In this document: piece by piece, positions 1-64,000 of the stretch
How positions within the stretch are numbered: the first letter of the stretch is position 1
Layout of the letters: each line of letters opens with the position of its first letter
Source: Thraustochytrium sp. TN22
Lineage: Eukaryota > Sar > Bigyra > Thraustochytrida > Thraustochytriidae
Direction of reading: 5' to 3'
NCBI GenBank assembly: GCA_013306675.1
Contig: JABLUY010000114.1
Coordinates: forward strand, 49,855-113,854
Length of the DNA stretch: 64,000 nucleotides
Notes under the pieces: generated by a model
Told to the model about the DNA's origin: nothing
The model's database searches: none
What the model saw: the letters and a program-made list of their open reading frames with translations, nothing else
Made by a program: the position numbers and the translations under genes

Positions 1-1130
1 CGCGTCACCTGGAGGCGAGGCTCGTCCAGGAAGACGTCCTCGCCGCGTCCAGCCAGGTCAAGCGCAACGAGGTAGTCGGACTGCTGGTCGATGAAGAGCT
101 CCACCTGGACACGCTCGAGAGTAGTGAGCCCCGGGTCTGATGAAATGGACGAGGATGCGTTTGTGATGGTCTCGAGCAGCTCGAGCCCATGCTCCGGGGA
201 AAAGTCGTAGCGCGCGACCTCGAGGTAGGGCAGCACAAGGAGCAGGGTAATGGTGCCGAGGATGACGCGCTTGCCGAGGAGGTCGGCGAGGCGTAGGCCG
301 AGCTTGTTCGGGGCCTGCGTAGACTCATCACCGCGCACGGGGAGGTAGCGGCGCGCGTAGAAGATGCGAATGAGACGGATGAGACGGAAGATGCGCATGA
401 TTCTGGCGAATCGCACGATGCGGAGCAGGCGCAGCGCGCGTGTGGTCCTGGTGCCGGTCCGAACGAGTCGGCCGGCGCGAAGGATGGCAAGGTGGTCCTG
501 CTCGTCGCCCGTGACGCTGGCCTCCGTACTGACGATGCGCTCCCAGATGAAAGATACATCCGGCAAGATACTGACGAGTGCGATGAAGTCGAGCCAGAAG
601 TAAAAGGACCAGCGGTAGTGCTTCCGGTAGACGACACTGACGCAGAGCTCGAGGCTGAAGAGTACAAAGGCGGTGAACATGAGAGCGTCGAGCGCCGGTA
701 CGGTGTTGACGTCACCGTAGATGATGGCGAGATCCGGCGCGAAGAGAACCACGAGTGTAGCGAGCACGATGAGCGCCTGTACGATACGGCTGTCGAGCCA
801 GGCCACGATCTTCTCCTGGAGGGTCTTGGGCTTCTCTGAAGCCTTCTTGGTGTCCTGTTTGCCGCCGGTGGCCATCCTGTAGGCCAGGGCCTTGAAGGAG
901 TCATCGTTGGTCTGTGGCGCAGCGAAGGGCGCGAGGATGGTGCGCTTTAATCGCACCATCCCGACCGAGTTGCGGCGGCCAGAAGAGGAAGTCAAACTCG
1001 AGTTGCGCCGCGCAACCGAGACGATGCTCTTCACCTCGGCCTGGATTTCCTTGCGCGTTTTGCGCATGGATGCAGTCCGCAAGTCACCCACATCCGGCAG
1101 CTCCTCCTCATCTTGCTCGCGCTGCTCCAT
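1..1130 (-). CDS. Voltage-gated ion channel-like membrane protein (3' end cut off by the window)
   Basis: Open minus-strand frame from an ATG at 1130 running off the left edge with no stop, so about 376 N-terminal residues are visible. After a soluble N-terminus come S1 (about residues 108-135), S2 (147-170), S3 (180-197, containing FWLDFIALVSILPD) and a striking S4 from residue 218 to about 255, with Arg every third residue (RIVRFARIMRIFRLIRLIR). A further hydrophobic segment (GKRVILGTITLLLVLPYLEV) follows near residues 285-305. No pore selectivity filter is visible before the edge. In several protists such voltage-sensor modules precede adenylate/guanylate cyclase domains, and the segment after S4 would fit that, but the deciding part lies outside the window. 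The large ORF in another frame of this strand is a shadow. Confidence 0.8.
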   Translation of the reverse strand, partial: MEQREQDEEELPDVGDLRTASMRKTRKEIQAEVKSIVSVARRNSSLTSSSGRRNSVGMVRLKRTILAPFAAPQTNDDSFKALAYRMATGGKQDTKKASEKPKTLQEKIVAWLDSRIVQALIVLATLVVLFAPDLAIIYGDVNTVPALDALMFTAFVLFSLELCVSVVYRKHYRWSFYFWLDFIALVSILPDVSFIWERIVSTEASVTGDEQDHLAILRAGRLVRTGTRTTRALRLLRIVRFARIMRIFRLIRLIRIFYARRYLPVRGDESTQAPNKLGLRLADLLGKRVILGTITLLLVLPYLEVARYDFSPEHGLELLETITNASSSISSDPGLTTLERVQVELFIDQQSDYLVALDLAGRGEDVFLDEPRLQVT

Positions 1131-1762
1131 GGAGGTCGACGTGGCCGGCGCCACAGTCGAGCTGCCCGCGCCCCCGACAGCGCTGCGCGTCTGCTCAGCC
1201 TCGCTCGCGTGCGCCGCAAGCAAGAGCGCTGCGCTGCAGCGCAGTGCAATTCTACCAAGTGCAATGCTTGCTCTGCACAATGCAGTACGGTGTGAATGCA
1301 GCGCATTACGACGACACTAACTAATTATGAAGTCTGGCGCGCAGTGGATGAGGTGCCATTGCCAGTATTTGTGAATTCGAGGCCGGGTTTGACCCTTTGC
1401 GGCGACCACCGGCTCTATCGCCCAATTCGCAGAGTCGTTAGACCACTTTGTGCTCACCCTTGAGATGTGAGCAAAGCTTTCCCGCTGAGACCACTGACAA
1501 CTCATCACACAGCGTACAGCGCTCAAGGCGGGACCACGAGGACGACACTCAGGCTGGCCCTTTCCCGGCGCATTTGGCGATGATTGGCTGAGGGGTACCT
1601 GACTCGGACTTGGTGGCGGGTCAGCAAGACCAACGTAAAGGCTGATCACTTGCAGTGCGCTCGCCGCGCGGGCACGCGGACGGGCTGCCGCGCGAGCCGT
1701 CGGTCGGTCGGTCGGGCGGGCGGGCGGGCGGCGGGCTAGCGGGCAGGTTTCCGCGCAAGCGA
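1131..1762. other. Divergent intergenic region
   Basis: Separates the leftward channel-like gene from the rightward membrane-protein gene, so it should hold both promoters. It contains a GGTC/GGGC tetranucleotide run at about 1700-1732. I see no convincing coding frame; short ORFs here have arginine/alanine-rich shadow composition. Confidence 0.5.
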
Positions 1763-2947
1763 ATGACGGCATTTTGTGTCGATGCCTTGGCCAACGGCGA
1801 GGCGGCGGTCACGTGCAGGCATGGGGTCTGTGATGCGTCGGCCGTGTGCGTTTGCGAGTCCGGGTACGAGCACATGCAGCTGATACTGCTGTACGAAGGG
1901 TGTCAGATTACAACGCAAAGCAAGACGGCCATGCTCTGGATATTTCTGTTTGCGTCCTTTTTGCCGCTGCCGCTAACCCTGACCCAGCTACGACGTCCTG
2001 GCGGAAACCGGAATCTACGCATGGCAGCCTGGCAATCGTGCGTTGCATCTTGCTGTGCTACGGCCCTATTTGCGATGCTCCTGGTGACTCGCAAGACGAA
2101 CGTCATTGGCTTCGCGTTGATTTCAGCGGTATACGTGCTGATGCAATACAAGTCGGCCAACACGATCCGGGCAGTGCTCTTGCCGGTCCGGCGCCTGACA
2201 CAAAAGCAGGTTGGTTGGTTCCACACTCGTCACATGTACCTCGTGGTTGGCATGTCCGCCTTGGCACAGTTCATCTTGATCGTCGTTCTCGTGGCACACT
2301 TCAAGAGTGAGCGACTTCCTCAACTCTTCGAAGCGGGGATCAACTTCACCTACGTGGGCATCATGCTGAACTCCCTCTACCTGTACCTCGTCCTTCGAGT
2401 ATTCACCCGCTTGCTAAGCAAGGCTCTGCGGGACCACCTAGAGAACCAAGACGAGTCACTGCGTCGCGGACGAAGCTTTGCGAGGATGGATCAACTTTGC
2501 AGTCGGCTTCGCAGGTATCAGTATGGCGCAGCCTTCAATGCAGTGCTTCTTATCGCCATCTCGCTGGTGGGGGTCGGTCTAAATCTCACTGGCCGACGCG
2601 TGCCGGAGGAGCTTTTCCTTTACTTCGTCTTTGCGTTTCCTGGGATCGCAATCACTCCCCTCGTGATGCTCGTGAAGAACACTGACGGCCCTCGACGAGC
2701 CTCAGAGCGTATGGTGCTGATGCGAATGCACTCGAGAAATTCCCACAACAAGGCCAGCAGGTTCGAGCTCTTTCGAAGCTTGATGACTCACTTCAGCAAG
2801 TCTTCCGGCGATACCGCAAGTACGCATCCTGGTGAAAATGCGAACACCGGAATGACGTCACTTAACCCGACAGACGCTGAGAGCCACAGCAACACGGGCA
2901 TGTCCGATCAAGCTTGCGCGAACGGCTCGAGTACTGGAATGCCATGA
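1763..2947 (+). CDS. Candidate EGF-like, seven-transmembrane protein
   Basis: Predicted 394 residues from the ATG at 1763. An in-frame ATG at 1655 would add 36 residues encoded by a GGTC/GGGC repeat and is less likely. Residues 1-36 hold a compact cysteine pattern ending CRHGVCDASAVCVCESGY, which resembles the C-terminal half of an EGF-like domain (C-x-C-x2-GY). Seven hydrophobic stretches follow, beginning AMLWIFLFASFLPLPL, with a basic loop before segment 6. The tail is polar and rich in Ser, Thr and Asn. A short extracellular Cys-rich head, seven membrane segments and a hydrophilic tail give a receptor-like layout. I do not recognise a specific GPCR family, and there is no clear signal peptide. 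Function unknown. Confidence 0.7.
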   Translation: MTAFCVDALANGEAAVTCRHGVCDASAVCVCESGYEHMQLILLYEGCQITTQSKTAMLWIFLFASFLPLPLTLTQLRRPGGNRNLRMAAWQSCVASCCATALFAMLLVTRKTNVIGFALISAVYVLMQYKSANTIRAVLLPVRRLTQKQVGWFHTRHMYLVVGMSALAQFILIVVLVAHFKSERLPQLFEAGINFTYVGIMLNSLYLYLVLRVFTRLLSKALRDHLENQDESLRRGRSFARMDQLCSRLRRYQYGAAFNAVLLIAISLVGVGLNLTGRRVPEELFLYFVFAFPGIAITPLVMLVKNTDGPRRASERMVLMRMHSRNSHNKASRFELFRSLMTHFSKSSGDTASTHPGENANTGMTSLNPTDAESHSNTGMSDQACANGSSTGMP

Positions 2948-3313
2948 GTGCGAGGCATACGAGAGAGAAGGCGATTCCCCTCGACAATTTTGTTCTCTTC
3001 TCGCTGCCAGTGTTGTGATCTCGGGCCAATGAACAATGCACAGCCTCTCGCGTCCAGCCACCTGCGCTGATGGCCATGCCAACTGGGCAGCCTGGGCACT
3101 GCCATCGCCGCCGCTCAGAGTATAGTAGCCAGGCGGCTCAACTCGAGGTCACCTGCCCGATACAATGCAAGGTCGCCTGCCCATTATTCATCATCCAATC
3201 ATCATCATCATGTCTGGTTGATGCGACACGACAGCCAGCAGCTGCGCTTGAGTGGTTTTTAAAAAGTTAGCTTAGGGTGTCAGAGTTGTCCCACGGTCCC
3301 AAGATCATCGCGA
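2948..3313. other. Convergent intergenic region
   Basis: Lies between the stops of the rightward membrane-protein gene and the leftward P450 gene, so it should carry both 3' ends. It has a short ATC-rich stretch near 3187-3210. No gene is seen. Confidence 0.5.
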
Positions 3314-5011
3314 TTAGCGCGAGCGAACGCTGAGGGGCAGGCCATGCTTGGGGCCCAACGTGACGTCGCTCTGGACGTAGAGCTCTTGGTTGGCAGGCAT
3401 GTCGAGCTTGAAGTCGATGTTCTTGACGATGCTGGAGAGGATCATGACACCCTCAATCATGGCGAGGCGCGCGCCGGCGCAAGTGCGGGCGCCAGCGCCA
3501 AAGGGCAAAAAGGCGTACTGGAGCTCTTTGTTGCCCGGGACGCCGATGGGCTTGGTGGGGTGAAGCTCGGGGAGGTCATCAAAGCGCTCGGGGCGGAAGG
3601 CGTTGGGCTCGTCCCAGATGCGAGGATCGCGGTTCATGGGGAACTGGGAGACGAAGATAAGCGAGCCCTTGGGGATCTTGTAGCCGCTGAGCTCCGTGTC
3701 GCAGGAGCACTCGCGCGGGAAGGATGGGACAGTGGGGAAGAGACGGAGGGTCTCAAACATGACTTGGTAGGCGTACTTGAGCGAGCGCGCCTCCTCGTAG
3801 GTGGTGGTGTCGCCGGAGACGATGGCGTCGACCTCCTCGCGCAGCTTGGCGAGCTTGTCCGGGTTCTCCTGCAGCAGCTTGAGCATGAAGCAAATGGTGT
3901 TGGAGGTGGTCTCGTGGCCGGCGCCGCGGATGGTCTTGAACTCCTCATTGGCCTCCTTCTCGGTGAGCGCGAGCGAGCCGTCATCGTTCTTGGCGGTGAG
4001 CAGGGCGTCAAGCATGGAGTTGGGGATGCGCTTCTCCTTGGCGATCTGCACGGCACGGTCAAAGGTGGCGTCCATGCGCGCCTTGATGTCGACGATCTTT
4101 TGGTTGTGCGGGATGAGGTCCATGAGCGGGATGGCAGTGCGCATGACGATGTCCTGCAGGCCGTAGTCGAGGTCGTGCGCGAAGGTGTTCTCCTCCTCCG
4201 GGATGGACTGCTGCGAGGAGAGGTCGTTGTACTCGCCCGTGCCGACGTTCATGATGATGTCGAGCGTGAGCATGGACATGTCGTAGTAGCAGTTGATGTT
4301 GCGGCCCTCCTGGCCGGCCTTGCGCCACTTGCCGAGCAGGATGCTGATCTGGCTCTGAATGGCCGGCGCGTACTCGCGCAGATGCTTCTCGCTGAGAAAG
4401 GTGCTCACCACGCGGCGGTGCCGCATCCACTTGGGGCCGGTGGGCAGGCCGAGGAGGCCGTCGCCGACATGCTCCGTGAAGCCGGTGTGACCGCGCGTGT
4501 TGTAGGTGACCTTGTCCGTAAGCACCTTCTTGACGGCGTCCGGGTCGCTCACAAAGACGACTGGGACGGCCAGGCTCCAGTCCGTGCTGCTGAAGGGGCG
4601 GATGAAGGTGAAGACCGGGCCCATCTCCTCGGCCAGCGACTTCTCCAGCTCGTGCCGCTTCCACGGGCCGAACTTGTGCAGCGCGCGCGCGATGGAATCC
4701 ACTGGGACCACGGGCGGCAGCGCCGTGCCGGCCTTGCCCCACATGGCGCGGCGCGCCACGTACTGGAACAGCGTCAGCGCCGGCAGGCCCTTGGCGGGCC
4801 GCATCTTGACCACCGCCAGCACCAGCGCCACGGCGCGCACCAGCTTACCCTTGGCCGCCAGCCGCGCGGCGTGCAGCACGGTCAGCGCGTTGAGCGCCAC
4901 TTTGCGCTGCGCCTTGAAGGGTCCCGAGCCGAGGTTCACGTTCGTCCCGTACGCGTTGCCCCACGCCGCCAAGGCCAGCGCCCACTTCAGCACGCGCTCC
5001 ATGTTGCTCAT
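3314..5011 (-). CDS. Cytochrome P450 monooxygenase
   Basis: 565 residues, intronless, usual full length. The P450 landmarks appear in order: I-helix oxygen-activation motif GAGHETT at about 363, K-helix ExxR (ETLR) at about 420-423, PERF at about 473-476, and the heme-thiolate loop FGAGARTCAG with ligand Cys511. The first ~90 residues are hydrophobic/basic and probably form an ER anchor, though no textbook signal-anchor stands out. By family knowledge it is a membrane-bound, reductase-dependent oxygenase. The I-helix and heme loop look like the CYP4/CYP97-like clan of fatty acid or isoprenoid hydroxylases, which is inference. A (GCTA)n tract sits about 15 bp 5' of the ATG. A complete antisense ORF over the same span is an artefact of GC-rich codons. 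Confidence 0.95.
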   Translation of the reverse strand: MSNMERVLKWALALAAWGNAYGTNVNLGSGPFKAQRKVALNALTVLHAARLAAKGKLVRAVALVLAVVKMRPAKGLPALTLFQYVARRAMWGKAGTALPPVVPVDSIARALHKFGPWKRHELEKSLAEEMGPVFTFIRPFSSTDWSLAVPVVFVSDPDAVKKVLTDKVTYNTRGHTGFTEHVGDGLLGLPTGPKWMRHRRVVSTFLSEKHLREYAPAIQSQISILLGKWRKAGQEGRNINCYYDMSMLTLDIIMNVGTGEYNDLSSQQSIPEEENTFAHDLDYGLQDIVMRTAIPLMDLIPHNQKIVDIKARMDATFDRAVQIAKEKRIPNSMLDALLTAKNDDGSLALTEKEANEEFKTIRGAGHETTSNTICFMLKLLQENPDKLAKLREEVDAIVSGDTTTYEEARSLKYAYQVMFETLRLFPTVPSFPRECSCDTELSGYKIPKGSLIFVSQFPMNRDPRIWDEPNAFRPERFDDLPELHPTKPIGVPGNKELQYAFLPFGAGARTCAGARLAMIEGVMILSSIVKNIDFKLDMPANQELYVQSDVTLGPKHGLPLSVRSR

Positions 5012-5024
5012 CTCGTTTCGGCTG

Positions 5025-5043
5025 GCTAGCTAGCTAGCTAGCT
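5025..5043. repeat. (GCTA)n microsatellite next to the P450 start
   Basis: About five GCTA units lie about 15 bp upstream of the P450 ATG on its coding strand, within its 5' leader or core promoter. The same tetramer recurs near 19460-19505 and 51776-51802. Confidence 0.85.
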
Positions 5044-6272
5044 CTTGCTGCCGCTGAGCGCGTGGAGCGAGCTCGAGCTCGGTTGAGGTTCTGCTGCAGC
5101 GCTCGGCGCCGCCACCCCCCGCCTCGCGCCGGCCGTTCGCTCGCACCCACGCAACGCAGGTTCGCGTCGCGTCACGTCGCGTCTCTCCCGTCGCGCGCCC
5201 GCGCGCCGCCCCAGCCCTGCCTGCCCTACGCGCGCCAGCGTACGCCAGCGTGCGTCTGGCCTCGATGGCCTCGCCGATTCCTCTTTGTCGCAGGGACTCG
5301 GAAGGCGGCTTCTGCCGTCCGCCCGCGCCGCGCGACCCAAGCGATGCGCGAACGAACGTGGGCCACGGGTCCGGCCGCCGGCGCCTACCAGCCGCGGCTG
5401 CGCCGCCACGGGCCCTCCGCGGCCGGCGGGCACGCTGCGCACCGCCGCGCGCGCCCGCGCCCTCGCGCCTCGCCGTCCAAGGGCACGCGCGGCCCCACAC
5501 CAGGCGTGCACGCGCGCGCTGCCCCCGTGCTCGACCTGGCGTGACCCGGCCCGGCCTCTACTAGGCTAGCTCGTAGTACGGCGTGGAGTTTAGGGCTGCC
5601 TCCAGGCGCTCGCGCGCGACCGGCCAGGGCTGCGCGGCCGGGCCCGCCGGGCGAGCCCCTGGCGAGGGGCAGCAGGGCTGCGCGCCGCCTCGCGCGCCGC
5701 TGCAGGCCGTGAAGGGCCCAATCCGACCCGATTCGATTCGATTCGATGCGATGCGAGCGGAGAGGTGAAGGACCGGGCCGCAGTCGTGGTGCGTCGGGAT
5801 GGAGGTGAACGAGCGCCAGACCTGCCCGGGCCTTGCCTGCGTGCAGTGCAGTGCAGTGCAGTGCAGTGCAGTGCAGTGCAGTGCAGTGCAGTGCAGTGCA
5901 GTGCAGTGCTCGCTCGCGTCCACGTGCTCGGCGCGTAGCGCAGCGCAGCGCAGCGTGATCAGCAGGGCAGGCGAGCGTCAGGACGTTTTGCGGTGAACGA
6001 GGCGCGCTCGTGGCGGAGCGCGGCATGTCCAAACTTGCAAGGCCTGAACTGCAGCAACGCCAGCGAAGCGTCATCGTGCGAGGCCGCGCGAGCTTGGCCC
6101 ACCGGCTTGCGGCGAGGGTCGCACCCGGGTCGTCGGCGACACGCGCAAGCCTGCGCGCGGCGCTACTACCACCCGGGCCTCAGGCTACGTCACACTGCAC
6201 GCTGCCACCGCCGCGCCCACAACTTGAAGGAAAATCTCGCGGTGCGTCGCTTTCGTAGTTAGGTTACTTAAC
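5044..6272. other. Intergenic region upstream of the P450 gene
   Basis: About 1.2 kb of very GC-rich DNA between the 5' end of the P450 gene and the 3' end of the FN3-IQ gene. It holds the GTGCA repeat at 5841-5909, a short GATTC run near 5727-5745 and a GCGCA run near 5936-5955. Reading frames through it are Arg/Ala-rich and unconvincing. No gene seen. Confidence 0.5.
5841..5909 (+). repeat. (GTGCA)~14 pentanucleotide microsatellite
   Basis: Almost 14 perfect copies of GTGCA in 69 bp, not a multiple of three, in non-coding DNA about 830 bp 5' of the P450 start. Similar 5-bp repeats lie upstream of other genes here (10205-10270, 11885-11965). Confidence 0.97.
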
Positions 6273-8278
6273 TTAGGCGTCCTCCTCTTCGGGCGGCTTG
6301 CGATACGGGACAAGCAAGGGCTCGGGCTGCTTGCCGTGCTGCGCGATCTGCCAGCCATCGAGGGGCGGCTTATCGGAGTCGCCGCGCTCGATGTTGACGT
6401 AGTAATAGCGCTTGGAGGTAAGCTGGTCAGTAGCGCCGCCCGACGCGCCGTCGCTCGCGGCGCTGGTTGCCGTGGTAGGTCTGCGGCCGCTGGCGCTGGC
6501 GATACCGGGCTGGTCCTCCTCATCAGTGAGCTTCATGACGAGGGAGCCGATGATGAGCCAGATGCGGCGGTCCGACCAGCGCGTGCGCAAGAGCAGAAAG
6601 GTGGAGTCGCCCTTCTGCAAGACGAAGCGCGGCACGCCGTCTTCGAGTCCAGACTGCAAGAAGCGACCGTGGATTTCGGGGCAGCCGGAGTCCGTGACGA
6701 AAATGGCGGCGCGTTTGAGCACCTCCATGTTCTTGAGATAGCTGTCGGAGGACTTGCACACGAGCGTGGGCCCCGGGTTTCGACCCGCCAAGGGTTCCCA
6801 GTTCCGCGTGGGCGGCTTCAATGAGGGGCCGTCGACCTGGTTCACGTACAGCAGCACGGTCTCCCCGGACGCCTTGACCAGCTTGAGCGTCCAGACCGGG
6901 AGCTGGCCCTCGTGCACCTCGGTGCGCTCAATCAGGTACGAGTCGTCCGAAGCCTCGCTGGTCATAATGTACTTGGCCACGTCCGAGACGGCCATTTGCT
7001 CGTACGAGCCACAGGCCGCGCGCGTGCCGGCGCCGGAGACGTTGACGCGCGTGATGCTCTTGAGGATGTGACGCTTGCGCTCGACTAGCTGCCTCATGGC
7101 GCGATGCGCGCGGAAGGCAGCCTGCAGGCGGACGGCCGCCTTGAAGACGATCTCCTGCACGCGTCGCTCGAAGCGCGCCTGCTCCTGGCGCGAGCGAACC
7201 TTGCTCTGAATGAGCGTCGCCGCGACGCGCGACTCGCGCAGCGTGCGCCGCGCCTGCATGGCGCGCGCCTGCGCCTGTAGGAGCATCGCCGCGTCGCGCA
7301 TGCGGACCATATTGGTGACGCGGCGCTTGGCGTGCAGCTGGCGGAAATGGGCCTGAAGCTTGGTCGCAGCCAGGTTCACCTGCACGCGAGGCCGCTCCAT
7401 GCACGCCTGGACAACCAGCGAATTCACGTAGCGCTGCGCCACGCGGGCCAGAGCCAGCCTCAGCAGGGCGCGCCGTCTGGGCGGCACCATCCTCGCAAAG
7501 GCGCAGACGCGCACAGCCGCGGCCTTTTGCGCCACAAGTCGCTTCTGCGCTGCGTGCGACCGCAGCTTCGCCTGCAGCACGGTGGCGGCCTCCGCGCGAC
7601 GGGCTTCGCGCCGCCGTAGCTCTCGCCGCCGCGGCGCCACCATCCTGCAAAACGCCTGCATACGCACAACAGCGGCACGTCGCACGCCATACTTGACCTC
7701 GGCTGCCTTCTTGCGCACGTTGCGCTGCACAAGCGTAGCGGCGCGTTCCCGACACGCCTCACGCCGGCTCAGCTCGCGCCGCCGCGGCCCCACCATTCTG
7801 CAGAAGGCCTGCACGCGCACGACCGCGCTTTGGCGCGTCAACACCTGATTCCGCGCGCTCAGTCGCCGCGCCTGGCGCTGCAGGACCACAGCGGCCCCCT
7901 CTTGCAGGACCTTCTCCTCCGCGCTCAGCGGCGGCGCTCCGGGCACACCCAAAGCCCCGAAGGGAAAAAGCATCGTCTGCGCTTGATACGTGGTGAGCAC
8001 CTCGAGGTTGCGCACAAAAGGGTCGTCTTCGCTGTTCTCCGCGCGCAAGGCTTCGGGGTCGTCTTGGCCCACGGGGAGCCTGCTCGACGTTTCATATGTG
8101 TAGGTCCAGAGCAGCTGGCGCCGGCGCAATCGCGCATCGTCTTCGGGCCGCAGGTTGCCCCCCGCCTCTGGCGGCACGCGCATCTTGCGCAGCAGCTCGC
8201 GATTGCTCGCGTTCGTCAGGGGCATCGCCTTGCGGTGCTCCACCTCCGGCGACAGCCTACCGTGTTGTTGTCGTTGTG

Positions 8279-8315
<37 letters not shown>

Positions 8316-10133
8316 CTGATGATGATGATCATGATGATGGTGCACAGGTCGTCGATACGGATTTTGGCTCCCGTTGGACCTGCCCCCCCGCTTTGGGGGC
8401 GACAATGGCTGCATGGGCGACTCTTGCTTCTGCTGCTTGGGCGGCGAGCCCGTAGTTGCCTTTTCGGCGCGCTCAAAGCTGATGCTGAGAAGCGACGACC
8501 GGGTTGATGCCTTGCTAAGGAGCAGATGCTTCCGCTTGAGTGCCTCGATCTCCTCCTCGTATGTTGTGCGCTGCGTCGTTGTGGCGCTGCACCAGGACTG
8601 GCGCTTGGGCGCGCGCGGCGACAGGTCTCCTGGGCGCCGCTGCCGCTTGGGACTCTCGCGCAATTGGCGACCAGGGCGAGGAGAGGCGCGTGCCTCAATG
8701 CGAAAGGAAGGCGGCCTGAAACCCGACCCGGACGTGTCCACAACCAGCTCGCTGTTCAGGTAGTCGCGCACGAGGCGCTGCGTGCGGCGCAAATGCGCGT
8801 CGTTTAGCTTCTGCTTGGATCGACTCTTGCCCAGCTTCCGGGTGCTCCCGCCACCGCCGCCGCCATTGGCAGCTGCCGAGGCTGCCCCAGGGCTAGTCGG
8901 CGAGGTCCTTCCTCCGCGCGCCGGAGGCGCTTGCGGGGAGGCCGGAACGGAGAAGTCGACGTCCATAACGCTCTCGCGGCTGAGGCCCGCCGCGTTGCGC
9001 GCAATAATGGCAAAGGTGCAGTTATAGCGCACCGCGCGGAGCGAGACCATGGCACTCAATACACAAGCGGTGGACGCTGTGCGGTACACAATCTTCCAGG
9101 TCGGCTCGCTCGCGCTGCGGCGCTGGACGATGTACTCTTGAATATCCGCGCCGCGGTCGTCGCCCGCGCGCCAGCGCAGCTTGATAAACATGTGCCTGCC
9201 GCGCTGCGTGGACAGGTCGTCATATAGTGTGTACGAGGCGTCCAAGTCGAGGGGCGGCAGTGGCCGCGCCGCCGGCGTGCGCACCGCAACCATCGGGCTA
9301 TAGCTCACTGCGTCCAGGCTGCTGTCGTCCTCGGTGCTGCATGCCGCTGCGTGCGCCTGCTCGCGGCGGACGCGCACCCAATACCAGGTCCCGGGATCGA
9401 GCAGATTGAAAACCAGGTCGCGTTCTTCAGGTCCCGACACCCGGCGCTCGCGAGCGCGCAGAAAGCCGCCCGGCCGGCTCGGCAGGGCGGCCTTGGGCCC
9501 CGCTTCGTCGCGTCCGATCTCCACGACACAGCCCACCGGCACGGGCTGCGACGATGGCCAGCGCAGCGTCAGCACGCTGGACCTCCCGCCCACGACCGTA
9601 GGCGGTGGCGGCGCCGCAAGATAGTCGCACGGCTCGGATAGCGTGCGCTCTGAGAGCGCGAGACTCGGCGCAGACCCTGCTCTGGCGAAGACGACGCCCA
9701 CTGCCATGTGCACGTTGCGCGGGTACTTGAGTGCGAAGTCAATTCGCGCCTCGGGTCGCGGCGGCAGCTCCCGCGGCTTCCTCGACTCGTCGCTCTCCAC
9801 TTCCGTGGGCACATACTGCACGAGCACGTCCACGCCGGCCGGGACCTTTAGAGAAGGCCAGGCGAACTCGAGGTCCGCGGTTGTATGGTCCCCGTGCTTG
9901 ACGGTGTGCAGCACCGGTCTGGGCATCCGCGTGCTCACCAGCAGAGCGCGCCCGCTCTGCGCGAAGCGCACCTCGTACAGACTGCCGATCTCGAGGCCTT
10001 CAACGCGCAGTCGCTTGCGGCCTGCGGCGGCGACCACGGCCGTCCGAATTGCGCCGCGCGGCCCGACTACCTCCGCCTCGCGGTCATCCTCCTCGGTCTC
10101 CACCTCCACCCAGTCCGCACCGCACGACCACAT
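6273..10133 (-). CDS. FN3-domain, polyQ, multi-IQ-motif protein
   Basis: 1286 residues. The N-terminal 400 look like four successive fibronectin type III-like beta-sandwich repeats (about 1-70, 72-175, 177-287, 290-395; the last has IQEYIVQRRS and YNCTFAIIARNAAGLS). A disordered basic stretch with a His run and a Gln tract follows (about 598-623). Residues 746-1020 hold about ten IQ-like calmodulin-binding motifs, several in near-identical pairs (VRVQAFCRMVGPRRREL, VRMQAFCRMVAPRRREL), suggesting internal duplication. The C-terminal ~270 residues are globular with several Trp and match nothing I recognise. IQ arrays usually bind calmodulin or light chains, so a cytoskeletal or ciliary scaffold is plausible. 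I cannot name an orthologue. The frame stays open upstream of 10133, so the start may lie further out. Confidence 0.85.
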
Positions 10134-10199
10134 CCTGCGCAGCCGCAGCCGAGCGCGTGAGCGAGTGTGCGGCCGGGCGGGCGGGCCGGGCTATGCCCG

Positions 10200-10275
10200 C
10201 GCCGCGCCTCGCCTCGCCTCGCGTCGCCTCGCCTTGCCTCGCGTCGCCTCGCCTCGCGTCGCCTCGCCGCGAGTC
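10200..10275. repeat. Pentamer-based (GCCTC/GCGTC) repeat near the FN3-IQ gene start
   Basis: An imperfect run of GCCTC, GCGTC and GCCTT pentamers begins about 70 bp 5' of the FN3-IQ ATG on its coding strand. The 10134-10456 gap holds nothing else that I can identify. Confidence 0.8.
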
Positions 10276-10456
10276 GAGTCCGGGAGTCCGAGTCACCTCA
10301 CAGTCATTACCCGGCGCGTGCTGGGAATCCGAGCCGCGTCGCGCGGACACCGACAGGTCACACGAGAAGGGACAACGGCTCGTTGCCAAGGGCAGAACGA
10401 GATCGAACCATTCGTTCCAGCTTTTGCTAACTAAAGCTACTTCAGCACGTGGAGCG

Positions 10457-10921
10457 CTACTTGAGCAGGTGGGGCGAGCAAAAGTTGTAGGCCAGGGCGA
10501 GCGTAGCGGCAAAGCCCAAGTCGAAGGAGAGCGTGCGAAAGGGCTGCAGCGCAAAGAGATAGCACGGCACGTAGATCGTGCGCGCGACCGCAAAGACCGT
10601 GACCGCCGTGCAGTGCAGCTTGGGGTTCCCGCCGAAGAACAGGCTAAGGAGCACGAGGGCGAGTCCGAACGGCAGGTTCTCCGCGTCGTTGCGCGAAATG
10701 CAACGCCAGCGGCGAAGCCTGGAAGACTTGGCCTCCGGTGCGAAGACCTGGTCCGCCCGCGTAATGATACCCTTGACGAGGTTGTCTTCCGGCGGGTTGC
10801 AGCCCTCCGACAAGGACGTCAGACCCGAGCCCAGGCCCACGCCCACAAAGCGCAGCGCCAGTACGCCCATGCTCCACGCCGTCGCGCGCACCGCCTCCTC
10901 GCTCACATTGGCAGCCAGCAT
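10457..10921 (-). CDS. MAPEG-family membrane enzyme (microsomal GST / eicosanoid synthase-like)
   Basis: 154 residues, the usual size for MAPEG proteins (membrane-associated proteins in eicosanoid and glutathione metabolism). Four hydrophobic segments are visible, with the polar MAPEG signature between the first two: CISRNDAENLPFGL, which matches the family's R-x-x-N-D-x-E-N-x-x-PF glutathione-binding region. These ER/outer-membrane enzymes form homotrimers and conjugate glutathione to hydrophobic substrates or reduce lipid peroxides. Which reaction this one catalyses cannot be read from the sequence. The gene lies just downstream of, and on the same strand as, an unconfirmed small ORF. Confidence 0.88.
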   Translation of the reverse strand: MLAANVSEEAVRATAWSMGVLALRFVGVGLGSGLTSLSEGCNPPEDNLVKGIITRADQVFAPEAKSSRLRRWRCISRNDAENLPFGLALVLLSLFFGGNPKLHCTAVTVFAVARTIYVPCYLFALQPFRTLSFDLGFAATLALAYNFCSPHLLK

Positions 10922-11091
10922 CTTGCAAAAGTCCCTTGCTTCTTCTCTTTTTGCTTCCTGCTTCTTCGGATTTCTTCAGGTTGCAGGTCTGCAGCTCCGA
11001 GGCCCGCCGTAGCGTAGTCTTGATCACCGCGCGAGCTGGGCCACCGACCTCACCTCATCGTCCTGCCCGCGGTGACGGCCGCCGCACGCAA

Positions 11092-11121
11092 CGCCGCCGC
11101 CGCCGCCGCCGCCGCCGCCGC
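11092..11121 (+). repeat. (CCG)10 trinucleotide repeat
   Basis: Ten CGC/CCG units in non-coding DNA upstream (coding-strand sense) of the MAPEG gene. Confidence 0.9.
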
Positions 11122-11126
11122 TCAGG

Positions 11127-11516
11127 TCAGCTCAGCTCAGGCTGCCGCCGCGCCGCCTCGTCGTCCTCCGCCTCCTGCCATAGGACATCTTCGCTCAGTC
11201 CCCAGGCGTCATCCCGATGCGCGCTTTGACGCAGCGTAGGCTCGTCGTTCCTTGGCCCAGCGGGGCTTGTCATTGACAGTGAGACGAAGAGCCTCGCGGT
11301 GGCGCCGGCCGCGGGCAGGCTCGGCGCGCCCGGCGGGCGAGGGCGACTCGGGCCGTGCGCAGAGAAGTGCAACGACGAGGGCGACTCGGACCGTCCGTAC
11401 GCCGTGAATGAATAGACGGCGCTCGGTCTGTGATGGTGATGAGCCGGCCCGAGACTTCCTGCGCCTGTCCCCATGCACGTCATGCAGCTTCGTGGCCTGA
11501 CGCCGAGGAGCGGCAT
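11127..11516 (-). CDS. Possible small hypothetical protein
   Basis: An open frame of about 129 residues from the ATG at 11516; an in-frame ATG at 11639 would give 170. The codons are mostly G/C-ending, and the C-terminus is acidic with a sensible mix of residues (WGLSEDVLWQEAEDDEA), unlike the Arg/Ala-rich shadows nearby. There is no recognised domain, signal peptide or membrane segment. It could equally be a leader or part of a spliced gene. Low confidence. Confidence 0.25.
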   Translation of the reverse strand: MPLLGVRPRSCMTCMGTGAGSLGPAHHHHRPSAVYSFTAYGRSESPSSLHFSAHGPSRPRPPGAPSLPAAGATARLFVSLSMTSPAGPRNDEPTLRQSAHRDDAWGLSEDVLWQEAEDDEAARRQPELS

Positions 11517-11713
11517 CGTTCCCCGGAAACTCACTGACAGCGAGCGAGAGCGATCGGCTGCTGCGGCTAGCGGGTCGCTTCTGGGCTGCCTGGCTGCCTG
11601 GCGGCCTTGGCTGCGCCGACGGGACTGCGCCGTCAGCAAATCGCCAAACCGGTCTATCGCGCAATCGCCCTTATAAGGCTCCGTTCGAGTCCATGGAAGT
11701 GGTCTATACCCCT

Positions 11714-11792
11714 GTAACGGTGGCCGAGTGGTTAAGGCGCTAGATTTAGGCTCTAGTGGGAAACCTCACGGGTTCAAATCCCGTCCGTTATA
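11714..11792 (+). tRNA. tRNA-Leu (anticodon UAG)
   Basis: A complete class II cloverleaf. A seven-pair acceptor stem (GTAACGG with CCGTTAT, including one G-U) encloses a D arm with GCC/GGC, an anticodon stem CTAGA/TCTAG with loop TTTAGGC (anticodon TAG, reading CUA leucine codons), a long variable arm (TGGGAAACCTC) and a perfect T arm ACGGG-TTCAAAT-CCCGT. The discriminator is A11792 and CCA is not encoded. The internal Pol III promoter is present: A box TGGCCGAGTGG at 11721-11731 and B box GGTTCAAATCC at 11771-11781. No intron. Confidence 0.97.
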
Positions 11793-11794
11793 AC

Positions 11795-11802
11795 TTTTTT
11801 TC
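11795..11802 (+). terminator. RNA polymerase III T-run terminator
   Basis: Eight consecutive T residues start three bases after the discriminator base of tRNA-Leu, the usual Pol III termination signal. Confidence 0.9.
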
Positions 11803-11884
11803 CTCCTGGTTCTGCCGGGTCGCAGATCCGTTGGACCGGTTGAGGCGGCAACGACGACGGACTGCCAGGCCGAGGCGTCGGCGA

Positions 11885-11965
11885 AGAGTGCATTGCATTA
11901 CATTGCATTGCGTTGCGTTGCGTTGCGTTGCGTTGCGTTGTGTTGCGCTGCGATGCGCTGCGATG
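11885..11965 (+). repeat. Pentamer (GCATT/GCGTT/GCGAT) repeat in a 5' flank
   Basis: Degenerate tandem pentamers (GCATT grading into GCGTT, then GCGCTGCGATGC) end about 85 bp before the ATG of the large adenylate-kinase gene, in its promoter or 5' UTR. The graded variants suggest an old, mutating microsatellite. Confidence 0.88.
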
Positions 11966-12048
11966 CACGAAGCAGCAAGAGCAACAACAGTTCGAGTCGG
12001 CGACGCTGGCGCTGGCGGCGGCGGTGAGCTAGCTGCACGCGAAGAACG

Positions 12049-15000
12049 ATGGCGGAGGACGGCAGCGAGGCCGTGGAGGAGGTGGTCGAGGCGCTGGAGG
12101 AGAAGCAGCAGCTGCAGGAGGAGGACGAGATGAAGGATGAGGTGGAGGGCGAGGTGGAGGAGACGCTGTGCGTGCTGACGCCGTGCGTGACCGGGCGGCG
12201 GTGGCTCGTGGAGCTGGACGCGCGCGGCGCGGCGCAGGCCGGGGTCGAGGCTGACGCGGCGGCCGAGGAGGCTGAAGCCGGACAGGAGGAGGGCGAAGAG
12301 GCGGCGACGGCAAGTGGCGACGCGCCTCGCGTGCGCGAGCTGGCGGCCGACAAGGCGCGCGTGGCCGTGCAACGCATCGAGGATGCCGGCCTACGCGTGG
12401 TGGCACAGGAGCGTGCGGTGCTGAGCGCAACGCTGGCACGTGCGTTTGCGTCCATGCACGAGACGCATGAGGAGGACGCGCGCGAGCTGGCGCTGCATCT
12501 GCAGAGCGGGCCGGTGCTGCTGGTCCGCGTGTCGGGCGCTAACGCGGTGCAGCGGCTGCACGCTCTGGCCGGCGCCGAGGACCCACGCGCGGCGCGCGAC
12601 GCAGATGTTGCCGCGCACGGCGCGGACGTGCGCCAGTGGTCGCTGCGCGGCGCCTTTGGCACCGTGGACCGCGCGCACCGGGGCGTGCTGTGCTCAGCGT
12701 CGCCGGCCGCGGCGGCGCGCGAGCTGGCGTTCTTCTTCCCCGGGCCGGAGAAGGCCGTCTGGCAGCGGTCCGTGGGCATTTTCGCGGCGAGTGCCGCCCC
12801 GCTACCTGCAGGCGGTGCGCGCGACCTGGTGGTCGTGGCGGAGCGCGCATGGACCGTGGAGGGCGAGCCGGCGGACTTGGCCCGCATGGGCCTGGAGGGC
12901 GCCGTAGGCGAGGACGTCCTGGTGCGCGTAGTGGAGGGCCACGGCGCCGTGCAGAAGCTGGCGCTGCTCTACGCGCCGGGCCAGGGCCTGCGGTATGCGT
13001 CGGCGACGGCAGCGGCTGCAGCGCTTGATGCCTCAGCCGTCCTGGGCGCGCGCGGGCTGGAGCTGGAGCGCCTGCTGGTCGTCTGCTTGGACGAGGCGCG
13101 GCGCGTGGCGACGGAGCACGCGCTGCGGCAGTACGGCTTCGAGATTCTGGCTCGCAAGCAGGTCGCCACCAAGCAGGTCATGTCGGTGGGCCATCACGCG
13201 CAGTTCGCACCGGCCTATGTGGTGGCCAAGGCCGGCGCGCATGCCACATGCCAGCTGCTGCAGGTGCGCACCGGGCTGGACCTGTACATCTCGCCGGACT
13301 TTGGTCACGCCTTCCCGCAGCTGGAGCGTTGCCCCGAGCTGGACAGCGCGAGCGCCAAGCAATTCGTGCGCAAGTCTGTCACGCGCGGCAGCGAGGCCAG
13401 CGAGCCGCAGCTGCTGCAGTCGCTGCTCGTGTCGGCGCTCACTGACCTGTGCAAGGTCAAGCCGGCCGGCCTGGACGCCGTGCGCTTCCTGGGCGAGTGG
13501 CTGCTGCGCAATAACCCGGACCGCGACGCGGCGCAGCGCGATACGCGCTGGCTGGCAGCGCGCAAGGCGCGCGCCGAGGCGCGCGCCGCCGCCGAGAAGG
13601 CGCCCGCGCGCATCCCGCTCGGCGGGCCGGCGCCGCCACAGCCGCCGCACCAGCATAGCAGCAGCAGCAACAAGGCGCTCGCGCTCGCGCATGCGCTTGA
13701 CCAGCAGCGGGGCGCCGGCGCTGAAGATGACTCGGAGGCAGCCGTATCGCCGCTCGTGTCCGGCGCCGCGACGCCCGAGATCGTCTTCGTGCTGGGCGGC
13801 CCAGGCTCCGGCAAGGGCACGGTGTGCGAGCAGCTGCGCGACAAGCTGGGCTTCGTGCACCTGAGCACGGGCGACCTGCTGCGCGCCGAAGTGGAGTGCG
13901 GCTCCAAGGACGGCGTGCGCATCATGGCCATCATGCAGGCCGGGGACCTGGTGGACAACGAGACCATCGTGGGCCTGCTGCAACGCGCCATGCAGCGTCA
14001 CAGCGGCGCACGCCGCTTCCTGATCGATGGCTACCCGCGCGAGATGAGCCAGGTAGCCGCCTTCGAGGAGGCCATCGCGCCCTGCGACTACGTGCTCTAT
14101 ATGGACTGCCCGCCCGACATGCTGCGCGAGCGCCTCGCCAAGCGCCGCCGCCAGGACGACGCAGCCGAAACGGTCGAGCGCCGACTGCAGACCTTCGTCT
14201 CGCGCTCTGTCCCGGTCGTCGAGCACTTTGCGCGCCTCGGCAAGGTGCGCGCCGTGCGCCCACGTGCGGACGGGACGCCTGCGCAGACGCTGCAGAGCGT
14301 GCTGCAGCTCGTGCAGTCCCGCGTCATTCTGCTCACGGCGCCGCCTTCGCTCAGCTCACTCACACGTGCCATCTGCCGCAATGCCGATCCGCTCGGCTTC
14401 GATGGCTACCACGTGCTCGACGTCCCGGAACTCGTGCGCCAGGAGGCGCGCACGGGCACGCCGCTGGGCCAGCGCCTCAAGGACATGCTCGAGCGCCGCC
14501 AGCAGGTACCGACCGACCTCAAGATTGCTCTTCTGCGTCGCGTCATGCACAAGCACCACACCACCACGCAGTTCCTGCTGGCCGGCTTCCCGCGCACGCT
14601 TGACGACCTCACGCACTACGAGGCTGCCGTTGGCCCGCTCGACCACGCGCTGCGCCTGGTCGACGAGACGCACCCGGGACGTCCCGACGCTGCCGAGGTT
14701 CTCGACTACCTGGGTGCCGTCGGCCGCGCGCGAGCGCTCCAGGTGGCCGGCCTGTCCGTCGCCGACGTCGTGCGCGCCGTTCACGCTGACGTGCGCCCGC
14801 GCTACGTGCTCGACGTGTCCGCGGGTACCTCGGACGATGCCTCCTTCTCTGCGGCGCCCAACGGCGTCTCGGACGCGGACCGCATCTGCCGCGGCACGGG
14901 GGCGCGCACCTTCTTCTTGCGCGACTTCCCCGAGGAGGCGGCCCATGACCTCTTTGAGCGCTTCGGCAAGCCGCAGGCCGTACTCGCGGGCGCCGGCGCT

Positions 15001-16656
15001 GCGGGCGAGGACGCCGCGGCTGCTGCCGTCGCGGCGGCCGCCTCGCCGCTGGTGGACCAGCTCGCCTTCGAGGGCCGCCTGCGCGCGCGCGAGGCGCTGC
15101 GCACGGGCGCCGAAATCGTCGTGGTCGCCGGCACCGGCGCGCTCGCACCGCAGGCCAAGCAGCGGTTCCTCGCGACGCTCGCGGCGGACTTTGGCTACGC
15201 GCTTTTCGACGTTGAGGCGGCCTTTGCGCGCCTCCCGGCCTCGGCCGGCACCTGGGAGGCCCGAGCCTGCCTGGCGGCGCAAAACGTGGGTGACGCGCCG
15301 CATGACGACGTGGCCGCCGAGGTCGCCTCGCGCGAGCACGACCTCTTCATCGCCAAGCGCAACATGGTCCTGCGCGCCGCTCGCTCTTGCGGCGCCGCGC
15401 GCGGCCTCTTGGCCGTGCTCCCGGATCCGGACGCGCACTTGCTCGAGGCGCTCGACGGCCATCGCATCACCGTGCTGGCGCTTGAGTGCACCAACGTGCT
15501 CGTGGCCAAGGATCGTCTCCTGAAGCAGCGCGCGGCGGACCGTCAGGCCCGTGCCGCGGCGGCCCGCGCCGCTGGCGACGAGGACGAGGCCGCTGCGCTC
15601 GCCGAGCCGGAGGCTGACGAGGACGCCGAGGCCGCGGCGGTGGCCGACGTCGACGCGCTCGAGGGCCTGCAAACGCGCGTCGCGCCGCTCGCCACCTACA
15701 CGGTTGACTGCTCCGCCACCAACGACGACCAGGTGCTGCAGGCGCTGCGCCAGCCCTTTTTGGTCGGCGTGCACCTGCTCGTAAGCCAGTCGGCCACCTG
15801 CTCTGCGTCGCGCGCGCTCGCCACGGCACTCGCCAAATCCATGCACATTGTCCCGGTGCGCTTCGGGGACCTCGTACGCACCGAAATCGCCAGCGGCTCG
15901 CCGCGCGGCACGCGCCTGGCGCATGCCGAGCGCACCGGCCGCGCCTACCCGCTCGAGGACGCGCTCTCGCTCGTCCAGGCGGCCGTGAACGCGCACGCCG
16001 CTTCCGGCGCGGCGCACGTGCTGCTGCACGGCTACCCGTCCGCACTGGGCGCCGGCTTCCCGCTCGCGCACGACCAGCTCTTTGCGCTGGAGAAGCGTGT
16101 CGGCCCGCTGCGCTCCTGCCTCTACCTGGCCGACGAGGCGGCGCCCGCGCCGCACCTCGAAGCGGTTGCCGACCTCCTCCAGGCGATGGGCAAGCTGCTG
16201 CGCCTGGACGCTGGCGTCGACGCTGAGGACCTTGTGACCGCCGCGGCTGCGCACATTGACCTGCTCGCGGCGCGCGACCGCGAACAGCGCCGCGTCGACA
16301 CCTGGGCCCCGGGCGATGGTTCGCCCGAGGCCCTGCTGCAGGACGTCCTCGACCGCTACCGGCCGGCGCGTCCCGCTGTGCAGGCCTGCGAGCAGTATTG
16401 GGACCAGTTCGCCCTGGACGAGGACAACTGCACGACGCTCGAGTGCATCGTGGACCGCATGGCCGAGTGGAAGCTCGAGAACGACCCGACGCAGCACCTC
16501 GCCGGCCCGGTCGTCACCAAGGACCAGTGGTTCGAGTATGTCCTGCAGCACATTCTCCTGCTGTCCGAGTACGACGCCGAGGCAGAGGCTGCCGCCAAGG
16601 CGGCGGCCGAGGCCGCCAAGGCTGCCGCTGAGGCCGAGGCCGAGGAGGAGGAGTAA
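12049..16656 (+). CDS. NDK-like / DPY30 / multi-adenylate-kinase protein (probable ciliary nucleotide kinase)
   Basis: 1535 residues in one exon. Residues about 37-232 resemble a nucleoside diphosphate kinase domain (SGPVLLVRVSGANAVQRL, then a degenerate active-site loop around AHRGVLCS and a final ELAFFFP). A second, truncated NDK-like start lies at about 340-410. A DPY30-type dimerisation motif follows at about 455-492 (LLVSALTDLCKV... FLGEWLLRNNP). The one intact adenylate/UMP-CMP kinase domain is at about 578-765, with P-loop GGPGSGKGT at 583, STGDLLR, IDGYPRE and a short lid. At least two further kinase-like repeats (about 766-900 and 1245-1400) have lost the P-loop. The tail is an Ala/Glu-rich coiled stretch. 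NDK+DPY30 (as in NME5) and AK+DPY30 (as in AK7) are axonemal combinations, so a flagellar ATP-buffering role is inferred. Confidence 0.9.
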   Translation: MAEDGSEAVEEVVEALEEKQQLQEEDEMKDEVEGEVEETLCVLTPCVTGRRWLVELDARGAAQAGVEADAAAEEAEAGQEEGEEAATASGDAPRVRELAADKARVAVQRIEDAGLRVVAQERAVLSATLARAFASMHETHEEDARELALHLQSGPVLLVRVSGANAVQRLHALAGAEDPRAARDADVAAHGADVRQWSLRGAFGTVDRAHRGVLCSASPAAAARELAFFFPGPEKAVWQRSVGIFAASAAPLPAGGARDLVVVAERAWTVEGEPADLARMGLEGAVGEDVLVRVVEGHGAVQKLALLYAPGQGLRYASATAAAAALDASAVLGARGLELERLLVVCLDEARRVATEHALRQYGFEILARKQVATKQVMSVGHHAQFAPAYVVAKAGAHATCQLLQVRTGLDLYISPDFGHAFPQLERCPELDSASAKQFVRKSVTRGSEASEPQLLQSLLVSALTDLCKVKPAGLDAVRFLGEWLLRNNPDRDAAQRDTRWLAARKARAEARAAAEKAPARIPLGGPAPPQPPHQHSSSSNKALALAHALDQQRGAGAEDDSEAAVSPLVSGAATPEIVFVLGGPGSGKGTVCEQLRDKLGFVHLSTGDLLRAEVECGSKDGVRIMAIMQAGDLVDNETIVGLLQRAMQRHSGARRFLIDGYPREMSQVAAFEEAIAPCDYVLYMDCPPDMLRERLAKRRRQDDAAETVERRLQTFVSRSVPVVEHFARLGKVRAVRPRADGTPAQTLQSVLQLVQSRVILLTAPPSLSSLTRAICRNADPLGFDGYHVLDVPELVRQEARTGTPLGQRLKDMLERRQQVPTDLKIALLRRVMHKHHTTTQFLLAGFPRTLDDLTHYEAAVGPLDHALRLVDETHPGRPDAAEVLDYLGAVGRARALQVAGLSVADVVRAVHADVRPRYVLDVSAGTSDDASFSAAPNGVSDADRICRGTGARTFFLRDFPEEAAHDLFERFGKPQAVLAGAGAAGEDAAAAAVAAAASPLVDQLAFEGRLRAREALRTGAEIVVVAGTGALAPQAKQRFLATLAADFGYALFDVEAAFARLPASAGTWEARACLAAQNVGDAPHDDVAAEVASREHDLFIAKRNMVLRAARSCGAARGLLAVLPDPDAHLLEALDGHRITVLALECTNVLVAKDRLLKQRAADRQARAAAARAAGDEDEAAALAEPEADEDAEAAAVADVDALEGLQTRVAPLATYTVDCSATNDDQVLQALRQPFLVGVHLLVSQSATCSASRALATALAKSMHIVPVRFGDLVRTEIASGSPRGTRLAHAERTGRAYPLEDALSLVQAAVNAHAASGAAHVLLHGYPSALGAGFPLAHDQLFALEKRVGPLRSCLYLADEAAPAPHLEAVADLLQAMGKLLRLDAGVDAEDLVTAAAAHIDLLAARDREQRRVDTWAPGDGSPEALLQDVLDRYRPARPAVQACEQYWDQFALDEDNCTTLECIVDRMAEWKLENDPTQHLAGPVVTKDQWFEYVLQHILLLSEYDAEAEAAAKAAAEAAKAAAEAEAEEEE

Positions 16657-16972
16657 TTTGTTTCCAAAAAGAAAGAAAGAAAAAGGAACTTTGAACACGC
16701 GGGATGAGTGTGGCCTGAAGACGAGCGTGCAGCGACAGCAGCGGCAAACAAGGAGCAACTCACAGTTAAAATCTGGCTGCCAGTGGCAGCGGGGCCAGTG
16801 TGTGCTCTCTCTTCGAGACATAGATACACACATACACACAAGCACTCAGCGGCATCCGCTTCCTCCCTTTTTAGAACAAACTCCTCTTACCAGTACGCTT
16901 CTTAGTAGCACTGACTCCTCTCTTTCGCGCCTCTTCGGCCTGCGCATTCTGGTTGCGCCTTGTAGTATACTC
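16657..16972. other. Convergent intergenic region
   Basis: Joins the 3' ends of the kinase gene (+) and the next gene (-). It holds AAAG-rich (16668-16685) and CA-rich (about 16825-16842) tracts. No gene seen. Confidence 0.5.
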
Positions 16973-18352
16973 TTACCTCTGCGCTTGCGGCAGCTGCTCG
17001 AGGAGCGCAAATGCCACAGCGTCGCCCAGAGAACGCGGAAAGAGACCCGGATCGCGGTACATGTGAATTCGCGAGACGAAGACGCCGGTGCAGAGGCGCA
17101 GCCCCAGGTCGATCAGGCCGTTCAGATGGCTGTTGTACGGCTCAACCATGGTGGCGCAGCGCCAGAACTGAATCACCTCGTCCAGGGCCGACGACGGCAG
17201 CGCACCGTCGCGCTTGGAGCGCGCCTGCTGCGCCTGCTGCGCCTGCTGCATCTGCTCCGGCGTCTCGTCCCATGGTTCCGGCTCGTGGTCCGGCGCGGCG
17301 CTCGAGTGCTCCAGAGACCGCACGAGACTGGTAATATTGCCGTAGGCCTGCTCGAAACTTGCGTTGAGCCGCTCTGTGAAGGGCGTGCTCGAGCGCGTGT
17401 TCTGATTGCCGTTGCTGTTGTTGTTGTTGCTGTTGTTGTTGTTGGTCGTCTTTCCGCTACCTCCGCCGCCGCCGTTGCTGTTTGAGCGGCTTGCGGCGCC
17501 ATTGGCGGTACTGCCGCTGCTGGGCGCCGAGCCATTTTGGGCCTCGGTCTTTTGCGGGCGCGGTTTGGACGCCTGGCGCGTGCGCATCAGCAGCACAAGG
17601 CAGAGCCCAGCCTTGTAGTAAGCAAGCGCAAAGTTCGGGAACCGCCAGACCAGGTCTACGGCGCAGCGGTAGCTCGAGTCCCAAAGCTCGCGCTGCATGG
17701 ACTGCTCGAGCGCCTCGTACATTTTGACGGCGTACTCGACCTCCTTTTCGACGATCTTCTGGCCGTGGCAGTTGACGCAGCAGCGCAGCGTGTTCACCAG
17801 CTCGACGCGGTCCAGCACGCCGGTCCAGCTGGACCACGGCGCCGCCGAGCCCTTGTCCTGCTCCTCGCTCGCGTCGAACCAGCGGCTCTCCTGCAGCAGC
17901 CGCGGCGGCCGCCAGCCCGATGGCCGCCCGGTCGCCTCGCTAAACTTGAGCGGCACCTGGGACTGAATCAGGCTGTACGACCAGCCCGAGGGCAGCGGTT
18001 CGGCTGCCAGCGACGCCACCATGACCTGCCTCGAGTTGCCGCGGTCCAGCGCGCGGTGCATGCCGTCCAGCTCCACGGCCTGCAAGACGAGCGCGTCCGG
18101 CACGTCCACCAGCAGCCGCCCCGGCTGCTTGAGCACCTCCGCAGGATCCTGGGCGCCTTTCCTCGAGCTCGACTTGGGGCTGCGTCCCGCCGCCGCGCCG
18201 CTCCCCGCCCCCGCCCCCGCCCCCGCCGCCGCCGCCGGGCCCTGCTTCTCGCTGCGGCTCGCCTGCCGCGCGCCCGGCCCGCGCCGCACGGGCTGCTGAT
18301 CCTCGCTGCGCCTCGCCGCCTTGCTCCGCGCCGCGCGCGCGGGCGACTGCAT
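16973..18352 (-). CDS. Conserved-looking protein of unknown function
   Basis: 459 residues from the ATG at 18352. The frame stays open to 18664, but the extra 104 residues are Pro/Arg/Ala repeats encoded by a 21-bp minisatellite in the promoter of the divergent TIM22 gene, so the shorter start is preferred. Low-complexity Ala/Gly, Asn (about 300-320) and Gln-Ala stretches are inserted in an otherwise globular protein, which includes WSYSLIQSQVPLKFSEATGR, a CxxCHGQ pair (NTLRCCVNCHGQKIVEKEVE) and a helical segment near WRFPNFALAYYKAGLCLVLL. That last segment resembles a single TPR-like helix pair rather than a membrane span. I do not recognise the family. Confidence 0.75.
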   Translation of the reverse strand: MQSPARAARSKAARRSEDQQPVRRGPGARQASRSEKQGPAAAAGAGAGAGSGAAAGRSPKSSSRKGAQDPAEVLKQPGRLLVDVPDALVLQAVELDGMHRALDRGNSRQVMVASLAAEPLPSGWSYSLIQSQVPLKFSEATGRPSGWRPPRLLQESRWFDASEEQDKGSAAPWSSWTGVLDRVELVNTLRCCVNCHGQKIVEKEVEYAVKMYEALEQSMQRELWDSSYRCAVDLVWRFPNFALAYYKAGLCLVLLMRTRQASKPRPQKTEAQNGSAPSSGSTANGAASRSNSNGGGGGSGKTTNNNNSNNNNSNGNQNTRSSTPFTERLNASFEQAYGNITSLVRSLEHSSAAPDHEPEPWDETPEQMQQAQQAQQARSKRDGALPSSALDEVIQFWRCATMVEPYNSHLNGLIDLGLRLCTGVFVSRIHMYRDPGLFPRSLGDAVAFALLEQLPQAQR

Positions 18353-18516
18353 CGCGCCGCTCGCCGCCGCCGCCGTGCGCGCCTCGCCCCCGGGCCGTTC
18401 GGCTTCTGCCGCGGGCTGCCGCGGGCCGCCCGCGCCGCGCGGCCGCGGCCTCGGGCTCGGCCGCGGCCGTGACGGCCTCGGCGGCGAGGAAGGAGGCGAT
18501 CCCTGGACGCGGGCTC

Positions 18517-18579
18517 GCCGCGGCGCGCGCAACGCGGGCCGCGGCGCGCGCAACGCGGGCCGCGGCGCGCGCAACGCGG
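18517..18579. repeat. 21-bp minisatellite, three copies
   Basis: Three perfect tandem copies of a 21-bp GC-only unit beginning GCCGCGGCGCGCGCAACGCG, in the roughly 425-bp divergent promoter between the unknown gene and TIM22. The period is a multiple of three, so it reads through as peptide repeats on both strands, which explains the long overlapping N-terminal ORF extensions. Confidence 0.93.
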
Positions 18580-18706
18580 CGCGGCGCGGCGCCAAGTGGA
18601 CCGAGGTGGACGAGGGCTGGCTGCGGCGCCGCGGCGGGGAGCGCCGCGCGGCGACGCAATTCAACTTCGAATTCGAATCGGAGGCGGCCGCGGGCGCGGG
18701 CGCAGC

Positions 18707-18711
<5 letters not shown>

Positions 18712-18752
<41 letters not shown>
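18712..18752. repeat. (GGC)n trinucleotide tract
   Basis: About 13 GGC units just 5' of the chosen TIM22 ATG (18778). In the longer ORF it would code for polyglycine, another reason to prefer the internal start. Confidence 0.85.
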
Positions 18753-18777
18753 GGCGAACGGGGCCGGCGAGGAGAGC

Positions 18778-19380
18778 ATGGCGGCGCTGGGCGGCATGCC
18801 GGGCGGCGTGCCGGGCGGCGTGCCGGGCGTGCCGGGGATGATGCAGCAGGGCGCGGCGGCGGCCGGCGCGAGCGCGGGCCTGCCCGCAGGCGCAGGGGAG
18901 GAGAGCGGGTTCTCCGCGGCGCTGGCGCAGCGCCTGGCGATGCAGAGCCAGGACCCGATGGTCTTTACGGAGGCATGCGTGGTGCGCGCCGTCGGCAGCG
19001 GCGTGGTGGGTGGCCTCATGGGCGCCGTCATGGGCATGGTGCTGGGTGGCTACGGCTCCATTGCGCCGCCCGTGTCCATGCCGGGCGTGCCCGACCCGCC
19101 CAAGGTGCCCATGAGGTGGCAGCTGCGCGACAGCTGGTACCAGACGGCGCGTCGTATGCGCCGCTGGGGCAAGAACTTCGGCTCCGTCACCATTGTCTTT
19201 TCTGGCGTGGAGTGCGTCATTGAAAAGTACCGCGCCAAGCACGACATGTTTAACGGCGTCTCTGCTGGCTGCGTCACGGGCGCCGCACTCGCTGCGAGCC
19301 AGGGCCCGGCTGCCATGTGCTTTGGTTGCGCCGGCTTTGCTGCCTTTAGCGCTGCCATCGAGTCGCTCATGGGTCACTAA
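18778..19380 (+). CDS. TIM22: TIM22, mitochondrial inner-membrane carrier translocase subunit
   Basis: 200 residues from the ATG at 18778. The N-terminal 45 residues are Gly/Pro/Ala-rich. A Tim17/22/23-family membrane core follows, with CVVRAVGSGVVGGLMGAVMG as first helix, a loop with a conserved basic stretch, GKNFGSVTIVFSGVECVIEK as second, then NGVSAGCVTGAALAASQGP and GCAGFAAFSAAIESLM. A Cys in the first helix and another late in the core are in the positions that form the TIM22 disulfide. The family inserts multi-spanning carrier proteins into the inner membrane. ORFs starting at 18469 or 18321 add only repeat-encoded sequence. It is divergent from the unknown gene ending its 5' side at 18352. 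Confidence 0.92.
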   Translation: MAALGGMPGGVPGGVPGVPGMMQQGAAAAGASAGLPAGAGEESGFSAALAQRLAMQSQDPMVFTEACVVRAVGSGVVGGLMGAVMGMVLGGYGSIAPPVSMPGVPDPPKVPMRWQLRDSWYQTARRMRRWGKNFGSVTIVFSGVECVIEKYRAKHDMFNGVSAGCVTGAALAASQGPAAMCFGCAGFAAFSAAIESLMGH

Positions 19381-19527
19381 GGAACTCCGGGCCTTTCACA
19401 AAGTAGGAGGCCTAGGCCTAGGCTAGAGGGCCTACCAGTAGCTTCGCTCTCTCTCTCTCTAGCTAGCTAGAGCTACTAGCCAGCCAGCCAGTTGGCTAGC
19501 TAGCTACTGCTTTTGCGAGCGAGCAGC

Positions 19528-20000
19528 TCTGGGACGGGCGGCTCCGTGTCAATATAGAGAATAAAAACAGCCCAGACCTCGCGTCCGATCCCGACAAGGT
19601 AAAGATGTTTGTAGTTTCTCGAATGAAGCAGACTGACTGCTTTATTCGCCAGTTTCTCGAATGAAGCAGACAGCTTCATTCGCCAGGTCACTTGAGAGAA
19701 GACTGCACAGCCGTCTGGGACAGGCGGCTCCGTGTCAAAATGGAGAATGAAACAGCCCAGAGCTCGCTTCTGATTCTCAGAAGGTTTTCAGCTTTTCGGC
19801 CTTGGGCGGGCGGCCCCATGTCAAGCAAAAAGAGAGAGGAGAAACACCCAAGGCACGACCCAAAGGTGGTAACAAAAGGTTTCACGAGATCTTTCTCGAG
19901 TGAATAGGAACAGCCCGGGCCTCCCTTCCCATCGCCCAAAAGGTAAAAGATGTTTGTGGTTTCTCGAATGGAACAGACAGATTCATCAGCCAAATCACTT
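19528..20000. repeat. Patch of diverged duplicated blocks downstream of SAS10
   Basis: Two sequence blocks each occur twice. Block X (CTGGGACRGGCGGCTCCGTG..., then GAGAAT and AAACAGCCCA) is at about 19528-19577 and 19715-19765. Block Y (AGGTAAA, ATGTTTGTRGTTTCTCGAAT, CAGAC, then ATTC and CACTT) is at about 19595-19696 and 19937-20000. Inside the first Y block, TTCTCGAATGAAGCAGAC is itself repeated 37 bp apart (19616 and 19653). The second Y block runs into the SAS10 stop codon (19995-19997). The DNA is much less GC-rich than its neighbours. No protein is apparent. Confidence 0.85.
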
Positions 20001-22178
20001 GGCGCCGGGACGGCGCGAAGCAACGAGGTTGGACCGCACACCGGAAGACTCGCCAGCGTAGTTGTCCGTCTCCCCGGTGCGCAGCTCGCGAACCTGGCCC
20101 TTGCGCGCCTTGAGCTTGCGCTCGTACAGCTTGCGCTTGCGAGTGCGCGGGTTGCGGTCCTCGGGCCGCTTGTGCGCGGTGAGGCCGCGGTTCTTGATAA
20201 TCTTGCGGCTCGCCAGGCGCTTCTGACCGTCCTCCAGCAGCCGCGAGGGCGCCGACGTGACGGCTTGCGGCTCGGCGGCGGCACGCGCGGCCGCGCGGTC
20301 CTCCTTGCGCTGGCGCTTCTGACGCCGGTCCTCCTCCTTGGCCGCCCGGTACAGGTCATCCTCCTCGGCGTCGTCCACAAAGTCCGGGTCGTAGTTGGCC
20401 TGGTTCTGCAGCTTCTTGAGGCTGCGCTTCTTCTCCTTGCGCAACTCCTCGGCGGCCGCAGCCTCCTCGTCCGCGGCAGACACAGCGCTGCGGTTCTGCG
20501 CCAGCATCATCGGGTCGCGGATCGCCAGGTCCTCGTCGCCAGAGCGCGACTTGGACGCCTTCTTGCGCTCCGTCTTCTCCTGCTGCTCGATGCGCTGCAT
20601 GAACTTGGCCAGCTCCTGCTCGCGCCGCGCCTTTTGGTCCACGCGGTACGAGGCGTCGCGGTCTACCTGGTTCACCCTGGCCTCCAGGTCGCCAAAGTCG
20701 TCCAGATCCGCCACGGTGCCCTCCATGTTGAAGGCCTCGCGCTCGCGCCGTTGGCGGGCCGCGCGCTGCTTCTTGGTCTCCTGGAGACGCACAAAGTAGT
20801 CCTCCTCGTAGCGCGTGCGCTCTTCCTCCTCCTCGCGGCTCTTGAGGTCGGCCATGTTTGCGCCGATGGAGGGCTCCTCCATTGGCCTGTCCAAGAGCTC
20901 GCTCGCCATCTCCTGCAGCATCCTATTCTTCTTGAGCTTGTTCTGCAGCCGCCTACGCCGCTTGTCGTCGCGGGCCGCGTCGCGCTCCTCGTCCTCGAAG
21001 CTCGTCGGCGCGAACATGTGCTTGGGCACCACATAGCGCTTCCCGTTCGCGCGCGCGCGCCCTCCGTTCGCCTCCGCCTTGGCCTCCTCCTCGTCGTCGT
21101 CCTCGTCCTCAGCCTCCTCGTCCTCCTCGTCGCCGTCCTCATCGTCATCGTCGTCCATGAGGTCCGCGATGTTCGGCCGCGCAGCCGCCTTCTTGCTGCC
21201 ATTGGCGCGGGCCGCCGGCTTGGCGGCCAGCATCTCGTCGAGCTGGCCCTTGAGCTTGATGTCGAGCGGCTTGAGCTTCTCCAGCACCGTGCGCATGCGC
21301 ACAAGCTGGCGGATAACCGGGTGATCGCGCACGGACTCCGACTTGGCCTTGAGGTACAGGTAGTATGCCACGTTGATGCAATACGTGAGCATCGCCACGT
21401 ACTTTGCCTCCAGGTAGCTGACGCCGTTCTCCGTCGGCAGCTCGCCGCCCACCACCTTGTCCATGATGGGCACGACGTGCTTCTCAAGCGTCGCCAGGTT
21501 CGCCTTGAACTCCGAGAGCAGGCCAATCAGCTCAGGGGCCTGCGCCGCGACACGCTCCAGCTTCTCGTTCGTGCCCGCCTTGCCCTTGCCCTTCTTGGCG
21601 GTCTTCTTGGCGGACGCGCGCTTCAGGAGCAGCTCGCTCTGCTTCACGTCCTCGTCGTCCGAGTCCACGTCCAGTTCGTAGTCCTGGTCCTTGAGCCCGG
21701 CCGTCAGCTGGCGCTTCATGTCCAACGCCTCCTGCTCCTCCTCCTCGGCGTCCGCGGCGGCCTCCTCGTCCTCCGACTCCTCCTCATCGTCTTCGCTCCC
21801 GCTCGACTCGCCCTCCTTGAAGAAGTCGCTGCGCCGCTTGCCCCAGCGCTTGGTGGCGTCCGCCTTGGCCTTGCGCGCCGCAGCCCTCGCGTCCTCCTCG
21901 TCCTCCTCCTCCTCGTCCTCCTCCTCGTCCTCCTCCCTCACGTTCACATCCAGCACGCCCTCGGCGTCCAGGTCGCTGTCCTCCTCGTCCTCGGCGCTGT
22001 CCTCGGCCTCGGCGCCCAGCCGCTTCGCGTGGAAGGCCTCCACCTCATCGTCCGAGATGACGTCCTCCTGCGCGCCGCCGCGCCGCGCGCCGCGCCGCTG
22101 GCCCCGCCCGCGCGCCATCCTGCCGCGCCCCGCCGCGCGCGCGCTCCTCCGGTTCTGCCCTGGCTGCCGCGGGGCCAC
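19995..22178 (-). CDS. UTP3: SAS10/UTP3, small-subunit processome protein
   Basis: 727 residues, intronless. It is very rich in Asp/Glu and Lys/Arg blocks, as SAS10/UTP3/C1D proteins are. The Sas10/Utp3 core is at about residues 205-300 (ELIGLLSEFKANLATLEKHV, then IMDKVV and YLEAKYVAMLTYCINVAYYL). The diagnostic C-terminal domain is at about 640-727, containing KIIKNRGLTAHKR, RNPRTRKRKLYERKLKARKG, the GQVRE turn and a final SRRPGAK. The protein acts in the nucleolus in U3 snoRNP-dependent 18S rRNA processing. An ATG 20 codons downstream (22118) is a possible alternative start. It is divergent from the HSD17B10-like gene, with about 515 bp between the starts. A long antisense ORF across it is spurious. 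Confidence 0.93.
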   Translation of the reverse strand: MAPRQPGQNRRSARAAGRGRMARGRGQRRGARRGGAQEDVISDDEVEAFHAKRLGAEAEDSAEDEEDSDLDAEGVLDVNVREEDEEEDEEEEDEEDARAAARKAKADATKRWGKRRSDFFKEGESSGSEDDEEESEDEEAAADAEEEEQEALDMKRQLTAGLKDQDYELDVDSDDEDVKQSELLLKRASAKKTAKKGKGKAGTNEKLERVAAQAPELIGLLSEFKANLATLEKHVVPIMDKVVGGELPTENGVSYLEAKYVAMLTYCINVAYYLYLKAKSESVRDHPVIRQLVRMRTVLEKLKPLDIKLKGQLDEMLAAKPAARANGSKKAAARPNIADLMDDDDDEDGDEEDEEAEDEDDDEEEAKAEANGGRARANGKRYVVPKHMFAPTSFEDEERDAARDDKRRRRLQNKLKKNRMLQEMASELLDRPMEEPSIGANMADLKSREEEEERTRYEEDYFVRLQETKKQRAARQRREREAFNMEGTVADLDDFGDLEARVNQVDRDASYRVDQKARREQELAKFMQRIEQQEKTERKKASKSRSGDEDLAIRDPMMLAQNRSAVSAADEEAAAAEELRKEKKRSLKKLQNQANYDPDFVDDAEEDDLYRAAKEEDRRQKRQRKEDRAAARAAAEPQAVTSAPSRLLEDGQKRLASRKIIKNRGLTAHKRPEDRNPRTRKRKLYERKLKARKGQVRELRTGETDNYAGESSGVRSNLVASRRPGAK

Positions 22179-22693
22179 TCGCGCCGCGACGCGCGCTCAG
22201 CCACCGCCCGCCAGCGAGCGCACAGCGCTCGCTCGCGCGCCGCCGCGCGCCCTGCGCCCGCTCGCGCGCCAGCGCGCGCACTGCGCTCGCTCGCGCGCCA
22301 GCGATGTTATGTCCGCCAGCGCGCCACGCGGACCTGCGGCGCACCTCGAGCTCGCCCCGCCCCGCGCCGACGCGACGCGCCGCGACCGCGACGCAGCTGG
22401 CGGCCTCGAGCCGACCCCGCGGGCCGCGCCTGGTGGACTAAGGTGCCGACTCGGGCTCGCGGCGCGCGGCGCGCCGGCGGACACTGACCGCGCGGCGCGG
22501 CTGGGCGGCATTCTCGCACGCGGTCCCGCGCAGTGGCTTCGATTCATCCCACGGCGCAGCCCGCGCGGTCGCAAAAGCTTGCGCGCGCGCGGCGGCGGCG
22601 GCGGCCCGACAGCGAGTGGCGGGCGCCCCGCGGCAGATCCGCAAGCGACGGCGGGCGCAGAGGAGGCGAGGAGAGGCGCAGGCCGCAGAGAGC
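22179..22693. other. Divergent promoter region between UTP3 and the HSD17B10-like gene
   Basis: Extremely GC-rich, with two imperfect copies of a GCGCTCGCTCGCGCGCC block near 22230 and 22285. Housekeeping genes leave in both directions. No additional gene seen. Confidence 0.5.
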
Positions 22694-23458
22694 ATGGCGT
22701 CCTCCACGGCGCTGCAGGGCCTCGCGGCCGTGGTGACCGGCGCTGCGTCCGGCCTGGGCCGCGCCACGGCGCTGCGCCTCGCGGCCAACGGCGCCCGCGT
22801 GGTGATCGCCGACCTGCCCGGCAGCAACGGCGAGGCGACGGCGGCCGAGCTGCCGAACGGCCTGGGCGTCTTCGTGCCGACCGACGTCACGAACGAGGAG
22901 CAGGTGGCCAAGGCGATTGAGGCCTCCGGCGACCGCCTTGACATCGCGGTCAACTGCGCCGGCCTGGCGCATGCCATCAAGACGCTCAGCAAGCGCGGCC
23001 CGCACCCGCTCGACAAGTTCAAGCAGACGCTCGACGTCAACGTCGCCGGCACCTTCAACGTCGCGCGCCTCGCCGCTGAGAAGATGGCCAAGAACGAGGG
23101 CGACGAGAACCGCGGCGTCATCATCAACACGGCCAGCATCGCTGCCTTTGAGGGTCAGGTCGGCCAGGTCGCCTACGCCGCTAGCAAGGCCGCCATCGTC
23201 GGCATGACGCTGCCCATGGCGCGTGATCTCGCCTCCAGCCGCATCCGCGTCAACACCATCGCGCCCGGTCTCTTCGACACCGCGCTCCTCGCCGGCCTCC
23301 CAGAAAAGGTCAAGGCCGAGCTCGGCGCTACCGTGCCCAACCCCTCGCGCCTCGGCGACCCGGATGAGTACGCGCAGCTCGTGCTCGCCATCGTCCAGAA
23401 CAAGATGATTAACGGCGCCACCTACCGCCTGGACGGCGCGCTCCGCATGCAGCCGTAA
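22694..23458 (+). CDS. HSD17B10: 3-hydroxyacyl-CoA dehydrogenase type 2-like SDR (HSD17B10 family)
   Basis: 254 residues from the ATG at 22694, which aligns with the usual HSD17B10 start; an upstream in-frame ATG at 22616 would add 26 Arg-rich residues that could be a mitochondrial presequence. Classical short-chain dehydrogenase signatures are present: TGAASGLG at 15-22, Asp40 closing the Rossmann beta-2 (NAD preference), NCAG at 87-90, catalytic Ser148 (TAS), Tyr161 and Lys165 (YAASK). The order of motifs [22 protein letters not shown] and the ending [10 protein letters not shown] are typical of the HSD17B10 subgroup. The enzyme oxidises (S)-3-hydroxyacyl-CoAs in mitochondria, notably in isoleucine and branched-chain acid breakdown; in animals it also serves in mitochondrial RNase P, which cannot be inferred here. 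Confidence 0.93.
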
Positions 23459-23662
23459 TCAGCAAAGCAAACCAAGCCTTGGCTGCAGGAAAACGAAGCT
23501 CTGGCATTGACTGCGAGTTAAGCAGGCAGGTAAGCGAGCGAGCGAGCAAGCAAGTAAGCGAGCGAGCAAGTAAGTAAAGCGAGTGAGCAAGCAAAAATTT
23601 CGAACATTGATAGTCAAAACGGTTCCTTCCAGCCAAACTTGCGCCATGCAGAGCCTGATCAA
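23459..23662. other. Convergent intergenic region with GAGC/AAGC tetramers
   Basis: Contains an AAGC/GAGC-type tetranucleotide run (about 23530-23592) between the converging HSD17B10-like and MFS genes. No gene seen. Confidence 0.6.
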
Positions 23663-25102
23663 TCACTTCGCGCACGCAGGCCACTTGCGAAAGCTGGCGA
23701 AAAGGCCGACCAAAGGTCCCGGCGCGAGAATAAGCATCGCCATGCCTGGGTCCACGCCCGCGTCCAGCACTGCGCCCAGCACCTCAATGCCCACAATCGT
23801 GACGGCAAACCCGCAGCATGTAGTCAGCGTCAGGGCGGTGCCAACAAGGTCGCGCGGCGCATTCTGTGCCAGCAGCGCAGAAAACTGCGGCGAGTCCGCG
23901 ATGACCGCCAAACCCCACCAGAGCACGAAGACGAGAAAGCCAGCTGGCGTCATGCGACCGTACAGCGGCGCCAGCAGGCAGCACACCATGGATGCAAGCA
24001 GCGCAGCGTTGGCCACCGTGGCACTTCCGACGCGCAGGCTCCATAGCCCACCCAGCGCGCAGGAGAACGCGCCGACGCCGATCGCGGCAAAGGTGCTCAG
24101 CTCCACCGAGAGTACCGCTGCGCCGCCGTGCGCGTCCGCGTGCGCCTCGATCAGCACTGGAACAAAGGCCCACCACGCGTAGAGCTCCCACATGTGGCCA
24201 AAGTAGCCCAGCGCAGCGGCGCGAAATTCTGTGGAGCTCACGATCTCGCGGATGGGCCCCACGCCCATCTGCAGGCCGCGTCCCGGGGACGAGGCCGGCC
24301 GCAACCGCAAGAGCGCCACCACCGCTGGTCCCAGCTCGTCCCACGGTACAAGCACCACCGGCAGGAGCAAGCCGCCGACCAGGGCGAGCCCCGAGACCGC
24401 CAATAGCGTCGCCTCAAGCGGTAAGCTGCGGCCGGCGCCGCGCAGGAGCCATGGAAAGGCCGTGCCGAGCGTCAACGCGCCTACAAGCACGCCCAAACGC
24501 GCGCCCAGGCCCTCCGGGAAGTGCTTGGCCGCCACGCGCATGCCAACCGGGTACACGCCGGCCAAGCAAAACCCGACGAGCGTGCGCAGTACCGCCCATG
24601 TCGCAAAGTCGGTGCGCGCCACGCAGAGCGCGTTGAAGAAGCTGCCCAGCGCCGCCATGGCGGCAAAGACCACCTCTGGCACGAAACGGTCCGCCACGCC
24701 CAGCAGTGAGAGCACCAGCGTGCCCGCGATGAAGCCCGCCTGCACGAGCGACGTCAGCGTCGAGACGTGCTCCGCCAGCTCGCTGCCCTTCGCCTGTCCG
24801 GCCACCGCATTGGGAGCAAACCACAGCGACGTCCCTGCAAATTGTGCGAATACGATCGTCGCCAGCGCGTACGGGCTGTGCCGTGGAGTCTGGTCTTCCG
24901 TTGCCGACCTCGTTGTGGCTGCCGGCGTCGCCGGGCACTGGGCGGTCCCTGGCATGACCCGGTTCGCCGGCGGCATCGCTTTACCCGGTTGCTGCTCGGG
25001 CACCACCGTGGCGCCGTCGCCACCAGCTTCCAGCATGATGCTCGCGTTCTGGGTAAGAGGCGTGCTGCGCTCCTGCCGCTGCGCCGTGCCCAACCGCGCC
25101 AA
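23663..25102 (-). CDS. Major facilitator superfamily transporter
   Basis: 479 residues. A polar, Thr/Pro-rich N-terminal region of about 80 residues is followed by about twelve hydrophobic segments in two halves with a central cytoplasmic loop near the PASSPGRG stretch, the MFS plan. The first helix carries FAGTSLWFAPNAV, a motif I associate with bacterial MFS permeases of uncertain substrate; after TM2-3 an MFS-A-like turn (GVADRFVPE) is visible. Substrate cannot be predicted. It is 279 bp downstream of the first FAAL-type synthetase on the same strand, so it may export that pathway's product (inference). ATGs at residues 23 and 43 are alternative starts. Confidence 0.87.
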   Translation of the reverse strand: MARLGTAQRQERSTPLTQNASIMLEAGGDGATVVPEQQPGKAMPPANRVMPGTAQCPATPAATTRSATEDQTPRHSPYALATIVFAQFAGTSLWFAPNAVAGQAKGSELAEHVSTLTSLVQAGFIAGTLVLSLLGVADRFVPEVVFAAMAALGSFFNALCVARTDFATWAVLRTLVGFCLAGVYPVGMRVAAKHFPEGLGARLGVLVGALTLGTAFPWLLRGAGRSLPLEATLLAVSGLALVGGLLLPVVLVPWDELGPAVVALLRLRPASSPGRGLQMGVGPIREIVSSTEFRAAALGYFGHMWELYAWWAFVPVLIEAHADAHGGAAVLSVELSTFAAIGVGAFSCALGGLWSLRVGSATVANAALLASMVCCLLAPLYGRMTPAGFLVFVLWWGLAVIADSPQFSALLAQNAPRDLVGTALTLTTCCGFAVTIVGIEVLGAVLDAGVDPGMAMLILAPGPLVGLFASFRKWPACAK

Positions 25103-25381
25103 CGCGCTCTGCCGCGCGCCATGGGCTCCTGTGTTGCGGCGCGGTCTTCGCGGAAACAGGTTTTGTGCGAGTCGCTGCTCCCTCCATGGGCATCCGCACG
25201 GCGCTGTCTGATGACACGCGCAACATGTTCTCGGACGAATTCAAGTTGCGCCTCCAGGACACGCACTCGCATGGCCGCTGTGCCAGGCAAGCATTCTTAC
25301 AACGCACCCATCGCCACGGTGGCAGACAGCTAATTTTGCTTGCTTTTTTTACCGAGAAACGTACAAGAGTTATCTTGTACG

Positions 25382-28300
25382 TCAGCACGCTGGCGCTACC
25401 TCAACCGTGCTGCCGGCTTGCTCAAGATCAAGGGTGAGCTTCTTTGGGTCCGTGTGGCTTGAGACTTGCTGCACTGTGGCTCGCGGGTGGATCACGGTCT
25501 CGGGCGGAACGAAGCCATTACTCATGCAGATTGCTCCCTGGTGCAGCACGGCGCGGGCACCGATGTACGACGGGCCGAGCTGGAAGCCGCCGTTGGTGAA
25601 CTGGTGCGCACCCAGGTAGGCCCCGGCGTCCACAATCGCGCCTTCGCCTACTGTCAACAGCTGGTGCTCCCGCACTAGCATCGTGTTGATAATCGCATCG
25701 CGGCCCACCCGTGCGCCTTGGAAACGCGCATGCATGTTGTACATGGGCGTCGCGTGGAGCACGAACAGCAGCAGCTTCTCAAAGCGGCACGTGAAGAGCT
25801 GGTACGAGCAGTACAGGCTCGTGCGCGTCGGGACAGCTTGCAAATCTCGCCACGGCCCCAGCACAGCAAGAGCCTGGAGACGCTGGGCGAGAATAGAGCA
25901 GAGCAGAACCAACCAAAAGCTCACGGGGAGCAGCATGATGGCAAGGTTGCGGTCCACGTCTGCGTGAAAGAGCACGAACTGCGCAAACTCAAAGGCTGGG
26001 ACGAGGGTCGCGACCATCAATGCAAGCAGCCCCGCCCGGAAAACGAGCGCCAAGGCCTCCTCTGCCGCGCTCCACACCGGCACAACCTCGTCTCCCCTGC
26101 TCTTGCTGGCCATCGGAAAACTTGCGCCCCGGAACTTGCGGGTGTTCGCCGGTAGAACCTCGCGCTCCGCTAGCGTGCTCAGCGCCGCCAGGCTCGAATG
26201 AGGCTGCATCATGCTGCCAGGACCCAACACCGCGAAGAGACCCACCTCGCAATGATCGCCAATGTGAACCTCGGCCCGCTCCCCATGAGCCTCCGTCTCC
26301 ACGAAGATGAGCCCCATCATTGCGTTCTTGCCCACGTGAATCATGTCCGCGTTCGTGGCGCTGATGCAGTCAGACGAAGATGCAAAGGCGCACGGGCCCA
26401 CCGAGGCGCCCAGCATGCGCCAGTACGCCATCAGCACGCGCGACTCGTCCAAGAAGATGATCCACGTGCCAATCATCAGGCCCCACATGTAGTCTGCCGC
26501 CCAGTGCCGCAGCACACGCAGCGCGCTGGGCGTCACCGGCCCGGCCCGAAGGCGGCCCACCAGGACCCACTTGAAACCAACCACCACGAAGGACATGCAA
26601 CAGGCCGTCACCACGAATGACGTGCTCCAGTACACGAGGTCCGCGTAGCGAAAGCCCGAGGGGTATCCGCAGGCGTCCCAGATGAGCACGTTGACCAGTG
26701 AGACGCCAAAGTAGACCTCCAGAACGAAGCACATGATGAGGAGCTTCGCCACGAGGTCCACCAGCACGGTCGGGGTCGAGCGCCCCGCACTCGCGGGCTC
26801 CAGAGGCGCCACCTCCACGCCCTCCTGCACAACCTCGAGAATGCCCACGCGCGCGCCACAGCCTACCGACGCGCCCGGCATCACCACCGATCCGGCTCCC
26901 AGGTCACTGAAGGCGCCAATCTGCACGGGCCGGAAGCGAAGCGTGCGCGCCTTGGCGTCGAAAGTGCGACACACGACTGTGGCCTTGACATTGGCGTCGC
27001 GGCCAATGTGTACAAGGTCCACGTCGCGCAGTAGCGTCTTGATCTTGGCTGAAAACGCGATGCGACCACCCAGCAGCATGTAGAACACATTGAGCAGCGG
27101 CGTGTTGACGAGCCAGCGGCCCACGGCAGACTCCCACGTGTGCACAAGGCGGTCCACGAGCCACCACCGCAGGTACGGAAGCGAGTTGATCGCGATCTCC
27201 CGCGGTGTCCAGCGGCCGACCACGAGCCACTTGGTGGCCACTACGAGCGTTGAGAAGCTGATGAGCCACAGCGGAATGACCAAGGGCACCAGCAGGCCGA
27301 ACATGGTCACCGTGTCCGTGACGCGGTAGTAGACCCAGGGCTCGCCCAGGTCGCTCTGGAAGCGCACCCAGTATCCGAAGTGGTAAGCAGGCAGGATGGC
27401 GGCGGACATCTCGAGAAAGATAAGTGAGACGCCGAAGCACTGCAGCAGCCCGGCGAGGCCTGTATGCATCGAGCACCCCCCAGTTCGCGGCAGCTCTTCA
27501 AGGTGACGGACCGTCTTGGCTCTCTTGGCGGCCTCGATTGCCTCGAAAATGCCGCGCACGGTGCGATGCTCGGCGATGAAGTCCGCCTCAAGGGCTGTTG
27601 TACCTTCGAGGAGCGCCTCCGCATGCGCGTTGACCTCGACCATTGCGAGCGAGCTCATGCCCGCTTCAAAAAGGTCAGCGTCCGCGCTGAGCGAGGAAAC
27701 CTCGAGCGTCTCACGAACGCGATGAAGTAGCCACGCGAGGCGCTCTTCCGGCGTGCTGGCCGCGTGAGCGGTGGTGGTTCCGTAGCCCAGGTCAGTCCAC
27801 GTCAGCGAAAAGAGGTCCTGATGCACGCGCATACCGCTCTCGAGCGGTGTAGTGAGGACGCGGTCGCAGCGAGCGACGACAGAAGTCGCCGTGGCACTTC
27901 TTTCCTCCGGGAGGTAGCGGCGAATCAGGTCCTTGGTGATGTCGCCGGTCTTGGCAACACAAAGCCGAGGTGTGATGCGCTCGAGTGCGGGGCCCGTGAC
28001 AAGCGGTGGCTGGGTCGCGGCGGGTCCTGCGAACACGTGGAGTTGATCAGCGCCTCCGATGAGAAGCAGCGTGGCGATGCGGTCACGCATGAAGGTCTGG
28101 TCGGAGGATGGCTTGATGATTTCTGGCAAGAAGAGGACAGCCTGGAAGGCGCGGTCGGTGAGGACGTCCTGGTGTGGCCGAAGTCTCTCGAGGAAGGAGA
28201 AGTGCCACGCCACGTAGGCCTGAGCGAAGAGCGCAAGGGGCACTTCGCGCGTGGCGCGATCCAGCGAGACCTGGCTGAGCGCAGATCCGAGCACTGCGGA

Positions 28301-30655
28301 CGGCGGAGGATCCAAAGGCGCCTCTGGGTTCGTGTCGAGGAGCTCGGCGGCCACTGCAGCGAGGATGTCGAGACCAAGGCCGCGCAGATCTTGCACCGCG
28401 CGCGCACCTTGTGCGGCAATGTTCTGCAGCTCGATGCGTGCGGCCCAGACCAGCAGGCCACGATTCACGGTGTTGAACCAGGTCTTTTGGTCCCTGCCCT
28501 GGTGGTTCCGCACATTCCGTTGCAGCACATGCGGCATGACAGCAGCATAAACGGTGGGGTCTCTCACGTGCTTGGCGAAGGCGCTCACGAGGAGAATCAA
28601 GCTGAGCGGCCCGCGCAGGTCGCCGGCTGAGAATGCGCGAGTTGCCTTGGGCAGCAGGCTCGCCAGAAAGGCCGCGAGTGTCGTCTGCACCTCCAGGGCG
28701 CTTCGCAAGCTCGTTAGCAGCGGCATCAAGCTGACGGGCTCTCTCGCGTAGCCCGCGTCGCGCAGGAGCTCGAGGCCGGGCGTGTCGTCCATGTGCATCT
28801 CGTCCATGAGGCGGCCCATCTGCGCTGGGTCCGTGTGAAGGTCCATCGCCATGGCCGAATCGAAGAGCGCCCACAACGGCCCAAGGTCGACCGAGGGCAG
28901 AGCTGGGTTGGGCGGAGCCGGGCCTTGACGGCCCGGGTCCGCATCGCCGCTCTGCGCGACGACGGCGAGCTGATCGTTGAGAAAGGCATCGCGCGCGGCG
29001 CTCCTGCGGATCTTCCCACTGGTCGTCTTGGGCACGGTCCGCGGTCGGATGAGCACGACGGCAAGCGGCGAGAAACCGTGATCACCTGCCACGGCACCTC
29101 GAATCGTGTCTGCGAGCTTCACGGCGTCCTTCATCCTGGCATCGCGCACCTCGGCCACCACGACAACGTCCTCGGAATGGTTGAGGCTGAAAGCAGCGCA
29201 GCACCCGGGCCGAATGTGCTCGCTGCAGGCTTCGACGCTGGCCTCCACGTCCTGTGGGAAGATGTTGCGTCCGCGCACGATGAGCATGTCCTTGATGCGC
29301 CCGCAGACGAAAATTTCACCCTGATGCACGAAGCCCATGTCGCCGGTGCGCAAGTACGTGCGCCCGTCGGGATCGGCGAGTTCCGCGTTGAGTTGACTCG
29401 CGGACAGTCGTGGCCGATCAAGGTAGGTGCCGACTTTCGAGGCGCCTGTGACCCAAAGCTCGCCCAGATGGTCCTCAGGAAGGGGCGCAAGGGTCTCTGG
29501 ATGAACAATCTGCACAGTTGTCCCAGGCGCCGGTGCCCCGCAGCCGACAAGAACCGCGCCTCGCTCATCCGGCTGCGCCAGCTGAATCATCGAACCGGCG
29601 GTCTGATCGTAGTCTTCGAGGAGTCGGACGAGAACGTGCGGGTGCGTGGGCACGTATGCGGAGACCAGCAGGACGTTTTCGGCGATGCCAAAGACAGGAA
29701 TCAAGAACTCCGGGCGGACGCCCTGGTCCCTGAAGGTATCCACGAAAGATTGCAGGGTCTTGGCACGTACGGGCTCAGCGCCGTTGAGCCAGCGTGTGCA
29801 GCAGCCAAGGTCCAGGCCGGCGCGCACCTCAGGCGGCGTCTTGCGCGCGACGAGGTCAAACGCGAAGTTTGGCGCGCAGGTAATCTCCACGCGGTACTGA
29901 GAGATGGCTTCCAGCCAGAGCCATGGCCTGCGCAAAAAGGACATCGGCGACGCGAGTACGGCGAAGCCGCCCAAGCTGATGCTGCTGAGGATGGAGCCGA
30001 TGAGTCCCATGTCGTGGTAGAAGGGCACCCAGGTGAATCCGACGGTGGCCTCTGTCGATCCGTTCGCCAGGCGGATGCTTTGCAGGTTGGCGTTCAAGTT
30101 TGCGTACGTGACGCAAATGCCCTTGGGGTCGCCCGTGCTGCCGCTGGAGAACTGCACAAAGACGAGATCCTCGGGCGAGGGCGTCCGGGGCATGTCGACG
30201 CGGGGCGCAGGCTTGGCCTTGCGCACGTCGTGCCAGGCGAGACCTTGAGGGAATCTGCTTGGACCAATGATGAGCCGCCTGGCGCGCAGAAAGGCTGCAT
30301 GCGACAGCACCGTCGTGAGCTGCGTCGTCTCGATGACTTTAATCAGCTTGGCGAGCCCAGGCTTGGCGTTGTTCGGGTCCGGCGGGTAGATCGGCACGGC
30401 CACGAAGCCGCCTAGCAGGCAGGCAAGCATGGCCTTGACGAAGTCAAGCCCGGGGAAGAAGACGAGCAAAACCATGTCCCCGCGCTTCACGCCCCAGGAG
30501 CGCTCCATGTGGCGCGCGAGCCCGAGCGCGCCAGCGACGAGCTCACGTCGCGTCAGCGTCGCCGCCTCCTTGCCTGCATCGTCCAGCCAAGTAAACAACC
30601 TGCGCTCGGGCTGCTCCTTTGCGAGCCGCACGCAGCTTTCGCAAATTGTTTCCAT
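25382..30655 (-). CDS. FAAL-type adenylation / acyl-carrier / Pls-PosA-like membrane synthetase, copy 1
   Basis: 1757 residues from the ATG at 30655, chosen because the paralogue starts at the same point; an ATG at 30691 is also possible. The adenylation domain (about 1-565) looks like fatty acyl-AMP ligases: LLVFFPGLDFVKAMLACLLG with AVPIYPPDP, A3 motif QFSSGSTGDPKG at about 168-179, LIVRGRNIFPQDVE, and A10 PKTTSGKIRR at about 545. Then comes a helical region of about 370 residues absent from the paralogue. A carrier domain has DLFEAGMSSLAMVEV, with Ser1002 the likely phosphopantetheine site. The C-terminal half has several membrane spans and hexapeptide-type beta-helix repeats, matching the NRPS terminal (Pls/PosA) module known mainly from bacteria. 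No condensation or thioesterase domain is visible. The likely reaction is fatty acid activation and transfer at a membrane; product unknown. Confidence 0.88.
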   Translation of the reverse strand: METICESCVRLAKEQPERRLFTWLDDAGKEAATLTRRELVAGALGLARHMERSWGVKRGDMVLLVFFPGLDFVKAMLACLLGGFVAVPIYPPDPNNAKPGLAKLIKVIETTQLTTVLSHAAFLRARRLIIGPSRFPQGLAWHDVRKAKPAPRVDMPRTPSPEDLVFVQFSSGSTGDPKGICVTYANLNANLQSIRLANGSTEATVGFTWVPFYHDMGLIGSILSSISLGGFAVLASPMSFLRRPWLWLEAISQYRVEITCAPNFAFDLVARKTPPEVRAGLDLGCCTRWLNGAEPVRAKTLQSFVDTFRDQGVRPEFLIPVFGIAENVLLVSAYVPTHPHVLVRLLEDYDQTAGSMIQLAQPDERGAVLVGCGAPAPGTTVQIVHPETLAPLPEDHLGELWVTGASKVGTYLDRPRLSASQLNAELADPDGRTYLRTGDMGFVHQGEIFVCGRIKDMLIVRGRNIFPQDVEASVEACSEHIRPGCCAAFSLNHSEDVVVVAEVRDARMKDAVKLADTIRGAVAGDHGFSPLAVVLIRPRTVPKTTSGKIRRSAARDAFLNDQLAVVAQSGDADPGRQGPAPPNPALPSVDLGPLWALFDSAMAMDLHTDPAQMGRLMDEMHMDDTPGLELLRDAGYAREPVSLMPLLTSLRSALEVQTTLAAFLASLLPKATRAFSAGDLRGPLSLILLVSAFAKHVRDPTVYAAVMPHVLQRNVRNHQGRDQKTWFNTVNRGLLVWAARIELQNIAAQGARAVQDLRGLGLDILAAVAAELLDTNPEAPLDPPPSAVLGSALSQVSLDRATREVPLALFAQAYVAWHFSFLERLRPHQDVLTDRAFQAVLFLPEIIKPSSDQTFMRDRIATLLLIGGADQLHVFAGPAATQPPLVTGPALERITPRLCVAKTGDITKDLIRRYLPEERSATATSVVARCDRVLTTPLESGMRVHQDLFSLTWTDLGYGTTTAHAASTPEERLAWLLHRVRETLEVSSLSADADLFEAGMSSLAMVEVNAHAEALLEGTTALEADFIAEHRTVRGIFEAIEAAKRAKTVRHLEELPRTGGCSMHTGLAGLLQCFGVSLIFLEMSAAILPAYHFGYWVRFQSDLGEPWVYYRVTDTVTMFGLLVPLVIPLWLISFSTLVVATKWLVVGRWTPREIAINSLPYLRWWLVDRLVHTWESAVGRWLVNTPLLNVFYMLLGGRIAFSAKIKTLLRDVDLVHIGRDANVKATVVCRTFDAKARTLRFRPVQIGAFSDLGAGSVVMPGASVGCGARVGILEVVQEGVEVAPLEPASAGRSTPTVLVDLVAKLLIMCFVLEVYFGVSLVNVLIWDACGYPSGFRYADLVYWSTSFVVTACCMSFVVVGFKWVLVGRLRAGPVTPSALRVLRHWAADYMWGLMIGTWIIFLDESRVLMAYWRMLGASVGPCAFASSSDCISATNADMIHVGKNAMMGLIFVETEAHGERAEVHIGDHCEVGLFAVLGPGSMMQPHSSLAALSTLAEREVLPANTRKFRGASFPMASKSRGDEVVPVWSAAEEALALVFRAGLLALMVATLVPAFEFAQFVLFHADVDRNLAIMLLPVSFWLVLLCSILAQRLQALAVLGPWRDLQAVPTRTSLYCSYQLFTCRFEKLLLFVLHATPMYNMHARFQGARVGRDAIINTMLVREHQLLTVGEGAIVDAGAYLGAHQFTNGGFQLGPSYIGARAVLHQGAICMSNGFVPPETVIHPRATVQQVSSHTDPKKLTLDLEQAGSTVEVAPAC

Positions 30656-31570
30656 CTCGTTGCTTTTCGCCGGAGAGAGGGTCCTCTGCATGCGCCAAGC
30701 TCGAAGCGCGTTTGCCGCTGCCGGTCCCGCGCGCCTGCGCGTCCGCTCTGCGTGCCATGTGTAATTTCTAATGAATCGGATGCGACGCGCTAGCCGTCTG
30801 TGTCCACTGTCACGCGTCCAAGTTCGGGTCGGTCGCAGCGTCGGCCACCCGCTCGCGGCTCGCTGGCACATCCCCCGGGTCACCCGCACACCGGCCTTCG
30901 CTCGCTCGCTGCTGAGGGCGGCGGAAGTACGATGGCGAGCCGTCGCCATCAACGCGCTGCCACATGCGTGGAAGGCGAACCCAGGAGGCGCCTGGCCAGG
31001 CCTATTGACAGTGAAGCCGACGGCAGCTCTGCGAACCTGTGTTCCTCTGCATTCACTGTGCAGCCCGAGTCGAGCTGAGGCGCGACCGGGAGAAATGAGC
31101 GGCGGAGCCAGTGGCGGCAGCTACGCTGGTCACCCGCACGCCCCGCGCTGGAATTCGCGGCGTTTGCAGAAATTAGCAGAAATTACGTCGGCCACCTGAC
31201 CGTGACGGGCTTCCGCGCTAAACCCCCCCCCTGGTGAGGGTCCTCAGGCTGACGCCGCTGGCCCGCGCTGGAGCTTGAGGCATGTCTTCATGATGTGACC
31301 GGTGGCCAAGTGATGCGGCGGCGCTGCGACACGCCACGATGCGACGACAGGGCCCAGCATGGCGTGGCATAGTCTTGTGGCCGATCGGAGCTCGAGCCGC
31401 GGCCTTCGCGACCATGAAAGTAGAGGCAGAACTCTACTGCCGGGCACGAGTTCCGCCGGAGACGGCTCGAGAGGACTAGGGTGTCGCAGTGCAGAGCAGA
31501 GCAGAGCAGTGCACGTAATTTGGTGCGGTGCTGTCAGGTCTCGCCCAGGCAAACTAGCCAACTCAGGAAA
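30656..31570. other. Divergent promoter between synthetase copy 1 and the desaturase
   Basis: A 915-bp region from which the two genes are transcribed in opposite directions, so co-regulation is possible. It includes a run of eight C at about 31222-31231 and a short CAGAG/GCAGA repeat at about 31491-31509, just 5' of the desaturase. No coding frame stands out. Confidence 0.55.
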
Positions 31571-32935
31571 ATGGGCCAAGGCGCACAACTTGGGCCTCAC
31601 GCTGCCTGGGCAAAGACGGGCGAAGTGGTGCCAGCGACGAGGGCGCAGGATGGCAAGGGGGCGCCCCGCTCCTGGATCCTCCTGGACGGATTGGAGTATG
31701 ACGTGACAGACTTCATCGCACGCCACCCAGGCGGCAGCGTCATCAAGTACGCGCTCGCGAACGATGGATCCGACGCCACTTTCGCATTCAACGCCTTCCA
31801 CTCGCGCAGCGCTCGCGCGCGTACCGTCCTTCGCTCGCTGCCCAGGCGCGAGCCGCAACTCGAGGTGCAGCCGGGCCAGTCTGCGGCAGAGGACTCCAAA
31901 GAGGGCGAGCTCAATCGCGCCTTCGTGGACTTTGAGCGCGAGCTGCGCGCGGAGGGCTTCTTCGAGCCGAGTGCACTGCATGTTATCTGGCGACTCTCGG
32001 AGCTCGCCATCATATTCGCGCTAGGCCTGCTTGCCTTCTCGCACGGCTGTATCGTAGCAGGCGTCTGCTTGCACGGCCTCTTTGGCGGTCGATGCGTCTG
32101 GGTGCAGCACGAGGCCGCTCACGGCTCGCTTGTGCGATCCATCTGGCTTGGGCGCCGCATCGACAGTTTCTTACTGGCGATCGCCATGGCACGTTCCGCG
32201 CACCTGTGGGGCGGCAATCACAACAAGCACCATGCCGCCACGCAGCGCTTTACTCACGACCTGGACATTGACACCGCACCGTTCATCGCCTTCTCCAAGA
32301 CAGCTGTCGAGCACTCGCGCTTCCAGATCCGCATGCCAGCCCTGTGGGCACGTCTGCAAGCCTTCACGTTCTTGCCGCTCACCAGTGGCGTCCTCGCGCT
32401 CCTGTTCCATACGCTCGTCATGCACCCATACCACGTCATCTGCAACGCGCGTTGGGAAGACGGCTCACTCATGCTGCTCTCCCATGTCGTGCGCACGTTC
32501 AGCGTGCAGTACGTGACGGGCTGGTCACTCGCCGAAGCATATTTCATCGGTTTCTGGGCGGCCATTTGGGTGACCAACGTGTACATCTATGGACACTTCG
32601 CGCTGTCCCACTCGCACACGGAAGTGATGGAGGCAGATGTCCGCAAGTCCTGGCTCCGTAACATGGTGGAGCACACGGTGGACATCGACCCTGGCTTCTG
32701 GCCAGTGGACTGGTTCATGGGCTACCTGAACTGCCAGGTTATCCACCATCTGTGGCCGCAGATGCCGCAGTTCAGACAGCCGGAGGTCGCGCGGCGGTTC
32801 GCAGTATTCTGCAAGCAGCACGGCGTCCCATACAAGACCATGTCCTACGTGGAGGTGTGGACTGTGACGCTCAAGAACCTGCACGAGGTCGGGCGTCACT
32901 ACTCTGATCTGAACGCGTCCAAGAAGAATGTCTAA
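31571..32935 (+). CDS. Front-end fatty acid desaturase with N-terminal cytochrome b5 domain
   Basis: 454 residues from the ATG at 31571, in a good context and just before the cytochrome b5 fold; an upstream in-frame ATG at 31481 adds 30 residues. The b5 heme motif HPGG is at 52-55 with the second heme His in FHSRS near 77. The three His boxes are HEAAH (180-184), HNKHH (217-221) and QVIHH (389-393), where Gln replacing the first His of box 3 is the hallmark of front-end (delta-4/5/6/8) desaturases. These ER enzymes insert double bases between an existing double bond and the carboxyl end during long-chain PUFA synthesis. Regioselectivity cannot be read; box 3 (QVIHH, not QIEHH) is unusual. It lies between two FAAL-type genes, in convergent orientation to copy 2. 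Confidence 0.95.
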   Translation: MGQGAQLGPHAAWAKTGEVVPATRAQDGKGAPRSWILLDGLEYDVTDFIARHPGGSVIKYALANDGSDATFAFNAFHSRSARARTVLRSLPRREPQLEVQPGQSAAEDSKEGELNRAFVDFERELRAEGFFEPSALHVIWRLSELAIIFALGLLAFSHGCIVAGVCLHGLFGGRCVWVQHEAAHGSLVRSIWLGRRIDSFLLAIAMARSAHLWGGNHNKHHAATQRFTHDLDIDTAPFIAFSKTAVEHSRFQIRMPALWARLQAFTFLPLTSGVLALLFHTLVMHPYHVICNARWEDGSLMLLSHVVRTFSVQYVTGWSLAEAYFIGFWAAIWVTNVYIYGHFALSHSHTEVMEADVRKSWLRNMVEHTVDIDPGFWPVDWFMGYLNCQVIHHLWPQMPQFRQPEVARRFAVFCKQHGVPYKTMSYVEVWTVTLKNLHEVGRHYSDLNASKKNV

Positions 32936-33427
32936 CTTTAGAAGAAGCTGATACCCTCAGACTTGGTGCATCCCTATCCTCTGGCACCGGCGCAATTCCT
33001 TGCGAGAAGCGTCGATTACACGATTGGGCCAGGCCCCACGAGGCGGGCACAAGGACGTGGTCACGCAGCAGGCAAGCAAGCAGGACCACGAGAATATCGC
33101 AATGAGATCAACTCCCTGGCACGCAGATGACGATCAGAGTCACCGGCAATTTGAAGGACTTGCGCGTGCGTGCGTTCTTGCTTGCTTGCGCTACAAGGCT
33201 AATTCTGATATCGCATCGCATGTGCGTCTCGGCCTACGGTCGAACGCATCAGGAGCCGCAACAGCCCGCGCCGGATGACTTTTGCTTGTACCTTTTTCAA
33301 CGTAGCCAGGAACGCTTCGCCCGCTCTCTCTCACGTGTAAAGCAGGCAAGCGCGATGCTCATTCCTCACAAGAGCGACGACGCTCAGCGCAAGCCGATGT
33401 TCCAATGCTTTGATTTGACGTCAACAT
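32936..33427. other. Convergent intergenic region
   Basis: Carries the 3' ends of the desaturase (+) and synthetase copy 2 (-). It includes a TTGCTTGCTTGCG-type tetramer run near 33178-33190. No gene seen. Confidence 0.5.
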
Positions 33428-36400
33428 CTATACCTGAGCGAGCTCGTCGCCGAGGTCAGCGTCTTGAGGCGCAATATCTCGCTTGGTCAGCGCGCTCTCA
33501 TCATCGTCGACGCACTCTTTGGGCGCCGCCTGTGGGGCGCATGCACGTGGAGCGATGGTGGTGCGGGCCGCAACACGTCCATTGCAAAGACAGATAGATC
33601 CAGGCTGGAGCAGAGCTTGCGCCCCGAGGCGCGAAGGGCCGAGCTCAAAGGCCCAATTGGTGAACTGGTGTGCCGAAAAGAAGGCGCCAATGTCCACAAT
33701 CGCGCCCTCGTCCACCGTCAGCAACTGGTGCTCGCGGAGTCGGCTCGAGTTGAGAACTGCGCGTGGGCCCACGCGAGCCCCCATGAACCGCGCATGCATG
33801 TTGTACATTGGGGTCGCGTGCAGAACTGGAAGGAGAAGGTCTTCGAAGAGGCCCGTGAAGTTTTGATACATGCAGTAGAGGCTGCCCCGGGTTGGCACCG
33901 CGTACAGCGTCCGCGAAGGGCCGAGGACGCCAAGCGCGACGAGGCGCTGAGGAACCATCGCCAGACCGAGCATCGCGAGCCACAAGCTAACGGCCAGCAA
34001 CACAATTGCTGCATCACGCTGCATCCCGGCCTCAAACAGCACGAAGGAGGCAAACTCGAAGGCTGGGATCAGCGAAACCACCGCGAGCACCACGACAGCG
34101 CCTCGCAGGACGAGCGCCAAGATCTCCTCGGAGAGACCCCAGAGCCAACGCACTTCTGTATCCTTCGAAGCCAACGCAAAGGAAGCGCCGTGAAACTTCC
34201 GATGGCCAGAGGGCAGGACTTGATGTTTCTCGAGCTCGCTGAGCAAGGCCAGGCTGGAGCGCGGCTGGAGCTCGCTCCCAAAGCCGAGGGCTGCGCAGAC
34301 CCCCACCTCGGACTGAGGACCAATCCTCGCTCGGGCGAGCTGGCCATCTGCCTCGGTCTCCACGAAGATGAGGCTGGCCATTGACTCGTTGCCCATGCTA
34401 ATGAGGTCTGCGTTGGAAGGCGCCACCCAGGTCACGCTCGAAGTAAAGGTGTCGCGCCCAATCGAGGCGCCAATGGCACGCAGGTACCACAACACGACGC
34501 GTGTCTCCTCGAGCCAGGTGAGCCAGGTTGCGTACACCAGGCTGAAGAGGTAGTCGGCGAGCCAGTGGCGGAGGTCGCGCCACGCACTTGGAGATACTGG
34601 ACCCGGCCGCAGGCGTCCCACGAGCGTCCACTTGAGGGCGACCGCCACGAGAGACATGACGAAGCCCGTCACGAAGAAGGACGAGGCCCAGAAAGCGAGT
34701 TCTGTGTAGCGAAAATTCGTCGGGAAGCCGCAGACGTCCCACATGAGCAGGTTGACCACGCTTGCCGCAAAGTAGACCTGCAGAATGATGCTCATGAGAA
34801 AGAGCTTGGCAACTAGATCTGCAAACGTTTTGCCTGCGCTTGTGTAGCAGGATGTGGCGGGCGCAAGACCATCCGACTTGTCGACGGGCCCTTGCACGAT
34901 TTCACCTTCCTTGGCCACGCGCAAGGTCTCTAGCTGCGCAAGCTCGTGAAGCGAGGCGCCCAACATGACCATGGCGCTTGCGCGCACGTGGCTGCCGGCG
35001 CCGAGACTCGCATGTCGGAAGCGGAGCGTCCGTTCTCTCGCGTCAAAGGCGCGGCAGATAATGCTGCCCTTCACGATGGCGTCCTGGCCGATGGAGACGA
35101 GATCGAGGTCTCGCAGCAGAGTCTTGAGCTTGGCGCTGAGGGCGACCTTGCCTCCCATGAGGACGTAGAACACGTTTAGAAGTGGCGTGTCGAGGAGCCA
35201 GCGCCCCACCGTAGTCTCCCACATGTGCATGAGTCGGTCGACGAGCCACCAGCGCAGGTACGGAAGAGAGTTGATGTTCACCTCGCAAGGCGCCAGGCGC
35301 CAAAGGACGAGCCATTTGGTTACGATGACGAGCATCGAGAAGCTTATCATCCAAACGGGGATGGTAAATGGCACCAGTACGCCCATCATGATGACTGTAT
35401 CCGTGACACGGTAGTAGACCCAGGGCTCTCCCAGGTCGCTCTCAAAGCGCACCCAATAGCCGAAGTGGTAGGCCGGGATGACGGCGGCGGTCATCTGGAA
35501 AAAGATGAGCCAGACGCCAAAGAATTGGACGAGGCCTGCAATCCACGTCGGTAGTTCTCTGCCGGACCTGCGTGAAAGTGTGTCAAGCGAGGGTTTTTTG
35601 CCGAGTTGGGCCTCGACGGCCTCTGACATGCGACGCACAGTACGATACGACGCAACAAAGTCCGGTCCGAGCTCGCCTTCGGCGCCACCAAAGAGCGCCT
35701 CGGCATGCGTGGCCACCTCTACCATGGCAAGCGAGCTCATGCCAGCCTCGAAGAGGTCATCATTCGCGCCGAGTGTGGCCGTGTCAAGGCTCTGACGCGT
35801 CTTGGCGAGCAGCCATTGCAGCCGTGACTCAGGATCGTTCGCGACGTGGCCCAGCTCATCGAAGTCGTCCGACTCCACCGAGGCGACGCTGCTGGTCCCG
35901 CTGGCGCCCAGACCACCCCACTGGGCCACAACTGCGAGCATCCCTCTCGTGAAGGCTTCGCGCGTCTCGCGGCGGCGAATCTTGCCGCTCGTGGTCTTGG
36001 GGATTGAGCGCGGCTTGATGAGCACGACCGCGAGCGGCGAGAAGCCATGATCGCGCGCCACCGCGCCGCGCACCGCGTCAGCGAGCTGCAAGCCGTCTTT
36101 GATCGAGGCGTCCCGCACCTCGGCGACCACCACAACATCCTCAGAGTGCTCCAGGCAAAAGCTGGCGCAGCAACCGGGCCTGATGGCGGGGCTGCAGGCG
36201 TCAACGCTTTCCTCGATGTCTTGCGGGAAGATGTTGCGCCCGCGCACGATGAGCATGTCCTTGAGGCGACCGCACACGAAGACTTCATTCTCGTGCAAAA
36301 AGCCCATGTCGCCCGTGCGGAGATAGACAAGGCCGTCCGGCTCGGCAAGCTGTGCGTTGAGCTGATCCGCAGAGAGGTCCGGTCGGCCCATGTAGGCGCG

Positions 36401-37636
36401 CACTTTGGACAGACCTGCCACCCACAGCTCGCCGACGTGACCCGGCGGAAGCGCCACGCGCGTGTCGGGATGGACCACGCGCACAACAGTGCCCGGCGCC
36501 GGTATGCCATTGCCCACGAGCGTTTGGCCTGCGTCGTCGTCGCCCTCGACAGTTTCGATCGCGGTGCCCGCCTTGCGCGTGTACGAGGCCGGCAGCCGGA
36601 TGGAGATGGGCGCTGCCAGAGGCGCTCGCTGTTGCGTGACGAGCAGCACGTTCTCCGCGATGCCGTAGAGCGGAAGGATGGCGCCCAAGCGCATGCCCTG
36701 GTCTTTGAAGGTCTCAGCAAATGCTTTGAGCGTCTGCATGCGGATCGGCTCGGCGCCGTTGAGCCAGCGAGTGCAGCTGCTGAGGTCTAGCTTGGCCCGC
36801 ACCTCTGGAGGAGTCTTGCGTGCCGCCAACTCGTAGGCGAAGTTGGGTGCCGTCGTATGGACTGCGCGGTAGTCCGAGATGGCCTGCAGCCAGAGGGAGG
36901 GCCGGCGCAGAAAGCTCACCGGCGACATCAAAACGGAGAGGCCTCCGCTGTACATGGTGCTGAGGATGCATCCGATGAGACCCATGTCGTGGTAAAAGGG
37001 GACCCACGCGACGCCCACGGTCGCCTCCGTCCAGGCCAGGGACACGCGGATACTCTCCAGATTTGCATTCAGGTTTCCGTGCGTGACGCATACACCCTTG
37101 GGGTCGCCCGTGCTGCCGCTCGAGAACTGCACAAAAGCCAGGTCGTCGGCCTCTGGCGACGCGGAAGGGACGATTGCCTTTGCCGGCTTGGCCTTGCACA
37201 CGTCGAACCAGCGGAGGCCGGCCGGGAATTTGCTCGCCCCAATGACGAGGCGCCTGACACGCAGAAAGCTGGCGTGGGAGACCACGTGGGTCAGCTGCGT
37301 GAGCTCAACAGCCTTGGCGAGCTTGGCGAGCCCCGGCTTGGCATTGTTCGGGTCGGGCGGGTACACGGGCACGGCGACGAAGCCGCCCAGCAGGCATGCG
37401 AGCATGGCGACAACAAAGTCGAGCCCGGGGAAGAAGACGAGCAGCACCTTGTCACCGCGCCGCACACCCCACGCCTGCTCCATGGCGCGCGCGGCACCGA
37501 GCGCCTTGGCGATAAGCGCGCGGCGAGTCAGCGCAGCGGTCTCCTTGCCTTGGTCATTTAACCACACGAACAGCTTGCGATCGGGTTGATCTGCTGCCAG
37601 GCGCACAACATTCGCGCAAAGACTCGCGCCCTGCAT
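33428..37636 (-). CDS. FAAL-type adenylation / acyl-carrier / Pls-PosA-like membrane synthetase, copy 2
   Basis: 1402 residues from the ATG at 37636 (an in-frame ATG at 37777 would add 47 unconserved residues). It is closely related to copy 1 over its whole length apart from one block. FAAL-like adenylation domain with GDKVLLVFFPGLDFVVAML, PPDP, A3 motif QFSSGSTGDPKG at about 170-181, LIVRGRNIFPQDIE and A10 PKTTSGKIRR near 550. The carrier domain follows after only about 60 residues, with DLFEAGMSSLAMVEV and Ser635 as probable pantetheine site. The C-terminal Pls/PosA-like part has paired multi-TM segments (AYHFGYWVRFESDLGEPW, then WWLVDRLMHMWE) and two hexapeptide beta-helix stretches. It is a tandem duplicate of copy 1, with the desaturase gene inserted between or retained. 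Confidence 0.88.
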   Translation of the reverse strand: MQGASLCANVVRLAADQPDRKLFVWLNDQGKETAALTRRALIAKALGAARAMEQAWGVRRGDKVLLVFFPGLDFVVAMLACLLGGFVAVPVYPPDPNNAKPGLAKLAKAVELTQLTHVVSHASFLRVRRLVIGASKFPAGLRWFDVCKAKPAKAIVPSASPEADDLAFVQFSSGSTGDPKGVCVTHGNLNANLESIRVSLAWTEATVGVAWVPFYHDMGLIGCILSTMYSGGLSVLMSPVSFLRRPSLWLQAISDYRAVHTTAPNFAYELAARKTPPEVRAKLDLSSCTRWLNGAEPIRMQTLKAFAETFKDQGMRLGAILPLYGIAENVLLVTQQRAPLAAPISIRLPASYTRKAGTAIETVEGDDDAGQTLVGNGIPAPGTVVRVVHPDTRVALPPGHVGELWVAGLSKVRAYMGRPDLSADQLNAQLAEPDGLVYLRTGDMGFLHENEVFVCGRLKDMLIVRGRNIFPQDIEESVDACSPAIRPGCCASFCLEHSEDVVVVAEVRDASIKDGLQLADAVRGAVARDHGFSPLAVVLIKPRSIPKTTSGKIRRRETREAFTRGMLAVVAQWGGLGASGTSSVASVESDDFDELGHVANDPESRLQWLLAKTRQSLDTATLGANDDLFEAGMSSLAMVEVATHAEALFGGAEGELGPDFVASYRTVRRMSEAVEAQLGKKPSLDTLSRRSGRELPTWIAGLVQFFGVWLIFFQMTAAVIPAYHFGYWVRFESDLGEPWVYYRVTDTVIMMGVLVPFTIPVWMISFSMLVIVTKWLVLWRLAPCEVNINSLPYLRWWLVDRLMHMWETTVGRWLLDTPLLNVFYVLMGGKVALSAKLKTLLRDLDLVSIGQDAIVKGSIICRAFDARERTLRFRHASLGAGSHVRASAMVMLGASLHELAQLETLRVAKEGEIVQGPVDKSDGLAPATSCYTSAGKTFADLVAKLFLMSIILQVYFAASVVNLLMWDVCGFPTNFRYTELAFWASSFFVTGFVMSLVAVALKWTLVGRLRPGPVSPSAWRDLRHWLADYLFSLVYATWLTWLEETRVVLWYLRAIGASIGRDTFTSSVTWVAPSNADLISMGNESMASLIFVETEADGQLARARIGPQSEVGVCAALGFGSELQPRSSLALLSELEKHQVLPSGHRKFHGASFALASKDTEVRWLWGLSEEILALVLRGAVVVLAVVSLIPAFEFASFVLFEAGMQRDAAIVLLAVSLWLAMLGLAMVPQRLVALGVLGPSRTLYAVPTRGSLYCMYQNFTGLFEDLLLPVLHATPMYNMHARFMGARVGPRAVLNSSRLREHQLLTVDEGAIVDIGAFFSAHQFTNWAFELGPSRLGAQALLQPGSICLCNGRVAARTTIAPRACAPQAAPKECVDDDESALTKRDIAPQDADLGDELAQV

Positions 37637-39023
37637 GCTATTCGTCGAATCTGTCAACCTCGGTCTGCGAATTGGTCTTTGCTGAGGCTGTTTCGTGCCC
37701 TGGCGTGGGCATGAAGGGTCGAGGACCGCCGCGAGGACCCCGAATCGGATGGTCCCAGAAAGAAATACAGGGGCCATCGTGCCACCGGGTACCCGTACCA
37801 GTTACCGTGAGGAACAAGTGCAGCTTGAAGTTACTTGCGCTTGCACCGAGGCAGGGGACCTTGCACGCTTTGTCGGGCTGCACTGACTTGCCCGCGGCGT
37901 CAGAGATTCAAGCGTGGCGAAGGGGAAAGAATTGGACGTTTCGTCTCTGGCCCGTACCACGGAGATGAGGGGTCCAGCCATTATAATTGAATTGAAATTA
38001 GCCCCAGTCGACACGCCGAGTCCCCAAGAGAAGCAAGACCAGCGCCCTGATGACGAATAGCGTTACCACTCCTCATTGGCATGCAGCACGTGATCAGATG
38101 TGTCACAAGATGACTGCCAAGGAAAGTGTCAACCAAGAGAAACGAAGGAAGTTGCTGCCATGGCCGTAGCAGCTCGTCCGCCAGTAAGAGTCCACCAACC
38201 TCGTGGCAACGGTTGAAGGGAGCAAAGCGTTGCGTGCTTCTAGGACCCCTCCGCTACGGACGACTCTGTGTCGTCTGTGAGTCCGTTTCATGATGAGAGA
38301 GGAAAGACCGCTTGTCAGAAGTGCTATCAGCACGATCTTTAGCTGTTCTTCTCTCCGGCTATTGAAGAGGCACGCTCGTCGTGCACACAGGGACTACGAA
38401 GCAAATTTTTCTTGGGCCTGCTCACTGACTCAGACTGAGCCCCCCCCGGGGCCGCCGCGGTCCGGCGCGCGAAGCGTAGCAGAGCGAGCCTCTGAGCTGA
38501 GTTGCAACAAGATGGACCAAGCCAAGACGACGTGCATGGCACCTGGCATGCATCTGCAAGACCACGCTCAGCCAGCCAGCCTGAGACGCTCTCGCGCGTG
38601 CCCGAAAGCGCAGCTTCGCCCGCTCCAAGAACCAGGACAAGCGAGCCCCCGATGGCGCCGCCGCGCGTCGCCCTCCCTCCCGGCCGGCCATCACCAGCTG
38701 CTCGCCGCGCAGGTCCTCCGTCGCTTCGCCGCTCCGCCCTGCCCGCCTCGCCGCGGTCCCAGCCGCCCGGCGCGGCGCCGGCGCGCGCCCGCGCCGCGCA
38801 GGATCTTCGCGAGCGGCGCGGCGGCGCGGCTCGGGCGTCGCGGATGGAGTTTTGCGAGGCCGGGACGAGCAAAGGCTGATGAATCGCCGAGCGCGGCGCG
38901 CCGGCCGAGGCGCGCGCGGCGCGCGGCAGGGCGGCAGAGCGGCAACGCGCGCGGCGAGGAGAGGAAGGCCAGGCGAGGAAGCGAGGAAGCGAGGCGAAGC
39001 GAGCGCAGCGCGCAGGAGAGAGG
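37637..39023. other. Divergent intergenic region
   Basis: About 1.4 kb between the 5' ends of synthetase copy 2 (-) and the FN3-thioredoxin gene (+). The part nearest copy 2 (37700-38450) is clearly less GC-rich than the coding DNA. The right 500 bp are GC-rich with GAGGA/GCGAG purine runs (38940-39020). Frames there are Arg/Ala-rich shadows. No gene seen. Confidence 0.5.
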
Positions 39024-40094
39024 ATGGAGTGCAAGGACGGCGTGTGCTACCTGCGGCCCAAGGGCGGCGGCCGCGGCGGCGCGCCCAGGGCCGCGGAGTT
39101 CGGGCGCGGCGAGGACGGCAGCGTGACGCTGGAGTGGCTGCCGCGCGAGGCGGGCAAGTTTCAGGTGGACGTGCAGGAGGGCGACGGCGACGCGGAGTGG
39201 CGCACGCTGTCGGACACGGTGGCAGGGCCGTTTCTGCGCAAGAAGACGCTCAAGGCGCCCGCGCGCTTCCGCGTGCGCGCTGCGAAGGACGACGGCTCGT
39301 GGACGGAGTTCTCCGAGCCCGTGCAGGTGGAGGCGAACGTGCCTGGGTCGGTGCTGGCGCCGCCGCAGGTGGGCGTGCCCGCGGGCCAGGACGACGGCAA
39401 GTTCGCCGTGCTCGTGTCCTGGGCAGCTGTCCCCGGCGCGCAGCGCTACGCCGTGGACATGCGCGAGCTGCGCAGCGCCGACTCCTTCGAGTGGCGCCAG
39501 CTCTCCGACTCGCTCAAGGGCACTTCGGTGCGCAAGCGCAACCTGGACGCTGGCGAGTACGTCTTCCGCGTGCGCGCGCTGCGCGATAGCGGCGCCTGGA
39601 CGCCGGCCTCGGCGCCCAGCGCGCCGGTGGCCACTGCTGCCACGCACACCTCCTTCTTGCAGCTGCTCGGCGGCCCGCAGGCCACTCTTCTGCGCGGCAA
39701 CCAGCGCGTGTCTGCCGCCGCGGCGCTGGCCGGCAAGGTGGTGCTCTTTTACTTTTCTGCGTTCTGGTGCCCGCCGTGCCGGCAGCAAACCACCATGATG
39801 GTGCCCTGGTACAAGCAGATCCAGGCAGAGGGCCTTCCGGTCGAGGTGGTCTTTATTAGTGCGGACCGCGACGCGGCCGGCTTCAAGGAGTACTTCCACG
39901 GCACACCCATGCCCTGGCTTGCGCTGCCCTATGAATCTCGCGAGCGCGAGCAAATCATGGCTCGGTTCCAGGTGTCCGGCATCCCCAAGCTCATGGTCTT
40001 CGCGCCAAACGGAGCCACCCTCTCCGACAACGCTGCGGGCACGCCTCTCTCCTCCGCAACTGCCAAGGCTTGGGCGTCCCGCTGCGGACTTTGA
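39024..40094 (+). CDS. Two FN3 domains fused to a nucleoredoxin/tryparedoxin-like thioredoxin domain
   Basis: 356 residues. Residues about 32-101 and 110-203 are two fibronectin type III-like repeats (each with a W near the start, then a YxFRVRAxxD strand: RFRVRAAKDDGSW and YVFRVRALRDSGAW). Residues about 208-356 form a thioredoxin fold with the redox motif WCPPC at 248-252 preceded by LFYFSAF, then VEVVFISADRD, the cis-Pro loop VSGIPKLMVF and a C-terminal helix. WCPPC and the SxDRD strand are typical of tryparedoxin/nucleoredoxin proteins, cytosolic or nuclear dithiol oxidoreductases. There is no signal peptide. The FN3 repeats may steer it to a partner protein. The domain combination is unusual. 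Confidence 0.9.
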   Translation: MECKDGVCYLRPKGGGRGGAPRAAEFGRGEDGSVTLEWLPREAGKFQVDVQEGDGDAEWRTLSDTVAGPFLRKKTLKAPARFRVRAAKDDGSWTEFSEPVQVEANVPGSVLAPPQVGVPAGQDDGKFAVLVSWAAVPGAQRYAVDMRELRSADSFEWRQLSDSLKGTSVRKRNLDAGEYVFRVRALRDSGAWTPASAPSAPVATAATHTSFLQLLGGPQATLLRGNQRVSAAAALAGKVVLFYFSAFWCPPCRQQTTMMVPWYKQIQAEGLPVEVVFISADRDAAGFKEYFHGTPMPWLALPYESREREQIMARFQVSGIPKLMVFAPNGATLSDNAAGTPLSSATAKAWASRCGL

Positions 40095-40228
40095 GAGAGG
40101 GCCGGGCCGAAACAGCGATGTAATCTGGGTGCAGAGCGTAAGACTTTGCGTCATTGAAAAGATTTTGCCAAACTTAAGTAGTGTTCGAAGATGCCTGGTG
40201 TGACCATGGTGATTTTGGCCTTACGTTT

Positions 40229-42781
40229 TCATTGCTCGGTATCGTCGTCATTGTCGTCGCCTTGGTCGTCGTCGCCTTGGTCGCGATCGGGCTCACCGGC
40301 ATCGCCAAGGTCGAAGGGGGCGTCCAACGCCGCCAACGTTGTACTTGGCGTGTGTAGCAGGCGCGGCTTGGAGGTGAGCTCATCAGGAATCCGCATGCTG
40401 TCCACAAGCTTCATGACGGGTGAACGAGGCTCGCCCGGCGATTTGGCCTCGGGCCGCTGCCGGCCACGGCCGTAAGAGGAGACTAGGAGTAGCTCGCCCT
40501 GTCGCGAGCCCGTGGGCGCACGACTCTCACGAAAGTCCGGGAGCTCGTGCGAGTCCTCCTCGGGCGCGATCACCTCGCCGCCGCCATCACCGTCCCCGTT
40601 GCCGGCGCCGTCCGGCGCGTCCTCCAGCACTTCAAGTTTGGCCTCGCTGTTTTCCGCGCCTGCGTCGTGTGCTTGCTTCTCCTCGGCCTGCATCACGTCA
40701 TCCACCTCGCCAGAGTCGACGAGCTCGACAATGTAGAGTAGCTGCTGGCGGACCTCACGATCAAGATGTGCTTCTGCCTCAACGAGCGCGCGTAGATGGG
40801 CGGCATGCGGGGCCTTGGCATCCTGTAAAAGTTCACGCACGGGTCGCACGCGCAGCAAAGAGTACAGAATACCAACCACGTAGGCGTGCAGGTAGTCGAG
40901 CGATGGCTCATCCAGCACAGCTTCGAGCCCGAGGAGGCAGTCCTGCTCGCGGGCCAGGCGGGCGGCGGCGCCTGGCGCGACACTAAGGTTGAGCGCCAAG
41001 GCCGCGAGGAGTTCGTTCACGGCTTGGCTCCGGCGCTGGGCATGTGAGAAGAGATCGATCAGAAAGGCGACGATGGAGGCGTCCGGGTTTCCGTTGGTAG
41101 GCTGAGCGAGCAAGGCCGCGGCGAAGTCTGCGTGCAGGCTGAGGCGCTGAACGAGCGCCAGCGCGGGCTCCGCCGGCGCGTCGCGGGCCTTGGGAAACTT
41201 CCAGGCCGCCGCCTCCAGCGCCTGCCAGGCAGCTGCGAGGACCAGGTCGCGGGCCTTGTGCAAATAGCGGCGACCGGCCGGCTCCATGGCCATGAAGCAG
41301 AGCAGGCGCAGCGTGTACTCCTGGACATGTGCCACACCGCAGGTAAGAAGCGCCTTGAGTACCGTGCGCTCGCCCTCCCCGGCCGCAAGGCCAAGTACGT
41401 CATTCTCCATGTAGACCTCAAGCACGTGGGCGCGGCGGAGCGGGCTCGGCGTGCGGCTCAGTCGCCAGCGCAGCGCCTGGAGGAGAAGGCATGCTTGGCG
41501 CGCTGCCATGGGCTCCGCTTGCGCGCGATCTGCGAGCTGATCGAGGTCGTCGCGCAGCTGTTGGAAATCCAGCGGGGCGAGCACAGGGGTCTCCACGGCC
41601 GCTTGGAAGGCAAACTCCAATGTCGGGCTCTTGGGCGACATGGGCCCGGCCAGAGGCCGTTCCGGTACGAGGGAGGAGACCTCACGCCGCTTACTCTCCC
41701 GAAGGGCTTCATCGTCCTCTTCTCTCTCGCGGCGATCGCGGGCCTTGCCGTCCAGGTCCTGGGGGCGGTCGCCTAGGGCGGGCCAGTGGGACCCCTCGCC
41801 GCCCCTTGCAGCGTCAGGGGAGGCTGCCAGGGCCTCAGGCGCCTCGAATATGTCGAGGTCTCCTGTAGAATATTGCGCGAGGCGGCCTTCGTCAATGGCG
41901 AGCCCGAAGTCCTGCAGCTCGCGCATCAGCTTGTTCATGTACGTCTCAGAGATGGCCGTCTCTACTCGCGAGCCGCCGAGCTCCCGCGCGTGCTGCAAGA
42001 GCTCGACGCTTTGGAGCGCGGTTGCGTACAGCGCTTTGCAAAAGACGATCGCCTCCGGGCTGGCAGCGGGGGTGGCGGCAGCATTGGTGGCGCAACTGCT
42101 CTCGGGTGCCTTGGCCTCTACCAGACGCGTCTCGTGCGGTTCTTGTGCTGGATCAGGTGCGTGTGACGCTGGCGCGCCCGCGAAGAGGGCGCAAAGCTCG
42201 GGAAGCTTTCCCTGACGCGCATTGAGCTCCAAGAACCCGGCGAGCCGCGTGCGCAGGCTGGCTCGCCAGTCGTCCGCGAACAGCTCTGAAAACACTGGAT
42301 GGGTCTGCGGCGCAGCGCAGAGCGGCAGCGCGTAGAAGGCGCAGCAGGCTGGGTCCTGCGCCAGCGACCGGCCACGCGTGTCGAAGAACTTCTTGAGCGA
42401 CCTCATGCGCGCCTCCGTCTCGAGCTCAGCGCTGGAGCCCTTGGCCAGCACGTAGAAGACCGCCATATAGAGTCGCACATCGAACTCAAGGCGGCGCGCC
42501 ACCTCGGTGTCGCGGTCACGCTGCTCGACCTTGGTCTGCCACAGGAAAACGAAGACATCCTCGTCGCCATGGTCGAAGGCGGCAAGCACGCGATCCGCCA
42601 CGCTGGTCTCGGGCGCGACTCCGCGCACAAGGGCGGCGCGCGCGCCGCTTGCCGCCAGCCGTTTCTGCTCCATCTCCGCCGCCAGGCATTCCGCGGAGTG
42701 CAGAAACTCATAGTGTTGCAGGAACTCGAGCACGGCGTCCTGCACGCGCGTCAGGTCGACCCCGCTCCGGGCTTGCGCCAT
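40229..42781 (-). CDS. ARMC9: ARMC9, LisH and armadillo-type ciliary-base protein
   Basis: 850 residues. An N-terminal LisH motif (about 12-45, VLEFLQHYEFLHSAECLAAE) is followed by a region that parallels ARMC9 closely: VLAAFDHGDEDVFVFLW, then RRLEFDVRLYMAVFYVL, and PACCAFYALPLCA with HPVFSELFADDW. In the middle lies LLQALRWRLSRTPSPLRR with VLEVYMENDVLGL, also an ARMC9 hallmark, then armadillo-like helices to about residue 690 (YVVGILYSLLRVRPVRELL). The last 120 residues are acidic and disordered. ARMC9 localises to the basal body/centriole and ciliary tip in animals and is required for ciliogenesis and Hedgehog-type signalling. In a protist this implies a flagellated stage. The ATG sits just after a (CT)n tract. 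Confidence 0.9.
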   Translation of the reverse strand: MAQARSGVDLTRVQDAVLEFLQHYEFLHSAECLAAEMEQKRLAASGARAALVRGVAPETSVADRVLAAFDHGDEDVFVFLWQTKVEQRDRDTEVARRLEFDVRLYMAVFYVLAKGSSAELETEARMRSLKKFFDTRGRSLAQDPACCAFYALPLCAAPQTHPVFSELFADDWRASLRTRLAGFLELNARQGKLPELCALFAGAPASHAPDPAQEPHETRLVEAKAPESSCATNAAATPAASPEAIVFCKALYATALQSVELLQHARELGGSRVETAISETYMNKLMRELQDFGLAIDEGRLAQYSTGDLDIFEAPEALAASPDAARGGEGSHWPALGDRPQDLDGKARDRREREEDDEALRESKRREVSSLVPERPLAGPMSPKSPTLEFAFQAAVETPVLAPLDFQQLRDDLDQLADRAQAEPMAARQACLLLQALRWRLSRTPSPLRRAHVLEVYMENDVLGLAAGEGERTVLKALLTCGVAHVQEYTLRLLCFMAMEPAGRRYLHKARDLVLAAAWQALEAAAWKFPKARDAPAEPALALVQRLSLHADFAAALLAQPTNGNPDASIVAFLIDLFSHAQRRSQAVNELLAALALNLSVAPGAAARLAREQDCLLGLEAVLDEPSLDYLHAYVVGILYSLLRVRPVRELLQDAKAPHAAHLRALVEAEAHLDREVRQQLLYIVELVDSGEVDDVMQAEEKQAHDAGAENSEAKLEVLEDAPDGAGNGDGDGGGEVIAPEEDSHELPDFRESRAPTGSRQGELLLVSSYGRGRQRPEAKSPGEPRSPVMKLVDSMRIPDELTSKPRLLHTPSTTLAALDAPFDLGDAGEPDRDQGDDDQGDDNDDDTEQ

Positions 42782-42793
42782 CTTGCTCTCTCA

Positions 42794-42795
<2 letters not shown>

Positions 42796-42830
<35 letters not shown>
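42796..42830. repeat. (CT)n dinucleotide tract in the ARMC9 leader
   Basis: About 17 CT units, reading (GA)n on the ARMC9 coding strand, starting 15 bp 5' of its ATG. Probably 5' UTR or core promoter. Confidence 0.93.
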
Positions 42831-42832
<2 letters not shown>

Positions 42833-43281
42833 GGAACGAGCAGGAGCAGGCGCGGCAGCCGTCGCGGCGGCCGCGAGCAGCAAGGGGAGCGAAGGCCGCC
42901 GCAGCGCGAGGCCGGCGTGGCGGAATGCTGGGCTTGCAAGCCAACAAGCTGCTTTACTTTCGAAGGCAAGCCAAGGAGCAAGCAAACCGCGAAGATGGCC
43001 GTTTGAGGAGGGAATGCGGGGAAGCATGGATGCTTGTCGCTGTGGCGTGACAGATAGCGCGACCAGGGCAAGCAACATACGAGCCCATTTGCAAAACCTT
43101 AGGCTAGCTCAGGCCTCTCGGCTCCATGATTCCTTGGCGAACTTGTCACTCTTGCGATCTTGTCAGCCACCGCACAACATGACGAGGTGTGGCGTGCGCC
43201 ACGGCGCGTCACGGTGCTTGATAGATTTGTTTTGTTCAATAGAGGCACTTGGCATGTGCCAATGGTGGGCTATGCAGGTCA

Positions 43282-44826
43282 TCAGGTACGCTTGCGAGCA
43301 CGCTTGGAGGGTCTCGTCGAAGACGAGGACGAGGATGCAGCACGGCGCTTGCTAGCCGCTGCGTTGGTGGAGGTGGCGCGGCGCTTGCTGGGCGCGGGCT
43401 GGAGCGCACGGTGCGCAGCGTCGAGATCAAAGGTCTCGGCCGAATCGCAAGGCGAGACCAAAGCGAACTGCTTGAGCCAGGCGGAGCAGCGGTCAAGCAT
43501 GAGCTCGCTGTGCTTGCCGGCGGCGTGAACGCGCGGCGGAGGAGAGCGCGGCGCGGCCTTGCTGTTGGAGGTGGCGGCGGTGACCGGTGACGTGGGCGAG
43601 GGGATGGAGGAGGAGGAGGAGGAAGCGGTTCGGCAGGGCGGGCGGCGCGCGATTCGCGGCGCAGGCGGGGGGCTGGACACCACGGAGCTGGAGTCCGAGT
43701 CGGTGTCGGCAGCCTCCACGGCAAGGTCTTCGGCAGCGCCGGCGGCGACCTCGAGCTTGTGCGCGCGGCGCAGCATGAGCGCCCAGACAAAGGCGATCTG
43801 GTCGCGGTTGACGCGGGACTCAAAGGCGTGCATGGTGAGGCGGCCGTCCGCCGGCAGCTGCTCTCGCAGCACGAGCAAGCAGACGAGCATGATGAGCGCG
43901 ACCGCCTGGCGGCGGCGCACGGGCTGCAGCGGATCAGCCTGCGGCGCATTGAAGTGCATGGAGCCGCCAAAGTTGAAGACGGAGCGAAAGATGTACGGGT
44001 CGGCCTCGGCCGGGTCGGCGACGTGGACGCCGCGCTGCTCGAGCGTGGCAAAGGGCGAGCGGGCGCGCATGACCCAGGGCTCGAGCGCGCGCTGGTCCTT
44101 GGGCACGCCGAGCAGCTCAATCAGCGAGGCGTTGGGCGCGTCCAGGGCGATGCGCAGCGCGCGCTCCAGCTTGGGGAAGATCTTGTCGAGGTGCATGCGC
44201 ACGCTGCGGCGCTCGCGCGCGATGAAACTGTGCATGCAGGGCGCGAAGGCGGGCGAGAGCATGGAGCTCCAGAAGAGGCGGTAGATCTCCTCGCAAGAGG
44301 CCTCGGTCGCCGGCAGGGGCGTCTTGGGCGGCGGCATGGGCTCCACCGCCTGCCGCTCCCCTGCTGCAGCGCCAGACCCACTGCTGTGCCCGGCGAGGAA
44401 CCGGCGGCGATGGTGGTCGGAGATCTCGAGCGCTTCGGCCCGCGTGAAGCCGCCGCGCGACACGAGGAGGCGAGCCTCCATGGCCCAGACGAGCAACTCG
44501 GCGCCGGACCGCACGATGCGGCGCTTCTTCCAGGCGGTCTTCATGAAGAGGCCGCCCTTGACGACGGCCTGTGAGCCCTCGAAGCGCGTCATGAGGAACT
44601 CGTGCAGGCGCGCCGCCTCGTCGGCGCCAAGTTGAACAGCGTCCAAGTAGCTGCGCAGTAGTGCTACTTCGTGCGCCAGTGGCTGTGGCAGCGTCTTGGC
44701 ACGAGAGCGCGAGCTCGCGAGCAGGACGGCCAGCAGGCGCTGGGCGGCCTCGCTCGCCGCGTCGTTCCGCGGCGCCGCCTTGCTCCTCATCTCCTCGCCT
44801 CCCAGCGACAGGGGAAGCGCGTCCAT
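43282..44826 (-). CDS. Unrecognised, probably nuclear protein
   Basis: 514 residues from the ATG at 44826. The frame is open to 45255, but the extra 143 residues look untranslated. Residues about 1-350 are globular, with helical stretches (EEIYRLFWSSMLSPAFAPCM, LDKIFPKLERALRIALD, LIMLVCLLVLREQLPADGR) and a WMVxAR-like section around EPWVMRARSPFATLEQRGVH. The rest is Ser/Ala/Pro-rich and ends in several basic clusters (KRRA, SKRRA, SKRARKRT) that look like nuclear localisation signals. I cannot place it in a family. It is convergent with no close partner and lies next to ARMC9 on the same strand. Confidence 0.78.
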   Translation of the reverse strand: MDALPLSLGGEEMRSKAAPRNDAASEAAQRLLAVLLASSRSRAKTLPQPLAHEVALLRSYLDAVQLGADEAARLHEFLMTRFEGSQAVVKGGLFMKTAWKKRRIVRSGAELLVWAMEARLLVSRGGFTRAEALEISDHHRRRFLAGHSSGSGAAAGERQAVEPMPPPKTPLPATEASCEEIYRLFWSSMLSPAFAPCMHSFIARERRSVRMHLDKIFPKLERALRIALDAPNASLIELLGVPKDQRALEPWVMRARSPFATLEQRGVHVADPAEADPYIFRSVFNFGGSMHFNAPQADPLQPVRRRQAVALIMLVCLLVLREQLPADGRLTMHAFESRVNRDQIAFVWALMLRRAHKLEVAAGAAEDLAVEAADTDSDSSSVVSSPPPAPRIARRPPCRTASSSSSSIPSPTSPVTAATSNSKAAPRSPPPRVHAAGKHSELMLDRCSAWLKQFALVSPCDSAETFDLDAAHRALQPAPSKRRATSTNAAASKRRAASSSSSSTRPSKRARKRT

Positions 44827-45812
44827 GGCAGTCCAGTGCTCAGGCGCAGAGCGCCCGTGGACCGAGAGCGCCTGCAGAACGGGCTTTGCCGCGGGCCTCG
44901 CGGCGCGCGCAATGGAGGTCACGCGCACGATCCCGTCGCACTCTTGTACTCTCCCTCTTTGGTCTTGGGCTCGGGCGCTCGTTGCAGGTCTGCTGCGAGG
45001 CCAAAGCGCCAAAGCGCGCCGCGGAACCTGTTCCGTTCGCACTCGAGATCGTGCGGCGCCGTGTCGCTTAAACCTTGCAGCGGAGAGTGAGAGCTCGAGA
45101 TCGAGACGTTCGCCGTGGCCAGGCGAAGAAGACAGCCTTCGCCACGGCCACGACAAAGTAGAAAGTTCCTTCAGTCTCAGGCTGACACGCTCCTGCTGGG
45201 TTGTTTCCTCTCGAGCCCCGGCGGCCTCGGCACGGAACGGCCGACGCCGGCCCAATCACCCGGCCAGCGACCACGAACAGCTGTGCGCACCCCAGTGTGC
45301 TCAGATCAGCTGCTGGGTCACTCGGAGTCTCGGACTCTCGCCTCGGAGGCCCTCGGACGCCAAGCCTCCTCTCCCCGCCGGTCGTCTCCCTCCCGTGTCT
45401 AGCGAGGCTCGGCGCGGCGCGACGCAGAAGGCGGGCGCGGCGCGCGCTGGTTGGAGGTCTGCCTACGGCCGTGGCGAGCACGCAGGTTGTCGCCAGCGCG
45501 CCGGCCGACTCGCACTCGGACACGCCCGCGGTGGTTGCGGCCTTGCCATGAGCGGGTTCTGCTGCCACAGCCTGGGCGGAGCTGGCTTCTCGGCGTCTCT
45601 GCGTATCGTCCGTCGAAGGTTCGAGAGCGGAGCAACGAAGCCTCACAGGAGACAGCGAGCGCGCCCCGCCGCGAGCGCAGCCACAGTCACGGTCGCGCTG
45701 GTGCACGTGGCCGTGGTGGCACTACTGCAAAACACGGGCGCGGCGGTTGTGGTACTAGTAGGAGCTGAGAGCTCGGTGGCGAGCGGAGCAACGCGGCATC
45801 GCAGAAAACTAG

Positions 45813-46163
45813 CTAGAACCGGAGTAGGACCAGTGCCAAAGCAGAGTCAACGGCGCGCGCGCTGGGCGGCGCGGGGGCGGGGGCCGGGGCGGCGGCGTAG
45901 GCGCAAGCGCTCTCGAAGGTGCGGTTGTCGTTGTCAGCGCCGGTACCGGTGGTGCCAAGCCTCACGAAGACGGGGAGCATGCGCTCCGCCGCGAGGTTGA
46001 AGCAACAGCAGTGACCGGCCGTGTGGAGCTCGCACAATGGCGAGGCTGACGACACCGCGACGGCCGCGCCATCAACGCCTGCCAGCGCCCATGAAGCGTC
46101 CGTGACGGTGGGGCTGGCGCAGGCCGTGTCGAGCTCGTTGAAGTAGAGCGCCCTCCCGAGGAC
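45813..46163 (-). pseudogene. Possible 3' exon or decayed gene fragment
   Basis: A minus-strand frame ending at 45813 reads protein-like (VLGRALYFNELDTACASP, then WALAGVDGAAVAV and LCELHTAGHCCCFNLAAERM) with mostly G/C third positions, but has no ATG before a stop. Upstream, on the same strand, short G/C3-rich stretches continue in shifted frames up to about 46509 (for example GRSKPLHFNAADVARVEAGG and ASDFAAALAEAHGDSASM), one with a similar VLGR...FN pattern. This could be an intron-containing gene, a frameshifted pseudogene or chance. No family recognised. Confidence 0.25.
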
Positions 46164-46920
46164 GTGCTTGTCGCGACAATATCATGCTGGCCGAATCGCC
46201 GTGGGCCTCCGCCAGGGCAGCCGCGAAGTCAGACGCCTACATCTACCACTGCACTCGACGGCGACACGACAGCGAGCGGCAGCGGGCAGCCGCCACCCGC
46301 CTCCACACGCGCGACGTCCGCAGCGTTGAAATGGAGCGGCTTGCTCCGGCCAAGCACAGGCCGACCCGTCGCCTCTCAGCCACCGCAGCAGCTGCGGCTG
46401 CCTCGTTGCTGCGGCCGTCGAGCTCGCTACAAGCGGCACCAGTCCAGCCAGCAGCCATGGCGGACGTCGCGGCAGGTGAAGAACTGGGATGGCGCGACGT
46501 GTCTGGCACGTACGTGCATATGGTGAGTTGTCACGGTGTCCATGGCTCTCGGGCAACGGCGAGAACGCGCGCTGGAAGCAAATTCAAAAGGGGCGATTGT
46601 TTGCTGGCTTCAGGTTCTCTCGTTGTCAGCCCTCCAAGGGTGTTCGTGTTGGACTCGAGGCATCGAGCGCAGCGAGAAGAAACGCGTGCACAAATCTTGT
46701 CGCGCGAGCGCCTGAGCTCTCTCGCGCTCCTGCACCTGTGGCAGACCTCCTCAGGCTCTTCTTGCAGCCCGATCAGCGGATCAAAGGTATGCGCATCACA
46801 CCACAGACCAGCCGTAGCTGACCTCCGGCCACAGCGATGACCTCATCCGGGTCTTGGCCCAGAAACATATCAAACGCTGAGTTGGGTCGCTGATTGGACA
46901 TGAAAAAAAAAAATAGAGCT

Positions 46921-46980
46921 TGGTTTGCTGGTTGCCTGCTTGGCTTGCTGGTTGCCTGCTTGGTTTGCTGGTTGCCTGCA
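46921..46980. repeat. 20-bp minisatellite, three copies
   Basis: Three tandem copies of TGGTTTGCTGGTTGCCTGCT (one variant base in copy 2), ending 37 bp from the ILVBL stop codon, in its 3' UTR or terminator region. Confidence 0.95.
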
Positions 46981-47016
46981 GAAGACGTTGCGTTACTTAC
47001 TTCCCTGCTTGTTCGC

Positions 47017-49107
47017 CTAAACAGAGAGCGAGCCATCGCGAAAGTCCGAGCGGCCAATGTGGGCGTTGACGAGGACGGGCTTGCGGTCCTGGCGAGCAAT
47101 GCGCTGTGCCTCGCGCAAAATGGCCTTGGAGTCCTCAGCGGGGGACTCGATGCGCAGGCCGTGGCCGCCGAGGGCAGCAGCGGCGCGGTCATAATCGACG
47201 TATTCGAGCACGGTGGACACGTCGTCCTGAAACATGTTGACCTGCTCGCGCTCGATCTGGGTCCAGCAGGCGTCGTTGCCCACGAGGGCGAGCACGCCGG
47301 CGCCGTGGCGCGCGAAGGTGTCGAATTCGAGGAGCGAATAGCCGGCGGAACCGTCGCCCCAGATGATCCAGACCTGCTTCTCCGGGTAGAGAAGGGCGGC
47401 GCCGAGCGCGAAGCCACCGCCGACGCCGAGCGTACCAAAGGCGCCCGGGTCGAGCCAGGAGAGCGGCTTGGGCGGGCGCAGCACGTACGAGCCCGTGGCG
47501 ACGAAGTCGCCGCCGTCGGCAACGAGAATGGCGTCGTCGCCGAGGACGTCGTCGAGGTCACGGAAGAGCTGCAGCGGGTTGACGAGCGGCTGACCATTCT
47601 TGGCGTTGCGGCCGAGGGCGGGCGCGCCGGCCTTGACGGCGTTGGCGCTCTCGGTGGCCTCGTCGCGGTCGCGCAGGCGCTGAACCCAGGGCGCGAGGGT
47701 GGCGGTGCGCGCGGTGGCGGCCGTGGCGGCGCCCTTGGCGAGCGCCTGGGCGAGCGCCTCGATGAAGTCGGACGGATCGGAGAGCACGGCGATCTCGGGC
47801 TTCCAGAAGAGGTCGGTGTTGAGCTTCTGCTCCTCGGGCGAGCGGTTGACGTGCACGACGCCGCGGCGCGGGAGCGCCTGGCCGTACTGCAGGCGAAAGT
47901 CAACGCTGACACCAAATAGGCAGACGAGGTCGGCCTCCTGGAGCGCCTTGCCGCGCTTCTGGCGCACGTGCAGCGGGTTGTTACGACCGAGCAGGCCGCG
48001 CGCCATGCCGCCCAGGTAGCACGGCACGCCGAGGGCGCCGAGCGCGGCGGCCAGGCGGCGCGCGCCGTCCTGGCCGTGCAGCATGCACTGCGACTGCAGC
48101 ACAAAGACGGGCCGCTTGGCGGCGCGCAGGCGGTCCGCCACGCGCGTCACGTCGGCCGCGGCGGGCCGCGGGTACTGCACGGGAAGCGGGGAGAAGTCGT
48201 AGTCGGTGTCGTGGGCGCCGGCGTGCAGCTGGGCCTGCACGAGGCCGAAGAAGGCGCGGCGCGAAAACGGCGGCGCGCGCTCCGGAGGCACCTCGACGAG
48301 CACGGGCGCCTCGGGCGTGCGGCTCGCCACAAAGGCGCGCGCGTCCATGCCCTGCGCGACCGCCTCGCGCGGCACGAGCACGCGGCCCAGGTCGGCCTCC
48401 TGCACCTCGCGTGCGCGCAGGCGGTCGTGCGTGCCGGCCTGCGGCAGCAGTTCCAGCACCGGGTAGAGCACGTCAAGCGGGAGCTCCACAAAGACCGGGC
48501 CCGGCACGCCGGAAACCGCCTCCTGGAAGGCGCGGCGCAGCAGCGGCACCACGTCGCGCACCGTGCGCGCCGAGGCGGTCCACTTGCAGATGGGCCGCAG
48601 AAAGGACAGGTGGTCAATGTCCTGCAGCGCGCCGCGGCCCTGCGTCAGCGTGGCCGCAGCGCCGCCCAGCAGCACCAGCGGGCTCTGCGCCATGGCCGCG
48701 TTCTTGAGCGCCGTCACCGTGTTGGTCACGCCCGGGCCGGCCGTCACCGCCGCCACGCCGGGCCGCCCCGACAGCCGCGACACCGCGTCCGCCGCGAACA
48801 CGGCGTTCACCTCGTGCCGCACGTCCACGATGCGGATGCCCTCGCGCTTGCAGCTCACCAGGAACGGGCTGATGTGCCCGCCTGACAGGCAAAAGATAAA
48901 GTCCACGCTGTGCGCCTTGAGCACCTCCGCGACCAGGTCGCCGCCGTGCCGCTCCGTCATGGCCACATTCTGCGTGGCCACGCTCCATGCGTCGCGCGCC
49001 AGGTCCACCACACCCCGCGTCTCCTCGCGCTCCACTCCGCTGCCCTTGCTCTCGCTCCCGCTGCCGCTCTCCAGGTGCCGCCGCACGGCCGCCACGCGCC
49101 GAGACAT
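47017..49107 (-). CDS. ILVBL: ILVBL / 2-hydroxyacyl-CoA lyase 2-like ThDP enzyme
   Basis: 696 residues from the ATG at 49107; the open frame reaches 49581 but the added 158 residues are unconserved. It is a three-domain thiamine diphosphate enzyme. The N-terminal Pyr domain has GGHISPFLV, catalytic Glu99 in [12 protein letters not shown], and [20 protein letters not shown]. The central domain has [20 protein letters not shown]. The C-terminal PP domain has [33 protein letters not shown] and the GDGS...GND metal/ThDP motif, ending [12 protein letters not shown]. These stretches match ILVBL rather than true acetolactate synthase. In animals ILVBL (HACL2) is an ER enzyme cleaving 2-hydroxy fatty acyl-CoA during alpha-oxidation. 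No clear N-terminal membrane anchor is seen here, unlike the animal protein. Confidence 0.94.
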
Positions 49108-49606
49108 GGTGGCTGGGTGGGTGCTCGCCGCCGCGAGGCTCGGGTCCGGGTCGCGCGCGCCTTCGCAGCCTAGACACCTGGCCTGCGCGGGCGCGGCGGC
49201 TTGGCCTCGCTTGGCCTCGTACACCACGCCGCACTGCGCCACGCCGCGCCAGAGCGCCAGCTTGTGCAAAGGATTTGCACGCTCGCGCAGCGTCCGCCGA
49301 GTCCGACTCGGACCGACCTTTACGGCTGCGAGACGCACGGAGACTCCGTCGGAGAGCTCGAGAGCGGTCTGACGGTGACTCGGACGAACCCGGCCGTGAC
49401 AACTTGCCTGGCAGTGTAGGAAGACTCCGAGTCGGACACGCTGCGAAAGCTCGGCCGGGCCCGGGTTGCAACCCAATGACGACTCGGAGACCTGGCCGCC
49501 CACGAGAGCCACGTACTCCAAACGAAGTTGAGTCCTAAATTTGTGGTGTCGTTCATCAAGAAGCGGGCGCCTTGTCAACACTCGCTGGGAGCAGAAAAGA
49601 GATCAG

Positions 49607-49692
49607 GAGCCTTTTGCGCGGAGCCTTTTGCGGAGCCTTTTGCGGAGCCTTTTGCGGAGCCTTTTGCGGAGCCTTTTGCGGAGCCTTTTGCG
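49607..49692 (+). repeat. 12-bp tandem repeat (GAGCCTTTTGCG)
   Basis: Seven copies of GAGCCTTTTGCG; the first is separated from six perfect ones (49621-49692) by two bases. In the plus-strand frame it would read as Ala-Glu-Pro-Phe repeats, but the surrounding ORF (49528-50055) is not convincing. Confidence 0.97.
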
Positions 49693-50104
49693 ACCGACGC
49701 GTTGAACACAGTGCCAAGTGGCAAGGCATGCAGCCCAGACAGACACTCCGGATGCCGACCCGAGAGCGCCCTGCGCATCGAGCTCACGAATGCTGCACGT
49801 GAACTCTTTGTAGCTCTTTGTAGCTGTACAGCATCGTTGATGACGTTGAAACAAGGCACTCTGCGGTCCTGTCCGTCGGTGGCGGCCAAGTTGTGCAGAT
49901 TGACATCTTCTCTTGCACGCGGCTCGAGCGGCTTTCGCGACGAGGACTACGCATTCGCATTCACACAGAGCAACCTTGCGCCACCAGCTTCGCGAAACCT
50001 TCAAAACGCAGGACTCCGCCGGAAAAAGTCCGAGCCCCTCCAAGCTGTTGCATAAAGATGACGTGGTGCGATAACAATGGCACGACGCCGAGAGAATGTC
50101 GCGC

Positions 50105-50259
50105 GGGGTGTCCAAGAGGTGCTCAGAGGCTCCTTACGAAAGTGCTGCCTCGGGCTGCTGTGCTCGCACATTTGTGCAGACCGGGGTGTCCAAGAGGTGC
50201 TCAGAAGAGTCTTTCCTCCTGCTGCCTCGGGCTGCTCTTGCACATCTGCGCAGCCCGGA
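50105..50259 (+). repeat. Imperfect 78-bp tandem duplication
   Basis: Two successive copies starting at 50105 and 50183, each beginning GGGGTGTCCAAGAGGTGCTC and containing GCTGCCTCGGGCTGCT and CACAT-TG-GCAG. Copies differ by small substitutions. Confidence 0.9.
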
Positions 50260-53199
50260 CGCAAGTTGACAACATGGGACGCGGCAACTTCAAGTTGTGC
50301 GCGAGGGTGCCGGCAGGCACTCTTTGTGAGGTCGGTCGGTGAGAGAGGAACTTGCAATGGCATCGTCGAGCTGCAAGGTCGAGCTATACTGGATGGATGG
50401 ATGCCGGTCAATGAAGACGACACGGGCGTCGAGCGGGATCTAGCAAGTGAGAAGCAGGAGAGCGACGAGCAGCAGCGTTTGCTCACACAACCCTTGTTGG
50501 CCCCGACCTCTCTGCCGCGTCAGCGGTGGAGGGGCGGGACTGTTTTTCGTTTGGTTTGCAACCACTTCGGCAGTGCTGCAAGGAGGCAGCATGCATTCCA
50601 GCAAGTTGCGAGTATCGAGTGCCGCATGTGGCACTTCACTGTCACTCCGTACTACGGAGCCCCACCCCGGCGCTTCCGCTCTCGCGGACAGCGGCGGCTC
50701 ACAAGACCCCCCCCTACCCCGACGGTGAGGTCCTAGAACCTAGGACCCGAGGATATTTGCCGCGGACGCCCGCGGTCACCCCCTCCCTCCGACGTGCAAG
50801 GCGGCGCAGGCCGCGCAACCCACGGAGAGACCGGAGCCAGGCGACGCGAGGCGGGCGCCAGGGTGCAGGGTGCGAGTAAGAACTTTGGACCGCTCCGCGT
50901 ACCTCGACGTCGTGAACTGCGGGACGGCCAGCACCGCTCTACCAAGTTGGGGTGCGACTTCGCCCTCACAGGTGGCGCGCAAGTAGAGCGAAAAAGGAGA
51001 AAGTGGAGTTGGCAGCGTGCGCAGCGCACAGCGCACACTGCGCGCAGCGCGCAGCAGCAACGCCTCCGCCTCGCGCGACGCGAGTCTCGACTCGTACTAT
51101 CTCTCTCTCGTCTTGCACCTTGCAAACTCTCGTTTCGCAAGGCTCTCCCTCTCTCGTGCGCGCGCCGCGCGGGCACGAAGCCTGCGGCTGCAGTGCAGCC
51201 TCCGCGCTTCTCGCCGTGCGCTCGCTCGCTCGCTCGCTCGCTCGCTCGCTGCCTTGTGCGGCTCGGCTCGGAGCCTCGCACTGCAGGCTCGCAGGGTGCC
51301 GACCGAGTGCGTCGCCATACGGCCCGTGGGAAGGCGCAGGCTTGTAGCAAACAGGCGAGGCTGTCGCCGTAGCTCTGCCGGTTGGCGGGCGGTTGTGCGC
51401 GGCGCCCGGCTGGTCATGGTGGCTGCTGGGGCGACGGCGTGGCGCACTGGCAGCGCTGCGCTGCGCGGCTCTGCGTTCGTGCGGTACCCGTGCGAAGCCG
51501 CGCCCGTGCGGCGGCCCGGACAAGCGCGGCCAGCCGGCCCGTCCCACGGTGCGAAAAGCAGCGGGACGGATCGCCCTCGACCCGGACCCGGACCAAAAAC
51601 TGCCGGCCGACCGCGAGGCCGGGATGTGGAACGGAGGCCATCATCAAGGCCCAGGATCGGGAGCGAGCCTGCCCAGCCACCAGGGCCAGGGCGACGTGCC
51701 GACGCGAAGCTTTCCCCTCCTGCTTGGCTACCTACCACCTGGCCCGCGCAGAAAGCTAGCTCGTAGGCGGCACGCCAGCTAGCTGGCTAGCTAGCTAGCT
51801 AGGGACAGAACGGAGCGGACCACCAGCCAGCCAGCCGGGCGGCACTGCACCGCAGGCTCAGGCTGAGACAAGCGCCGAGAGCGGGGCTGGTCCTTCCGGC
51901 GCGAGTGTGGGCTGCCTCAGGCTCGCCGCGTCGGCGCTGAGCTGCAGGAGTGCTGGTACCTCCGAAGTTGAACGACTGACATGAGTTTCCGCGCTGTTGC
52001 CGGCCTGGGCCCAGTTTCCTTGATGCTTCGCGTGACTTGCGCTCGCTCGCTTGCTTGCTCACGGTCCAATGCTCAACTGCCAGAAGAGAAAACGCAAGCT
52101 GAGCCGAGGAAGCAAGCAAGCAAGCAAGCAAGCGAGCACTGCGACGGCGGCGCGCAGGACCATGAGCACCGTGTCCCGATCTTGCCCGCCCGCCCTCGCT
52201 CCCTCGCTCGCTCGCTTTCTCGCTCGCTTTCTCGCTCGCTTTCTCGCTCGCGACGCTTCCAGGACCTAGGGTCCTTGCCAGGCTTGCCCGCCTTGCCCGC
52301 CCGCGGCCCGCCAGAGCCTGGCGCAGCAGGAAACTTGCGCCGGCGATTCGGGCCCTCACTCAGGCTGCCCTTCGGAAGCCTCTTCCATCCTCCGTGGCCG
52401 CTGCGGCTGCGTTGCTTGCCCTGCTCGGCCTGCCTGCCGGCCGGCAGCCAGCTATTGTGACGCCGCGGAGAGGTACGGTATCCGAGTGCCGGCGCGAGCT
52501 GAGACTTGGCGGTCGACCCGGCCTAGCGGAAGTACCACTGCTACCACTGCAGTACCGTAGCGCTCCCACTGTCAAGACTCCTTCAAGGCCTCCCTCCAGC
52601 GCCACGCCGCCACGCCCGGCGTGTGGCCGCCCACCGCTGGCGCGAGCCCCGCCCACGCGCCAGGCCGCGCTCTTGACCGTGCCGGCTGCGGTGGCCGGCA
52701 TCCCAGCAGCCAGCCAGCACCAGCCATTGTGAAACGGAGCCACGACTTCTTCGGAACCGCCGACGGCCGCGCTCATTCACAGCGCCAGGACTCGGACGCG
52801 GCCAGCCCGGGCGCCAGCCTGCGCAGGAACTTGAAACCTGAGCGCGCCTCTGATCTGAGTTGCCGCGTTGCGCGCTGATGAATCCCTGCTAGCTGGCAGA
52901 GCTCGACAAGCCTCGACAACTCGCGTGCGACGTGCCGCGTGCGTGCAGTGGGCCCACGCGCCACTAAAGGGCCCGGCCCAGCCGGCGCCTGACCCGGCGC
53001 CGCACTGCCACTACTGCCACGGCGGCCAGCCCCCGCGCGGCGCGGCGCGGCGCCGCGCGGCGCGGCGCGAGACCGGCCGTGGCCCGCCGCCTGGCTGCGG
53101 CTGCGGCTGCGGCTGCGGAGCGGCCGGCCGGGTCCCAGGCACTGAGGCACGGTCGTCCTATCGATTTGAAAAGGCCTCCGGGGCCGGGCCGCACGGCGC

Positions 53200-53232
<33 letters not shown>

Positions 53233-53320
53233 CGGCGCGGCGCGGCACGGCGGCGTGCCGCGTGCGGGAGGCCAGTGGAGCGAGCTCTGGCACGCTGGCA
53301 CGTAGGTGGACGGGACGGGG

Positions 53321-53351
<31 letters not shown>

Positions 53352-54862
53352 TGCCAGGCCCAGCCCCCCCACTCCTGCAGTGGCGCCTGGGAAGCGCGAC
53401 GGCCGCCCGGCACGCACGCTCGCCCCGCTCGCACGTGGACGCACGCACCGCCCGTCACCGTCACCGCACGCAGCGAGCTCGCAGCGCCTCGCAGCGTGGC
53501 GCCCGGCCGTGGCGGAAAGCGGCCTGCTGCACTGGCGCTGGGCTGCCTGGCCCGGCCTGGCCCAGGCCTGGCTCGCGCGGGCTCACGGGCCTCTTCGGAT
53601 TTCTGAAAATCAAATCTTGGTTTTCCGGCGACGGGCCTTGGCAAGCGCAGCCTGAGCGCGCGGCGCGGCGCGGCGCGGCGCGGCGCGGCGCACGGCAGCG
53701 CAGCGCAGCGGCAGCGCGGCGCGGCGCGGCGCGGCGGCTGGCAGGCAGCAAACGGCAGCAAGCGAGCTGGCAGGCTCGCAACTAACAGGGGGCGACTCGC
53801 GGCGCCGTGGTCCCGTCTTGAACCCGACCAGCAGCTAGCGGGCAAGCAGGAACGCAAGCAAGCAACTACCAAGCAAGCTACCGAGCAAGCAACAGGCAAG
53901 CAAGCAAGCAAAAAAGCAAGCACGCAATAGCAAGCAAGCAATCGGGACCGCGCCTCCTCGCTGCGCCTCGCCTCGCCTTCTCTCGCGCCGGCCAGCCAGC
54001 TCGGCTGGCCATCCCACTCCTCGCGCGCGCGAGGCTCGCGGCGGCGCGCTCCGTCGCGCGCCTCCAACGCTGCGCGGCGCGGCGCGGCGCGGCGCGGCGC
54101 GAGCGCGGCGGCGCGGCACGGGCACCACCTCCCTCCCCTCACTCACCTCAGCTCATTCATTCCCCCAAGTCCTGCCTGCCTGCCTGGCTGCCAAACCGGG
54201 GGCACAAGTCGTCGCCGCGCCAGCCGCGCCGGGCGCAGACAGACCGCGCGCCAGGCGCCCGGCGCGCGCGGGCGGGCGGGCGCTCGGCCGGCCGCGCGGC
54301 CGCCGCCGCCGCAGCGCGCAGCGGCCGCCGCGCGCCTCGCCCTCTCCGCCGAGCAGAGGCGAGGCGAGGCGAGCGAGGCGGGGCGGGGCGGCAAGGGCGG
54401 GTCGCATTCTCGCCGCGGCGCAGCCCAAGCAGAGCAAGCAGCGGCGCGCCGCCGCGGCCGCATCCCTCGACCCGCGCCGCTCCAGCCTCGCGAGCCGCGG
54501 CGCGGCCGGGCAGGCAGGCAGGCAGGCAGGCAGGTCCGCAAGCGAGCCGCGGCGCCTTGCCGCGCCGCGCCGCGCCGCGCCGCGCGAGGCAGGCGGCGGC
54601 GCGCCCCGGGACCGAGGGAGAGGGCGGGAAGAGAGGCGGAGGAGGAGGCCGGCGGCGCTCTCTGGCGGCGGCTGCACGCGCTGCGCAGCGCAGCGCAGCG
54701 GAGCGCAGCGAGCGCCGCAGAGGCGGGGCAAGTCCCGGACCGGCGGCCGGGCGCGGCGCGGGCAAGCTGCCCGCGCGGCGCGGAGGCCGGGCGCGGGCGC
54801 TGGATGCGCGGCGCGCGCGGCGGCTGCCGCGCGCCCGCGAGCCCCCCGCCGCCCGGCCCTCG

Positions 54863-57049
54863 ATGAGCTCGGGCAGTGCGGGTCCTGGCCCCGTCTCGCG
54901 TATTGACGCGCGCCACCACGACCAAGACAAGGACGAGGACGGCGCCAGCGCCAGCGCCAGCGCCAGCGCCAGCGCCAGCGCCAGCGCCAGCGCCAACAGG
55001 AGCCATCGCGCTGCTGGCACGAACTGTGCGGCCAGCAGCAGCAACAGCGCCGCTGCCACGAGCGGGGCTGCCGCTGCTGCGGCCCCTGCCGCTGCTGCGG
55101 CCTCGCACGCCGTTAGCAAGCTGCTGCCACGGCACCTCCACGAGGACAGCAAGCAGCGCGACGAGGAGGAAGACGAGGACGAGGACGAGGACGGCGATCT
55201 GCGCCGCGCGCTGCTGCGCCAGCAGCTCCAGCTCCAGCAGCGCCATTTGCAGCCCCGACCAGACACCGTGTACGAGGGCGAGTCGCCTGCGCTAGGTAGC
55301 CTCGCAGGCCTACTGCGCGGCACCGCGACGCCGGAGGCCAGCGCAGACGCCGACACGGCGCCTGACGGCCTTAGCGAGGTTGCCAGGGTTATGCTCAATC
55401 TCGAGATGGAGCGTCGGCGCATGCAGCAGCAGCAGCAGCAACAACAACAGCCGCAACAGTTTCGTCCACAACAATTTCAGCAGCAAGCCTGGGCGCCGTA
55501 CCCGACGATGCAGCAGCAGCCGCCGCAGCAGCAGCAGCAGCAACATCATCATCAACAACAACAACAACAACATCGACAGCAGCAGCAACATGATGCAGCC
55601 GACATGAGCGGCGCGAACTCGCAGCACTCGCTGCTGCAAAGGCTGCTTGCACAGCACGCTCAACAGCAGCAAATACACGAACAACCTCGCCAGCACCAAG
55701 AGTATCAGTCTGTCACCCAACGGCAGCAACCACAGTTTCGCCAGCACCCACATTTGGGCACGGACATGGGAGAACCCGCGCGGACAGGAACGCCGAGCGT
55801 CCTTGACGCACTTTTGCGCCAGGTTGGCTCACCACGATCGACCTCAGACGGGGACGCCACGGGCGCCTCTGCGGCCGCCGCGCACAACTTGCGCGCGTCC
55901 ATCACGCCCTCGCACACGCCGCCGCTGCCGCCGCCGCCGCCACCACCACCATCAGGACCAGCACAACCATCGTCCATGGCGCAGCACCAACAGCAACAGC
56001 AGCAACGTAGCCTGCGGGAGCTCCAGGAGCTTCGACAGATGCAAATGGGTCGACCGCCCTCGCCGCAGCCCGGTGGACTGCCATCAAACCTGGCAGCTCT
56101 CCTCGCGAACCTACAGCAGCAACTCCAGTCGCAGCAAACCCAGGTGAGGCCCCCGTTTCCCCCACAGCACCTACAGCACCTGCATCCCGGGCAGCCTGGC
56201 ATGGGAGCCGGCGCCATCGGGGCCGCAGCGCTGCACTCGACCGGCCCGTCCACGCCGCACGCGCGCGCCGACCTGCCGCACATCGAGCTGCCCGTGTCGA
56301 ACGACATCAAGCCCGAGCCCGTGTTCCTCGACTGCCCGCCCGCCTCGCAGCGTATCAAGGGCAAGGTTTACATGGTACGCGGCTCCGTCAAGCGCTGGGA
56401 CGGCAAGCGCTTCGCGCGCTGCTGCGAGATACCCTCCTGCACCAAGCTCGCGCAGGGCCCCACCAACTTTTGCAAGTCCCACGGCGGCGGCACGCGCTGC
56501 CGTGAGGAGTCCTGCAACCGCGCTGCGCGCGGGGGCTTCATGTACTGCAGCATCCACGGCGGCAGCGGCGGCAGCCCCGAGGCCGCGTCCCCGCAAGCCA
56601 AGCGCCGCCGACGACGACGACGACGCAAACGCCGCGACCGTCATGGAGACCCCGGTGACGACGAGAGCAGCAGTGGCGGCGACTCTGGCAGCTCCGCCGA
56701 CAGCGGCGACAGCGACAGCGACAGCGAGGACGACCGCGAGGCACGCGCTGCAGCCGCGGACGACGACCGCGACGGCCCCGCAGCCGGTGACAACGACAAT
56801 GACAACGACAACGACAACGACAACGTCTACGCCACCAGCGAGGCCTCCCTGGCCAAAAGCAACGGCGTCAGCAACTCCGGCGCCTCCATCGGTTCGGACG
56901 TGCCGCTTGCGCGGCCCGTCGACCTGCCCAGTCTCGCAAAAACAGCACATCCTCCCGGCCAAGACACTGCTCCCGTCAAGGCCGAGCCTGCCGCCGAGGA
57001 CGACGCCGCCACCGCCGACGACGCCAAGGCATCCGTCAAGGCTGCTTGA
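54863..57049 (+). CDS. PolyQ protein with WRKY19-like zinc cluster (putative transcriptional regulator)
   Basis: 728 residues from the ATG at 54863; the frame is open from 54557 but the extra 102 residues are Arg/Ala-rich. The N-terminus holds an Ala-Ser hexanucleotide repeat (54943-54994), then long Gln-rich tracts (about 185-260 and 375-420) and a Pro run. At residues about 500-570 lies a compact Cys/His region: RCCEIPSCTKLAQGPTNFC, then KSHGGGTRCREESCNRAA and FMYCSIHGG, with Cys pairs and HGGG. This repeated C-x4-C...C-x2-H-GGG pattern is the one seen in plant WRKY19-like and stramenopile cysteine-rich regulators. A basic (Arg/Lys) cluster that could be a nuclear signal and an acidic tail follow. 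Likely a DNA-binding or transcription-linked protein; targets unknown. Confidence 0.8.
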   Translation: MSSGSAGPGPVSRIDARHHDQDKDEDGASASASASASASASASANRSHRAAGTNCAASSSNSAAATSGAAAAAAPAAAAASHAVSKLLPRHLHEDSKQRDEEEDEDEDEDGDLRRALLRQQLQLQQRHLQPRPDTVYEGESPALGSLAGLLRGTATPEASADADTAPDGLSEVARVMLNLEMERRRMQQQQQQQQQPQQFRPQQFQQQAWAPYPTMQQQPPQQQQQQHHHQQQQQQHRQQQQHDAADMSGANSQHSLLQRLLAQHAQQQQIHEQPRQHQEYQSVTQRQQPQFRQHPHLGTDMGEPARTGTPSVLDALLRQVGSPRSTSDGDATGASAAAAHNLRASITPSHTPPLPPPPPPPPSGPAQPSSMAQHQQQQQQRSLRELQELRQMQMGRPPSPQPGGLPSNLAALLANLQQQLQSQQTQVRPPFPPQHLQHLHPGQPGMGAGAIGAAALHSTGPSTPHARADLPHIELPVSNDIKPEPVFLDCPPASQRIKGKVYMVRGSVKRWDGKRFARCCEIPSCTKLAQGPTNFCKSHGGGTRCREESCNRAARGGFMYCSIHGGSGGSPEAASPQAKRRRRRRRRKRRDRHGDPGDDESSSGGDSGSSADSGDSDSDSEDDREARAAAADDDRDGPAAGDNDNDNDNDNDNVYATSEASLAKSNGVSNSGASIGSDVPLARPVDLPSLAKTAHPPGQDTAPVKAEPAAEDDAATADDAKASVKAA
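54943..54994 (+). repeat. (GCCAGC)n hexanucleotide repeat in coding sequence
   Basis: About 8.5 units of GCCAGC encoding an Ala-Ser run near the N-terminus of the zinc-cluster protein. Confidence 0.9.
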
Positions 57050-57323
57050 AAGGCCCACAACATCAACCAGAGACACGCTGCGCAAGGACGAGACAGAAAC
57101 AGAGCCAAAAAGACAAACGCAGACTGACCGCCCACACCAACCCGTCCATAGCTCCTGCCAGTGCCTAGCCGACAATGTGTATCCTCGCGATGAAAGCATT
57201 TGAGTTCCTCCTGCACATCGTAGGCGCAGACAAGCGCGCGACAATCCGAGCTCACTCAGCCCCGGGGGCTTGCCCATTTCTTTACCTGCACGGCGGCCCG
57301 GGTCGACGAGGTGGTACTCATCG

Positions 57324-57356
57324 TCAACATCTGCTACTCATCGTAGCAGATGTTGA
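57324..57356. repeat. Perfect inverted repeat (14-bp arms, 5-nt loop)
   Basis: Arm TCAACATCTGCTAC at 57324-57337, loop TCATC, arm GTAGCAGATGTTGA at 57343-57356. It would form a stable hairpin in either strand's RNA. It lies about 270 bp after the zinc-cluster gene's stop, so it could mark its 3' end. Confidence 0.9.
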
Positions 57357-57778
57357 GGATCTCGTCGCGGCCGATGCGTCCGCGGCATTGCCCGTGCTGC
57401 CATCCCACGTGCAGATGACGCTCACGACGCTGCGAATGCTGAACGAGGAGAATCCAGAGCTGGGAAAAAGTTGAAAAAGTCGCCGGCGCCCGTGCCCGCC
57501 GCCTTCTGGCTGACATTATCGATGCGATGCAGCAAGCCGTCCGCGTTGTCGAATCTTGGGCACCTACGTACTGCTGGTCTCGTAGTGATGGCTTCGAGAG
57601 CGGCAGTCCGCGTTGTAGGACCATGGCATGGGAAGAGGGCGCGGATCTGTCTGTCTCTGTGGCGAACATGCCGCGGAGCACATTGGCGGCCCAGCGGTCA
57701 GCGACGCAGCGGTCGCCGTCCGTGTCGTAAGTCTCCTGGCAGGAGTCCGCCGCGCGTCCGCCGGCTCTGGCCGTGCAT

Positions 57779-58176
57779 TTATTTTGGAGTGTTGATGGCG
57801 TCGTCCATGCAGGGCATCTTCGTCAGCGCGATGTCGTCGCGGACGGTGAGGCTTGTCCCGCAGGATGCTTTAGCCATCAAGCGCCGAGCGCCGCTCGATA
57901 ACATAGGCAGTAGACACGGTGGCACACATGCTGCGGTCGCCGCCCGGCCGTCTCCGGTTCGTGACTCGTCTCGGACGCGAGGTCCACGGCGAAGGCCACG
58001 ACCCGGAGAGGGCGTGCAGGGCGTGCAGTGCGTGCAGTGCGCACGGCCGTGCGCGTGCGCGTGCGCGTCGTGCGCGTCGTGCGCGTGACCGGATAAATGA
58101 CCCCGCCGCACACTGCGGGCCCGCCCGAATCTCCATTTGCTGCAAGGGCGCTCGCCAGTCGCAACTTCGCAGCAGT
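57779..58176 (-). pseudogene. Trypsin-family (S1) serine protease 3' fragment
   Basis: On the minus strand, just after a possible AG splice acceptor (CCCTTGCAG), the frame reads ANGDSGGPAVCGGVIYP, containing the GDSGGP active-site Ser motif of S1 proteases. After a Thr/Arg repeat-coded stretch the same frame gives RVVAFAVDLASET, resembling the strand after the Ser loop. Further on, two other frames read ATVSTAYVIE and CGTSLTVRDDIALTKMPC, the first like the C-terminal TxVSxYxxWI of the family. No catalytic His or Asp exons are found upstream before the divergent PH-DnaJ gene. A truncated, frame-broken remnant is most likely; a spliced gene is possible. Confidence 0.35.
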
Positions 58177-58669
58177 CCGTGGTCGCCCCGCGTTCCCCCG
58201 CGCCGATGAGAGCGTGCCTTTACAGTTAGGCTAACTTATAAGCTAGTTGAGCTCAGGCTTGCCCCGCCTCCGACTCGGAGTTGCAAACTTGCGCAAACTT
58301 GCACTGTGCCTGGTTCCGGTCAAGTCTCTCTGCGTGTGACCCTGGCAGCCAGTTGTGCACGCCGCATCCGGCCTGCTCTGACTCTGTGCCTGACAGGGAG
58401 CGCAGGCAAATCGGCATCGCGGCAGCCGGCGCCCGCTCGCGCGCCAGCGCCCGCGCCCGCGCCCGCTCGCGCGCCCGCGCGCGCGCCCGTGCCTGCGCCT
58501 GCGCCCGCGCCCGCGCCCGCGCCCGAGCGCTCCGCGCGGCCCTCGCGCGCCCGAGGAGGGAGTCAGAGGATCGGCAGCGGCGCGGCACGCGCAGGCCGAG
58601 CGCGCCAGCGCGGCGGGCGGCCGGAGGGGAGAGAGCGCCCCTCGCCCGAGCGCCCCTCGCCCGAGCGCC

Positions 58670-58980
58670 ATGCGCCCGTCGCCCTCGCGGGACCGCCAGT
58701 CTGCGGCGCCGTGGCAGCCCACGCCCTCGTGGCGCGCTGACTACTCCGCGCCGCGGTCCTCGTACGGCGGCAGCTTGCATGGCCAGCAGAAGCAAACGCC
58801 GTGGGTGCAGACGCAGCAGCAGGAGCAGCAGCAGCCGTACGAGGGCTTCGGCGCCAGCAATGGCAGCGCCGGCGTCTCCGTGGACCCGAACCTCTCGTAC
58901 GAGGCGCGCCGCAAGCTCGTGCGTGACCTGCGCCTAGCGGCAATGCGTGCCTCGCTTCTGCCCACCGAGGAGACGCGTCA

Positions 58981-59019
<39 letters not shown>

Positions 59020-61822
59020 TTCGCAGCCCAAGGGCAGCCCCACCTTCAACAGCGGCAGCTATTCGCCTGCGGGCCCTGGCACCTCGCCTGGGTCGGCTCA
59101 TTCGCAGCTTGATCGCTTCGAGCAGGGCCTCGCCTCCCCCTCGCAAGGCCTCGCGTCGCCTTCGCAAGGCCGCGCCTCGCCCTCCCAGGGTGGCCGTGCG
59201 TCGCGCTCGCACGCGTCGCCCTCGCACATTGGCGGCTACGCATCGCCCTCGCAGTCTCAGTCCAGGTATACGCTGCCGTCGCACGGCAGCTTCACCTCGC
59301 AGAGCAGCTTTGGCAGCAGTCGCCACGGGTCGCCTGCGAACCGGCAGCCACAACAGCAGGGCTTTGAGCGGCACCAGTCGGCGCCGTGGATCCGCTCGCT
59401 GGCGTCGGCCTCGCCGACGAACGCGTCCCCCGCGTCGCCAGCGTCCAACTTTGTGGTCATGTCGCCGCAGCAGCTCGTGCGGCGGTCCTCCGTGCAGTCC
59501 GGGCTTTCCACAGAGATGCCTGGTGTCGTGGAGATCCACCACCACCACCACCACCATTACTATTACAGCGCAGCCAGCGTGGGCGATCCGCTGCCGGCAG
59601 TTGTCGAGGAGGTGACCGCCAAACTCGGCGATGCAGACCTGAGCGGGGCTTCCGCCGCCAGCAGCCCTGAGGCCGGCAATGGGACGCGCACCAATCCGGT
59701 GCGCGTTGCTTCGTACCGCAAGGCCAAGCAGGCATCGGCAGCCGCGAATGGCGCCGGGAGTGGCGACGACGCGCATGACGAGGAGACCAAGTCCAGCAGC
59801 CGTGACGCGAGGGCGGCGCGCCACGCGCGGGGCGGCAAGCCGGCCGAGGCCGAGGCCGAGGCCGCGCCTGGCGCCGGCGCTGTGCCCGCCAAGAAGAAGA
59901 AGAAGAACCCGGCGCGCAAGACCACCACCGGGGGGCGCACTCGCAAGCGGACTGCCTCGGTGGTTCTCGCCGAGGTCAGTCGTGAGCGCGCCACGAGCGC
60001 CGCGAGCGCACGCGAGGTGGCCCCGGCCAAGGGCGGCCAGGGCGGCTACGTGCACCTGGCCGAGGCCATGGCCTCGCGCGACGCCGACGCCGAGGCCAAG
60101 GCCGAGCTCGACGAGGAGGATGCCGCCGCCGCTGCCGCCACGCACGGCGGTGCCAAGCCCAAGAAGGCCTCGGTCTCCAAGGACCATGCCGCGGGCCCCG
60201 AGGAGGACCACTCGCAGGCAGAGGCAGCCGCGGCGGTACCGCCCGCCGCCCCGGCCGGCGCCGAGCCTGCGTCGGCTGACCGCGAGGGCCGCCTGCGCGA
60301 CATGCTCAAGCGCGCCGATCAGCTGAACGAGCAGCACCGCGACGGCGCGCCCGAGGACCCGAATCTGGCCCTCATCCCGCTGGGCGACCGCCTGCGCGAG
60401 GCCAACGCGCTCAAGGTGAAGCGCGCCGGCGCCAGCTCGCGGCTGCCGCGGTACACGTCGACGCGCGAGGCGAACCCGAAGCGGCCGCCGGCCGAGATCC
60501 CCAAGCCGGAGCCGGAGGGCGAGGACGCGGATGGCGCGGCCGCCGGCCACCACCGCGTGCGCTCGCTGAGCCAGGGTACCAAGCCGAGCAATGGTCCCGT
60601 CGACAAGGACGGCTGGCTGCTCAAGATGTCACGCAAGTCGCGCTGGCTGCCAGCCAGCAGCACGCCCACGTGGAAGCGCAAGTACTTTCGCCTGCGCGCC
60701 AATCTCCTCTTCTGCTTCAAGGACAACAACGCGCAGACGCCGAAACAGATGCTCTCGCTGGACCGCATCGAGGTGGAGACCGATATGCGCAAGATTGGCC
60801 CCACGCCCACCAAGTTCGCCATTCTGGTCTACGAAGAGGGTCGCGTCAAGGACGGCTTCCGCATCTGCGCGAACTCCTTCCGCGAGATCCTCGACTGGTA
60901 CCGCGCCATCGTCAACAACGCCGTCTGTTGCCAGAACACGCGGCCCTCGCTTCCGCCCAAGGACCCGACCCCGGTTGACCCCGAGGTGCAGCGCCGCAAG
61001 GCGGAGGAGAAGGCGCGCGCCAAGATTCCCGAGCTTCCGCCGCCCAAGCCCAGCGAGTTCTACCCCGAGTACGTGCAGCCCGCCACTCACTACGATATTC
61101 TCAGCGTCACGCCCGACGCCGACCGCAAGGTCATCCGCAAGCAGTTCTACAAGCTCGCTGCCTCCTTTCACCCGGACAAGAACCCGGAGGCCGACCCGCG
61201 CGAGTTCGCCATGCTCTCGCAGGCCTACACGGTGCTTTACGACGAGCAGCTGCGCACCAAGTACGACCTCGGCGAGCGCGTGCGCGACGTCTTCCGCCGG
61301 GGCTTCGACTGCGTCATGTACACGCCCTCCAAGTACGTCTTCAAGGACGACAAGAAGGTCTGCTCGGAGATCACCTCGCGCCGCGTCACGCTCTTCACGG
61401 ACGGCGAGATGCGCGTCTTCTACCACCAGCCTGCCACCGATGAGGACTTTTCTCCGCTCAAGCCCGACGTGCGCACGTCTTTTGAGTCCCGCTTCATCGA
61501 GTACGTCATCTTTGGCCGCAACGACCCCGTCATCCGCCAGACCTTCCTCAACAAGGCTGTCGAGGACCGCCTTGCCCAGAATCCGCCCGCGCCTACCGAC
61601 GACGAGGACGCCGTCGCCGCGCGCAAGGCCCAAATCATGCGCGAGGTCGACTGCTATGTCGCCCTCATTGGCCGGAAGATGCCCAACCCGGTCTACCTGC
61701 AGCTCGACTCCGTCGATGCCTGCCGCGAGCTGATTGAGGGCCTTCGTATCGTCCGCTGCGAGTCCTCCGTCCTCTTCGCGCAGCGTCTCGAGAAGCTGCA
61801 GACCGAGAAGGGCTTTGACTGA
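58670..61822 (+). CDS. PH-domain and DnaJ (J)-domain protein
   Basis: 1050 residues. The first ~300 are low complexity: a Gln run (about 105-117), Ser/Pro-rich repeats with the phrase LASPSQGLASPSQG, and a His tract (near 290). After acidic/basic stretches comes a PH domain at about 643-753 (KDGWLLKMSRKSRWLPASST, WKRKYFRLRANLLFCFKD, and a C-terminal helix with FREILDWYRAIV). A J domain follows at about 805-865 (HYDILSVTPDADRKVIRKQF, HPD at 834-836, QAYTVLYDEQLRTKYD). The rest (to 1050) is a globular C-terminal region with FESRFIEYVIFGRNDP. The PH domain should direct it to phosphoinositide membranes and the J domain should recruit an Hsp70, as in clathrin-uncoating proteins. PH plus J in one chain is rare. 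Confidence 0.9.
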
Positions 61823-62299
61823 CCGGATGATGCCACGCTTTGACTTTTGGCGTGAAAGCCGGCGGCTGCGGCATGACAATGCAAGCGTTGACTCATGTGG
61901 TGGAAGAGGCACCTGCGACAAGCTTGGACTCGTGTGAGGGAGGCACGCCGGCTCTCTGCCTCACTGACTGTTGTATTTGATGCCGCACCCGTAAATTGTA
62001 GCTGCTGCTGAGAAGAATCGACTGAGCGAATCTGTGCACCCGTACTCGCATGCAATGCACTTTGGCACATTGGCGGTTTGCCCTCTCCCCAAGCAAGGTT
62101 CGCTGACTGTGACTTGGCTTGTTTCTTTTCTTTTTCTTCGAGCGACAGGTCCGCGCTTGACTCTCCCGCGTAATTCTTTGCAGTTCAGAGTTCGTACTTT
62201 TTACATGTTACCCGGGTACCACTCGTGTGTTTCTGAGTGTGATGTGTATGTGTATCTGTGTGCTTTATCATGCGTCTGCAGGCGCCCTGGCTCTTGCAT
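61823..62299. other. Convergent intergenic region
   Basis: Holds the 3' ends of the PH-DnaJ gene (+) and the phosphatase-like gene (-). Less GC-rich, with GTGT/TGTG tracts near 62224-62265. No gene seen. Confidence 0.5.
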
Positions 62300-63286
62300 T
62301 CAGTGCTTTGCCTCGTCCACCGTGAGCGGATCCTCGCCGTCAAAGGAGGCGCGCGGCGACTTGAGCCGCGAGCTGCTGCCCATGGCGTCGCGCCAGTCGT
62401 AGCTCTTGCGCTTGGAGTCGCTTGCCAGCAACGAGAGCGAGCGGAACCCGGTGGCCGTCGTGGGCGACAGCGGCTCCGAGGCTCCGCCGGCGCGGCGCCG
62501 CTTGAAGTTCGCCGCAATGGCGTCCAGCTCGTCCTTTTCGAAAATGATGGCGCCTGGGAGGTCTTCCTCGGACATGGACGCCTCGCCCAGCACGTGCTCC
62601 TCGAAGACGACGAGCTGGCGCCAAAAGCCGCGGTTCACGTTCACCGTCGGTGCCGCGCCCGCAAGGCGCGCAGCGACCTCGCGCAGCGGCACGCGCTGCG
62701 TCCGCATCAGGTACGCCGCCACCACCATGGCGGACCGCGACACGCCCTCCAGCGAGACCACGCACACCTTGCCGCCGCTGCGCAGCGCCTTCTCCATGAA
62801 GTCCACGGCGTCACTCAGCACGCCCAGCATGTCCGCGGTCGGTCGGTTCTCGCGGTTGAAGTGCAGCCACCGCCCGGCCATCACCATGCGGGCGTCGGGG
62901 GCGCGGCGCTGCTCGAAGTTGCTCAGGACCGTCAGCACGTGGGTCACGCCGCGCTCGGCGCGGCCCGCCGCGTCCAGCGCACAGCCCTCGCTGCCGAAGA
63001 AGACGCCCGGCGCCACCTCCGTGCCGTCGAAGGTGTCGGCGCCGTCCTCGCCGTCCCCGTCATCGTCTCCGCCCTCGCCCTCGTTCTCCTCAATTTCCTC
63101 CTCCTCCTTGTCCGCGTCCACGTCCACGCCCGCGTCCTGGCCGTCGCGGTCGTCTTCGTCGGCCACTGCCTCTTCAGCGGACTGGCGCGGCTGCTCCTCC
63201 TTGTGCTCCTCCTGCGTCCCAGCCGCTGCGTCTCGGCCGGCGGCCCCTTGCATCCTGCTCAACCTCGTGCGTCCGCGCGTCTGCAT
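62300..63286 (-). CDS. Dual-specificity phosphatase-like pseudophosphatase
   Basis: 328 residues from the ATG at 63286 (an ATG at 63253 is equally plausible; the frame is open to 63892 but with Arg/Pro-rich shadow sequence). A strongly acidic N-terminal region (about 30-85) precedes a DSP fold: VAPGVFFGSEGCALD, GVTHVLTVLSNFE, RWLHFNRENRP, AVDFMEKALRSGGKVCVV and a P-loop reading SLEGVSRSAMVVAAYLM. In active DSPs this loop is HCxxGxSRS. Here Val and Ser178 take the places of His and Cys, keeping Arg184, and the general-acid Asp region reads NRENRPTAD. So it should not hydrolyse phosphotyrosine but may still bind phosphoproteins, as STYX-type proteins do. A basic C-terminal tail follows. Confidence 0.88.
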   Translation of the reverse strand: MQTRGRTRLSRMQGAAGRDAAAGTQEEHKEEQPRQSAEEAVADEDDRDGQDAGVDVDADKEEEEIEENEGEGGDDDGDGEDGADTFDGTEVAPGVFFGSEGCALDAAGRAERGVTHVLTVLSNFEQRRAPDARMVMAGRWLHFNRENRPTADMLGVLSDAVDFMEKALRSGGKVCVVSLEGVSRSAMVVAAYLMRTQRVPLREVAARLAGAAPTVNVNRGFWRQLVVFEEHVLGEASMSEEDLPGAIIFEKDELDAIAANFKRRRAGGASEPLSPTTATGFRSLSLLASDSKRKSYDWRDAMGSSSRLKSPRASFDGEDPLTVDEAKH

Positions 63287-64000
63287 GTCGATTCCTGCTC
63301 CGTCCTTGGGCGCGGCTTTCGTTGCAGGTCTGCCGGCTGGCACGTCGCACGTCGCCGCAGCGGCGAGACGGGTTTGGGTCGGGTCGAGTCCTCGTCCTCC
63401 CCGCTCACCTGGCTGCCGGTGCCCCTGCTGCAGCACGCCCAGCACAGGCTGCCGCGTCCGTGCCCGCACCGGCAGCCTGGATCCGCGCGGAGATTTCCCC
63501 GCCGCGCAGGCCATCGCCGCGGCGCGGGGCGAGCGAGCGGCGCGCGGGCGCCGCGGCTGCACTGGCCAGCGGCCCGCCGTCGGCGGGGAGAGGGCGCGGG
63601 CGCCTCGGAGGCAGCGAGAGAGCGCAGCACCCCGCCATGGCGCCGCGCAGGCTGCGCCATGCGACGGCCCGCCGGGCCTGCCGGGCCTGCCGGGCGCGCC
63701 GGGCGCGGGCCGCGGCGCTCGCCGGCCGAGGCGGCTGCGGCCGCGGCTCCGCGGGCGGCCGGCGGGCGCCCGCGCCGCCGCGGAGCGCGGGCCCGCTCCA
63801 ATCGGCGGCCTCCGCCTGCGCGCGCGCGGGTTCTTGCCTCGCCGCCGCCGCGCCCCGCGTTCCCCCGCCCCTGGGACGGGTTTGCGATCCAACGAGGCGC
63901 CGCCGCCGGCCTGCGCTCGGCCGCGCCGCGCTCCGCCGCCGCGCCGGCTGGCGGCCGGCCGCTGGCGGGCCCGGGCAGGCCCTGCGCGGCAGGCAGGGCG
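63287..64000. other. GC-rich upstream region
   Basis: About 700 bp of extremely GC-rich DNA 5' of the phosphatase-like gene, reaching the window edge. It has a GCCGGGCCTG triplet repeat around 63672-63700. ORFs on the minus strand are Arg/Pro-rich. No gene seen. Confidence 0.5.

Follow-up and report, generated by a model that had tools for sequence, protein, structure and literature searches.

Two proteins encoded in the window, the whole 64,000-nucleotide stretch of Thraustochytrium sp. TN22 DNA analysed here, belong, in our estimate (probability about 0.6), to a large eukaryotic family of synthetases that are anchored in the membrane and couple acyl groups, and the job that we consider most likely for them is to pass an acyl chain bound to an acyl carrier domain (ACP) on to an amine or alcohol at the membrane. 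Each combines a fatty acyl-AMP ligase (FAAL) domain, an ACP and a C-terminal region like that of the Pls/PosA synthetases. The original prediction described them as two paralogous synthetases. In all, the genome has at least 19 loci of the FAAL-plus-Pls type, spread over 14 contigs (21 loci on 16 contigs if two partial ones are counted), and the two in the window are not sister copies. Newly seen here are the fusion of a FAAL to every one of the Pls-like loci found (19/19), an insert domain (INS) and the split histories of the modules.

All four genes that had been proposed for the window are present with open reading frames. The two synthetases are P1 (25382..30655, minus strand, 1757 aa) and P2 (33428..37636, minus strand, 1402 aa); P1 has the INS domain of about 370 aa (27775..28948 with its edges, minus strand) and P2 is without it. 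An MFS transporter of 457 aa (23663..25036, minus strand; Pfam MFS_1, 7e-13) and a fatty acid desaturase with Pfam Cyt-b5 and FA_desaturase domains (31571..32935, plus strand) are the other two. Front-end desaturases join cytochrome b5 to the desaturase domain and have Gln in the third His box. The protein in the window has HPGG in its Cyt b5 and the His boxes HEAAH, HNKHH and QVIHH, which we read as marks of the front-end type, and on this combination of Cyt b5 with Gln in the third box it is probably such an enzyme. P1 and the desaturase diverge from an intergenic region (30656..31570) that does measure 915 bp, given a P1 start at 30655; alternative in-frame ATGs for P1 are at 30691, 30871 and 30949.

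The FAAL and carrier domains were correctly foreseen in both proteins. Pfam gives AMP-binding at 1.5e-49 for P1 and 1.8e-54 for P2, each with the DIP2-like AMP C-domain, and in P2 the FAAL domain covers aa 14-570 (35927..37597, minus strand), with solved FAALs as the top matches. The 12 solved-structure sequences matched at E<=1e-50 are led by or include 7r7e/f/g, 3kxw, FadD23, FadD32 and 3pbk, and the closest characterised relatives are FAALs and not acyl-CoA ligases. Three of the 12 were deposited as 'Acyl-CoA synthase', one being identical in sequence to 5ey8, which is FadD32 according to PMC11837247, where FAALs are also reported from stramenopiles. FAAL profile models rank high for P1 and P2, every one of them under its own cut-off. 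The alignments to 3kxw and 7r7f cross, with small gaps, the region where the FAAL-specific insertion would be expected. PP-binding is above its cut-off of 20.8 bits in P1 (22.7 bits; aa 975-1038, 27542..27733, minus strand) and in P2 (22.1 bits; aa 617-674, 35615..35788, minus strand), and the fold has the Ser that is modified with phosphopantetheine, S635 in P2. The P-loop and A8 motifs are kept in the FAALs of the family, and the motif patterns are matched by 8/9 (YxxAE), 8/9 (RTGD) and 6/9 (PKTxSGKI..R) of the FAALs and by 6/9 of the ACPs. These incomplete counts tell against an acyl-coupling synthetase; P1 reads FGIAE and PKTTSGKIRRS, so the misses are partly due to narrow patterns.

FAAL-like domains also occur in eukaryotic DIP2, which acts in diacylglycerol homeostasis (PMC9342972, PMC8460268), and by analogy P1 and P2 might regulate or sequester lipids without forming a product. 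We think this very unlikely. The plan of DIP2 is a DMAP1-binding domain with two FAAL-like domains (PMC8460268), whereas Pfam finds one AMP-binding domain in each of P1 and P2 and no match to DMAP1-binding; in addition the FAALs are 33-39% identical to bacterial FAALs (30 best plasmid rows), and both the two motifs and an ACP are in place.

With regard to the C-terminus, the predicted likeness to Pls/PosA holds for the structural plan and for a TIGR02353 signal, but that signal does not reach the level set for the family. The Pls-like regions of P2 (aa 700-1370; 33527..35539, minus strand; placed by TIGR02353, hydropathy and AlphaFold) and P1 (25460..27478, minus strand, start approximate; 57% identity to P2 over the ACP-Pls part) are made up of three repeats of a transmembrane (TM) pair plus a left-handed beta-helix (LbH), as judged from hydropathy, AlphaFold and fold matches. 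In P2 the strong hydrophobic segments are at aa 701-721, 750-774, 941-964, 987-1004, 1174-1197 and 1207-1234, that is three pairs of TM helices, six in all, together with the LbH repeats, and the predicted model of the region (pLDDT 80.3, pTM 0.81) has the LbH fold. TIGR02353 scores 162 bits in three stretches of P1 and 133 bits over aa 738-1364 of P2, far above noise, but neither reaches the curated cut-off of 423.1, and a genome-wide search gave no match above it, whereas all 13 bacterial relatives score above it. This shortfall counts against the acyl-coupling reading, as do the identity of about 23% between the C-terminus and bacterial Pls, the much weaker quality of two of the five AlphaFold models (68.6 and 60.0), and the consideration that a fold match is no proof of function. 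There are no Pls-type membrane proteins among the fold-match rows of the predicted model, but these mostly cover model residues 6-85 and 415-567 and the absence is uninformative.

The Pls/PosA enzymes are homopolymer synthetases, for epsilon-poly-L-lysine and delta-poly-L-ornithine, with a plan of six TM helices plus LbH, and eukaryotic Pls-type proteins have already been reported from fungi, Amoebozoa, Metazoa and Alveolata (PMC10522769). P1 and P2 resemble them in the succession of adenylating domain, carrier and C-terminus of about 700 residues in which TM pairs and LbH repeats number three each, and differ in having a FAAL where Pls/PosA has an amino-acid A-domain, in the low identity and sub-threshold score already given, and in the INS domain of 11 family members. 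H1323 of P2 (33668..33670, minus strand), in the third LbH repeat, is the only His invariant across all 16 family rows and all 13 bacterial Pls rows; an RWW motif and further positions are also invariant in both sets. There is a second family-wide His, H1303, which is Phe or Tyr in 13/13 bacterial rows, so that the family and bacterial sites differ, and the best PDB match falls on the second LbH repeat and not on the His-bearing third; both observations weigh against the acyl-coupling reading.

If P1 and P2 are acyl-coupling synthetases, the FAAL domain would, to judge by its family, adenylate a free fatty acid, the acyl group would then be loaded on the phosphopantetheine of the fused ACP, for which the Ser is present, and the C-terminal region, a single pseudo-threefold unit of TM pairs and LbH repeats like that of Pls/PosA, would transfer it to an acceptor with an amine or hydroxyl group at the membrane. 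The acyltransferases LpxA and LpxD have the LbH fold. They use an acyl-ACP donor and a catalytic His, LpxD being a homotrimer (PMC6820557), and by analogy H1323 may be the general base, with the ACP-bound chain as the proposed donor. The arrangement is otherwise different, as LpxA/LpxD have an external ACP and a homotrimer, whereas in P1 and P2 a single chain carries the three repeats together with the TM pairs and an ACP of its own. The idea that an activated acyl chain is coupled at the membrane is supported. As to the acceptor chemistry, which by the original prediction would be new or in trans, a partner in trans need not be invoked: the C-terminal LbH unit, which carries the invariant His, could plausibly be the transferase.

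By analogy with the homopolymer-making Pls enzymes, hydroxy-fatty acids might instead be polymerised at the membrane into polyesters or estolides, and the C-terminal plan and invariant His are common to the homopolymer synthetases (PMC10522769). We consider this unlikely, as there is no sign of a hydroxy-acyl substrate and a single transfer is simpler.

It had been suggested that the FAAL-ACP-Pls arrangement is known mainly from bacterial NRPS-type enzymes, but the bacterial relatives have amino-acid A-domains: 11 of the 13 proteins match the amino-acid adenylation model TIGR01733, and the stretches for the other two (L065, L072) end short of the A-domain. In genome_contigs 10 stretches matched a pattern and 3 encode a relative; among 398 Pseudomonadota genomes, scored for no more than two candidates each, 13 gave a match at 1e-12, and 10 loci were taken. 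Bacterial FAAL-ACP loading modules (7r7f, 3kxw) are similar in having a FAAL followed by an ACP, at the plasmid-row identities given above, but none of the 1344 plasmid records with a match covers 80% of P2. Of 392 Planctomycetota genomes, each scored for two candidates, 76 contain a FAAL match at 1e-30; among the matches listed none reaches the Pls part or extends beyond model position 690 of 1395. Viral contigs gave two weak partial A-domain matches. A bacterial origin of the FAAL-Pls fusion was looked for in these sets, which do not sample chromosomes of Cyanobacteria, Myxococcota and Actinomycetota as groups, and no listed match showed it, a result that does not extend to bacteria at large. 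Among open-access papers, a search for FAALs joined to Pls-type enzymes gave the PosA paper alone, in which the term FAAL did not appear; supplementary antiSMASH and FAAL-architecture tables, outside that search, may list the fusion.

Within the genome INS has 13 matches, every one inside the FAAL-Pls family, two of its 11 bearers having it twice. Pfam gave no match for INS in five of five members and PDB no credible one (one at chance level, E 0.38); none of the 398 Pseudomonadota genomes matched, in a search without a positive control and hence uninformative. The FAAL/ACP parts and the membrane parts of the family have different histories, with sharp breakpoints. Because the copies differ in the FAAL-ACP part and in the insert domain, the products of the family are probably a series of related acyl conjugates. 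It is possible, although we put it forward only tentatively, that this is a combinatorial eukaryotic lipid-coupling (or polyester-making) system in which interchangeable FAAL-ACP cassettes have been joined by recombination to a membrane transferase derived from Pls, INS serving as specificity element in 0, 1 or 2 copies, so that one protist would make some 20 acyl conjugates or acyl polymers belonging to an undescribed class. The architecture of a membrane polymer synthetase, known for amino acids, appears to have been re-armed for fatty acids, in at least 19 copies in a protist similar to the oil-rich thraustochytrids. This predicts acyl conjugates or polymers of a class so far unrecorded, and the family may be a case from nature of loading modules recombining with membrane modules. 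With a single conserved His, catalysis in the Pls family as a whole becomes a testable question.

The proposed pathway cluster of four genes did not hold up when tested within the genome, as the family is dispersed, desaturase loci are rarely near it and P1 and P2 are not sisters. In such a cluster the desaturase would make the chain, P1 and P2 would couple it and the MFS protein would export the product. We consider this quite unlikely, although the genes are adjacent, with P1 and the desaturase divergent over 915 bp, and a desaturase near any family member has a lowish chance probability at the tightest flank used (0.05, in a range of 0.05-0.11). Against it, only one of 11 desaturase loci (merged from 13 matches) is near any of the at least 19 dispersed copies, and a desaturase paralogue (69%) lies between a WH1/PBD gene and a kinesin with no FAAL neighbour. 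This MFS protein has no second match in the genome, the association of the family with these partner genes is not a repeated one there, and an MFS gene near one of the family loci is expected 0.5-1.1 times by chance on the assumption of 100 MFS genes (103 candidates were seen and 9 scored). The flanks of the group include Sas10/Utp3 and ARMC9. A blastn search for a common promoter sequence gave short matches only, the best with E 0.005 over 26 bases. The desaturase and the MFS gene are neighbours of the synthetases, with no sign of a common pathway beyond adjacency.

The neighbours read at three other family copies were an aminotransferase, a myosin and unassigned ORFs. At locus C99 an AMP-binding frame is about 1.4 kb away, an observation that counts against the absence of clustering.

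P1 (30655-25382, - strand) and P2 (37636-33428, -) belong to a family that joins a FAAL to the Pls architecture; the family is expanded in this lineage, has recombining modules and includes a new insert domain. Searches of the genome (453 contigs, 37.9 Mb assembly) with P2 and with TIGR02353, the Pls/PosA model, gave 19 loci, spread over 14 contigs, that pair a FAAL with a Pls-like part: three on contig C74, two each on C16, C401 and C99, and one each on C55, C453, C421, C11, C152, C114, C359, C446, C399 and C116. This count is a lower bound, as the P2 search scored 33 of 52 candidates. It rises to 21 loci on 16 contigs if we include C147:17127-20345, a 1259-aa frame with FAAL, insert and ACP in which no Pls part was matched, and a FAAL piece on C451; more distant FAAL relatives on C224 (44%) and C97 (42%) stay outside it. 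The 19 loci hold 50 of the 52 TIGR02353 matches in the genome and the other two are weak (<23 bits) and in short frames, so that search reveals no amino-acid-type Pls.

All 13 bacterial Pls relatives examined exceed the TIGR02353 cut-off; in 11 of them the sequence extends over the A-domain, and all 11 match the amino-acid adenylation model. There was no FAAL-Pls fusion among the plasmid records and the Pseudomonadota and Planctomycetota genomes sampled, which cover a part of the bacterial phyla. Seven Planctomycetota genomes (G605, G733, G521, G781, G727, G739 and G753) have FAAL-ACP frames of 1122-1150 aa, the last ~450 aa of which are unmatched by the query. Stramenopile FAALs and Pls-type proteins of several eukaryotes are already described (PMC11837247 and PMC10522769 respectively); the open-access literature searched gave no report of the two combined, though supplementary tables may list such a fusion.

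In P1 a region of ~370 aa separates FAAL from ACP. It is matched 13 times, in C147 and in 10 of the 19 loci (11 members of the family altogether), with two tandem copies in both C114 and C359; Pfam gave no match in any of the five members checked. Its presence in 10 of the 19 rows requires at least four changes on the C-terminal tree.

The FAAL/ACP and membrane parts have different histories. Two copies, C74:45754-49887 and C74:50475-54623, are 55-81% identical (150-base windows) over the FAAL and the greater part of the ACP region, yet from the first TM segment onward they agree in all but 13 of 1870 alignment columns, until the last ~200 diverge again. The first joins C116 and C399 in the FAAL tree (n=9, support 100/100), and a tree constrained to unite the FAALs of both C74 copies is rejected (p 1.2e-49); their C-termini are sisters (100/100), the converse grouping being rejected (p 6e-16), with the groups for both tests named once the pattern had been seen. 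Between C11 and C359, identity is 58-75% as far as the end of the insert and 91-100% from the ACP onward; C11 and C421, compared as a control, are 88-99% identical over the whole length. Pairs were chosen for near-identity and not at random. Such patterns may reflect either an exchanged loading part or gene conversion in the membrane part.

The family's domain order, intact core motifs, carrier Ser and membrane/LbH (left-handed beta-helix) plan are established, and one His is common to it and bacterial Pls. We infer adenylation followed by ACP loading; the LbH unit may then transfer the chain to a membrane acceptor, P2 H1323 acting as the base much as in the analogous LpxA/LpxD enzymes (PMC6820557).

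The original prediction took the MFS transporter (25036-23663, -), P1, a desaturase (31571-32935, +) and P2 as a candidate biosynthetic cluster. The observation itself is confirmed: all four are open frames at the positions predicted, and P1 and P2 each have FAAL, ACP and a TIGR02353-related C-terminus. A four-gene pathway is unsupported, given the dispersed family, the desaturase and MFS positions and the neighbours of other copies; it is unproven and no longer the better reading, but keeps a low probability. P2 is sister to two C74 copies (100/100), and P1 groups, without strong support (83/90), with C114, C421, C11 and C359. One of the 11 desaturase loci matched genome-wide is near a family member, for which the chance under random placement is 0.05 (2.5-kb flanks) to 0.11 (10-kb flanks), and the MFS protein finds only itself. 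Neighbours were examined at three other copies and at a desaturase paralogue: an aminotransferase at C453, myosin at C116, two ORFs without Pfam match at C401, and a WH1/PBD protein and kinesin beside the paralogue. Pointing the other way, contig C99, with its two family members, has an 828-aa frame with AMP-binding similarity (C99:174487-175584) lying ~1.4 kb from the first member.

The window has a GC content of 0.58-0.74 (2-kb steps), and the genome is marked as eukaryotic by genes for myosin, kinesin and Sas10/Utp3. Pfam-matched genes elsewhere in the window are P450, IQ-motif, ADK/NDK, Sas10/Utp3, SDR, thioredoxin-like, ARMC9, TPP enzyme, WRKY19-type zinc finger, DnaJ/PH and dual-specificity phosphatase; at 12049-16656 one 1535-aa protein joins adenylate kinase to NDK and also matches Dpy-30 weakly. 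Other large frames of the genome include an NRPS on C332 (stretches L001, L002; 4522 aa, with A-PCP, condensation and NAD_binding_4 reductase domains), a large PKS on C410 (L004, L007; 5691 aa, with KS and KR domains plus five ACP matches), and on C124 (L053) a frame of 3044 aa in which ten ACP matches, nine of identical score, precede KR and dehydratase domains, and which we take to resemble a PUFA synthase subunit of thraustochytrids.
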